From contig JAFGTN010000580.1 in assembly GCA_016934075.1 (NCBI GenBank), positions 1-41,187 of the forward strand: 41,187 nt of DNA, given 5' to 3'. Source of the DNA: Pirellulales bacterium. Its GTDB lineage: Bacteria; Planctomycetota; Planctomycetia; Pirellulales; Thermoguttaceae. Numbering within the stretch: the first letter of the stretch is position 1; each line of letters opens with the position of its first letter. The notes beneath the pieces were generated by a model. That model worked only from the letters and a program-made list of their open reading frames with translations, had not been told where the DNA came from and ran no database searches. Made by a program: the position numbers and the translations under genes. Positions 1 to 41,187 of the stretch are shown here, in pieces.

Positions 1-1
1 C

Positions 2-484
2 AGCATTGAACAGCACCGGGCCATCAAGGAGTCGGTGCCCAATTACCTGATGGTCAAGTCGAATGCCGGCACGGTGGGCTGTACGCCCGAGGGGTGCAAG
101 GCGCTGAGCGAGTTTGTCAATGTTTTTATCGGCGAACACAAATCCGCCGAGTTGGGCCCGCTGGGGGCCGTGGGTTGTTGCAGCTCGATGATCTATTGGA
201 ATCCGCGTGTGACCTTGGATCTCTGGCAACACGTTCACGACGGTGATTGGCAGCATGTCGAAGCCGTGTGTGAACGTCTGAGCAATTTGATCGCATTCCT
301 TCATGGGGAGTACGTTGAGCGAGGTTTCACCGACACGGCCTTTGACCGCATGGGAGGTCGGGCGAGCGGGTTCCTTCAGACTAGTTTGCGATCGCGGGGG
401 CCGTATACCTCGGCGACTCAGAAGGACGTGGATCAGCTTCGGGCTTGGTATGGGGAGCATTTTCCCGAGATGTTGGAAGTTTAG
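2..484 (+). CDS. DapA/DHDPS-family aldolase, C-terminal part
   Basis: The reading frame is open from base 2, so the gene starts upstream of the window and only about 160 C-terminal residues are seen. The segment 'NYLMVKSNAGT' matches the strand of the dihydrodipicolinate synthase/N-acetylneuraminate lyase family that carries the Schiff-base lysine, so K of 'MVKSN' is the likely catalytic residue. The later 'GPLGAVGCCSSM' fits the glycine-rich loop near the barrel end. Members cleave or form 2-keto acid aldol products in the cytoplasm. The true lysine-pathway DapA cannot be told from the many paralogues acting on sugar acids; the carbohydrate-related neighbours favour a paralogue. The following gene starts 14 bases after the stop, suggesting co-transcription. 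Confidence 0.8.
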   Translation, partial: SIEQHRAIKESVPNYLMVKSNAGTVGCTPEGCKALSEFVNVFIGEHKSAELGPLGAVGCCSSMIYWNPRVTLDLWQHVHDGDWQHVEAVCERLSNLIAFLHGEYVERGFTDTAFDRMGGRASGFLQTSLRSRGPYTSATQKDVDQLRAWYGEHFPEMLEV

Positions 485-498
485 GAGCGGTGGTTACT

Positions 499-2919
499 GT
501 GTTACGAACGATCATCGCTCTAATCGTAGCCTTTTGCGCTGCCGGGAGCATACAGTCCGCGGAAGTACTGTTGTCCTGGAAGCCCGACGATAGGGGTGTG
601 CTGCGGGGTTGGCGAACTGGTAAGGGGTGGCGGGCTTGCTCGGGACGGGAGGGTGTGTGGAAAGGAGAGAGCAACGGGCTCGATGCGCATCTCGAGTCGC
701 CCCCTTTCGAACTGGTTGTGGGAGATCGTGACTATGTGGAATTAGAGTGCCGGGTTTCGACGACAGGATGGGTTTCGGCGCATTTTAGGGGGAACGACGT
801 CAAGGGTATCTGTTCGAGCCAGATACTTGTTCGCAAGTCGGATGAGTTCCAGAATGTTCGGTTCTATCCGCCATGGGCCGATTCGAGGAAGCTGAACTGG
901 ATGCGGTTCGACTGGCGGGAATCGACAAAGGTGGAGATTCGGGGCATCCGGATATGCCGCATGACCGAGGAGCTAAAAACGGATACGGCTTGGGACTTGA
1001 CCGCGGAGGGTCAGAGGCGTCGAGTGCTCGCCGACAATTCCGGTAACTATCTCAAGGCTTCGAAAAGTGGCATTGCGTTCGAGACTCGCGATGCGCCACC
1101 TTTTGTAGCTTTGAACGGTTTGAGAATCGATGCGGACACGGACAGTTGGTTGACGGTGACCATGAGTGCCGATCGAGGTGTGCACGGGGGATTTTCCTAT
1201 GAACCGGGGCCTTCGCCCGGCCCGGACGGAAAGCCGCTGAAACGACAATGGAACACATTTTCGATCAGGGCCGATTCGAGGCTTCACACTTACAACATAT
1301 GGCTTGGCGATTACTGGTTGGTAAAGGGGCCGAAGCAGTTAGACAAGCGAAAGCAACACTTCGTCACCGGCACGTTCGAGGGACGCATGCGATCGTTGTA
1401 CCTGGTGCCGTCTTTCGCGTGGGAAAGTTGCGGGGAAGTGAAGAGCGTGAGTATTGGTGACAAGCCCACCGGTCCTCCGCTAGCGGTGATCGAGTATGCC
1501 GGTCCGGCGGCCAGCATGTACCGCCGGGGCGAGCGCGGACCTTTTGCGGTGCGAGTTCGCAATATGGGCGGCCGGGTTCTGAAGGATATTAAGATAAAGG
1601 CTCAAGGCGACGAGGGCTTCTCTTTCGAAACCGCCGAACTCAAAGCCCGTCGCTCCGAAATTCCTCCGGGCGAGGTGGAAACGTTCTTTTTCCACGGCAC
1701 TCCCGCTCAGGTAGGCGTGCAGGATATCTCCGTGAGCCTGAACGCCGCCGGAGCGGATTCGACGGACTCGACTTTCCAATGCAATGTGTATCCGCGAATC
1801 GATCTGCCCCGGGGCAAGATCCCGGAACCGAATCCGCTTCGAACACCCTACCACATCGCCAGCTATTATTTTCCAGGTTGGGCCGCCTTGGATAACGGCG
1901 GTTTGCATTGGGCAACCATTCCGGGACTGGCCGAACGCCGGCCGGCTCTCGGTTATTACAAACAGGAATCACTCGTGCCGGCGGAATGGGACATCAAGTG
2001 GGCCGTTGAACACGGCATCAACGAGTTGGTGGTCCTCTGGTATTTCCACAATCACAAATATCGGTATCCGTTTATTGAGAATTATTTTCTCAATGCCCGC
2101 AACTTGAAGCATATCAAGTTCTGCGTGATGTGGTGTAACCCCCGCAATCCCTGGTGGAAGTACGATGAGAAGGATTTCAAGACGATAATCAGGATGTGGA
2201 TCGACCGGTATTTTTCCCACCCCAGTTATCGAAAAACGGAAGACGGCCGGCCGGTGGCATACGTGCTTGCGGGCTACAATCTGTTATTGAATTACGGCGA
2301 GGAGAAGGCCATTGAGCTGATGGACTGGGCGGATGACGAGGCTCGCAAAGCGGGCTATCCCGGCATCTACTGGATCGCCGCGCAGCACGGTGGCGAGTAC
2401 TATCGAACGGCCGATGCGGAACTGTATGGCAGGATGAATATACGGCAGTTTACGCTTTATAACATCAACGGCCTTGCGGGCCCGGCTTATCCCGGTTATC
2501 AGTCGACCGCGGCGGAGCATGTTCTGACGGGAGCACCGGAGGTTTGGAAACGATTTTCATTGCCGGCCATGTTGCCGGTATTCTGCGGTTGGAGCAGCCG
2601 GGCGTGGAGCGGTTGGAATGGTTCGGTGGTTACTGGATTCACCCCTGAAAAATTCGAGGATCATCTCAGGGATGCGAAACGCTTTCTCGATGCGACCGGT
2701 CGCAAGGATCTGCTGATTGATTGCTGGAATGAGTGGGGCGAGGGCGAGATCCTTGCGCCGCATGCGCACTACGGATTCCGGATGTTGGAAGCGATCCCGA
2801 AGGTCTTTGCTCCGAACGAGACGCCTCGTCCGCCGATCGTGCCGGAGGATGTCGGGATGCAAGTGCCTCAGAGTCCGGGGTTGTGGAAGTATGTGGAAAA
2901 ACCCGCGATTGAACCCTGA
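499..2919 (+). CDS. Secreted protein with WbsX/GH99-like catalytic domain
   Basis: About 806 residues. I chose GTG at 499 because AGGAG (483-487) precedes it and the product then begins with a clean signal peptide (TIIALIVAFCAAGSIQSAE). The track start at 445 lies inside the upstream gene. Residues ~20-450 are beta-rich accessory regions, including a stretch with 'RNMGGRVLKDIKIKAQGDE' typical of an Ig-like/CARDB module. From about residue 455 ('IASYYFPGW') to the end is a TIM-barrel-like domain with 'WDIKWAVEHGINELVVLWY', 'CVMWCNPRNPWW' and 'DCWNEWGEGEILAPHAHYGF', the signature of the Glyco_tran_WbsX/GH99-like family. Such proteins act on extracellular glycans. The E in 'WNEWGEG' is a plausible catalytic acid. 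The exact substrate is unknown. Confidence 0.75.
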   Translation: MLRTIIALIVAFCAAGSIQSAEVLLSWKPDDRGVLRGWRTGKGWRACSGREGVWKGESNGLDAHLESPPFELVVGDRDYVELECRVSTTGWVSAHFRGNDVKGICSSQILVRKSDEFQNVRFYPPWADSRKLNWMRFDWRESTKVEIRGIRICRMTEELKTDTAWDLTAEGQRRRVLADNSGNYLKASKSGIAFETRDAPPFVALNGLRIDADTDSWLTVTMSADRGVHGGFSYEPGPSPGPDGKPLKRQWNTFSIRADSRLHTYNIWLGDYWLVKGPKQLDKRKQHFVTGTFEGRMRSLYLVPSFAWESCGEVKSVSIGDKPTGPPLAVIEYAGPAASMYRRGERGPFAVRVRNMGGRVLKDIKIKAQGDEGFSFETAELKARRSEIPPGEVETFFFHGTPAQVGVQDISVSLNAAGADSTDSTFQCNVYPRIDLPRGKIPEPNPLRTPYHIASYYFPGWAALDNGGLHWATIPGLAERRPALGYYKQESLVPAEWDIKWAVEHGINELVVLWYFHNHKYRYPFIENYFLNARNLKHIKFCVMWCNPRNPWWKYDEKDFKTIIRMWIDRYFSHPSYRKTEDGRPVAYVLAGYNLLLNYGEEKAIELMDWADDEARKAGYPGIYWIAAQHGGEYYRTADAELYGRMNIRQFTLYNINGLAGPAYPGYQSTAAEHVLTGAPEVWKRFSLPAMLPVFCGWSSRAWSGWNGSVVTGFTPEKFEDHLRDAKRFLDATGRKDLLIDCWNEWGEGEILAPHAHYGFRMLEAIPKVFAPNETPRPPIVPEDVGMQVPQSPGLWKYVEKPAIEP

Positions 2920-2952
2920 ACAGGCATAGCATCGAGTTGGAATGCGTATTAT

Positions 2953-4164
2953 TTAGCGTCTGGACGGCGCGGCGAAAGGATCCATGCTCGGTGAATTGGC
3001 CTGTGGCTTCTGGCCGAATCGGGTGACGGCGTTGTCTTCGTCGGTTACGAGCACTCCGTAGGGACGTACCACGAAACGCACAGGGTAGGTCGTGTCCTCT
3101 ATGGCTTGCAGGACGTCTTTGAGAGGGATGTCTTTGAGGCTGACCGTGACCGGGGTGCCCGAGATGCCGCTCTCGCTGTCAAGGATGAATTGGACCTTTG
3201 TTAAATCTTGCAGAAATTGGGTGACATCCTTTATCTCTGTCTCTTGAAACTCGAGCGAGACCGGCTTTTCGAATTCCTTGGGCATTTTTTGCTGGGGCTC
3301 CGGGGCCTTGGTCGTCGTGGTTGCATCGCTGTTCACCGTAAAAGTTCCCACAAGACCCGCCGGTGAATGCTTTCCGATGCCAATGTATGTTCTGCCTGCG
3401 GGGAGAGTGGCTTGACCGACGGCTCCTAATGAACCGATTAGAACGGGGAGTTCGCGTTCGATTTGCGCCAACTCCGCCCGGGCGGAGATGTAGGCGCGGG
3501 CCAGCTCGACGTTTTCGCGTTCTTTATTGACTTTGGCTTCGAGGCGTTCGACATTCCGCCGGGCGACTTTCCATCTTGCGCGAATTTCTATCACGCTGCG
3601 GGCAACGTCGAGTTGAATTCTTTCGAGGTTGGCCTGAGCCTGTTGCAACGCGGCTCGTGCCGAGACGACTTCGGGGCTGATGGACATGGCCCGGGCAAGC
3701 AGGCTTTCGATTTCCGGAATGTCCTTATCGGCGGGCCGGGCCGAGAGGGCGATGGCAAGGACTTCGTTCAGTGGAAGTTCGGCGAGATTTTTTTGGGGGC
3801 GTTTAACGCGTCCCGAACTCCTCATGCCTTGCGGCATTCCGGGGGCGCCCATTCCCATGCCGCCCATCATGCCCATACCCATGCCGCCCTCCATGCCCAT
3901 GCCGGGGCCCATCATACCGCCTTCCATTCCCATGCCGGGCATTCCCATTCTGCCCTTGGGTTCTCGGGCTTGTGAAAGATGATTGGCCGGTGGTGAGCCG
4001 GGCAGCATCCCTCCGGGACCCATCATATCCATGCCTATATCGCCGGCTTTGTCTTTTTTCTGTCCATCGGCCGTCGCATCGGTGAGACCAACGGCGAACA
4101 TGGCCACAAGCATGGCCGAGACGGCGATGATTGTCCAAAATCTTTTACGCGCCACGATTTTCAT
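2953..4164 (-). CDS. Exported Met/Gly-rich protein with secretin-N/STN-like C-terminus
   Basis: 403 residues, ATG preceded by AAGGAG. An N-terminal signal peptide (residues ~8-32) is followed by a low-complexity Met/Gly segment (~45-112) made of repeated 'GMGMEGGM' and 'GMGMMGGMG' units. Residues ~150-240 are an Ala/Glu/Arg-rich coiled coil ('ALQQAQANLERIQLDVA') resembling outer-membrane-efflux helices. Residues ~295-385 ('VSLEFQETEIKDVTQFLQ', 'PVTVSLKDIPLKDVLQAI') match the fold of secretin N-domains/STN modules. Its start overlaps the end of the upstream gene by 20 bases, so it is the last gene of the ECF sigma operon. Function is not known; the Met-rich part might bind metal (speculation). 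Confidence 0.75.
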   Translation of the reverse strand: MKIVARKRFWTIIAVSAMLVAMFAVGLTDATADGQKKDKAGDIGMDMMGPGGMLPGSPPANHLSQAREPKGRMGMPGMGMEGGMMGPGMGMEGGMGMGMMGGMGMGAPGMPQGMRSSGRVKRPQKNLAELPLNEVLAIALSARPADKDIPEIESLLARAMSISPEVVSARAALQQAQANLERIQLDVARSVIEIRARWKVARRNVERLEAKVNKERENVELARAYISARAELAQIERELPVLIGSLGAVGQATLPAGRTYIGIGKHSPAGLVGTFTVNSDATTTTKAPEPQQKMPKEFEKPVSLEFQETEIKDVTQFLQDLTKVQFILDSESGISGTPVTVSLKDIPLKDVLQAIEDTTYPVRFVVRPYGVLVTDEDNAVTRFGQKPQANSPSMDPFAAPSRR

Positions 4165-4723
4165 CTCTCTTCTCCTTTTCGTTGAGTTCTTGTTTAAGTG
4201 CCATTAATAACCAACTGTCGCGTTGTGGACAGATTTTCAATTCTTCGGGCGTGGCAATGCGCAAAGCGCGCCGATAGCCGCGAATGGCCGCCACGGTGTT
4301 CGCGTCGCGGTACAGGTAACGGTCGCTGATCTTGCAGATCAACTCGAATCGAGTGGGGTTGGGGCGAGTCTGTTTCGATGTGTCTTTATCCCCCTCTGTT
4401 TGCGCCGCGATTCCATGAGGAGCGGCTTTGGGAGTGTCATTCCTTGAAATGGCCTTTTTGATTGGCGTTGTTTCAATTGCCGAAGCGGCCGCGAACTCTT
4501 GCGGTGCCGCGGAATTATGAAAATGGTTCCAAGCCTGCATGGTACCGATGCCGGCGAGATAAAACACGGCCAGAGCCGAGCCGACGGCGGCGCGGCGCGT
4601 CCAGCGGCGGCGGCGAACGATTCGCGTGGTTTGGGATAAAAGCGTCTGTCGCAAGTGGCTCGTCTCCGGTATTGGCAAGGACGCTCGTGTATGGGCTTTT
4701 TGTCCTGTGTTGGATTCGATCAT
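4145..4723 (-). CDS. Single-pass membrane protein of the ECF operon (possible anti-sigma factor)
   Basis: 192 residues. A basic N-terminal cytoplasmic segment (~1-45, 'RIVRRRRWTRRA') precedes one hydrophobic helix (~46-65, 'VGSALAVFYLAGIGTMQAW'); a polar, Ala/Thr-rich linker and a C-terminal charged domain ('RFELICKISDRYLYRD', 'WLLMALKQELNEKEK') follow. The layout (short cytoplasmic part, one TM, extracytoplasmic part) and its place directly after an ECF sigma gene suggest an anti-sigma or signal-sensing partner. No zinc-binding anti-sigma motif (HxxxCxxC) is seen, so this is inferred from context only. The 3' end overlaps the next gene by 20 bases. Confidence 0.6.
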   Translation of the reverse strand: MIESNTGQKAHTRASLPIPETSHLRQTLLSQTTRIVRRRRWTRRAAVGSALAVFYLAGIGTMQAWNHFHNSAAPQEFAAASAIETTPIKKAISRNDTPKAAPHGIAAQTEGDKDTSKQTRPNPTRFELICKISDRYLYRDANTVAAIRGYRRALRIATPEELKICPQRDSWLLMALKQELNEKEKRDENRGA

Positions 4724-4792
4724 TTCACCATCCCCATGGAGATTTGTTTGACCAATATAATCTTGTGTGTTGTGTAAGACTGATTCCTAATT

Positions 4793-4853
4793 TCCCTCGC
4801 TTGCGCTTCGGGTTAGTATGGTTGGTTGCCCTTCGCTTGCGCTTCGGGTTGGT
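4793..4853. repeat. Tandem 'NPKRKR'-coding repeats
   Basis: Two copies of a unit close to CGCTTGCGCTTCGGGTT are separated by about 20 bases, in the gap between the sigma gene and the membrane protein gene. Read on the minus strand the unit encodes 'TNPKRKRG'-like peptides, which is why the track shows an ORF here (4725-4943). From general knowledge this motif is scattered in planctomycete intergenic DNA. I treat it as a dispersed repeat, not a gene. Confidence 0.7.
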
Positions 4854-4854
4854 G

Positions 4855-5430
4855 TTATTCTTGTTTGTCGGATTGGTATATTTCTCGGAACAGGCTCCTT
4901 GCTCGACCCAGAAGCGATTCGATTGCTTTGGGAGTTTCGCCACGGACAGTGGCGATCTGGGCCACCGTCAAGTTGTCTAAGTATTTTGCCCGCAAAACTT
5001 CGTCGTAATGGTCGGGCAAGCGGTTGAGGGTCTGGGCGACGCGCAGCCCGCGTTGTTTACGTTGTTGCTTTGCCTGGTGCAAATCGGCCGATGCGTCGGC
5101 GAGGGTCTCGACGTCGACTGTTTCGCGATGTTTCTGGCTGGTCATCTGTTTTCGCATGTGGCTGCGGAGCACGTTGGTTGCGATTCCACGGAGCCAAATC
5201 AGGAAGGATGCCCGAGCCGGGTCGAACTTTCGCACTTGTCGCACGGCCGTGAGCCATGTTTCCTGGACGACCTCGTCTGCCTGGTCCCGCCGCGCGCCGC
5301 AGCGCCAGTGGACATAGGCGTAGAGTTCGTCGAAGGATTCCTCGTACCACACCAGCCAGGCGCGATCGTCGCCGGCCAAAACCGCGCGGCGGAGCATACG
5401 GTCGCGCTGTATCCGGTTGCTGGGTTCCAT
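4855..5430 (-). CDS. ECF-type RNA polymerase sigma factor
   Basis: 191 residues from ATG at 5430 (MEPSNRIQRD). The longer track ORF (to 5526) would translate a dispersed repeat ('ASSLQT' twice), so I reject its extra 32 residues. Sigma region 2 is seen at ~25-90 ('FDELYAYVHWRCGARRDQ', 'DEVVQETWLTAVRQ', 'FLIWLRGIATNVLR'). Sigma region 4 is seen at ~125-185 ('LNRLPDHYDEVLRAKYLD', 'LTVAQIATVRGETPKAIES') and includes the helix-turn-helix. There is no sigma 1.1 or region 3, as expected for ECF factors. It heads a three-gene minus-strand operon with the membrane protein and the Met/Gly-rich exported protein, so it likely controls an envelope-related response. No clear Shine-Dalgarno was seen. Confidence 0.88.
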   Translation of the reverse strand: MEPSNRIQRDRMLRRAVLAGDDRAWLVWYEESFDELYAYVHWRCGARRDQADEVVQETWLTAVRQVRKFDPARASFLIWLRGIATNVLRSHMRKQMTSQKHRETVDVETLADASADLHQAKQQRKQRGLRVAQTLNRLPDHYDEVLRAKYLDNLTVAQIATVRGETPKAIESLLGRARSLFREIYQSDKQE

Positions 5431-5452
5431 GCCTGTTCCGCAGTCGAGTTGA

Positions 5453-5526
5453 GTTTGCAGACTGGAAGCCTGCACCACAATTTGGCAAACTCTTTTGTAC
5501 GTTTGCAGGCTGGAAGCCCGCATCAC
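5453..5526. repeat. Direct repeat pair upstream of sigma gene
   Basis: Two near-identical units beginning GTTTGCAG(A/G)CTGGAAGCC(T/C)GCA occur at 5453 and 5501, 48 bases apart. They sit directly 5' of the sigma gene and create the false N-terminal extension of its ORF. Dispersed repeat; function unknown. Confidence 0.7.
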
Positions 5527-6044
5527 CGTTCATCCTCTTCCACCATATTATTGTCGCAAGCTGAAAAAAACCCTCGCGAAAAGTTTTTAAAATGGGGAGA
5601 TTTTTGGAGTGCGGTGGGGGTATGGGTTTATAGTCGAATTCGCGAGAAATCTGATCATTTTCGGTGGTACTGCGGAGCATCCGAATTCTTGCGTGCTCCG
5701 ACTACTTCTTGGCCAAAGCCTTTTTCCGAGGCATCCCCTCGTTGGCGTGCCGTTGTCGATAGGCGATCCGGGGTTCATTTGTTTGCGTAAATCTTTCTTC
5801 AGTCGTGAGTTATGGACATTGTGGCTTTCCGCTGGTTATGATTTTTTTACAGGTTCATGCCGCATAACGCGTATAATGGCCATTAACTTGCATGCGAGCT
5901 AGCAGCCCGTTGAAAAACACAAGTTAGACCTATTGGAAAGGAAGCGACGCGCAGCGTCGGTTGCTTTACTTTGCGTGCGGCTTATGTAGTCAGTTATAAC
6001 CTCCACTGGACAAGGAACTTACATCCCCTTGCCGTAAGCACTCG
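5527..6044. other. Gene-free stretch
   Basis: No convincing coding sequence. It starts AT-rich and probably carries the sigma operon promoter, but no confident -35/-10 pair was picked. AGCCCGTTGAAAAAC near 5901 looks like debris of a transposable-element end (weak). The ORFs listed here are shadows or random frames. Confidence 0.4.
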
Positions 6045-6362
6045 AAGGGTGCAATCTTGGCTGACTATTTCCGCCACTTGTTGTTGCCCGAGGATAAGTT
6101 TGCCGACTGCAAACGTCCGGAACCGAGCATTCCCAGTTCCATCGGCCACTACAAGGAATGGTTGGTGGCATGCAAGTCGGGCGGCCCGACTTCGTGTAAT
6201 TTCGAATACGGCGGCGTTTTGACCGAGGCCGTGTTGTTGGGTTTAGTTTCGCATAACGCGCGGCAGAAGATCGAATGGGATGCCGAGAACCTGAAGGCTG
6301 TGGGTTGTCAGGAGGCCGATCAATTTATTCATCGTCCGTACCGCAAGGGCTGGACACTGTAG
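6045..6362 (+). pseudogene. 3' fragment of a Gfo/Idh/MocA-family oxidoreductase
   Basis: The open frame encodes about 105 residues: 'GAILADYFRHLLLPEDKF', 'GHYKEWLVACKSGGPTSCNF', 'GGVLTEAVLLGLVSHNA', 'QKIEWDAENLKA', ending 'ADQFIHRPYRKGWTL'. This is the characteristic C-terminus of the large secreted NAD-dependent oxidoreductases of planctomycetes (Gfo/Idh/MocA, often Tat-exported). The N-terminal Rossmann domain and catalytic region are absent: the frame is closed by a stop at 5997 and unrelated sequence lies upstream. It is a relic of a gene about four times longer. It could only be expressed as a fragment from TTG 6057. Confidence 0.75.
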
Positions 6363-6367
6363 GTCGT

Positions 6368-6514
6368 CACATAGCAGATATGGTTCGCCGTTTCTGCCAA
6401 GGCCAACCGCCACCCGTTCCGGCACGGTGTGGATATGAAGCACTGCGTGTAACATACGCGGCTATTAAATCTTTTGAAGAAGGTCGTCGCGTAGTGATTA
6501 GTGAAGTTAGTTGA
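6368..6514 (+). pseudogene. Second oxidoreductase C-terminal remnant
   Basis: Immediately after the first remnant, in another frame, comes 'IADMVRRFCQGQPPPVPA' followed by 'GYEALRVTYAAIKSFEEGRR'. This is the usual last ~45 residues of standard-length Gfo/Idh/MocA dehydrogenases ('G.PPPV...G..AL.....A..ES...GR.V'). No start or Rossmann domain precedes it. Two tails of different subfamilies lie back to back, pointing to deletion between neighbouring paralogues. The match is short, so confidence is moderate. Confidence 0.55.
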
Positions 6515-6522
6515 TGCCGATC

Positions 6523-6602
6523 GTGTGGCACGCCCAGAATGGGCGTGAAAAGGAGAAGTTTTGATATAGAACCTCTCCACGCCCATGCTGGGCGTGCCAC
6601 AC
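6523..6602. repeat. Inverted repeat, 25-bp arms
   Basis: The left arm (6523-6547) and right arm (6578-6602) are reverse complements with one mismatch. Each arm is itself a small palindrome (CACGCCCA..TGGGCGTG). The loop is about 30 bases. It is REP/MITE-like and may act as a transcription boundary between the remnant and the ThuA-like gene. Confidence 0.75.
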
Positions 6603-6702
6603 AACTGCTGACGATGCAAATCATTGCTTTTTAGTGTCGGATCGGCTATATTCATCATTTTCACCATCCGCCCCTTTCCCACCGATTTGAGGAAGATCCA
6701 TC

Positions 6703-7572
6703 ATGTCCTACCGAAATTGTTTTGCTATTATTGTTGTATGCATCGCCTTGTGCGCTTCGGCCCATGCAGGGCCTATTAAGGCCTTGATCGTCGACGGTCA
6801 AAACAATCATGACTGGAAGGGAACGACACCGATGTTGAAGAAACAGTTGGAGGAAACCGGGCTGTTCAGCGTGGATGTAGTTACCTCGCCCGAAAAAGGC
6901 AAGAGCATGGACGGTTTCAATCCACAGTTTTCGAAATACGATGTGGTTGTCAGTAATTACACGGGCGATCCCTGGCCGGAAAGAGTGAAGAAAGCGCTGG
7001 AGGATTATGTTGCGGGGGGAGGCGGCCTGGTGATTTATCATGCGGCCAACAACGCATTTGCGGATTGGAAGGCATATAACGAGATGATCGCGGTCGGCGG
7101 TTGGGGAGGCCGCAATGAAAAACACGGGCCGTATATCTACTGGCGAGACGGGAAGGTTGTGCGGGACATGGAACCCGGTCGAGGCGGTAGTCACGGTCCG
7201 CAACACGAATTCGTTATCGTTGTACGCGAGCCGAATCACCCAATTACGCGGGGGTTGCCTGAAAAGTTTATGCACTCGTCAGACGAGCTCTATTGCAAAC
7301 TACGTGGTCCGGCGAAGAACCTTACGTTGCTGGCGACAGCTTTCTCGCCGAAAGACAAACGCGGCACGGGCAGGCATGAGCCGATGTTGATGACCATTGC
7401 CTACGGCAAGGGGCGCGTTTTTCACACGGCCTTCGGGCACGGTCCCAAGCAGTTGCATAGCGTTGCATTTATTGTGACCTTTCAGCGCGGCACCGAATGG
7501 GCCGCCACCGGCAAAGTGACGCAGAAGTTGCCGAAAGATTTTCCCGGACCCGATAAGCCGAGTATGCGGTAG
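6703..7572 (+). CDS. Secreted ThuA-like domain protein
   Basis: 289 residues; ATG preceded by GAGGA at 6-10 bases spacing. A signal peptide (residues ~1-22, 'FAIIVVCIALCASAHA') precedes a single ThuA/trehalose-utilisation-like domain (~25-265), a class I glutamine-amidotransferase-like fold. Recognisable blocks are 'ALIVDGQNNHDWKGT', 'YDVVVSNYTGDPWP', 'YVAGGGGLVIYHAANNAF', 'HPITRGLPEKFMHSSDELY', 'PMLMTIAYGKGRVFHTAFGH' and the final 'GTEWAATGKV'. ThuA-like proteins are common exported proteins of planctomycetes, often next to oxidoreductases like the two relics just upstream, and are tied to carbohydrate metabolism; the reaction is not established. The gene looks intact and stands alone. Confidence 0.85.
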   Translation: MSYRNCFAIIVVCIALCASAHAGPIKALIVDGQNNHDWKGTTPMLKKQLEETGLFSVDVVTSPEKGKSMDGFNPQFSKYDVVVSNYTGDPWPERVKKALEDYVAGGGGLVIYHAANNAFADWKAYNEMIAVGGWGGRNEKHGPYIYWRDGKVVRDMEPGRGGSHGPQHEFVIVVREPNHPITRGLPEKFMHSSDELYCKLRGPAKNLTLLATAFSPKDKRGTGRHEPMLMTIAYGKGRVFHTAFGHGPKQLHSVAFIVTFQRGTEWAATGKVTQKLPKDFPGPDKPSMR

Positions 7573-7587
7573 CGGGCGATTGAATAA

Positions 7588-7667
7588 GGGTGCCACTGCT
7601 GGCTTGTCCAGCAGCGAATGAAAGAAACTCCCGGAAAACACTGCTGGACAAGCCAGCAGTGGCACCC
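7588..7667. repeat. Inverted repeat, 27-bp perfect arms
   Basis: The arm 7588-7614 and the arm 7641-7667 are exact reverse complements around a 26-base loop. Each arm contains the palindromic core CTGCTGGACAAGCCAGCAG. A third single copy of the arm lies at 11187-11213. The element sits just after the ThuA-like gene and at the broken 5' end of the next remnant, so it may mark the rearrangement point. Confidence 0.8.
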
Positions 7668-7681
7668 GACGCTAGTGCTGA

Positions 7682-8167
7682 CAATACAACAACGCAGGCA
7701 ACGATTATAGTTGGATTGCCAATAGTCCCAGTCCCACGCTCGGGAAGGGATTTGCCGGGATCAGTTTTGCAGCCGCCAAGGAAATCAACGGCATCGCCTT
7801 CGGACGCGATAGTACCTTAAAGTATACCGATAGACATCTCGGTCTATATACTCTGCAATACACTACCGTGCTGAATCCGGATGTGAATACGTCCGATGCA
7901 TCTTGGACTGATATCGGAACGCTCAACTACGGTGCTGCCGGTGGTCCATTCTATAGCCAGCCCTCGATTAGACACCGTTACAGTTTCGACCCAGTTCAAG
8001 CAACGGGCATCAGACTAATTGTGCCGGGATGTGAAACCTCCGGAAGTCAAGCTGGAACCTGTATCGAGGAGATCGAAGTCTACGGGACGGTGCCCGAACC
8101 AAGCGTTGTTGCCATGCTGCTTGCAGTTTTGATTTCGGCGGTATTTTTATGCCGAAGAGGGGACTGA
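7682..8167 (+). pseudogene. 5'-truncated secreted discoidin-like protein with PEP-CTERM tail
   Basis: The frame is open from just after a TGA at 7679 and encodes about 161 residues, far longer than the 99-residue track entry. It reads 'NDYSWIANSPSPTLGKGFAG', 'KEINGIAFGRDSTLKYTDR', 'YTLQYTTVLNPDVN', 'YSFDPVQATGIRLIVPG' and 'IEEIEVYG', the pattern of a galactose-binding (F5/8 type C/discoidin-like) domain. The C-terminus 'VPEPSVVAMLLAVLISAVFL' plus 'CRRGD' is a textbook PEP-CTERM sorting signal: PEP motif, hydrophobic helix, basic end. No signal peptide or start is present. It is a 3' piece of a larger exported protein, next to an inverted repeat. Confidence 0.7.
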
Positions 8168-8310
8168 ATAAATATCTGATTTCCGAAGCGGGTTGCAGCT
8201 ATTATTTCTAACGCCTTGCCACGAATGACATTTGATACGGGGCACCAATAGCTAGTTGCGCCTTTGTACCATTCACGAGTAAGTTCAAACAATCTAAATC
8301 GTTGTACCAG

Positions 8311-9771
8311 TCAATCCATTTGGACAATGGCCACCCAAATGCCTTTTCCGGGCGTTTTCAGACGCAATGATTGATTCCGCAGAGATTCTTTTTTACTTTT
8401 TCTCCACTCGCTTTTTTCGACATCGTACCATCGCACTTTCGGCTTGGTCGCTTTTCCTTCCAATTTCAAAACGACGTCTCCCCCATCCAGGAAGAGCACC
8501 GCATAGCAAGATTTATCACGCGACAAACAATAGGCCTCGTTCGGACTTCTGTCTGTCAATAAATTGGGGCGTGGAGTGCAACGAGTGATGTCAATGGCGT
8601 CGGTTACTTCCCGAGCGCTTTTTATCATCAGTAGCGCCTTGGGACTGCAGCCGATGCCGGAATCGGGGCGGTGAAAGCGGACGGCTGCGCACCCGGCGAA
8701 TATGCTTCGCCAGAATCTCTCGATGCCGTCTTTTGCTGAGCCAAAACGTCGGCTCTCGGCGCCATAGATTTTAACGTTGTTCATGGGCCGCGGGTTTTTT
8801 GCGATGCGCCGGCGTTGCTTCAGGGCGTTGTCGTAGTGGGCTTGACCGCTAAGGTGGTTGTTCTGCGAGATGTCGATGAAGGAATAGGTTTCGGGATGGT
8901 CGAAGGTGTTGCTGTGCATGGGATGATCCAATTTCCAGGGATCCCACATTTCTGTGGTTTCCACCTTCTTGCCGGCCTCGGCCGCCTTTTGTTTGATAAA
9001 CTCCGACCAATATTCGCCCCACAGCGGAGTGACACTTGTTTCGTTATCCATGCAGTAAAGAACGTGGTCGTATTTCAGACTATGCTCAAGGATTTTATCG
9101 ACGAATCGTTCTTGGTAAGGCAAAACTACCTTGAGGTTCTTTGCCTTCGGCACGGAACGGAAAAAATCGTTTCCCCTTTGCACTGGATGCGAATTGACTT
9201 GCAACGGCAGGCCCGATTCCTCACGGGTGTAGTTGATGTTGTTTTTAGGATTAAACGGGTTGATATTCCAACGCGATTGGTAATAGTCGAACGTGGCCCA
9301 AACTTCAATTTGAACAATAATTTTGCGCGTGGCCGTTTCGCGCAAAAAACGCTCGAATCTATTCCAGAACTCCGGATTCCACTCGTTCAGGTCGTAGCGG
9401 TCGCCTTTCTTTTTGAACTGCAACACATTGCCATCGTCACGCCAGCTCATCGTGCAACGAACGTAGTTTCCTCCGGCCTCGCCAAGCTTGCCGAGCTGAT
9501 CCTCCACGCCGGAAACTTGAAAGAGATTATCTTCCGACGATCCGCCAAGCAGCAGCACCGGTTTGCCTTGATAAGACCAGTAATAAGGATTGCCGGCCCA
9601 TGGTTGAATGCGGGCATCCGTTTCAGCGGCGGCAACTGGAAGGCAAAGGAGTAGAGGAAGCAATGCCATGCCGATAACGGTGGAGGACCGAATGCTCAAA
9701 ACAAATACAAACAGTCGTGTTATGTAACAACTTCCAGATTTGCTGGGTTCGGGGATGAAAGCAGTAACCAT
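8311..9771 (-). CDS. Secreted glycoside-hydrolase-like protein (DUF4038/cellulase-like barrel)
   Basis: 486 residues; ATG 9771 has AAGGAA eight bases upstream. The hydrophobic core of the signal peptide ('VIGMALLPLLLCLPVAAA') ends near residue 50, after a long n-region; a start at 9669 would give a shorter, more usual leader. The mature part opens with 'GNPYYWSYQGKPVLLLGGSS', the N-terminal strand typical of DUF4038-type and related TIM-barrel hydrolases. Then come 'YVRCTMSWRDDGN', 'EFWNRFERFLRETATRKIIV', 'HVLYCMDNETSV' (the E is a candidate catalytic acid/base) and a C-terminal beta domain ('AVLFLDGGDVVLKLEGKATK') like a collagen-binding or sandwich module. Likely acts on an extracellular glycan; substrate unknown. 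Confidence 0.7.
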   Translation of the reverse strand: MVTAFIPEPSKSGSCYITRLFVFVLSIRSSTVIGMALLPLLLCLPVAAAETDARIQPWAGNPYYWSYQGKPVLLLGGSSEDNLFQVSGVEDQLGKLGEAGGNYVRCTMSWRDDGNVLQFKKKGDRYDLNEWNPEFWNRFERFLRETATRKIIVQIEVWATFDYYQSRWNINPFNPKNNINYTREESGLPLQVNSHPVQRGNDFFRSVPKAKNLKVVLPYQERFVDKILEHSLKYDHVLYCMDNETSVTPLWGEYWSEFIKQKAAEAGKKVETTEMWDPWKLDHPMHSNTFDHPETYSFIDISQNNHLSGQAHYDNALKQRRRIAKNPRPMNNVKIYGAESRRFGSAKDGIERFWRSIFAGCAAVRFHRPDSGIGCSPKALLMIKSAREVTDAIDITRCTPRPNLLTDRSPNEAYCLSRDKSCYAVLFLDGGDVVLKLEGKATKPKVRWYDVEKSEWRKSKKESLRNQSLRLKTPGKGIWVAIVQMD

Positions 9772-9982
9772 ATTTCAATTCCTTCGTGAAAAAGGTGGAT
9801 GAGGTGTACCCATTACAGTCATCCCTGACCGGTGACATGAATGACATCCTACCTTGAGTCTCACCGGTGGACAAGCATGCAACTACACTGGCATGCACGC
9901 ATTGTGGACTCATCCAGTGGTTTCTGAAGAGTCCGGAGAGGGTATGATCGAGCAACGGAGATGTGGGAGTTGTGAAAATTAT

Positions 9983-10120
9983 CTACAAGACTCGCCGTCT
10001 CCAGACCAGGAGACTTGTCAGCCCGCCAATCAGCAGACACAAAGTCCCGGATTCGGGCATAGTGGAATACACCATGTCGTCCAAGCTGTAGTGCTGTTGA
10101 TTAGTGCCCTCTCCTCCAAT
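9983..10120 (-). pseudogene. PEP-CTERM tail remnant
   Basis: On the minus strand an open frame without a proper start ends 'MPESGTLCLLIGGLTSLLVW' plus 'RRRVL', followed by TAG. This is a PEP-CTERM anchor (PES variant, hydrophobic helix, arginines). A TAA lies 46 codons before the stop and no signal peptide or domain is present. It is too short for the track. I read it as the last piece of a lost exported protein, the second such relic within 2 kb. Confidence 0.6.
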
Positions 10121-10177
10121 TTATTTGACGGAGGTGAGGGCGAGTCGGAAATGAATGCCCAAAATCCGCCGTTATAG

Positions 10178-10621
10178 CTATTTGAGTTGTGTGTCGCAGT
10201 TCGGACAGCGGCCGTCGGTTGTTCCCAGTTCGTCCAAGCGGATGTTGCAGGAAGGACAGTTCAAGTCGATCGGGAATATTCTTTTTGAGCAGGCCGCGAC
10301 GCCCGCGAGAATTCCGGATACGACGGTGAGGAAACCTATCAAAAAGAAGGCGACGACGTCTCCTAAATAGATTAGTCTGATCCACATGATCGCTGTAAGC
10401 AGGCTGACGAATCCGGCGACAAACGCCATGACCATGAAGATCGCATAGTTTCTTGCATGGACGCGGTGACGCGCGGCGAATTCCTGTACCATGTCCTGGC
10501 TGAAATAATTTGCTGTTTCGGCGTGTTCCGTCCAATGGCAATCCGGACAGGGACCGCCTTTGGGAATCGTCACGCCGCATCGCGGACAGTCCATTAGAAA
10601 CGATGTAGTTGTAGTGGTCAT
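10178..10621 (-). CDS. Membrane protein with two zinc ribbons
   Basis: 147 residues; ATG preceded by GAGGG. An N-terminal zinc ribbon (~12-31: CPRCG...CPDCH) and a C-terminal one (~120-143: CPSC...CPNC) flank two hydrophobic helices (~60-82, 'IFMVMAFVAGFVSLLTAIMW', and ~85-110, 'DVVAFFLIGFLTVVSGILAG'). Both ribbons would lie on the same, cytoplasmic side. Similar small planctomycete proteins are annotated only as hypothetical or double zinc ribbon proteins. A structural or sensing role is possible. It stands alone between a remnant and a MITE. Confidence 0.75.
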   Translation of the reverse strand: MTTTTTSFLMDCPRCGVTIPKGGPCPDCHWTEHAETANYFSQDMVQEFAARHRVHARNYAIFMVMAFVAGFVSLLTAIMWIRLIYLGDVVAFFLIGFLTVVSGILAGVAACSKRIFPIDLNCPSCNIRLDELGTTDGRCPNCDTQLK

Positions 10622-10828
10622 GTTAGCCCTCGATTATAAGAGAAGAATGGAACCGCTTTGTGAAAGGATAGCATGGAACGTGGATTGGGTGAGGCCGGTT
10701 CGGGTTGGCCGGGAACCTCGATTCGAGGCACTCTGATTGACCGGCCGATTAACGTGCATAGATGTTATTATCCCAACGGGTATGTTGATTTTTCGAGACA
10801 TCGGCGGCTTGAGGAAGTTGTGCTGAAG

Positions 10829-11028
10829 TGGACTTTTGCAAAATTGCGAGTCAAGGGCACTTAGATATAAATTGGCGGCGCAGCCGGCAAATTATATCTA
10901 AGCGCCGCAAAGATGTTAACTTGTGATCTGTCAACGAATTAGTGTCGATTTAGACAATGTAAAATAACCTTCGCTTCGCAAAGCTTTCTTTTACATGTGC
11001 CCTTGACTCGCAATTTTGCAATAGTCCA
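10829..11028. mobile_element. MITE-like element, copy 1
   Basis: A 200-bp element bounded by ~32-bp terminal inverted repeats starting TGGACTTTTGCAAAATTGCG. Inside are a palindrome around AAGCTTTGCGAAGCG and a second one built from TTAGATATAAATTGGCGG and its complement. It carries no gene. Its whole length matches copy 2 (39019-39219) in reverse orientation. No clear target duplication is seen here, so it is probably the older insertion. The track ORF 10673-10864 runs into it and is not credited. Confidence 0.85.
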
Positions 11029-11186
11029 GACTTAACCAAGGTCAGTTGAGCGCTGCCATCACAGACGATCATATCCATTTTTCCGGCACTATATCGAGTT
11101 GAGCAGATCACGTATTTCATGTCCGGATAAGCTAGGATTCATGTATAGGGGCTGAGGTAACAAGCCGGGATATTGTCGTAAAAACA

Positions 11187-11213
11187 CTGCTGGACAAGCC
11201 AGCAGTGGCACCC
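11187..11213. repeat. Single copy of the CTGCTGG...CCAGCAG repeat
   Basis: Identical over at least 27 bases to the right arm of the 7588-7667 inverted repeat, with further upstream identity (AAAACA). It lies just before the DUF1232 gene and may be a small hairpin in its leader. Confidence 0.75.
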
Positions 11214-11250
11214 CATGCGAAACCGAGATATTCGGCGAGGAGATTTTCCA

Positions 11251-11679
11251 ATGATTAAGCTACCAATACGAGTCGGTGACGATCTGCGCCAGCGCGTGCA
11301 AAAATCTTACGCCGAGGCGATTCGCCAGGTAGGTAAGGATGAAGAGCTTTATGTTCGGGGCAAGTTGCCGAAGATACTTGCCGGCTTGACCGGGGAAGCG
11401 GGCGATTGGCGAATGGATGTTGCCCTCACGGCGAGCGCGGTTTACGAAGCGTACGAAAACCCGGATGGCAAGGGCACGACAAACGGCAGTTTACGGCCTG
11501 TGCTGCTTGCCGCTCTTTTCTATCTCTGCAACCCGTATGACATAATCCCGGACCGGGTTCCCAGCACGGGCTTCGTGGACGATGCAATTGTTCTGAACGA
11601 CTGCCTGCAGCGGATCGAGCAGCAGGATCCGGAGCTGTCTAGAAATGTTCTCGCATGCATAAGCAGTTTACGCAGGTGA
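11251..11679 (+). CDS. DUF1232 (YkvA-like) domain protein
   Basis: 142 residues from ATG 11251, which has GAGGAG eight bases upstream; the track start at 11215 sits next to the repeat and has no such site. The C-terminal half contains 'LAALFYLCNPYDIIPDRVPS' followed by 'TGFVDDAIVLN', the signature of DUF1232/YkvA proteins, a short helical module often linked to membranes. No clear transmembrane helix is seen apart from the hydrophobic part of the motif. The N-terminal half is charged and helical. The function of the family is not known. The gene converges with the ABC permease gene, with 18 bases between the ends. Confidence 0.8.
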   Translation: MIKLPIRVGDDLRQRVQKSYAEAIRQVGKDEELYVRGKLPKILAGLTGEAGDWRMDVALTASAVYEAYENPDGKGTTNGSLRPVLLAALFYLCNPYDIIPDRVPSTGFVDDAIVLNDCLQRIEQQDPELSRNVLACISSLRR

Positions 11680-11697
11680 ATCGATCCTGATGTGAAC

Positions 11698-12981
11698 CTA
11701 CTTGTTACGCACCCAACGGCATAGCTCACGAAGGCTGGCCGGCTTTCCGTACATGAGAATCCCGGTGCGGAAGATCTTTGCCGACGCCCACATGACCACG
11801 GGCACCGACGCGGCCAAGAGGGCAATCGACGCGAATATCTGTAACGGCGCAATATCGGGCCGGGCTGCCAGACGCAAGATCATCACCATGGGCGTCAGCG
11901 GCGGAATGAACGAACACACAACGGACCAAAAGCCGTTCGGATTCTGGGAAAAATACATCCAGCCTACCATCGGCATCACGATGATCAGCATGACGGGTGT
12001 CATAAAGCTCTGGGCTTCCTTCAGCGTGTTGCATGCCGCGCCGATGGCCGCGAAGATGGAAGAGAATAGGAGGAATCCCAGGATGAAATAGACCAGGAAA
12101 TATCCGACATTGGTGCAGTTGACCAAATCCGCCATGCCGTAATATGCCGCCGCCGCGTATGCCGCGAGTCCCCAGATAAATACGGTGGAAAGGCTGACGG
12201 CCACAAGGCCTAGAATCTTGCCCGCCATGAATTGCATCGGGCTGACCGACGAAAGAATGACTTCCATGACCCGCGAGTTCTTCTCTTCGATCACACTTGT
12301 GAGCAAATGCTGATTGGCGCCGATCATGCCCGCAAACATCATGAACAGGAAGAAGAACGGGACCATCATTCTAGCCGGGAACGCGTCCTGCTTCTTGGTC
12401 TGCTGGGCGGTGACCTCCATTTGATCGACGGGCACGTACTTGCGAATATCCTTGATGACCTGCGGCGAGAGTCCGCGATGGATGCAGCGCCTGTTGACCA
12501 CGGCGTTGTTGAGCAGGTTTCGGACTGTCTGGAACACCTTCCCATCGGCCAGACTGTCGCCACGCGCATAGTATTGAGATCGCCCCCCGTCGTGTAATGC
12601 GTTACCCTCCAGCACGTCTTTGGGGATAACGAGATAGCCGGCGAGTTGACGGCTCCGCACACGTTCTTTCATTTGATTCGTCTGGGCTTCCAGACCGTTC
12701 TCGCCGGGTTGAACCAGTTCGAGAAAAATCTGGCGGTCCGCGTGCGACTCGTTGTGTTGCTGAAACAGCGGTTCGAGCTCCGCGGCAAGCTCTCCCGAGA
12801 GATCCGCCACGGCTACCGTTTTGGTGGGCTGCGGCCCCGACACCATCTGCCTCTGCAGACGCTGCGAGAAGAATATAAAAACGCCGATGATGACGGGCAC
12901 CAAGAACACCCCGAACAGGAATGCCTTGGTCTTGACCATCTCGATGAACTCTCGACGGGCAACGATAAAAATCTTACGCAT
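11698..12981 (-). CDS. ABC-2 type permease (NatB-like)
   Basis: 427 residues. One N-terminal TM helix (~22-40, 'AFLFGVFLVPVIIGVFIFF') is followed by a large extracytoplasmic domain (~45-215), then five further helices to ~400 ('MMVPFFFLFMMFAGMIGA', 'GLVAVSLSTVFIWGLAAYA', 'VGYFLVYFILGFLLFSSIFA', 'PVMLIIVMPMVGWMYF' and 'FASIALLAASVPVVMWA'). The block 'SVIEEKNSRVMEVILSSVSP' is diagnostic of the NatB/ABC-2 subfamily. It pairs with the ATPase gene just upstream, overlapping it by 8 bases, to form an exporter. Homologues move sodium ions, drugs or other small molecules; the substrate cannot be read here. Confidence 0.9.
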   Translation of the reverse strand: MRKIFIVARREFIEMVKTKAFLFGVFLVPVIIGVFIFFSQRLQRQMVSGPQPTKTVAVADLSGELAAELEPLFQQHNESHADRQIFLELVQPGENGLEAQTNQMKERVRSRQLAGYLVIPKDVLEGNALHDGGRSQYYARGDSLADGKVFQTVRNLLNNAVVNRRCIHRGLSPQVIKDIRKYVPVDQMEVTAQQTKKQDAFPARMMVPFFFLFMMFAGMIGANQHLLTSVIEEKNSRVMEVILSSVSPMQFMAGKILGLVAVSLSTVFIWGLAAYAAAAYYGMADLVNCTNVGYFLVYFILGFLLFSSIFAAIGAACNTLKEAQSFMTPVMLIIVMPMVGWMYFSQNPNGFWSVVCSFIPPLTPMVMILRLAARPDIAPLQIFASIALLAASVPVVMWASAKIFRTGILMYGKPASLRELCRWVRNK

Positions 12982-13879
12982 CGTGTCCCCTCACCAGGTC
13001 AACAAAAATCTCGTGCAGCGACGGAACCTTCTCCTCGAAAGAGCGTACGCGGACCTTCTCCACCAGACCGCGCAGAAGATCCTGCGGATCGCCGTCCTCG
13101 GTCAGTGTGATTTCAAGCTTTCGGCCGTCGTGCTCCATGCCGCGGACCATGGGCAACGCCGTGACGAAATCGGTTTCGCCTTCCAGTTCCGCCATGATCG
13201 AGCTGCGCGGATACGTGGAGCGGATCTCGTCGAGGGTGCCGTCGATGATTTTCTTTCCCTTGTCGATCAAGAGGATGAAATCACAGAGTTTTTCGGCCTG
13301 CTCCATCATATGGGTGGAGAAAATGACCGTCTTGCCGGCCTCCCGCATACGGAGCATGATGTCCCGCATAAGCTCGAGGTTAACGGGATCCAAGCCCGAG
13401 AACGGCTCGTCGAGAATCAGCAGGTCGGGGTCGCTGATGGCGGTGACGACGAACTGTAACTTCTGCTGCATGCCGCGCGAGAGATCCTCGACCCGTTGGT
13501 CCGCCGACGCAGCCAGGCCGACGTCGTCGAGCCAACGGGCAATCTCGGGTACCAGGTCGCGCCGCTTCATTCCCTTAAGCGTGCCGAAGTAGGAGAGGAC
13601 GGCGCGCACTTTCATCTTCCGGTAGAGTCCCCTCTCCTCGGGCATATAGCCGATTCTTTCGGAAACTCCTTCTTTTGAACAGTGCCCAAGGACTTCAATC
13701 CGACCGCTGTCGGGCGAGATGATGTTCATCACCATCCGCAATGTGGTCGTCTTGCCGGCGCCATTAGGTCCGAGGAATCCATAGATCGACCCGGCGGGAA
13801 TCCGGGCACTGAGCCCATCCACTGCCCGAACCGAGCCAAACTCCTTCGTCACGTCGTCGAGTGAGAGCGTATCCATCAT
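12974..13879 (-). CDS. ABC transporter ATP-binding protein (NatA-like)
   Basis: 301 residues. Walker A is 'GPNGAGKTT' (~37-45), the Q-loop region is 'IGYMPEERGLYRKMKVRAVL', the ABC signature is 'LSRGMQQKLQF' (~135) and Walker B is 'LLILDEPFSGLDP' (~155). The H-loop is in 'KTVIFSTHMMEQAEKLC'. The C-terminal ~70 residues form the DUF4162-type extension common in NatA-like exporter ATPases. It works as a dimer with the ABC-2 permease whose start overlaps its end. ATG 13879 begins 'MMDTLSLDDV'. Confidence 0.92.
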   Translation of the reverse strand: MMDTLSLDDVTKEFGSVRAVDGLSARIPAGSIYGFLGPNGAGKTTTLRMVMNIISPDSGRIEVLGHCSKEGVSERIGYMPEERGLYRKMKVRAVLSYFGTLKGMKRRDLVPEIARWLDDVGLAASADQRVEDLSRGMQQKLQFVVTAISDPDLLILDEPFSGLDPVNLELMRDIMLRMREAGKTVIFSTHMMEQAEKLCDFILLIDKGKKIIDGTLDEIRSTYPRSSIMAELEGETDFVTALPMVRGMEHDGRKLEITLTEDGDPQDLLRGLVEKVRVRSFEEKVPSLHEIFVDLVRGHDA

Positions 13880-14352
13880 ACACCTTGCGGGCCATCAGTT
13901 TATTCGGCAGCGCGCCGCCGATGTTCCATTCGCCGGCCGGAGGCGATTATTTGGTATTGTGGTGCAGGCATCCTGCCTGCACGAGGCAGGATGCCTGCAC
14001 CACAAACCATCAATCGTCCTTGAATGATTTTTTTTGCGTGCACCCGCAGACTGCCGACATACAGCCTAATGTGCACTTGCGGTCTTATCATAAGTTGAAT
14101 CATAGCGGTTGTTGATTGGTTTGTCACGCCCCACCGTGCAATTTTTTATTCCGATAATCGATTGATCATGCGCACCATCGCATGTTTGCCTTTCGGCGTC
14201 CGGAAGTGACGGTCCCGACGTCAAATCGGGCGGTGACTGTTCGGCTTTCGAGCCCTTGAAAATCGAACTCGCGTGCGTTACACTCTGCCGGCCCGGCGGT
14301 CACTACTACGAGCGAACGATTCACACCGGTCTCGTTTATATCAAGTTCTTCA
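13880..14352. other. Gene-free stretch between divergent genes
   Basis: Separates the minus-strand ABC operon from the plus-strand MmgE/PrpD gene and must hold both promoters. Apart from the inverted repeat at 13957-14005 nothing stands out; the small ORFs are not credited. Confidence 0.5.
13957..14005. repeat. Inverted repeat, 22-bp perfect arms
   Basis: The arms 13957-13978 and 13984-14005 are perfect reverse complements (TTGTGGTGCAGGCATCCTGC...) with a five-base loop. There is no T-run, so it is not a typical terminator. It is another member of the short palindromic repeats seen between genes in this window. Confidence 0.8.
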
Positions 14353-15723
14353 ATGATGGAAGCTGAAATGCAACTGGAAGAAACGATTGCCAGACGGGTT
14401 GTCGCCCTGCATCGCGAGATGCTCGACGGCGAGATGCGGCATATCCTGAAGCGAAACATCATGGACTCCTTCGCGTCCATCTGTGGCTCGCTGCACGACC
14501 GGGAAATGTTGTTGAATTTCGACCGCTTGGTTTCCGGCGTGGCTTCCGGGGCGGATCTGGACGTTTGGGGCATACAAAAGCGTGGAAGCTTTGCGGATGC
14601 GTTGTTCGTGAATTCCATCATGGCCCGTAGAAGCGATTTGCTCAGCACCTATCTCTCTCCGAACAACATGGGCGGCGTGCATCCTTCGGATAACGTCGCG
14701 CTTGCGCTGGTACTTGCCGATTGGCAAGCGATGAACGGTTCGCAACTGCTCGAGTGCGTTCACACCATGTTCTATCTTTCGGCGGCCTTTGGCACCTACT
14801 ACAATCCGGAGCCCGCAAACTACGATCACGATGCGGCCGCCACGTTTATCGCGGCTCTGGCAATCGGGTGCGTCTTGGGTTGTTCCGAGGAACAGCTCGT
14901 CAGCGTTCAGCGCATCGCGGGTATGTTCGGGCTCGATATCAACCAGGCCGCCGTTGGGCAGATGACTGACTGGAAGCACTGCACCTACGCTTCCTGCGCG
15001 CTTCGGGGGTTGCAGGCGGCCAGACTGGCACTGGCCGGTTTTCAGGCACCGCCGGAGATTTACGAAGGCAATGCCGGAGTCAATCGTTTTTTACCCCACG
15101 TCGAGTCGTTCTTCGAGCCGCCACCCAATTTGGGACGAATCATCTTCAAACGCTGGCCCGCCCTGGTCTTCTGTCAGACGCCCATCGATATTTCGCTTGA
15201 CCTCTCCCCCAAGATTCCAGACGCAAAGACAATCGAATCGGTAACCGTGAAGACCTATGAAGTGGCACACCGCAACGGCGCGCTTCTCGGCGCTTGGAAA
15301 CCGACCAGCCGTGCCGGACGCACCCACTCGATTCCCTATTGCGTGGCCACGGCTCTGCTCAAACGCGTGAGTTACGAAGACTTCGACGAACCGCGCGCCG
15401 AGGATCCCGATCTGGTTGAACTGATCAATCGCATTCGTGTCGTGAACGATCCGGAACTCACTAAAGCATATCCGGCGAAAAGCCGATGCGTTATCGAACT
15501 CACGTTGAAGGATGGAACAAGTATCCGGGCTGACAGAGACTATCCCAAAGGCGACCCGGGCGATCCACTCTCCGACCGTGAAATAGAAGAAAAGCTCGAA
15601 ACATATTTCTTCTTTGCCGCCAACGACTCGGAGAAGAGCGAAATCATCGAGAAACTGTGGAAACTGGAAGAACAATCAAATCTAAAATGGTTGATTTCGC
15701 CGCTCAAGCGCAGATTGATCTGA
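14353..15723 (+). CDS. MmgE/PrpD family protein
   Basis: 456 residues. Family features: an N-terminal all-helical domain ('HILKRNIMDSFASICGSLHD', 'DALFVNSIMARRSDLLSTYL', 'HPSDNVALALVLADW', 'IAALAIGCVLGCSEEQLVSV') and a C-terminal alpha/beta domain ('ESVTVKTYEVAHRNGALLGA', 'HSIPYCVATALLKR', 'SRCVIELTLKDGTSIRADRD'). The family includes 2-methylcitrate dehydratase (PrpD), cis-aconitate decarboxylase and iminodisuccinate epimerase. No prpB/prpC lies nearby, so a methylcitrate role is not supported. The start is uncertain: ATG 14353, 14356 or 14368, with GGAAG in front of the last. The SnoaL-like gene follows 30 bases later, likely as a two-gene operon. Confidence 0.8.
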   Translation: MMEAEMQLEETIARRVVALHREMLDGEMRHILKRNIMDSFASICGSLHDREMLLNFDRLVSGVASGADLDVWGIQKRGSFADALFVNSIMARRSDLLSTYLSPNNMGGVHPSDNVALALVLADWQAMNGSQLLECVHTMFYLSAAFGTYYNPEPANYDHDAAATFIAALAIGCVLGCSEEQLVSVQRIAGMFGLDINQAAVGQMTDWKHCTYASCALRGLQAARLALAGFQAPPEIYEGNAGVNRFLPHVESFFEPPPNLGRIIFKRWPALVFCQTPIDISLDLSPKIPDAKTIESVTVKTYEVAHRNGALLGAWKPTSRAGRTHSIPYCVATALLKRVSYEDFDEPRAEDPDLVELINRIRVVNDPELTKAYPAKSRCVIELTLKDGTSIRADRDYPKGDPGDPLSDREIEEKLETYFFFAANDSEKSEIIEKLWKLEEQSNLKWLISPLKRRLI

Positions 15724-15753
15724 AGGTAGAATACCAAACGCAAGGAGCTATCC

Positions 15754-16152
15754 ATGATAATGACACAACAGATGTTCGAAGAGTACGAAGACGGCTTCAG
15801 CAATTCGCCCGACAAGAACGATTTCTTTGATCGCTGGTATCACCCCGACGCCGAATTTGTCCATCCCATTAAGGGCACATTCAAGGGCAAAGAACAGATC
15901 GTCGGTTTCTGGAATTGCGGCAAGAATTCAGGACATGCCGGCATACATGAAACTATCCACTTGAATAATCTCTTGAGCGTCGAAGGTAAAATGGCAGCGG
16001 AGCTCGATATCGAGTGGACGTGTTTCGAGGACACGGTTTATCTGGGACCAAGGAACAAAGGCGACGTATTCCATGGCAAATGCGCGGCTTTTTACACATT
16101 CATAGGCGATAGAATCTCGAGGGTGCAGATTTATCTGAATTGCGTTCAGTAA
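15754..16152 (+). CDS. SnoaL-like (NTF2 fold) protein
   Basis: 132 residues; ATG preceded by AAGGAG. 'FFDRWYHPDAEFVHPIKGTF', 'GKEQIVGFW', 'AAELDIEWTCFEDTVY' and 'CAAFYTFIGDRISRVQIYL' fit the cone-shaped alpha+beta fold of SnoaL/NTF2-like proteins, which act as small isomerases, hydrolases or ligand carriers. It follows the MmgE/PrpD gene, so it may handle the same substrate. No catalytic residues can be assigned. Confidence 0.75.
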   Translation: MIMTQQMFEEYEDGFSNSPDKNDFFDRWYHPDAEFVHPIKGTFKGKEQIVGFWNCGKNSGHAGIHETIHLNNLLSVEGKMAAELDIEWTCFEDTVYLGPRNKGDVFHGKCAAFYTFIGDRISRVQIYLNCVQ

Positions 16153-16293
16153 TTGCTTTTTTCCGCCCGAAATGCTGTGTTGTGGTGTATGTTTTATATG
16201 CGTTGATGTCACCAGGTCAAATTGTTATTCGGGCCACAGAATCGGTGTTACAATCAAAATCCATACTATTTGCGGGCGAAAGCGGAGGAAAAA

Positions 16294-17583
16294 GTGGCCA
16301 AGCGTATACTGTTTGATCCAAGCGAGTACCGCGAACTTTGTGCCGAGGAACAGGCCCTTCTGCAACTAGCCTACCAGAAGGCACTGGATGCCTTGCGGCG
16401 GAATATTACGCCCAAGGGCTTTACGGCTTGCTCTTTGGCCGACAATACGGTTTACGGCACGGACGTTAATTACCGGGCGGTTTGGGCTCGAGATGGAGCA
16501 AAAACGCTTATCTGGAGTTTGGATCTGGAAGACGAAGATGTGCGGGAATGCCAAATCGCCACCATTCGTACGATACTCGACCACCAATCACCGACAGGGC
16601 AAATACCCGGGCATGTGAGAATCGATGACGGAGTGCCCGAATACGGCGGCGTGGGTGGAATCACGTCTATCGACAGCGGCTTGTGGATCATCATCGCCAT
16701 GTGGCGATACGCGAATATGACGGGGGACTGGTCGCTGGTTGAGGAATATGCTCCCCGTTTACAGAGGGCCATGGACTGGTTGGGGGCTCACGACTCCAAT
16801 GATTGCGGCATGCTGGAGATTCCCGAAGCCGGGGACTGGACCGACCTTTTTGCGCGGAGCTACCACATTCTGTACGACGAAGTGTTGTGGCAGCGTTGCC
16901 TGATTGCATACAGCGATATTCTCAGGCACATGGGTGACGAAAATAAAGCCAACGATTACAAGACATGGTCGGAGCACGTCAAAAAAGTAATCCTGCGCAA
17001 CTTCTGGCCGTCCACGGCTCCCGAAGCAACCGAAGGTATTCCCAGTTTCAGCGATGTGCAATTCGCCTTGGGTGACACACGTTATCTGGTGGCACAGATC
17101 TCGCCTTTCAACTTCAGTTGGCGTTGCGATGTGTACGGCAATTTGCTGGCCTATATTATGAATCTTGTGGACAGGGAGCGGGCCATGATGACGTTCCGCT
17201 TCATGTGGGGTGTGGGCGTCAACGAACCGTGGCCGGTCAAGAACCACTATCCGCCCGTCCGCGCCGGCGACAAGGAATGGCGCGAGTATTTCACGGTCAA
17301 CCTTTTGAATTTACCGCACCACTATCACAACGGCGGTATCTGGCCGTTTATCGGCGGGCTGTGGGTGCGATACATCCACAAGTTGGGCATGAAGGACCTT
17401 GCCCGGCGGGAACTGCTGAAGTTGGCCAAAGTTTGTTCTTTGGGTGTGTCGAACGAGTGGGAGTTCAACGAGTGGCATCACGGTGAAACGGGCCGGCCGA
17501 TGGGTAAGGCATATCAGGCATGGTCGGCGGCCAGTTTTCTGAAGGCTTGCCACTACCTTCACATGGATCCCGAGTCGATTTAG
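16294..17583 (+). CDS. (alpha/alpha)6-barrel glycoside hydrolase, GH100 invertase/debranching-like
   Basis: 429 residues from GTG 16294, which has GGAGG five bases upstream; the track start at 16222 has no such site. Helical-barrel motifs are 'VNYRAVWARDGAKTLIWSLD' (substrate-binding RD), 'GITSIDSGLWIIIAMWRYA', 'GMLEIPEAGDWTDLFARSY' (candidate catalytic acid D), 'VLWQRCLIAYSDILRHM', 'HYHNGGIWPFIGGLWVRYIH' and 'EWEFNEWHHGETGRPMGKAY'. The order and the 'HNGG.WP' block resemble neutral/alkaline invertases and amylo-alpha-1,6-glucosidases. It runs toward the mannosylfructose/sucrose-type synthesis genes, so hydrolysis of that disaccharide is a sensible guess, not shown. Confidence 0.75.
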   Translation: MAKRILFDPSEYRELCAEEQALLQLAYQKALDALRRNITPKGFTACSLADNTVYGTDVNYRAVWARDGAKTLIWSLDLEDEDVRECQIATIRTILDHQSPTGQIPGHVRIDDGVPEYGGVGGITSIDSGLWIIIAMWRYANMTGDWSLVEEYAPRLQRAMDWLGAHDSNDCGMLEIPEAGDWTDLFARSYHILYDEVLWQRCLIAYSDILRHMGDENKANDYKTWSEHVKKVILRNFWPSTAPEATEGIPSFSDVQFALGDTRYLVAQISPFNFSWRCDVYGNLLAYIMNLVDRERAMMTFRFMWGVGVNEPWPVKNHYPPVRAGDKEWREYFTVNLLNLPHHYHNGGIWPFIGGLWVRYIHKLGMKDLARRELLKLAKVCSLGVSNEWEFNEWHHGETGRPMGKAYQAWSAASFLKACHYLHMDPESI

Positions 17584-17714
17584 TCAGACATTCCTTGATA
17601 CCGGCATAGCCAATGATCCTTGTGCAACCGCAAATGCGCCTGTGCCAGGCGGATTTGCTGGATTTTCGACCGCGGGAAAGTTCCTTGGCAATGCAGACCT
17701 CAATAAAACGCGTA

Positions 17715-18020
17715 TTACTTCCACTCAGCCGAATCGACTATATTTTGTACATCTTCGGCGTTATGGAAACTGAGATCATAGACACACCAGCCTTCCTCAT
17801 TGCAATCGAGCTTGTCCAGGATTTGAAGAACATCGCTGTGGGTTTGCTTATTGAAATGAAGAAAGCGGTATCTTTCCTGCTCGGCAACGACTCCCCATCC
17901 ATTGCGCTGCAAGGAGGCGATAATCTTGTTTTTTTTCTTATCTTCTATCCTGTCTTCAGGTACCGAGATGCAGGATAGAGTTGTGTGGCGGTCTATTTTC
18001 TGTTTTTTTGCCTTGCTCAT
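17715..18020 (-). CDS. Hypothetical protein, 101 residues
   Basis: I do not recognise this protein. It starts at ATG 18020 (MSKAKKQKIDRHTT); the track's TTG at 18041 is less likely. The N-terminus is lysine-rich ('RIEDKKKNKIIASLQRNGWG'). The rest alternates hydrophobic and charged residues ('HSDVLQILDKLDCNEEGWCV', 'YDLSFHNAEDVQNIVD'), as in a small globular alpha/beta protein. It lies 43 bases after a 52-residue gene on the same strand and may end the operon that begins with mfpsA. No strong ribosome site is seen. Confidence 0.5.
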   Translation of the reverse strand: MSKAKKQKIDRHTTLSCISVPEDRIEDKKKNKIIASLQRNGWGVVAEQERYRFLHFNKQTHSDVLQILDKLDCNEEGWCVYDLSFHNAEDVQNIVDSAEWK

Positions 18021-18063
18021 GATAAGATCACTTTTTTGCAATTAAGGTCCGGGTGAATAAGGG

Positions 18064-18222
18064 TTATGACTTTTTGAAACCAAGCTCCTCTGCTTTCACA
18101 AGATCTGCTTCGGACTTTTCATTCTCGCCGATGGCTTTATCAAAAGCCAGTAAGGCCTTTTCCAACTCATCGTCACGAGTATAAATGACACCTTGATTAT
18201 ATGCCTCAAGAGCTTGTTGCAT
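18064..18222 (-). CDS. Small TPR-like protein, 52 residues (not in ORF track)
   Basis: Below the track's size limit, but it has a strong ribosome site (GGGAGAG, five bases before ATG 18222) and runs to TAA at 18064. The protein, 'MQQALEAYNQGVIYTRDDEL' then 'EKALLAFDKAIGENEKSEAD' and 'LVKAEELGFKKS', has the A-x-x-A-Y-N-x-G and A-x-x-x-F-x-K-A-I spacing of one tetratricopeptide unit plus a capping helix. It lies 60 bases after the phosphatase gene and before the 101-residue protein, all on the minus strand. Probably a small interaction module. The reading frame and ribosome site are seen; the function is inferred. Confidence 0.6.
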   Translation of the reverse strand: MQQALEAYNQGVIYTRDDELEKALLAFDKAIGENEKSEADLVKAEELGFKKS

Positions 18223-18282
18223 TTTTCTCTCCCGACCTTTTTGGATATATTGAGAAGCAGTCAGACAATCTTGAATTCATCT

Positions 18283-19044
18283 TCAACTGTCACTCATTTG
18301 ATTTCCCGCGGGAACCTTTGTTCGGTTGAGCCAATATTGCACGCCGTCCAGCACCCCCGCCGCATGTGGATACATGGAATGATAGACTTCTTGAGAATGC
18401 ATCATCTGCAGTTTTTCGTGAGCGTTGGCAGGTACAACTCCTCGAAAACCACGATCAAACATGGAAGCATCGTTTCCGGTATCGCCCGCGACGATCACCT
18501 CATTTGCATTAAAGTTCCATTTGCCTGCCAAGTGTACTGCTGCCGAACCCTTGTCGACTCCGGCCGGCATTATGTCGAGATCACGCTCGGAACTGTAAAT
18601 GATTTCCGTTCGAAAACCGGCCCGTTCCAGTTGTTGTCGAATTCCCGTCAGGAAATCCGAGGTTAGGCAGTACCCGTAATAGCTTAACTTAAGATCGTGT
18701 TGGAATTCGGCCGGTTGCATCAGCAGTCCACCGTACCTTGAGAGGATGGATATAATGCCTTTCCTGTCCCAACCGGAAATACGGCCCGGCCAGGCTTCGG
18801 TTAAACTGTTACCGTCCGGGTATCGGCGCAATTCGGCGCCGACGCCTCCAATAACCGCGTAGGGTTCCGGTAATGCGGTAGTTTCTATTGCTTGCACCAC
18901 GGAGTCGAACAAACGTCCCGTGGCGTAAACAAGCCGCACTTCTGGCCGATGATGGGCATACCACTGGGAAAATTTTTCCAGAGATTCATCGTCTCCCAGC
19001 AGTGTTCCGTCCAAATCGCTTATGAGAAGACTTCTACTTTCCAA
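18283..19044 (-). CDS. mfpsB: Mannosylfructose-phosphate / sucrose-phosphate phosphatase (HAD)
   Basis: 253 residues. HAD motif I 'LLISDLDGTLLGDD' is near the N-terminus, motif II lies in 'RLVYATGRLFDS' (TGR), motif III is the K of 'AAVHLAGKW' or 'DKGSA', and motif IV is 'VIVAGDTGNDASMFDRG'. 'IIYSSERDLDIMPAGVDKGS' is typical of the SPP/mannosylfructose-phosphatase group (Cof-type HAD IIB). The start is TTG 19044, because GAGGAGGAGG lies right before it; that Shine-Dalgarno sits inside the Glu-rich tail of the upstream synthase gene, which overlaps by 25 bases. The longer track ORF (19176) is a frame inside the synthase. It removes phosphate from the disaccharide phosphate made by the upstream enzyme. 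Confidence 0.8.
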   Translation of the reverse strand: MESRSLLISDLDGTLLGDDESLEKFSQWYAHHRPEVRLVYATGRLFDSVVQAIETTALPEPYAVIGGVGAELRRYPDGNSLTEAWPGRISGWDRKGIISILSRYGGLLMQPAEFQHDLKLSYYGYCLTSDFLTGIRQQLERAGFRTEIIYSSERDLDIMPAGVDKGSAAVHLAGKWNFNANEVIVAGDTGNDASMFDRGFRGVVPANAHEKLQMMHSQEVYHSMYPHAAGVLDGVQYWLNRTKVPAGNQMSDS

Positions 19045-20387
19045 GGTTCCTCCTCCTCTTCGAGCCGCGATGCAGATGGAGCCAGGTGATCGGGATCGTC
19101 GATCAATTCTCGCGGCGTTGATACCAGTTCTATGGTTTGCAAGACGCGTAGCAGTTGTTGCGCCACGCCCGTCCAAGTGAATCGCGATCTCGCCTTTTGC
19201 GAACCGTATTTGGCGAGTTGTTCCTTGACTTGCGGACGCATTATGATCGCGGCGATGGCGTGTCCGAAAGCTTCCGGATCGAAGGGATTGGCATATAATG
19301 CCTCCAAACCCCAGGTCACCTGCTCCCAGAGGCCGCCCTCGGTTGTTACAACCGCGGGAGTGCCGCAGGCCATGGCCTCGACGGCCGTCATGCCGAACGG
19401 TTCGTAGCGGCTACTGAGCGCAAACACGTCGGCGGCTCGATAGTAGTCGGCCAGAAGTTCGTCGGGGATGTAGTCGCGGAACAATACGCGGTGAAGAATT
19501 CCCAATTCGTCGGCCAAGGATCTCAGGCCTTCGACTTGCTTGATTTCCTTTTCGTTCGGTTCGGTGGAGCCGACGGCTAGCAGCAGGCGGACGTCATCCA
19601 CGCGTTCGAATACCACGGACATGGCACGGATAAGCAGGTCGTAGCCCTTGTTATTGGCCATTCTACCAAGCGCCAACACGATCGTTCCTTCCAGATCGAG
19701 ATCTTGCTTGATTGCTTGCCGTGAAGCCAATGAAACCGGAAAGAAACGCGTGTCGTCATATCCGGGCGGGATTACCCTGATTTTTTTCCGGGGAACATCG
19801 TAGGCGCCGGCTTCCAGGATATCTCGTTGTTGGGGAGTTGTGGCAATCAGTACATCGCATTCATCGTAGATTACTTTTTCCTCGCGAATTCTATGTTTGA
19901 AGTTATAGCGTCCTTCCAATTCGTCGGGATCGCCATCCATGTTTTCCCTCTTCCATGCGCCGATCGAATGCGGTGTGTGGATGTGGGGGATATCGAGATG
20001 ATTCGCCAGTGACTGACCGGCAAGCCCGGCATCCCAGTAGTGGCTGTTAATGAAAGCGTAACGCAGCCTTTTTGATTCTATGTAACGCCGGGCGTTGGTG
20101 ACCCATTCGGGGATTTTATAACAAAGCGTTTCCTTGGGGATGAAATCCTTGCCGCCACACGGGAATCGCAGGATACGCACCCCGTCGGAAACCTTTTCCA
20201 CCGCCGGCTGGCCTTCAAAGCGACGAGTAAGGATATCAACACGATAGCCCATCCGTGCCAGGCAATTGGAGAGTTCCAGAACATAGACCACCTGACCCCC
20301 GGTGTCCGGCATCCCGAATTCGGGATTGGCTGAAACGTATCCGTGAGTCGAGATCATCATAATCCGTTCTCTAGGTTTGATTGCCAT
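19020..20387 (-). CDS. mfpsA: Mannosylfructose-phosphate synthase-like glycosyltransferase (GT4)
   Basis: 455 residues, the expected size. The N-terminal domain has 'MISTHGYVSANPEFGMPDTG' and 'GQVVYVLELSNCLARMGYRV', then 'GGKDFIPKE', 'FINSHYWDAGLAGQSLA', 'HTPHSIGAWKR' and 'RVIPPGYDDTRFFPVS'. The C-terminal nucleotide-sugar domain has 'VLALGRMANNKGYDLLIRAM' and 'SSRYEPFGMTAVEAMACGTP' (the E-x7-E motif). The 'HGYV' start and 'PPGYDD.RFFPVS' block agree better with my memory of Agrobacterium MfpsA (GDP-mannose plus fructose-6-phosphate) than with sucrose-phosphate synthase, but both belong to one family and I cannot separate them without alignment. The product is a compatible-solute-type disaccharide phosphate, dephosphorylated by the next gene. 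Confidence 0.75.
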   Translation of the reverse strand: MAIKPRERIMMISTHGYVSANPEFGMPDTGGQVVYVLELSNCLARMGYRVDILTRRFEGQPAVEKVSDGVRILRFPCGGKDFIPKETLCYKIPEWVTNARRYIESKRLRYAFINSHYWDAGLAGQSLANHLDIPHIHTPHSIGAWKRENMDGDPDELEGRYNFKHRIREEKVIYDECDVLIATTPQQRDILEAGAYDVPRKKIRVIPPGYDDTRFFPVSLASRQAIKQDLDLEGTIVLALGRMANNKGYDLLIRAMSVVFERVDDVRLLLAVGSTEPNEKEIKQVEGLRSLADELGILHRVLFRDYIPDELLADYYRAADVFALSSRYEPFGMTAVEAMACGTPAVVTTEGGLWEQVTWGLEALYANPFDPEAFGHAIAAIIMRPQVKEQLAKYGSQKARSRFTWTGVAQQLLRVLQTIELVSTPRELIDDPDHLAPSASRLEEEEEPWKVEVFS

Positions 20388-20625
20388 GATTTATTCTCCT
20401 GTTATTTTTAAATGGATTCAGTTTTGTATTTGCTTGATTTGAATATCAAATACTTTGATTCGCACCTCGCCGCCGATTACAATTTCCTCATCAGATCTGC
20501 GCGAAAGAACCAACACGCGGCACCTCCGAAAATACTTGAGGATTGCAGTTGCAGGGCCACGAAGTACCGGGGATCCAGATACACTCGTCGCCCAACATTG
20601 TCACTGGATAATCATGCATCGTCAG

Positions 20626-20883
20626 TCAACTAAAGACCAACTGTTTTGTGGTCTCGTTGAAGTCGATCGTGAATTTGTCCAGAATATCGGATGAAACGGG
20701 ATCGATTACCACCAACACGTCGTGTTCATGCTCTATGGTAGAATCGCCCGGGCGCTGCTGATCCACCACCAGCTTAACCTCTTCTTCCGCCACGCCGATA
20801 CGAAAGCAAGCACCCTCTTCGAAATCAAGTTCGGAGAGAGCGGATTTAAGGTGAGCCGCCGCTTTATTTGTAATTTGAAGCAT
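20626..20883 (-). CDS. HesB/IscA-like protein without the cluster-binding cysteines
   Basis: 85 residues from ATG 20883, which has AGGAGG upstream (the track start at 20940 lies over the previous gene). 'ITNKAAAHLKSALSE', 'ACFRIGVAEEEVKLVVD' and 'VLVVIDPVSSDILDKFTIDF' follow the HesB/IscA A-type carrier pattern. The three conserved cysteines, including the C-terminal C-x-C, are missing; the only cysteine is in 'GACFRIG'. It therefore cannot bind an Fe-S cluster in the usual way. It lies between the Gre-domain gene and the mannosylfructose synthase gene on the same strand. Confidence 0.65.
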   Translation of the reverse strand: MLQITNKAAAHLKSALSELDFEEGACFRIGVAEEEVKLVVDQQRPGDSTIEHEHDVLVVIDPVSSDILDKFTIDFNETTKQLVFS

Positions 20884-20936
20884 GTCATCTCCTCCTTGGA
20901 TTAAGTTGACAAATTCATTTACGCTTCGCCTTTTCG

Positions 20937-21191
20937 TCAAACGCGTCCCAAATCGAGGACGAGCAGGCCCAATACGCCGTTTTTGGTTTCCAGTTGAGCT
21001 TTGTCGCCAACTTTCGCGCCTGATAATGTTTGGCCCAATGGGCTGTCGATGGAAATCTTGTTTTCGTCAAGGTCCACCTGGTCGTTGGGAACGAAATGGA
21101 AGACGGCCTCAAACTTTTCCTGGCCGGGCATTGCGCCTCGAACTTTGGCCCACATGCCCGTTTGAATTTTTTGAACAAACTGATCACTCAT
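20937..21191 (-). CDS. Stand-alone GreA/GreB C-terminal (FKBP-like) domain
   Basis: 84 residues from ATG 21191 (MSDQFVQKI), with GGAGA eight bases upstream. 'KISIDSPLGQTLSGAKVGDK' is the signature of the GreA/GreB C-terminal domain, as also found in Rnk. The N-terminal coiled coil that reaches into the RNA polymerase channel is absent, so it cannot stimulate RNA cleavage as GreA does, but it may still bind polymerase. Its neighbours are the MarR regulator (64 bases upstream) and the HesB-like gene (53 bases downstream). All three appear co-transcribed. Confidence 0.75.
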   Translation of the reverse strand: MSDQFVQKIQTGMWAKVRGAMPGQEKFEAVFHFVPNDQVDLDENKISIDSPLGQTLSGAKVGDKAQLETKNGVLGLLVLDLGRV

Positions 21192-21255
21192 TAGATTATC
21201 TCCGAGTTTTTGTTCGCCTCGGTTATAACCGCCACTCGGCAAATAGCCGGGGACA

Positions 21256-21867
21256 TTAAAGACTTTTTCCGTTGTTTTTTTCTTCTAGTGAACCTTGTTC
21301 TACCGTACCCAACACCTCTTCTGCCAATGGTGTGTCGTCCGCTGTCACTACCGCTTTTTCCAGGTAACGAGATATATCTTCCGGGACGGCGCTTACTACG
21401 CCCGGGATCAATACCGGAGCCGCCTCGATATCCTCGGCATCCATCATTGATGCAATTCTTTGCAGAGTTGACAGGATCATAGTCTGCTCCCACTCCTGCA
21501 GCTTTGCCAATTCCCGATGAAATCGATCCTGCAATAAAGATGGTGCTTCCGCGACTATTTTCGCACCATCCTCGGTCAACTCGACAACCACGCTTCGTCG
21601 GTCGTGGTCACCACGTGTTCGGCTAATAAGGCCCCGACTTTCCAAACGGCTCAGGATGCCCGTTACCGTTGCCGAACCCAAGTGAATGTCTCTGGCAAGT
21701 GCACTCACGGTTATGGGTTGCAAGCGTTGAATTGCCTGCAAAGCCGCAAGTTGTGGTATGGTCAACCCATTCTTTTGCAGTAGCAGACGGGAATGGAGAT
21801 CGATTGCTCGAGTGATTCTCCTCAAAGCGGCAATCACCTGTTCCTCTATTGGCATGATGTTAGACAT
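21256..21867 (-). CDS. MarR-family transcription regulator
   Basis: 203 residues. The winged helix-turn-helix spans ~30-110: 'LTIPQLAALQAIQRLQP', 'ITVSALARDIHLGSATVTGI' (recognition helix), 'LSRLESRGLISRTRGDHDRR' and 'SVVVELTEDG' (wing). A dimerisation helix follows ('ILSTLQRIASMMDAED'). About 55 extra C-terminal residues ('PVLIPGVVSAVPEDISRYLE' and beyond) go past the usual ~145-residue family length. Divergent from the seven-gene methyltransferase operon across ~490 AT-rich bases, it is the obvious candidate regulator of that operon and of its own. MarR-type regulators such as EctR control osmolyte genes in other bacteria; a link here is only an analogy. Confidence 0.88.
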   Translation of the reverse strand: MSNIMPIEEQVIAALRRITRAIDLHSRLLLQKNGLTIPQLAALQAIQRLQPITVSALARDIHLGSATVTGILSRLESRGLISRTRGDHDRRSVVVELTEDGAKIVAEAPSLLQDRFHRELAKLQEWEQTMILSTLQRIASMMDAEDIEAAPVLIPGVVSAVPEDISRYLEKAVVTADDTPLAEEVLGTVEQGSLEEKNNGKSL

Positions 21868-22353
21868 CAGTAGTGACCCTGTTGTGATTAAACTACGTAT
21901 AGAATAATTTTATGTACGAAATACTTTCTGTCAACCCAAAAGGCGTTTTCGCAGTGGAGAAAAACTGTATTTCAGTGGATTGTGGCCATTTTACCTATGT
22001 TATCGGAGCAAGACATTTATCGCTCACAATCAAATATATTACTAACACAAAGTAAAAGTGGGTCTTGTGGGCGGTTTTTCATGGAATAGTAATTGGAGTA
22101 CGTAAATAATATCATACTACGAGTACAAATAATTTCAGTAGATTGTAAATATCGTGCATCATTCATGAGTGAGGAGTCTGTAGAGCCGATTAGGTGTTGA
22201 TAAATCGGGATAAAACTCTAGAATGATGGTTTCTCGAGGCCGCATTAATGTGAAATAAAATATTTGCGTACAACGTATTTATCGATATTAACAACTGATA
22301 TGAAAAAATAAATTTTTGGATACAAACCAAAACAGTTCTTATGGGTGGTATAT
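21868..22353. promoter_or_regulatory. Divergent control region, MarR gene / methyltransferase operon
   Basis: AT-rich, gene-free stretch that must hold both promoters. Related short motifs recur: CTACGTATAGAATAA near 21890, TTATGTACGAAAT near 21910, GTACGTAAATAATA near 22097 and ACAACGTATTTATCG near 22269. These ACGTA-centred, partly palindromic sites could be MarR operators. I see no unambiguous -35/-10 pair. The role of the sites is inference. Confidence 0.4.
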
Positions 22354-23091
22354 ATGGCACTGCGTATTGACCTAAGCGAAAAAATGACAATTGTAATTGG
22401 GGCTTCATCGGGGATTGGTGCCGCGATTGCTCGTCGGTTTGCCGCTTCGGGAAGTCATGTGGTGCTTGCCGCTCGTAGAGAAGAGAAGCTGGCTGAGACG
22501 AAATGCAAAATTGAAGAGTCGGGGGATTCAGCTTCTTGGAAGAAAGTCGATGTGACAAATTACGAGCAGGTTGCGGAGTTGGTTGATTCGACTGCCCGAG
22601 AGCACGGACAAATCGACATTCTGATCAATTGTGCCGGTCACGCAGTCGCCAAACCCCTACTACAGACCACTGTCGAAGAACTCGATGCGCAGCTCGATTC
22701 GAATCTCCGTGGGCTCTGTTATAGTTGCCATGCGACAGTACCACATATGATTCGACAAGGTTCGGGGCATATCATCAACATCGGGTCAATTTGCTCCATG
22801 AACCATTACCCGGAATATGCAACCTACGTTGCCGCCAAGTTCGGGGTGCTTGGATTCAGCCGTTCGCTTTATGAAGAAGTACGACATCATGGAATCCGGG
22901 TGAATGTTCTCTGCCCCGCGGCGGTGAACACGGCCTGGGCCGATGTGGCGGGGGCAAAGTTGCCATGGCCTCAAGACGAACGCCTTCAACCAGAGGACCT
23001 CGCGGAAACGGCTCTATTCTGTGTATCACTGCCCAAGCGAGTACAGGTGGAAAATATCGTACTTTGGCCGACGTGCGAGCCAACTGTGTGA
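22354..23091 (+). CDS. Short-chain dehydrogenase/reductase
   Basis: 245 residues from ATG 22354; GGGTGG lies about six bases upstream. Classical SDR motifs: the nucleotide-binding 'VIGASSGIGAAIARRF' (~14-29), 'AARREEK' after strand 2 (the arginines suggest NADP(H)), 'DILINCAGHAV' (NAG-type), the catalytic Ser in 'IINIGSICSM', Y-x3-K in 'YATYVAAKFGVLG' and 'RVNVLCPAAVNTAW'. It is the first gene of a seven-gene operon; the next start is 12 bases after its stop. Together with the following ProA-like aldehyde-forming reductase it could reduce the semialdehyde to an alcohol; this is inferred from order only. Confidence 0.9.
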   Translation: MALRIDLSEKMTIVIGASSGIGAAIARRFAASGSHVVLAARREEKLAETKCKIEESGDSASWKKVDVTNYEQVAELVDSTAREHGQIDILINCAGHAVAKPLLQTTVEELDAQLDSNLRGLCYSCHATVPHMIRQGSGHIINIGSICSMNHYPEYATYVAAKFGVLGFSRSLYEEVRHHGIRVNVLCPAAVNTAWADVAGAKLPWPQDERLQPEDLAETALFCVSLPKRVQVENIVLWPTCEPTV

Positions 23092-23103
23092 AAGTGTGTG
23101 TTT

Positions 23104-24405
23104 ATGTTTCAATCAAAACAATCTACAGAACACGCCACACAGATCGCCAATACGGCACGCAGTGCTTCACGATATATGGCCTCGGCATCACGAGAACAAA
23201 AGGATACGGCTCTTTATGCAATGGCAGAGAAGCTTGAGGAAAACACTGAAGCGATCATTGATGCCAACCAGCAGGATATCGAGGCGGCTATTTCAAGCGG
23301 TTTGTCTGAAAATACCGTAGCCCGGCTTCGCTTCGGCGAGCAGAAGATACTTGCACGGGCGAGAAGTCTCGGGAAGATCGCCGGGTTATCCGATCCGGTC
23401 GGACAGGCAATTCGCGAAGAATCGCTGTCTATCGGGTTGCATGTAAAGCGTGTTCGGGTGCCCTTGGGTGTGATTTTGATGGTCTACGAAGCGAGGCCGC
23501 ACGTGACCGTGAATGCCGGAGCTTTTTGCCTAAAGTCAGGCAACGCATCGATTCTCCGCGGTGGCTCGGAGGCGGTACACTGTAACATATTGCTGGGACA
23601 ACTCTGGCAAGAGTCGTTGGTGGAAGCGGGCTTGCCGAAAAATGCTATTCAGGTTGTTTCGGGTTCTCATCAAGAGGTTCGTCAACTGTTGGAACTGGAC
23701 GAGTACATCGACCTGGTTATTCCTCGCGGCGGCAAGGGGCTGATTCGGTCCGTAGCCGAGTATTCGAGGATCCCGGTCCTCAAACATTTCGAGGGGATCT
23801 GTCACGTCTACGTTGATAAGCTTGGCAATTTGCAAAGCGCCGTCGACATAGTGCTCGACTCCAAATGCTTGATGCCCGAAGTCTGCAACGCGGCAGAGAC
23901 ACTATTGGTTTCACGAGAGGCAAGCAGCCAATTGAAAGAATTATTGGAGCCGATTCGTCAGCATGGTGTTGTACTCAAGGTGTGTGACGAGGCACGCCGG
24001 ATCGACAATCGGCTTGAGCAGGCGACGGATGAGGATTGGCGGACCGAATACCTTGATATGATCCTCTCGGTCAGGGTAGTCGACGGCGTGGAAGAGGCTA
24101 TTGAGCATATAAACCAATACGGTTCACATCATACCGACACGATACTCACAAGTGATGAATCGCACGCCGCGCGCTTTGTACGCGAGGTGGATTCCGGAGT
24201 CGTACTGGTCAATGCCTCTACGATGTTTTGCGACGGAGAGTCTCTCGGCATGGGTGCCGAAATCGGAATATCGACAGATAAGCTTCATGCACGCGGTCCT
24301 ATGGGGCTGGAAGAACTTACCAGCTACAAGTTTGTCATTCGTGGCGAAGGACATGTAATGGGACAATGGTCCGAAACGCAGAACGTTGCGAATCAACAAC
24401 AATAA
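23104..24405 (+). CDS. proA: Gamma-glutamyl phosphate reductase-like (ProA family)
   Basis: 433 residues from ATG 23104 (GTG 23098 is possible). An aldehyde-dehydrogenase-fold enzyme with clear ProA blocks: 'VPLGVILMVYEARPHVTVNA', 'CLKSGNASILRGGSEA', 'VIPRGGKGLIRSV', 'KHFEGICHVYVDK', the active-site Cys in 'PEVCNAAETLLV' and 'MGAEIGISTDKLHARGPMGL'. Normal ProA makes glutamate-5-semialdehyde from gamma-glutamyl phosphate for proline synthesis. Here ProB (the kinase) is not adjacent. The near-invariant 'NASTRF.DG' reads 'NASTMFCDG', losing an arginine. A shifted substrate is therefore possible, and the symbol is a family name only. It lies 12 bases before the glutamate ligase gene. Confidence 0.85.
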   Translation: MFQSKQSTEHATQIANTARSASRYMASASREQKDTALYAMAEKLEENTEAIIDANQQDIEAAISSGLSENTVARLRFGEQKILARARSLGKIAGLSDPVGQAIREESLSIGLHVKRVRVPLGVILMVYEARPHVTVNAGAFCLKSGNASILRGGSEAVHCNILLGQLWQESLVEAGLPKNAIQVVSGSHQEVRQLLELDEYIDLVIPRGGKGLIRSVAEYSRIPVLKHFEGICHVYVDKLGNLQSAVDIVLDSKCLMPEVCNAAETLLVSREASSQLKELLEPIRQHGVVLKVCDEARRIDNRLEQATDEDWRTEYLDMILSVRVVDGVEEAIEHINQYGSHHTDTILTSDESHAARFVREVDSGVVLVNASTMFCDGESLGMGAEIGISTDKLHARGPMGLEELTSYKFVIRGEGHVMGQWSETQNVANQQQ

Positions 24406-24417
24406 GGAAATGGCTTC

Positions 24418-25779
24418 GTGTCGCAGATCTACGCACAATTTATCGACGGTTTTCGACAGGCGGCCTCATCGCGCGAATTCAATGATCTGCGGCGAATTGG
24501 TGCGGAACTGAAGTTCCCACTGGTAAACTCCGACGGCACGGCGGTGGCCCTGGAGACGGTTCGTGCTTTGTGGCTTTATCTGGTGGATAAAGGCTGGAAG
24601 ATGATCGAGGATCCCGTTACGGGGCAGATCGCCGGGGCAAAGATCGCCGGTCCCTATAACGATACGGTCGCTGCCTGTGAAACCGGATACTGCAAGACGG
24701 AGTTTTCGTTGGCCCATGTCGCCAATTTATTCGAACTCACCGAATCGATCGACGCACTGCGCGAGGCACTATCACCGTTTGCCCAGGAGCATGATGTACG
24801 ATTTCTGGGCTACGGCATCCAGCCGCTGACGCCACCCAGCCGGGACCTGCTATTTAAGAAAGCTCGGTCCTGTTTTTGGGAGCAGGTTCTTCCCTCTAAT
24901 CAGCACATTCCACCGGAAGAGGGCGACGACGTGCACCTGTTCACTGTGAATGCCGGCAGTCATGTGCATGTCAGTATCCTTCCGGAAGATGCCGCACGAG
25001 CGGTAAACGTGCTCAATGGTTTTGCCGGAGCTCAGATCGCCTTGACGGCCCATTCGCCGATTTGGAGAGGTCGGTGCGATGATCGCTATCTCTGCGTAAA
25101 CGAAAAATTGTGGGATTGGTGGGAACCAGCTTTGGGACGTGTAGGCGTTCCGCCAAGACCCTTCAATGATCTGGAAGATTATGTAAACACAATCGAGAGC
25201 CTGGCACCGATTTACGTCAAGCGCGACGGACATCCAATTACGCTCTCCGGGTTTGACACATTTCGAGATTATTACAACTCTGACGACGTGAAAGGCAAAT
25301 CCATTCATGGAGACAGTGTATCCCTCAAGCCAAAACCGGATGACATACGCGTTCACAACTCCTGCTACTGGTTTACGGCCAGGATCTCACAGTACTTCAC
25401 TGTCGAGAATCGAGTATTCGATCAACAACCGCCCGACGAACTCGAGTCGGCGGCCGCATTGACTCTGGGGCTTGTCTCGGCCGCGAATGCCGCATGGGAG
25501 GAATTATCGCAGTACTCCTGGAGCTCACTACGCCAAGCTCGTGAGTCGGCATGCTGCAAAGGTTTAGAAGGTTCTACAGATGAATTCTCCATGGTTGAAC
25601 TTGCCGATCGAATGTTGCAGGTGGCCGACTATGGTTTATCAAAACGGCGGCTGGGTGAAGAGAAATATCTTGAGCCCCTGAGAGAACATCTTCGACGGCG
25701 ATCATGTCCGGCACTCTTCGCCAAGGAGATCTTCGATGAATCGGGGATCAGAGGCATGGTCGAGCTATTGGCATTCTAG
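24418..25779 (+). CDS. Glutamate-cysteine ligase family 2 (GCS2) enzyme
   Basis: 453 residues from GTG 24418. 'RRIGAELKFPLVN' is the family N-terminal G-x-E-x-E-F-P-like strand (metal/glutamate site). 'NAGSHVHVSI' matches the 'QASTHVQVS'-like strand, 'LTAHSPIWRGRCDDRYLCVN' the 'NSP...G...S.R' region, and 'VHNSCYWFTARISQYFTVEN' with 'RVFDQQPPDELESAAAL' the C-terminal 'E.R..D.Q' block. The family activates the gamma-carboxyl of glutamate as an acyl phosphate and ligates an amine (cysteine in GshA/EgtA). No gshB or ergothioneine genes are near. Because ProA-type enzymes consume gamma-glutamyl phosphate, adjacency to the ProA-like gene is striking. The true amine acceptor, if any, is unknown. Confidence 0.8.
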   Translation: MSQIYAQFIDGFRQAASSREFNDLRRIGAELKFPLVNSDGTAVALETVRALWLYLVDKGWKMIEDPVTGQIAGAKIAGPYNDTVAACETGYCKTEFSLAHVANLFELTESIDALREALSPFAQEHDVRFLGYGIQPLTPPSRDLLFKKARSCFWEQVLPSNQHIPPEEGDDVHLFTVNAGSHVHVSILPEDAARAVNVLNGFAGAQIALTAHSPIWRGRCDDRYLCVNEKLWDWWEPALGRVGVPPRPFNDLEDYVNTIESLAPIYVKRDGHPITLSGFDTFRDYYNSDDVKGKSIHGDSVSLKPKPDDIRVHNSCYWFTARISQYFTVENRVFDQQPPDELESAAALTLGLVSAANAAWEELSQYSWSSLRQARESACCKGLEGSTDEFSMVELADRMLQVADYGLSKRRLGEEKYLEPLREHLRRRSCPALFAKEIFDESGIRGMVELLAF

Positions 25780-25838
25780 CGATCCAACCATATCGAAACA
25801 CTGACAATTTCACTTCAATTCAACATGAAAGGACATAC

Positions 25839-27320
25839 ATGCCGGGTACACATTCTCATATCAGGCCAGGAATTCCATCTTCGCTTTATCAACCGTTAGG
25901 TGAGAGTGATCTCAAGCGAATTGTCGAGTCAGCATTCGAGGTTCTCGAGAAATCAGGAGTTGCCGTTTACTCCAAATCCGCACGTGCTGCTTTTCGGCGA
26001 GCCGGCGCGGATGTCGACGAGGACACTTCAGTGATCAGGTTACCGCGCAGTTTGGTTGAGGATGCGATAGACTCCAACCCCTCATCGATAACACTCTTTG
26101 GTCGTGACAATGCAAGCGACTGTATCTTGGAGAAAAACCGTGTCCACTATGGAACAGGCGGGACGGCAATATTTGTACTCGATCCCGAGACCGGTGAGCA
26201 TCGTCCTTCAACTGCCAAAGATGTTGCTCTCAATGCCAAAATGGTTGAGTGGCTCGATAATATTCACCTTTTTACGATCAATGTTTTCCCTAATGACATC
26301 CAGGATCGGGAGGAAATTGATATCAACCGATTCTTTCACGCCTTGGACAACACGACCAAACACGTGATGGGTGGAATCTACTCCTTGGCCGGTTGTAAAA
26401 AGGCCGTCGAAATGGCCGAGATGATTGCAGGAAGTCCGGAGGCACTGCGAGCCAGACCTTTTGTCTCTTTCATTACACTTATCATCAGCCCTTTCAAGAT
26501 CGATGATCATTACGGCGAGATTACATGTTACCTTGCCGAGAAGGGATTGCCTGTAGTTGTTCCCACTGAGCCGATCTGTGGGACAACCTCGCCGGTTACT
26601 TTAGCGGGAAATGTGTTGACGCACATTGCGGAAACTTTGGCCGGCATTACTCTCGTCCAGTGTGTTCAGAAGGGCGCGCCTGGAATCTGCGGCAGTGTCG
26701 GTTCCATAACCAACCTGCATACCATGGACCATGTGGCGGGGGCGATCGAGCGGGCGATGATAAATGCAGCGGTTTCCCAGTTGGCCCAACACTTCGATCT
26801 ACCACTTTATTCGACGGGCGGTACCACGGATTCGAAAGAAGTGGATACTCAAGCCGCCTACGAAAGCAGCATGTCGAGTCTGCTTGTGGCTATGTCCGGA
26901 GCCAACTACATCCATGACATTGCGGGTTTGATGGAGTCGGATCTAACCGTGTCGTATGAAAAACTTGTTTTGGACAACGAAATTCTCGGGATGTGCCAGC
27001 GTGTTTTGCGGGGAATCGAAGTAAACGACGAAACGCTTGCCCTGGACCTGTTGATCGAAAAGGGGCCGGGCAAAGATTTTCTTGCTGAGGAACACACAGT
27101 CCGGCACATGCGTCAAGAGTTTTTCACACCGCAACTGGCAAATCGCGAGAAACGAAATTCCATGGAAGAGGACGATGACGCGTTATCCCGCGCGGAACGA
27201 ATGGTCGAAACGATTCGCACTTCCGAAATAGCCGGGTGTCTTCCAAAAGAACTGCGACGGCAAATTTTGCAGAAATACCCCATGATACAAGTGGAACATA
27301 ATCCACAAGAGAAAGTATAA
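25839..27320 (+). CDS. MttB-superfamily methyltransferase, non-pyrrolysine (paralogue 1)
   Basis: 493 residues, full length for the trimethylamine methyltransferase (MttB) superfamily; ATG 25839 has AAGGA seven bases upstream. Family blocks: 'GTGGTAIFVLDPETGEHRPS', 'HALDNTTKHVMGGIYSLAGC', 'PVVVPTEPICGTTSPVTLAG', 'NVLTHIAETLAGITLVQCVQ', 'STGGTTDSKEVDTQAAYES' and 'GKDFLAEEHTVRHMRQEFF'. There is no in-frame TAG, so no pyrrolysine; such members (for example MtgB for glycine betaine) demethylate quaternary amines onto a corrinoid protein. No corrinoid protein or its methyltransferase is encoded here. The five-base gap to paralogue 2 suggests a paired or heteromeric function. Confidence 0.85.
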   Translation: MPGTHSHIRPGIPSSLYQPLGESDLKRIVESAFEVLEKSGVAVYSKSARAAFRRAGADVDEDTSVIRLPRSLVEDAIDSNPSSITLFGRDNASDCILEKNRVHYGTGGTAIFVLDPETGEHRPSTAKDVALNAKMVEWLDNIHLFTINVFPNDIQDREEIDINRFFHALDNTTKHVMGGIYSLAGCKKAVEMAEMIAGSPEALRARPFVSFITLIISPFKIDDHYGEITCYLAEKGLPVVVPTEPICGTTSPVTLAGNVLTHIAETLAGITLVQCVQKGAPGICGSVGSITNLHTMDHVAGAIERAMINAAVSQLAQHFDLPLYSTGGTTDSKEVDTQAAYESSMSSLLVAMSGANYIHDIAGLMESDLTVSYEKLVLDNEILGMCQRVLRGIEVNDETLALDLLIEKGPGKDFLAEEHTVRHMRQEFFTPQLANREKRNSMEEDDDALSRAERMVETIRTSEIAGCLPKELRRQILQKYPMIQVEHNPQEKV

Positions 27321-27325
27321 GCTTT

Positions 27326-28843
27326 ATGAGTGATATACTTGAACGAGAAGACACGGCGCAAATGAGTCAAAAACAGCGTGAAGGAGTACTGGTAGCGCCA
27401 AGAGACCGGTTATCCGCCGATCAGGTTAAATTGATCGACGGAATATCCCGCGAACTACTGCAAGATCCAGGTGTGCTATGTTACAACGCTGAGGCAGTAG
27501 CGTTTTTTAAGCAAGCAGGAGCCATCATCGAGGACGGAGACGACTGCCCTCGCGTTCGTTTTCCCGATTGGCTCGTTGATGCCGCACTGAAAAGCGCGCC
27601 GTCCAAAGTAGTTCTGGGAGCGCGAGAGCCCGGCAATCGGCTGGTACTCGATGCTGAAGAGCCTCGAGTTCGGTTCGGCAGCGGTGCCGAAACCAACATC
27701 TGGCTGGATGTAAGATTCGAGAACGAAGTTCCGAAATATACCCGGGAATCCGGATCCGTGCGACGACTGCGTGAGTCGGCTCATATCTGCGATCAATTGG
27801 AACACCTCGATTTTTTCATCCGCAATGTCAATATACAGGATCCGGAAATTACTGGAGAGAACAAGGACGTCAACCAATTCTACACCAGCCTGAACAATAT
27901 TACCAAGCATGTGCAAGCCGGTTTGACGAGTTTGGATGCGATAGACGACATCGTCCAGATGGGTCAGATGGTCGCTGGAGGGGCCGCGGCTTTTCAACAA
28001 GAACCGGTACTATCTTTCATCACCTGTGTGATAAAGAGCCCCTTGCAGTTTGTCGACGACACAACCAAGAAACTCATAGAAATCTCGCGCCGTCGAGTGC
28101 CGGTGGTTATCTCCAGTTGTCCAATGGGCGGGGCCACCGGTCCATTCGATGAATTCGCCATGGTCGCACAGATCAACGCCGAATTGCTCGCCGGGATCGT
28201 ATTGAATCAACTCGTATCCTCGGGGGCACCGGTTCTTTATGGGGCCGTGCCGGTACGTACGCGACTCGATAACCTGAACGACATGTATGCGGCAGCCGAG
28301 TTCGTTCATTACAACGTCGACTGCGCCCAAATGGCGCGCTACTATCGATTGCCGTGTTATTCTACGGCCGGTGTTGGCGACTCCTCGACTCCGGGCATCC
28401 AGGCAACCATTGAGAAGATGCTCACCCTGTCGAACGTGCCTCAAGCCGGCGCGCAGTACATGCATTATGCTTTTGGGCTATTGGAGAGGACCAATGTCTT
28501 CTGTCCGGAACAGGCTATTCTGGACGATGCTCAAATTGATCTGATCAAACATACTTTGCAAAGTACCGAAGTAGATCCGGCCGATCGCGATCAAGTGCTG
28601 TCACAGATTCGCGAAGTAATGGCTTCCAGCCACAAGACTTTCATGTACAACCTGCCGCTTCCCAGCAGAGATCCGGTCTACACCTGTTTCCCCTTGGAAG
28701 ACGAGGATCATGGAGCCTTGTACGCTGCCCATTGTCGCCGGAGAGAACTTCTGGAGTCGCCTCGCAATCAGATGCCAACCGACCTTCGGGAAGATATTTC
28801 CCGCCATGTTCCCAATTTGCTTATAAAAACTTTTAACGAATAA
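27326..28843 (+). CDS. MttB-superfamily methyltransferase, non-pyrrolysine (paralogue 2)
   Basis: 505 residues from ATG 27326 (ATG 27362 possible). Same fold and order as paralogue 1 but clearly diverged: 'FGSGAETNIWLDVRFENEVP', 'YTSLNNITKHVQAGLTSLDA', 'PVVISSCPMGGATGPFDEFA', 'QINAELLAGIVLNQLVSSGA', 'STAGVGDSSTPGIQATIEKM' and 'SSHKTFMYNLPLP'. The 'TDSK..D.QA' block of paralogue 1 is 'GDSSTPGIQA' here, and the acidic C-terminal 'F..EEHT..H.R' block is degenerate ('HKTFMYNLP'), so substrate or partner contacts differ. No in-frame TAG. One paralogue may be catalytic and the other a structural or differently specific partner; that is inference. Confidence 0.83.
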   Translation: MSDILEREDTAQMSQKQREGVLVAPRDRLSADQVKLIDGISRELLQDPGVLCYNAEAVAFFKQAGAIIEDGDDCPRVRFPDWLVDAALKSAPSKVVLGAREPGNRLVLDAEEPRVRFGSGAETNIWLDVRFENEVPKYTRESGSVRRLRESAHICDQLEHLDFFIRNVNIQDPEITGENKDVNQFYTSLNNITKHVQAGLTSLDAIDDIVQMGQMVAGGAAAFQQEPVLSFITCVIKSPLQFVDDTTKKLIEISRRRVPVVISSCPMGGATGPFDEFAMVAQINAELLAGIVLNQLVSSGAPVLYGAVPVRTRLDNLNDMYAAAEFVHYNVDCAQMARYYRLPCYSTAGVGDSSTPGIQATIEKMLTLSNVPQAGAQYMHYAFGLLERTNVFCPEQAILDDAQIDLIKHTLQSTEVDPADRDQVLSQIREVMASSHKTFMYNLPLPSRDPVYTCFPLEDEDHGALYAAHCRRRELLESPRNQMPTDLREDISRHVPNLLIKTFNE

Positions 28844-28856
28844 ACCGGAGTATAAT

Positions 28857-30146
28857 GTGAGTGATATTGCTGTTACCGATCAAATGGAAGCCTATAGTGA
28901 GGCTGTTTCCAGTGGATTATATGCTAAAAACTCGGGACTCGTCGGCAAGTATGACAACGTTCGCCGTTACTGGGAAGACGAAACCACGCGAATTTTTCTT
29001 CGCCCCCACCTGCAGCGGCTGATTGAGCGAAAACAGACAATGATGCAACGGGTACGGATTCTGGACCTGGGCTGCGGAAGTGCCGACGGTTATGAACTTC
29101 TCACCGGAGTTCGCCAGCGAGAGTCGAACCTGGAAGAAGTAGAAGTCAACTTGCTGGCTCCTGAAGTGCTCGGTCACTACAAAGGCGTTGATCTCAACGA
29201 AGATCTGCTGGCTCAGGCGCGTGAGATTTACAGAGACAATCCGAAGCTGGAATTTATCCGGGCCGATTTTCTCGATGGAGTTCCAATCGCGAATAACGAA
29301 AAACCGTACGATCTCTATTTCACATCCTACGGAACCTGTTCCCATCACAACGAAGATGAAACATTGATCGAACTGCTTGCCGACATTGCTCGCTGCGTTG
29401 AAAGCTATGCGGTAATCTTCTGTGATTGGCTGGGACGCTACTCATACGAATGGCAGTCGTTGTGGACGAATGACCTGGCCGAAAACCGGAACATGGATTA
29501 TGTGGTTTCCTACATATATGAAGCCGAGGAGCGGGAAGAGCGGAGGGATGAACTGCAGCATCTCTATCTGCGGCTCGTCAGTTTACAAGAAGCCGAAGGA
29601 ATCGTTGCTGAAGCGAGTCGGCGGGCGGGTATTGAGATCAAACCGCTCCGCTACTTTGATCGCGGCACACTTACCGGACGCCACATGGACACGGCTGAAT
29701 ACAACGTCCATGCTCAACCCTTGCGGCAAACAGTCAACTCTCTTCATGAAGCAAACCAGCGTACCAATTTGAATTCGTTATTGTTCGACTATGCTCCGAA
29801 GCCCGGATTCGAGTTTCTCAACGAGTATTTCGAACAACTGCAGATGTGCTGGAACAGGCTCATATACTACGTTGATGAATTGCTGCACCTATACGGCGAG
29901 TCCGATCAACGATTTACATCTGAACCATCAACCATTCCGGCCTCCTATCCACCGGTTCTCGACAACATGATGCGGCGAATGCGGCGGGTCGTCGAGGGAG
30001 TCGGTTGGCTGGAAACGGGTTTGCCGCGCGAGAACATCATCGAGCCGCAATTGGGCTATGCCTTGCGGCAATTGGTCATGGAATTGCAGCAGGGGCTGGG
30101 GTGCGCCCATGGACTTGTCGGGGTTTTCGAAATCGATAAAACCTAG
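28857..30146 (+). CDS. SAM-dependent methyltransferase with long C-terminal domain
   Basis: 429 residues from GTG 28857, with CGGAG upstream. Class I Rossmann methyltransferase: motif I 'VRILDLGCGSADGYE' (~66-80), an acidic ribose-binding residue in 'YKGVDLNEDLLAQAREIY', motif III-like 'LEFIRADFLDG', motif IV 'YDLYFTSYGTCSHHNEDE' and 'YAVIFCDWLGRYSYEW'. The C-terminal ~170 residues ('LLFDYAPKPGFEFLNEYFEQ', 'RRMRRVVEGVGWLETGLP') form a separate helical region I do not recognise. It is the sixth gene of the operon, 13 bases after the second MttB gene. A methyl donor enzyme beside two methyl-removing-type enzymes suggests methylation and demethylation of the same scaffold. Confidence 0.85.
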   Translation: MSDIAVTDQMEAYSEAVSSGLYAKNSGLVGKYDNVRRYWEDETTRIFLRPHLQRLIERKQTMMQRVRILDLGCGSADGYELLTGVRQRESNLEEVEVNLLAPEVLGHYKGVDLNEDLLAQAREIYRDNPKLEFIRADFLDGVPIANNEKPYDLYFTSYGTCSHHNEDETLIELLADIARCVESYAVIFCDWLGRYSYEWQSLWTNDLAENRNMDYVVSYIYEAEEREERRDELQHLYLRLVSLQEAEGIVAEASRRAGIEIKPLRYFDRGTLTGRHMDTAEYNVHAQPLRQTVNSLHEANQRTNLNSLLFDYAPKPGFEFLNEYFEQLQMCWNRLIYYVDELLHLYGESDQRFTSEPSTIPASYPPVLDNMMRRMRRVVEGVGWLETGLPRENIIEPQLGYALRQLVMELQQGLGCAHGLVGVFEIDKT

Positions 30147-30173
30147 CATTCGCATGCGCCGTGGAGATGCGGG

Positions 30174-31445
30174 ATGAAATTCTCAAGGTACAGCCTGGGG
30201 CGTGTCCTCACGATGTTCAGTCTTGTAATTGCGGGAGAGGCCATTTTTTGTCTGCCCTTCCACATAGCAAGGTACTTTCGGCCGACCTTCGTCGACGTTT
30301 TCGGTTTTTCGCAAACGCAACTCGGCGTGCTTGGATCCACTTACGGTATAATCGCAACGTTTGCATACATCTTTGGTGGCCCATTGGCCGATCGTGTTTC
30401 AGTTAGAAAGCTACTGTGTTTTTCGCTTATAATTACAGGGTGCTCGGGCTTCTATCTATTAAAGATTCCGTCATTTCATGAAATGATATGGCTATTCGCT
30501 TTTTGGGGATTCTCGACGATCCTGCCTTTCTGGGCCGCCTTGATACGCGCAACGCGTGAATGGGGCGGCCATGATGAACAAGGGGAAGCCTTCGGAATAC
30601 TGGACGGAGGCCGTGGCCTGATCGCCGCCGTTCTGGCGACTTTGGCATTGTATTTTTTCAGCAGGTACATGCCCGCGAATGATCAAACCGCCACAATGCT
30701 TCAGAAGACCACGGCTTTGCGAAGTACGATGTACGTATATACGAGCGTGTGTTTTGTGGCCGCCGCCTTCGTCTGGCTGTTTGTTCCGGAACCTGCAAAA
30801 GAACGCTTGGCAGCGCGACCTGACAAGCGAACGCGAGGCCATCTTATCCAAGTATTGAAGATGCCCAGCATATGGCTTCAAGCGATAATCATAGTGGGTG
30901 CCTATTGTATGTTCAAAGGACGCGACTATTTTTCGCAGTATGCCAGTGATATCTGGGGGTGGTCGGATGTCAACGCAGCGGGACTAAGCGCCTTAAGTGT
31001 TTGGATAAGACCGCTCGCCGCCATCAAAGCGGGCTTCATTGCGGACTTGTTCAGCTCTTCGCGAATTATCATCGTCTGTTTCTGCCTTACTGGAGCAGCG
31101 TACGTCTCTTTTGTCTTCACACCACCGGGCCAGGCTTTGACTTGGTTGCTCTGGATCAATGTGATTACGAGTTGTCTAGGAATTTTTGCCCTTCGCGGGA
31201 TCTATTTCGCGCTTTTGGAAGAATCCAGTATTCCAAAGGAAATGACGGGTACAGCCGTTGGAGTTATATCGTTTATTGGATACACCCCTGAGATATTCAT
31301 GCCTCTCTTAGGTGGATGGCTCATCGATCGATGGTCAGGTGGTGTTACCGGATACAAAGTGCTCTTCATGTTTCTTTGCCTAATGTCAGTTGTCAGCATT
31401 ATTGCTACGCTCGTGCTTCGAAGAGCAAATCGGTCGCGAGCTTAA
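30174..31445 (+). CDS. MFS transporter
   Basis: 423 residues with about 12 hydrophobic helices and the central charged loop at ~200-225 ('KERLAARPDKRTRGHL'). The loop between helices 2 and 3 carries an MFS A-motif 'GGPLADRVSVRKLL'; helix-rich segments include 'FGFSQTQLGVLGSTYGIIAT', 'AIIIVGAYCMFKGRDYF' and 'MTGTAVGVISFIGYTPEIFM'. It resembles the organophosphate/nitrate-nitrite side of the superfamily, so an organic anion or zwitterion substrate is plausible. It is the last gene of the operon, 27 bases after the methyltransferase, and likely imports the substrate or exports the product of the pathway. Confidence 0.88.
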   Translation: MKFSRYSLGRVLTMFSLVIAGEAIFCLPFHIARYFRPTFVDVFGFSQTQLGVLGSTYGIIATFAYIFGGPLADRVSVRKLLCFSLIITGCSGFYLLKIPSFHEMIWLFAFWGFSTILPFWAALIRATREWGGHDEQGEAFGILDGGRGLIAAVLATLALYFFSRYMPANDQTATMLQKTTALRSTMYVYTSVCFVAAAFVWLFVPEPAKERLAARPDKRTRGHLIQVLKMPSIWLQAIIIVGAYCMFKGRDYFSQYASDIWGWSDVNAAGLSALSVWIRPLAAIKAGFIADLFSSSRIIIVCFCLTGAAYVSFVFTPPGQALTWLLWINVITSCLGIFALRGIYFALLEESSIPKEMTGTAVGVISFIGYTPEIFMPLLGGWLIDRWSGGVTGYKVLFMFLCLMSVVSIIATLVLRRANRSRA

Positions 31446-31694
31446 ATCTACGCCTAAGGGCACTATTGTCCAATTTTGGATAATATTGTGTAGCACGACG
31501 CATATTCTGCATATACCCACTTGCGATTCCTGGAATCAAAGCAGGTGTTACAAGAGGTGCACAAGAATCCGCTGTTCATATTCAAGATCTGCCGCAATTG
31601 CCATGAATATGATCCAAACCAGCGGTTTTTTATCTGGAAGTCGAGCGTAGCAATGCTTTGGCGGATTGAGATTTCCGCAACGTAATCGCAATAG

Positions 31695-31730
31695 AAAAGG
31701 CCGCTTACGACAATTCGCAAGCGGCCTTTT
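31695..31730. terminator. Bidirectional hairpin terminator
   Basis: AAAAGGCCGCTT and AAGCGGCCTTTT form a 12-bp perfect stem around a 12-base loop, with T-runs on both strands. It serves the minus-strand tRNA gene that ends six bases away and could also stop transcripts from the plus-strand operon. Confidence 0.85.
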
Positions 31731-31735
31731 GGGAA

Positions 31736-32219
<484 letters not shown>

Positions 32220-32306
32220 GTGTCAATTCTTAATTTAAGAGGTTGGCATTACGGTGTGGTAGCGACCAACGTGCCGCGGACCACTTCATTAAATTCCAAC
32301 TTTTAA
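32220..32306. repeat. Dispersed structured repeat, copy A
   Basis: About 85 bases sharing with copy B (40711-40795) the blocks TCAATTCTTAAT, GTTG, CCAACG.GCCGCG, ACCACTTCATTAAA and CCAAC in the same order and orientation. Possible pairings: outer GTTGG/CCAAC and inner GTGGT/ACCAC. It ends 22 bases before the PAS gene start, but copy B is not in a matching leader position. Confidence 0.65.
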
Positions 32307-32328
32307 TGCAAGTAAGGGATTGCGGATT

Positions 32329-33225
32329 ATGGCTAACGTCGACAGTCCAAAACAGGGATTGCCCAGTCAGAGTTTTCCTAGTGAGAAACTCCCCGATTCG
32401 CGGGCGGGTTCGATATGTCTTGATGAGAAGGCGGCTGATCCGACTAAGCGGGAGTGGTTTCTCCAGGCGTTTGATGCCAGTCCGGTTGCTGTCAGTATCA
32501 GCACGCTGAGTGAGGGGCGGTTCATAGAGGTCAATCGCAGTTTTTTGGAGATGACCGGTTATACCCGCGACGAGATCATAGGCAAAACGGCCAAGGAAAT
32601 CGGATTCTGGTATCGGCCGGATGATCGTCATGAACTGATTCAAATGCTGCATAAGACCAGCGGACCGCTACGTCATGCTGATTTTCCGATTCGCACCAAG
32701 ATGGGCGAGCCTTGTCTGGCTGGGCTATCGGTGAATTTGATCGATCTGGAAGGATTACCCTGCCTGCTGATCGTTTACCGCGAGTTGGCGAAAGATGCAA
32801 AAGATAGTGGAAACGATCTTACGGCGTATCTCAATTGGGAGGTTCGCCGCTTGCGCGATCAATTAGAGCATTGCGTCGCTGAACTTACTCGAATCGGTGA
32901 CACGATATCGTGCCCGGCCCATGATGTACCCGTGAAGACGATCGGTTCGTCGCTTGGTACACTTGTACCAACATTAGTTACCTCATTGAGATCGTTGCAG
33001 TCGATCCGGGAATCATTGAACTCCGACGAGCAACACGACGACCTTTTCCATCTGATATTAGGTTTGCAACGTAACACGATGCTCGAGGCCATCGAGGATG
33101 CCGTCAAGGTGATAGAGAAGACCAAGAAAAAATTCAAGAGCAAGGATCTGGCGGAACTCCGTTTGCGTCTTTGTAGCGTTTTGCAAAAAAAAGATGAAAT
33201 TCAACCTTGCTCTTCCGATTTTTGA
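32329..33225 (+). CDS. PAS-domain protein
   Basis: 298 residues from ATG 32329, with AAGGGA nine bases upstream. One PAS domain spans ~40-150: 'REWFLQAFDASPVAVSISTL', 'GRFIEVNRSFLEMTGYTRDE', 'IIGKTAKEIGFW' and 'PIRTKMGEPCLAGLSVNLID'. The rest is helical ('LNWEVRRLRDQLEHCVAELT', 'DAVKVIEKTKKKFKSKDLAE') with no histidine kinase, GGDEF or HTH domain, so it is a sensor or adaptor lacking its own output. A strong terminator separates it from the chemoreceptor gene downstream. It may feed into the nearby MCP/CheW unit, but this rests on location only. Confidence 0.8.
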   Translation: MANVDSPKQGLPSQSFPSEKLPDSRAGSICLDEKAADPTKREWFLQAFDASPVAVSISTLSEGRFIEVNRSFLEMTGYTRDEIIGKTAKEIGFWYRPDDRHELIQMLHKTSGPLRHADFPIRTKMGEPCLAGLSVNLIDLEGLPCLLIVYRELAKDAKDSGNDLTAYLNWEVRRLRDQLEHCVAELTRIGDTISCPAHDVPVKTIGSSLGTLVPTLVTSLRSLQSIRESLNSDEQHDDLFHLILGLQRNTMLEAIEDAVKVIEKTKKKFKSKDLAELRLRLCSVLQKKDEIQPCSSDF

Positions 33226-33336
33226 GCTATGTTACTTTGGAGGCGTGGGTAATCACGCCCGATTGACACGCGAGTACCTTGTGTTCACGGCGTGGCAAGA
33301 GCTTTAATGACAGGACGACCAGGCCTGTTTTTTGAA

Positions 33337-33394
33337 GGCACAACAAGAGCGCTATTTCCGTTTCTACGGAAGTGTTCTTGTTGTGCCTTTTTTT
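33337..33394 (+). terminator. Strong rho-independent terminator
   Basis: GGCACAACAAGA pairs with TCTTGTTGTGCC (12 bp), with an inner TTTCCG/CGGAAG stem, followed by seven T's. It ends the PAS gene transcript and lies inside the false N-terminal extension of the chemoreceptor ORF. Confidence 0.92.
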
Positions 33395-33501
33395 GTGGAT
33401 TTTTTACCGGTTTATTATTGGTTATGTTTTCCGCCCTGTATTCACGCATTGGGGAAATGGGCAGGAAGTATCAAAGTCGAACACGTATTTGGAGAATGAA
33501 A

Positions 33502-35778
33502 ATGTCGTTTTTAAAGAATTTGAAAATCAGCACCAAACTGTCGGTGGGATTCGGCGTGATTGTAGTTATCGCATTGGTGTTGGGCTTTTACGGTTGGAGC
33601 AGCTTACGTTCGGTCGATAACGCAATCGGCGTGGTGACCCAGGCCAACTCGAGCGTCGGGAGTTTATTGGACTCGCGGGTTCAGGAGAAAATTTTCACCA
33701 ACCGTGGATTTGCGACTGTGGGCGACGAGACAAAAGATAGCGCTGATAAATGGGCGGAAATCAACAAATCCACACTGAAAAAGTTAGGAGAGTTGGGAAG
33801 CTCGGCGCACATCAGTTCCACTCAGGCAGAGTTGGTCGCGGCATCGATCAGAAATGTCAATGGTTATGGCGAAGCATTCAAGCTAGTTGTGGAAGCCCGG
33901 CGTACACAGGACAAGGCTTTTGACGACTGGGCAAAAATCGGCTGGCAGATCACCGGAAATATTAATCAGGCTATGGACGGTGTGATCATTCCCGCTCGCA
34001 AAGTTGCCGAGGAATCGGGCGATGTGAAACAGCTCGCGAAATGGGCGGATATCGACCATAGGCTTAGTAGCCATGTTATTCAGCCGTTTTTTCTATTGCG
34101 GGTTACGGCCGTGTATCTGATGGTTACCAAGGCTGACGCGCAGTGGGAAGATTATAAGAAGCAACTGGCCAAAGTCCAGCGGGGCGCGGCGGATTGGACC
34201 GAGCTTGTGAAAGATAATTCCAAGCTCAGTGCCGCGGCCGGTGAAATACAAAAGAGTCTGGAGCAATATGCCTCAACGGGCGAATCATACTATGGTGCCA
34301 TTGTGCAGACACGTAATTCGACGGATGTCATGATCGCCGATGCTCGCGCGACGGTCGACAACGTAGAGAAATTACTTGCCGATGTTGATGGGGACATGCA
34401 AAGCACGATCGGAGGCAGCCAGTTTATGATGGTATTGCTTGGTATTGCGGGTGTAGTGTTGGGCGTATTCCTGGCTTTCATCACAACTCGTGCAATTGTC
34501 GGTCCGGTGAGGAAATGCGTTGCCAGTATCACGGCTTTGTCTAACCAGGACTTCAGCGTAACGGCCGACGTGGACAGCAAGGACGAACTCGGTCGTATGG
34601 CGATGGCCATCAATACATCGATCCAAAACACGAAGAAGGCATTCGATGATATCGAGGAAGCCGCTGCGAAAGAGAAAATAGCTCAGGCGGAGCGGGCCGA
34701 GATGGAACGAAAAGCGGCCGAAGTCGAGCAGCGACGGCAAGAGGAAGAGGCTCAGCGCGAACGCGAAGCGGCCGAAGCTGAGCGGCGGCGGCAGGCAGAG
34801 CAAGCCGAAATCGAACGTCGACAGGCCGAAGAAGAACGCCATAAAGCCGAAATCCTTCGAGGCAAGGTAGATAGCCTATTGGAGGTTGTTCGTGCAGCCG
34901 CCCAAGGTGATCTAACAGCGAAGGTTACCGTCGAAGGCGACGAGGCGATTGACGAACTTGCCTCGGGCATCAAGCAAATGCTTAGTGATCTCTCCGAAGT
35001 AATCGGCCAGGTTACCGAGAGTGCCGCACAATTCAACGAGGGTTCGAGGGTTATTGCCGAGAGTTCGCAAACGCTTGCCAGCGGAGCACAAATTCAAAGC
35101 ACCAGCGTGGAAGAGATTAGCGCTTCGGTCGAGGAGTTGACACAGTCGATCAACACCGTCAACGATAATGCCACCAAAGCCGACAAGGTTGCTCGCGAGA
35201 CCAGCCACTTGGCTGAAGAAGGCGGACAGGCGGTGCAGAAGTCGATCGAGGCCATGGAGTTGATCCGAACAAGTTCGGATCAGATCGCCGAGATCATTCA
35301 AGTGATTTCCGAAATCGCCAGCCAGACGAATCTACTGGCACTGAATGCGGCGATTGAGGCTGCTCGAGCCGGCGAGCATGGTATGGGATTTGCTGTGGTG
35401 GCCGATGAGGTTCGCAAGTTGGCCGAGCGATCGAATCAGGCGGCCGGCGAGATTACCACGCTGATCAAGGAATCGAGCAACCGCGTTCAGGAAGGATCGC
35501 AACTGAGCGAGATGACCGGTGAATCGCTAAAGAAGATAGTAGATGGCGTGGAGGCCACGGCCGCCAAGATTTTGGAAATCGCCACGGCAACTGTCGAGCA
35601 GGCATCGAACGCCAAGGAAGTATCAGTGGCAATTGCCAGCGTGGCCGAGGTCACCGAACAATCGGCCGCAGGCAGTGAGGAAATGGCCTCCAGCAGCGAG
35701 GAGCTTGGCGCACAGGCCGGAGCGCTTCGCGATCTGGTCGGTCGTTTCAAAACGGACGCCTCCAGATCATCATACTAA
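33502..35778 (+). CDS. Methyl-accepting chemotaxis protein
   Basis: 758 residues from ATG 33502 (GGAG seven bases upstream; ATG 33496 possible). The track start at 33292 would translate through a terminator and is rejected. TM1 is ~11-33 ('[18 protein letters not shown]') and a helical periplasmic sensor domain runs ~34-300. TM2 is ~305-328 ('[18 protein letters not shown]') and a HAMP domain follows at ~333-385. Next is a strongly charged Glu/Ala/Arg coiled coil (~385-453) and a second HAMP-like region ('[16 protein letters not shown]'). The signalling hairpin tip '[20 protein letters not shown]' is at ~603. No C-terminal CheR-binding pentapeptide is seen ('[11 protein letters not shown]' ends it). 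It signals through CheW (next gene) to a CheA not in the window. Confidence 0.93.
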
Positions 35779-35789
35779 GGCGTTCTAAC

Positions 35790-35851
35790 AAATCCTCGCT
35801 TTGGCCATGCGAGCGGACCTTTGGTCCGCTCGACTAAAGGGGCGAGGATTT
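35790..35851. repeat. Nested palindrome
   Basis: The outer arms AAATCCTCGC (35790-35799) and GCGAGGATTT (35842-35851) enclose an inner 9-bp hairpin GAGCGGACC-TTT-GGTCCGCTC (35811-35831). No T-run follows. It is REP-like and lies just after the chemoreceptor gene; it may protect or attenuate the transcript. Confidence 0.7.
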
Positions 35852-36227
35852 CAAGAAATGGTTTCATTAGAACCATTCAATAACATCGACTCAACCGGAG
35901 TTTATAGGTGTACAATCGCATTTTCCTTTCAACTGAAGTCTTGGCTCTCGATCCGTGCCAGCGGTTCTTCCGGTTTTGTGGATTGTGCGGAAGCTTTTTG
36001 TAATGGGCATGGTGAAAAATGAATAATCGTTTCAGACCGGAAGTTTAAGGGATATTTGCATTGTGCTATTTAGACACGGATTTCTTGCCGGCGGAAATGC
36101 ACCATTTTCCCCAAACGGCCTGGAAAATTGGCCTATATATTTGCAGTAGCTTTCCCATTCGGGACGGTACGGTTTGTAAAGAAAACATTTTGGCAAACAC
36201 AACCTCTAATCTTAATCGGAGATCTAT
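35852..36227. other. Gene-free stretch before cheW
   Basis: About 375 bases. The short ORFs have no recognisable protein features. It probably contains a separate cheW promoter, but none could be picked with confidence. Confidence 0.4.
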
Positions 36228-36737
36228 ATGTCCACTAGTTCAACCACAACCAGTAAAGAAGTACAATCAGTCGAACATACAGGAAGCTTGCAGTTGGTAA
36301 GCTTCCACTTGGGCGACGAAGTCTACGGGATCGAAATCGTCAAGGTTCGCGAAATAATATTAATGGGTGAAATCACTCGCGTTCCGCAAACGCCGCCTTT
36401 TGTGAAAGGACTTATCAACCTGCGCAGCACTGTTATTCCGGTGATCGACTTGAGAATCCGATTCGATTTGCAAGCCAGTGATTTCACGTCGGAAAGCCGT
36501 ATCATGGTGATAGACGTCGGTGGAAAGACCATCGGTATCATTGTCGACGCGGTGAGCGAAGTGCTGCGGGTATCGAACGATCAGATCGCCCCGCCGCCAC
36601 CGACTGTTGCCGGCCTGGAACAAGAGTATCTGACCGGGCTGGTGAAGCTCGATGACCAGTTGTTGATGCTGCTGGACGTCGATAAGCTCCTCGGCAAGGA
36701 AGATAGCGAAGCGATCGAGGCCATGAGCGCCACTTAA
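36228..36737 (+). CDS. cheW: Chemotaxis coupling protein CheW
   Basis: 169 residues; ATG preceded by CGGAGA. A single CheW domain (~22-160): 'LQLVSFHLGDEVYGIEIVKV', 'REIILMGEITRVPQTPPFVK', 'GLINLRSTVIPVIDLRIRF', 'GIIVDAVSEVLRVSNDQI' and 'KLDDQLLMLLDVDKLL'. The 'RG.V.PV.DLR' block is the usual receptor/CheA contact surface (here 'RSTVIPVIDLR'). It couples the chemoreceptor encoded just upstream to CheA. No cheA, cheY, cheR or cheB is present, so this is a satellite receptor-adaptor pair. Confidence 0.95.
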   Translation: MSTSSTTTSKEVQSVEHTGSLQLVSFHLGDEVYGIEIVKVREIILMGEITRVPQTPPFVKGLINLRSTVIPVIDLRIRFDLQASDFTSESRIMVIDVGGKTIGIIVDAVSEVLRVSNDQIAPPPPTVAGLEQEYLTGLVKLDDQLLMLLDVDKLLGKEDSEAIEAMSAT

Positions 36738-36790
36738 ATCCAAAGCAATTTATGTTCGCTTGAGCTTCCAGCCAGGCACGATTCAATAAG

Positions 36791-36832
36791 ACGGTTGCCG
36801 GAGATGTAGCTTACTACGGCAGCCGTTTTTTT
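36791..36832 (+). terminator. Rho-independent terminator after cheW
   Basis: ACGGTTGCCG pairs with CGGCAGCCGT (10 bp, one G-T) around a 16-base loop, followed by TTTTTTT. Confidence 0.9.
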
Positions 36833-37034
36833 ATTGGACAAGCCGGGATTATTCATGAATACTCCAGGCTCGCCACCCGTAGTGACGTCGTCCTGATCTT
36901 GAGTTGATATTACATCATCAGAGCAAAAGCATTATCTTTCTGGTTCTATCAGGGGGTATACTTTTTATTGCCAGGATAGTACTCTTAATTATAGGGATTG
37001 CTTTTCGCCTGGGGCAGCAATGGGAGACTCTGTT

Positions 37035-37736
37035 ATGAAAGAGCAAGTACGCGAGGATCCCAAGATTATCGCTGCCGCGGAACGGCAGATGCAGGCATGG
37101 TCGATGTCGGCCGGATCTAATGTAGCCTTGGACGGTTCCGTTGCCATTGCAGCCCGCCTGAAGCCCTATGTGGCGATATCTCGAGAGGCTGGTGCCGGCG
37201 GAAGCCCCGTTGCTGAAATTGTGGGCGGGATACTTGGTTGGGAAGTGCTCGACCGAAACATTCTCGACCGCGTTTCGCAGCGTTACAAGCTTCCGCGTCA
37301 AATGTTGGAGATGGTTGACGAAACGCAGGCGAATTGGGCCTATGATATCCTTGGCACATGGCTCGATCCCAAGGTGATTCCACACGAGAAATACGTGATT
37401 CATTTGGGGCATGTGGTGCTCGCGGCTGCTTGTCAGGCGTCGTTGGTTTACGTTGGACGCGGCGTGCAGTTTCTATTACCAAGAGACAGGGGCCTGGCGG
37501 TGCGGATCATCGCTTCGGAGAGCTATCGCGCAAACCGAATAGCCGAGCGAGAGGGGATATCCCTCAAAGCAGCCACCAAGAAAATGCACAACATGGACAT
37601 CGGACGCCGAGCATTCGTACAAAGATTTTTCCACCAGAATATTGATGATCCGCATCTTTACGATATGGTGATCAATGTCGAGCGTTGTGGTCCTCAAGCC
37701 ACGGCCGAGAGTATTGCCGCATCTTTTAATCGCTAG
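37035..37736 (+). CDS. Cytidylate kinase-like family protein
   Basis: 233 residues from ATG 37035, with GGGAG eight bases upstream; ATG 37020 is an alternative. 'PYVAISREAGAGGSPVAEIV' is a modified P-loop-like start typical of the Cytidylate_kin2 family. It is followed by 'LGWEVLDRNILDRVSQRY', 'ACQASLVYVGRGVQFLLPRD', 'GLAVRIIASESYRANRIAER' and 'HNMDIGRRAFVQRFFHQNID' (lid region). The family is related to CMP kinase but its substrate is usually unproven. An N-terminal ~40-residue helical extension ('DPKIIAAAERQMQAWSMSAG') precedes the kinase fold. No operon partner is evident. Confidence 0.8.
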   Translation: MKEQVREDPKIIAAAERQMQAWSMSAGSNVALDGSVAIAARLKPYVAISREAGAGGSPVAEIVGGILGWEVLDRNILDRVSQRYKLPRQMLEMVDETQANWAYDILGTWLDPKVIPHEKYVIHLGHVVLAAACQASLVYVGRGVQFLLPRDRGLAVRIIASESYRANRIAEREGISLKAATKKMHNMDIGRRAFVQRFFHQNIDDPHLYDMVINVERCGPQATAESIAASFNR

Positions 37737-37992
37737 TGCTCGTATTCCGGAAAACCGTTACAGGCTGACATTGCCTGGCCGTAAACTTTGCGCAATAGTC
37801 TTAAATTCTCGGTTTTCTTGCGTCATGGGGCGCATATATAACTTAGAGTTGCCAACGAGGTGGGTAATGCGCGCCTGCGCAGTCGGTTGGCATCGATATT
37901 TTCTTCGATTTGAGCCGATCAGCCCGTCCAAAGCGTAGTATCATTACAGATGGAAAGTGCAACCAATTATTAAAGTCGGGGAGTTTCGTTTA

Positions 37993-38021
37993 TTGACATG
38001 GCGACAAAACCCTGTTCTTAT
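37993..38021 (+). promoter_or_regulatory. Candidate sigma70-type promoter for the Cys-rich protein gene
   Basis: A perfect -35 TTGACA (37993-37998), a 17-base spacer and TCTTAT (38016-38021, 4 of 6 matches to TATAAT). The start codon is about 60 bases downstream. The rest of the 37737-38082 gap shows nothing clear. Confidence 0.5.
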
Positions 38022-38082
38022 GAGAGTTAGCACTGTTCCGTAACGGAAGGTTCGAGTTTTCACGGGAAGTGGAGAATTTGAA

Positions 38083-38931
38083 ATGAAGAATTCAAAAATG
38101 AAAAAGATTTTGTTGATTTGTTGCGTGGCGGCGGTGATCGTGCTAATCACTCCATCCACGTCGCAGGCATGTGAGTGTTTGGATCGGCTGATGCCCTGGA
38201 ATTGGTGCCGATCTAGCGCGCCGGCTCCGACATACGCGCCGGCCTATTCGGTGAGCTATCCATGCGCCACACAAACATGTAATTATGTACCGCAGACGTG
38301 TTATCGCACCGTATTACAAACTGTTCCCACGACGGTCTATCGTCCGGTTTCCTATTGCGATCCTTGCACGGGATGTGCGAGAACCACATATAGTCCGATA
38401 ACCACTTATGTGCGTAGTGCCCAGTTGGTGCCCTATACAACGTATCGCCCGGTGTGGACAACTTCGTGCTATACGCCGTGTGCTACGAGCTGTGGCACTG
38501 TCTGCGACACGAGCTGTGGAACGACCTGCGACACAACTTGTGGAACCGCATGTGGCACAAGCACATACTCGACTCCTTCGAGCGGTTGCAGTTCTTGTGT
38601 CTCGACGCCCGGCACGACGACGCTTACTCCCGTACCGGCGGCCGGAAACACGACCACGCCCACTACCCAGCCGCCGAACAATGCCGCGCCCTCACTTCCA
38701 CAGAATGCACCGGCGCAGCAGTATCAGCAACAAAAGCCGATCAAGCCGATTCCCGATAAAGACGTGCCCAGTAATCCTACCAGCGGCCCGCAACTCGATG
38801 GCCCGTCGCTCGATCGCACGACCTCCAGGCCCGTTCAGCAGGCGACCTACCAGGCCGCTTATCAACCCGTTTACCGCAGTATAACCGTGCCGGTGTCCGG
38901 TTCCGACGGTTGGCGCGCGTCTAACCGGTAG
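38083..38931 (+). CDS. Exported Cys/Tyr/Thr-rich repeat protein
   Basis: 282 residues with a signal peptide (~1-29, 'ILLICCVAAVIVLITPSTSQA'). The mature N-terminus 'CECLDRLMPWNWCRSS' is followed by Tyr/Val/Pro-rich repeats ('VPQTCYRTVLQTVPTTVYRP', 'YVRSAQLVPYTTYRPVW'). A short array of C-x3-C units follows ('CDTSCGTTCDTTCGTACGTS', ~133-165). A Pro/Gln/Asn-rich low-complexity tail ends the protein. The many evenly spaced cysteines suggest disulphide cross-linking in the envelope. Similar YTTYRPV-type proteins occur in planctomycetes as hypothetical exported proteins. It has its own promoter candidate and terminator, so it is monocistronic. Confidence 0.8.
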   Translation: MKNSKMKKILLICCVAAVIVLITPSTSQACECLDRLMPWNWCRSSAPAPTYAPAYSVSYPCATQTCNYVPQTCYRTVLQTVPTTVYRPVSYCDPCTGCARTTYSPITTYVRSAQLVPYTTYRPVWTTSCYTPCATSCGTVCDTSCGTTCDTTCGTACGTSTYSTPSSGCSSCVSTPGTTTLTPVPAAGNTTTPTTQPPNNAAPSLPQNAPAQQYQQQKPIKPIPDKDVPSNPTSGPQLDGPSLDRTTSRPVQQATYQAAYQPVYRSITVPVSGSDGWRASNR

Positions 38932-38973
38932 CTGGACGAAATACGCTTTTGTGAAAACTCGAACACGAAGAAG

Positions 38974-39006
38974 CCGAGGGTGGCTGGAAGGCTGCCCTCG
39001 GTTTTT
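38974..39006 (+). terminator. Rho-independent terminator
   Basis: CCGAGGG pairs with CCCTCGG around a 14-base loop, followed by TTTTT, about 40 bases after the Cys-rich protein gene. MITE copy 2 inserted just behind it. Confidence 0.85.
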
Positions 39007-39009
39007 AGT

Positions 39010-39228
39010 GTTTTTAATTGGACTTTTGCAAAATTGCGAGTCAAGGGCACATGTGAAAGAAAGCTTTGCGAAGCGAAGGTTTCTTTGACATTGTCTTGAC
39101 GGACACTAATTCATTGACAAATAACAAGTTAACATCTCTGCGGCGTTTAGATATAATTTGCCGGCTGCGCCGCCAATTTATATCTAAGTGCCCTTGATTC
39201 GCAATTTTGCAAAAGTCCAGTTTTTAAT
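39010..39228. mobile_element. MITE-like element, copy 2, with 9-bp target duplication
   Basis: The element spans 39019-39219 (201 bp) and is flanked on both sides by GTTTTTAAT (39010-39018 and 39220-39228), a direct repeat expected from insertion. Terminal inverted repeats of ~32 bp begin TGGACTTTTGCAAAATTGCG. The interior has two palindromes (AAGCTTTGCGAAGC; TTAGATATAA...TTATATCTAA). It contains no gene and matches copy 1 at 10829-11028 in reverse orientation with few differences. It must be moved by a transposase encoded elsewhere. Confidence 0.92.
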
Positions 39229-39273
39229 CGATCTCTCTTGAATCCGGGTTAGTCTGGTTCATGAATAATCCGG

Positions 39274-39753
39274 CTAGCACTCCCTCAAGCTCGCCTCAAG
39301 CTCTTCCATGACTGCTTCGAAGCCCCGTCCCTTGGCGATCACTTGAAACTCGCGGGTGGTTTCACCGGTGACTTTGATGTGGATTTCGATACGGTTGCGG
39401 GGCATGCAGATTTCGACGCGGTCGGCCCATTCTACCAGCGTAAGGCCTTCGCCGTCGAAATATTCCTCGGGGCCCAGTTGCAGGAACTCGTCTTCATCGG
39501 CCAGGCGGTAGGCGTCGATATGGTAGATGGGACGGCGGCCTTCGTATTCCTGGATGAGCACGAAGGTGGGACTAACCACGGTTTTGGGAGCCACGCCCGA
39601 GGATTCGGCGATCGCTTGTACAAGCCGCGTCTTGCCGGCGCCCAATGTGCCGCAAAGCGAAACGGTGGTCCCGTTGGGTAGGGATTTTGACAGAGCGGCG
39701 CCGAGGCGAGTGGTTTGCGATTCGTTTTCGGATTTGAAGACAAGAGTTTTCAT
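39274..39753 (-). CDS. tsaE: tRNA threonylcarbamoyladenosine biosynthesis ATPase TsaE
   Basis: 159 residues from ATG 39753 (MKTLVFKSENESQT), whose first base overlaps the thiL stop (TGATG); the longer track start lies inside thiL. The Walker A 'LCGTLGAGKTRLVQAIAES' (~33), 'VVSPTFVLIQEYEGRRPIYH' and 'HIDAYRLADEDEFLQLGPEE' are typical TsaE blocks, as is 'TLVEWADRVE' (the W and D near the Walker B region). TsaE supports TsaB/TsaD in adding t6A to tRNAs reading ANN codons. It appears translationally coupled to thiL. Confidence 0.93.
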   Translation of the reverse strand: MKTLVFKSENESQTTRLGAALSKSLPNGTTVSLCGTLGAGKTRLVQAIAESSGVAPKTVVSPTFVLIQEYEGRRPIYHIDAYRLADEDEFLQLGPEEYFDGEGLTLVEWADRVEICMPRNRIEIHIKVTGETTREFQVIAKGRGFEAVMEELEASLREC

Positions 39754-40697
39754 CAGTCGAACTTGTGTTCCCAGCCGCGTGGAATGAGCTTGCGTTTTCC
39801 GTGTTGTGAATCTGTTTGCCACAGACCGGGTTCTTCGACAAAAAGACCCACGTCGGTAAGTAGAACACCGACGGGGCGATCGGTCAACATGCGTTGGGCT
39901 TCTTTCGGTGATACGGCCAGGATGAGTTCGAAATCTTCGCCGTCGGAGAGTGCGTGTTCCAGGGATGTGCTGCCGTCGTCGAGTTGCGCGGCCAGACGCT
40001 GGGCATCTTTAGAAACCGGCACGGCATCGAGGTCCAGAATCGCTCCGCAACCGCTTTCCTTTACGATATGGGAGAGATCGATGGAAAGTCCGTCGCTGGC
40101 ATCGATGCCTGCATGCAGATTGTATTTTTGGTTGAGGATTATCGCTTCGCGGATGCGGGGGGTGAAATCGAAGTGGTGGCCGAGAATACTTCCGCCGAAA
40201 CTGCCGGTAAGGATAATGCGATCGCCGGGCTGGGCGCCGTCGCGACGGAGCGGACGTGGTTGCTCGGTATTATGTCCGCTTAAAGCCTTGCCGATGAGCG
40301 TGATGCTCAAGGCCAGCGGTCCGTCCCAGCTATTGGTATCGCCGCCGGCGACGGCCAGGTCGTACTGCTCAGCCAGTGGCAAGAGGCCCTCATAGATTTT
40401 TACCGCCAATTCCAAGCCTCCGACACGGGGTAGAGCCAGAGAAATAACAGCCGCCACGGGTTCTGCCGCCATTGCCGCCAGATCGCTGAGATTGACGGCC
40501 AGCGCCTTGCGTCCCACGCGGCGGGGATCGACTTTTTCTAGTTCGAAGTCGACCTGGTCGGTCAACAGATCGACAGTCATAACACATTGGTCGATGTCGG
40601 CCATTTGCAGGACCGCTGCGTCATCTCCGGGACCGAGCAGCAGTCGCGAGTGAGAGGGGATGCGACGGCGGAGATGTTCGATTAGCTCGAATTCCAT
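39753..40697 (-). CDS. thiL: Thiamine-monophosphate kinase ThiL
   Basis: 314 residues, usual length. The N-terminus 'SRLLLGPGDDAAVLQM' carries the Mg-ATP binding GDDAA. It is followed by 'VMTVDLLTDQVDFELEKVDP', 'VGRKALAVNLSDLAAMAAEP' (N-x-SD), 'DLAVAGGDTNSWDGPLALSI' (GGD), 'PGDRIILTGSFGGS' and 'HAGIDASDGLSIDLSHIVKE' (DxSDGL). It phosphorylates thiamine monophosphate to the diphosphate. The next gene, tsaE, overlaps its stop codon. No other thi genes are in the window. Confidence 0.95.
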   Translation of the reverse strand: MEFELIEHLRRRIPSHSRLLLGPGDDAAVLQMADIDQCVMTVDLLTDQVDFELEKVDPRRVGRKALAVNLSDLAAMAAEPVAAVISLALPRVGGLELAVKIYEGLLPLAEQYDLAVAGGDTNSWDGPLALSITLIGKALSGHNTEQPRPLRRDGAQPGDRIILTGSFGGSILGHHFDFTPRIREAIILNQKYNLHAGIDASDGLSIDLSHIVKESGCGAILDLDAVPVSKDAQRLAAQLDDGSTSLEHALSDGEDFELILAVSPKEAQRMLTDRPVGVLLTDVGLFVEEPGLWQTDSQHGKRKLIPRGWEHKFD

Positions 40698-40710
40698 GAG
40701 AATAGTGTCG

Positions 40711-40795
40711 CGTCAATTCTTAATGATAGGGTTGAAATTATGATGCGCCGCGGCCAACGAGCCGCGTACCACTTCATTAAACACCCAACATTAAA
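40711..40795. repeat. Dispersed structured repeat, copy B
   Basis: About 85 bases matching copy A (32220-32306) in order and orientation (TCAATTCTTAAT...CCAACGAGCCGCG...ACCACTTCATTAAA...CCAAC). A clear inner hairpin CGCGGC-CAACGA-GCCGCG is present. It fills the gap between the PDZ protein gene and thiL and is antisense to both. Confidence 0.65.
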
Positions 40796-40808
40796 GTCTG
40801 ACAAGGCT

Positions 40809-41187
40809 CTAGCGGCTTGCGGTTTGCCGCGGGGCCAGAGACAAGTGTCCCACGAAAGTTTCACCGCCTCGGAGAATATAAAACTGTATGGGGTCTTTCT
40901 TGTTCAGATCCAGGCGTTTGAGGATGTAGGAAACATTGTCGAGAGAGACGGTTTCCCAGATGTGCATGCCCACGAGAACGTCACCCTCTTGGATGCCTTG
41001 CGCGGCGGCCGGGCTATTGGGTCTGACCGCGGTGACGGCCAATCCGCCTCGATAGCGGGTTTTGTATTTCTTGCGGAACTGTTCGGGTGTGATGCGTTTG
41101 AGTTCCAATCCCAGCACTTGCCAACTGCTTTCGAGTTTGGATTTTTCACCGGCGGCTTCCGCAAGTGTCAGCTCGAATTCCACCGAC
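40809..41187 (-). CDS. PDZ-domain protein, probably HtrA-type protease (C-terminal end)
   Basis: The minus-strand frame is open to the window edge, so about 126 C-terminal residues are seen and the start is missing; the 'M' of the track is an internal GTG. 'GLELKRITPEQFRKKYKTRY', 'GGLAVTAVRPNSPAAAQGIQ', 'EGDVLVGMHIWETVSLDNVS' and 'YILRGGETFVGHLSL' form one PDZ domain with the usual carboxylate-binding and 'GI..GD.L' elements. The preceding part is outside, so a trypsin-like domain cannot be checked. DegP/HtrA-like periplasmic protease is the likeliest reading. Confidence 0.75.
   Translation of the reverse strand, partial: SVEFELTLAEAAGEKSKLESSWQVLGLELKRITPEQFRKKYKTRYRGGLAVTAVRPNSPAAAQGIQEGDVLVGMHIWETVSLDNVSYILKRLDLNKKDPIQFYILRGGETFVGHLSLAPRQTASR

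Follow-up and report, generated by a model that had tools for sequence, protein, structure and literature searches.

To our knowledge, most proteins of the MttB superfamily are without a known substrate. Every member that has been characterised demethylates (PMC8604678, PMC12155760), and methylation by an MttB would therefore be new. It is already established that one distant corrinoid protein can be common to several MttB/MtgB enzymes, as in Ruegeria pomeroyi (PMC12478193) and in Eubacterium limosum (PMC8604678).

Two tandem MttB paralogues, MttB1 and MttB2, are compared with these systems here. They lie on a stretch of 41,187 nucleotides from a Pirellulales bacterium (the window), which is contig C879 of a 7.4 Mb assembly in 929 contigs that is 79% complete. 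Both are proposed to be substrate-specific methyltransferases that depend on a corrinoid and belong to a single, horizontally mobile operon. Their partner in methyl exchange would be an MttC/MtgC-like corrinoid protein whose gene lies in trans, on contig C615. This protein would be charged or discharged by an adjoining CH3-THF:corrinoid methyltransferase and MetF, and reactivated by RACo (contig C246). Together with a SAM methyltransferase (SAM-MT) and an ATP-dependent activating enzyme (GCS2 plus ProA here, AsnB-like elsewhere), the MttBs would process a small N-methylated, betaine-like compatible solute. Their most likely role would be to help make that solute, with methyls from both SAM and CH3-THF. 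As a whole, this reading of corrinoid-dependent methyl transfer in betaine-like compatible-solute metabolism, with synthesis the likelier direction, is given roughly an even chance.

Table 1. Genes of the operon and its divergent regulator (window positions).
Feature	Position	Strand	Basis or remark
MarR-family regulator	21256..21867	-	Divergent; Pfam
SDR (short-chain dehydrogenase/reductase)	22345..23091	+	First operon gene; found in two relatives
ProA (glutamate-5-semialdehyde dehydrogenase)	23098..24405	+	Adjoins the GCS2 gene wherever the ProA/GCS2 pair occurs
GCS2-family ligase (plant glutamate-cysteine-ligase-like)	24418..25779	+	Family match
MttB1, non-pyrrolysine MttB-superfamily methyltransferase, 493 aa	25839..27320	+	PF06253; own clade
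MttB2, more diverged MttB-superfamily protein, 505 aa, C-terminal segment replaced but conserved	27326..28843	+	PF06253; own clade; model
Class I SAM-dependent methyltransferase, long C-terminal extension	28857..30146	+	Invariant MttB2 neighbour
MFS transporter	30174..31445	+	Last operon gene

The operon, which is larger than a preliminary description of this DNA had stated, runs SDR-ProA-GCS2-MttB1-MttB2-SAM-MT-MFS on one strand, with intergenic gaps of 6, 12, 59, 5, 13 and 27 bp (Table 1). Next to the cluster, MarR homologues also occur in the Desulfobacterota locus L112 and at three more loci from planctomycetes. The GCS2-family protein is probably an ATP-dependent carboxylate-activating enzyme. 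No full ProA other than that of the operon was found in this 79%-complete assembly, and ProB lies on another contig; the operon's ProA may serve proline synthesis as well. A role of GCS2 as a substitute for an absent glutamate kinase was considered and rejected; it is not needed, since ProB is present in all five ProA/GCS2-type genomes tested. No riboswitch was found before the operon and no repeats were found flanking it. A tRNA-Arg(acg) gene at 31736-31809 (-), 290 bp downstream of the operon, is a possible integration site. Upstream of the operon lie GH100 invertase-like and sucrose-synthase-like genes (16222-17583 and 19020-20387); a sucrose-synthase-like glycosyltransferase is also found upstream in L023, and an invertase-like fragment upstream in L038. 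Sucrose is a compatible solute too.

The preliminary description had reported tandem, strongly diverged, full-length MttB paralogues without in-frame TAG, followed by a SAM enzyme and with no corrinoid partner alongside. The present analysis agrees with it on each of these points, the last for the window genes scanned. Both ORFs are intact from ATG to TAA without an in-frame stop of any kind, contain the motifs quoted for them, and match the full-length family profile PF06253 at 322 bits (MttB1) and 194 bits (MttB2) against a cut-off of 25; the MttB2 match ends at profile position 423 of 500. The two proteins are 31% identical over 403 aa. The position of Pyl334 in MttB is occupied by Thr329 in MttB1 and by Val in 23 of 25 MttB2 members. 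With no TAG or pyrrolysine at position 334, neither paralogue is a pyrrolysine-dependent TMA methyltransferase, and both fall below the TIGR02369 equivalog cut-off of 525 bits (MttB1 431, MttB2 245). The Rfam model PYLIS_3 matches the MttB1 gene above its gathering score (26823-26922 (+), 42 bits), starting from codon 329, and also matches the MttB1 genes of L112 and L127. Pyrrolysine insertion was rejected for MttB1 because no TAG is present, and the match most likely reflects coding similarity.

MttB1 retains the G-T pair at the corrinoid-contact loop as well as the HT...EFF.P.L tail. In MttB2, pairwise alignment places G-S there, an invariant Glu lies near the loop, and the usual GPG...HT...EFF.P.L motif of the tail is replaced by a conserved motif of its own. 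This tail had been called degenerate, a term that does not hold: it is divergent, because it carries that motif. In Methanosarcina barkeri, the equivalent segment is a dimerisation loop that contacts MttC (PMC9842639). The replacement at this loop speaks against the proposed reading, and by analogy MttB2 may therefore contact its corrinoid protein in another way. The best matches of the predicted MttB2 model are MttB and MtgB structures, with a TM of 0.78 to MttB 7xcl; the MttB TIM-barrel fold is thus assigned to MttB2 from the model and to MttB1 from sequence only.

A maximum-likelihood tree of 74 rows places the two paralogues in separate clades, with support of 100/98 for MttB1 and 100/100 for MttB2, the latter on a stem of 2.07 changes per column. 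The two clades join a canonical Desulfobacterota MttB (100/95), and grouping with pyrrolysine MttB is weak (80/73). MtgB of Desulfitobacterium hafniense (2qne) and the Sinorhizobium meliloti homologue are placed elsewhere, so neither paralogue groups with MtgB. In view of the weak deepest forks and some long rows, reliance is placed only on the two clades and on the exclusion of MtgB. A decayed, non-catalytic MttB2 would explain the long stem and the loss of the usual tail motif. However, its frame is open in the window and in relatives, more than 100 columns are invariant across 22 members and the tail is conserved in its own form, which makes decay very improbable.

No gene for a corrinoid protein or a CH3-THF methyltransferase was found in the window, where a Pfam scan covered 21256-35778 and several outer genes and the outermost ORFs were read by eye. 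From this missing neighbour, the preliminary description had considered a corrinoid-independent use, and it had suggested that MttC-like proteins be sought elsewhere in the genome. Such a protein is encoded on contig C615 (6.3 kb). It is 211 aa long, contains B12-binding_2 and B12-binding domains, and matches the MtgC model (203 bits, cut-off 370) and the methyltransferase-cognate corrinoid model (195 bits, cut-off 215) at near full length, with scores below both cut-offs. Its gene is followed by those of a MetF-like protein and a pterin-binding (Pterin_bind) CH3-THF:corrinoid-type methyltransferase. A RACo activase with a ferredoxin-like (2Fe-2S) N-terminus is encoded on contig C246. Beyond it, B12-binding_2 has a single match in the genome, to a protein about 355 aa long. 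Neither MetH nor a MetH B12 domain was found in the genome, an absence that is provisional because the assembly is only 79% complete. One free corrinoid protein and a pterin-binding methyltransferase elsewhere, with MetH provisionally absent, constitute a split arrangement of the MtgB/C/D type. Four further MttB loci are present on contigs C578, C527, C447 and C397, none of which holds a B12-binding_2 gene. In the parts of the contigs read, no MttB gene of this genome is accompanied by a corrinoid gene, and distance from MttC is therefore the rule there. A missing corrinoid neighbour is thus weak evidence for corrinoid independence.

The preliminary description had also named what would refute it: a corrinoid protein and activase co-regulated elsewhere in the genome, with both paralogues in ordinary MtgB-like clades. 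The first part was largely found, as a corrinoid protein with a CH3-THF methyltransferase, MetF and RACo elsewhere; on the second, both paralogues stand outside the MtgB-like clades of the superfamily tree.

In Desulfobacterota, the corrinoid gene lies within the cluster itself. The SAM methyltransferase was found in 7 of 56 genomes of the Desulfobacterota class. In L040 and L111-L113, the order is MttB1, CH3-THF:corrinoid methyltransferase, MttB2, MttC, SAM-MT and AsnB; in L113, MttB1 runs past the contig end. L112 further holds MarR, a MetH-type B12 activation domain, a second AsnB and, downstream of the cluster, SAM synthetase (MetK) and SAH hydrolase (AhcY). RACo adjoins the cluster in L109 and L111. 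The complete genome G223 has the set in two parts, one being activation domain-MttB1-CH3THF methyltransferase and the other MttB2-MttC-SAM-MT-AsnB. In L127, a SAM riboswitch (7179-7275 (-)) precedes the activation domain-MttB1 operon by about 500 bp, on the opposite strand.

These clusters bear on the idea that the two paralogues form a heteromer, joined by the SAM enzyme, and have given up corrinoid use. The operon without a corrinoid gene, the replaced C-terminal segment of MttB2 and the co-inheritance of the two paralogues would fit such a heteromer. However, a corrinoid protein is present within the orthologous clusters and in 19 of 21 module genomes, and MttB1 retains the G-T pair and tail motif of its corrinoid-dependent relatives. 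Corrinoid independence was dropped as the leading idea once the partner was found in trans and in orthologous clusters, and it is now regarded as improbable. Corrinoid dependence of each of the two enzymes is, in turn, very probable.

When the SAM methyltransferase was used as a query against 85,462 species genomes, 22 loci were found in MAGs labelled Pirellulales, other Planctomycetes, Phycisphaerae, Brocadiia, Latescibacterota, Spirochaetes, Lentisphaerae and Desulfobacterota. Many of them carry sample prefixes that presumably denote soda lakes (CSSed, B1Sed), the Great Salt Lake, Zodletone spring and the Black Sea. MttB2 adjoins the SAM methyltransferase in all 22, and MttB1 adjoins the pair in 19; the other three are two short contigs and one locus with MttB1 elsewhere in the genome. 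The SAM methyltransferases are 63-75% identical to the window's copy, except for the most distant, in L040 (48%). Between the distance matrices of the three proteins MttB1, MttB2 and SAM-MT, correlations of 0.84, 0.77 and 0.87 were obtained with L040 left out (Mantel p 2e-4), which indicates that they move as a unit. They form a co-inherited module in several phyla, mostly in soda-lake or saline MAGs. A Latescibacterota copy of SAM-MT (71%) is closer to the window's than a Phycisphaerae copy (66%), so horizontal transfer is likely. Only 3 of 197 genomes of the window's order contain the module, the nearest module-bearing relatives being Pirellulales MAGs. No earlier report of an MttB1-MttB2-SAM-MT, MttB/AsnB or biosynthetic-MttB module was found in the literature searched, and as far as that literature shows, the module, built of known parts, was previously unreported.

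Free MttC-like proteins in the 19 module genomes are 38-84% identical to that of the window's genome, one of them truncated. Within the window's family, 15 of 16 sampled genomes encode such a protein, compared with 4 of 102 in its order outside the family. Its presence in the family is therefore not module-specific, and the association is informative for other lineages only. In L025 (428-1600) and L043 (7137-8390), MttB1 and MttB2 are separated by a DUF362 protein that has two 4Fe-4S motifs and might donate electrons when the corrinoid is reactivated. A free-standing MetH-type B12 activation domain (weak match) adjoins a P-type ATPase on the small contig of L116 (272-973 (-)); it could represent either an additional activase or contamination from binning.

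In the module, the ATP-dependent partner that activates carboxylates is of one of two alternating kinds. ProA with the GCS2-like ligase is found in the window, L022, L023, L041, L043 and L115. The main-type AsnB-like copies with a clear start (L024, L026, L029, L031, L035, L036, L038, L040, L042 and L109-L113) begin with MSG or MAG and lack the catalytic Cys2. They should therefore be unable to use glutamine, and could be ammonia- or amine-dependent ligases. In several other module loci, a betaine-type ABC transporter takes the place of the MFS transporter. That of L022 has a ProV-type ATPase and an OpuAC/OsmF-like binding protein, and seven loci have an ABC permease and binding protein resembling those of L022. 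A MarC-family membrane protein was seen beside or near transporter genes in L022, L023 and L041.

The SAM methyltransferase matched no NCBIfam model and had no useful PDB sequence match, and a fold search returned only distant or generic class I methyltransferases. It is not recognisable as GSMT or SDMT of classical betaine synthesis. Deducing its substrate was abandoned, as its Streptomyces plasmid relatives are 23-24% identical, their neighbours are uninformative and the fold matches are generic.

The ligases, SAM methyltransferase, MetK and AhcY suggest synthesis, whereas the uptake transporters and known MttB biology suggest breakdown. In the latter case, MttB1 and MttB2 would remove methyls step by step from an imported betaine and pass them to the corrinoid protein encoded in trans, thereby feeding CH3-THF, and SAM-MT and the ligases would act on what is left after demethylation or on an unrelated product. 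All characterised homologues demethylate (PMC8604678, PMC12155760, PMC12478193), several clusters come with uptake transporters of the betaine type, and CH3-THF:corrinoid methyltransferase and MetF are at hand. On the other hand, SAM-MT, AsnB or GCS2 plus ProA, MetK and AhcY are costly biosynthetic enzymes. Moreover, four Desulfobacterota genomes (G222, G223, G228 and G242) already have a separate MttC-MttB-MttB cluster, which in most of them includes a CH3-THF methyltransferase of its own, DUF1638 and RACo, so the corrinoid set of the module, a second one there, probably has another job. Breakdown is thus a plausible explanation that stays short of probable.

The preferred reading of methyl transfer in solute synthesis builds on the partner genes present in the genome, the in-cluster partners of the orthologous clusters, the co-inheritance of the three genes and the fold of the MttB2 model. 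That a compatible solute is handled is fairly likely; this is hinted at by the ProV-type ATPase, the OpuAC/OsmF-like binding protein, the soda- and salt-lake MAGs and the sucrose-synthase-like and invertase-like genes upstream. The anabolic direction, hinted at by the two ligase types, MetK and AhcY in L112 and the MetH-type activation domain, is favoured slightly; the betaine-type uptake transporters count against it, as they fit catabolism too. A more specific pathway is offered only tentatively, in which the MttBs would methylate. In anaerobic and halophilic bacteria, CH3-THF (via MttC) and SAM would then together supply the N-methyl groups of a compatible solute derived from an amino acid, with MttB1, MttB2 and SAM-MT each placing one methyl. 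Because the module keeps two new MttB clades together with a SAM methyltransferase and with ATP-dependent ligases across phyla, it offers a concrete argument for a non-catabolic MttB function. If anabolic, it would offer energy-limited halophiles a cheap route to methylated osmolytes from CH3-THF.

Compared with known systems, the window's genome resembles the MtgB/MtgC/MtgD system of R. pomeroyi (PMC12478193). There, pfam06253 proteins are likewise encoded apart from a shared free corrinoid protein, a pterin-binding methyltransferase and a second MetF, and MetH is typically absent, as no MetH B12 domain was found here. The SAM methyltransferase with AsnB or GCS2 plus ProA sets the present module apart, none being described in the parts of that report considered, and its paralogues lie outside the groups of D. 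hafniense MtgB and the S. meliloti homologue. MttB of M. barkeri, known with MttC (PMC9842639), shares its fold with the MttB2 model and is the nearest solved relative of MttB2 by sequence. However, its pyrrolysine is Thr or Val in the window paralogues, and TMA-Pyl chemistry is therefore impossible. MtgB of D. hafniense (2qne, 9yce) is non-pyrrolysine, has the same fold and is, by phmmer score, about as near to MttB1 as Pyl-MttB is, but it belongs to a separate clade and differs in conserved pocket-region residues. The MtpB/MtcB/MtyB enzymes of E. limosum with MtqC/MtqA/RamQ (PMC8604678) differ in being catabolic, with one main substrate each and without a paired paralogue and SAM enzyme module; as in the present system, several non-pyrrolysine MttBs are served by a single corrinoid protein, a single THF methyltransferase and a single activase.
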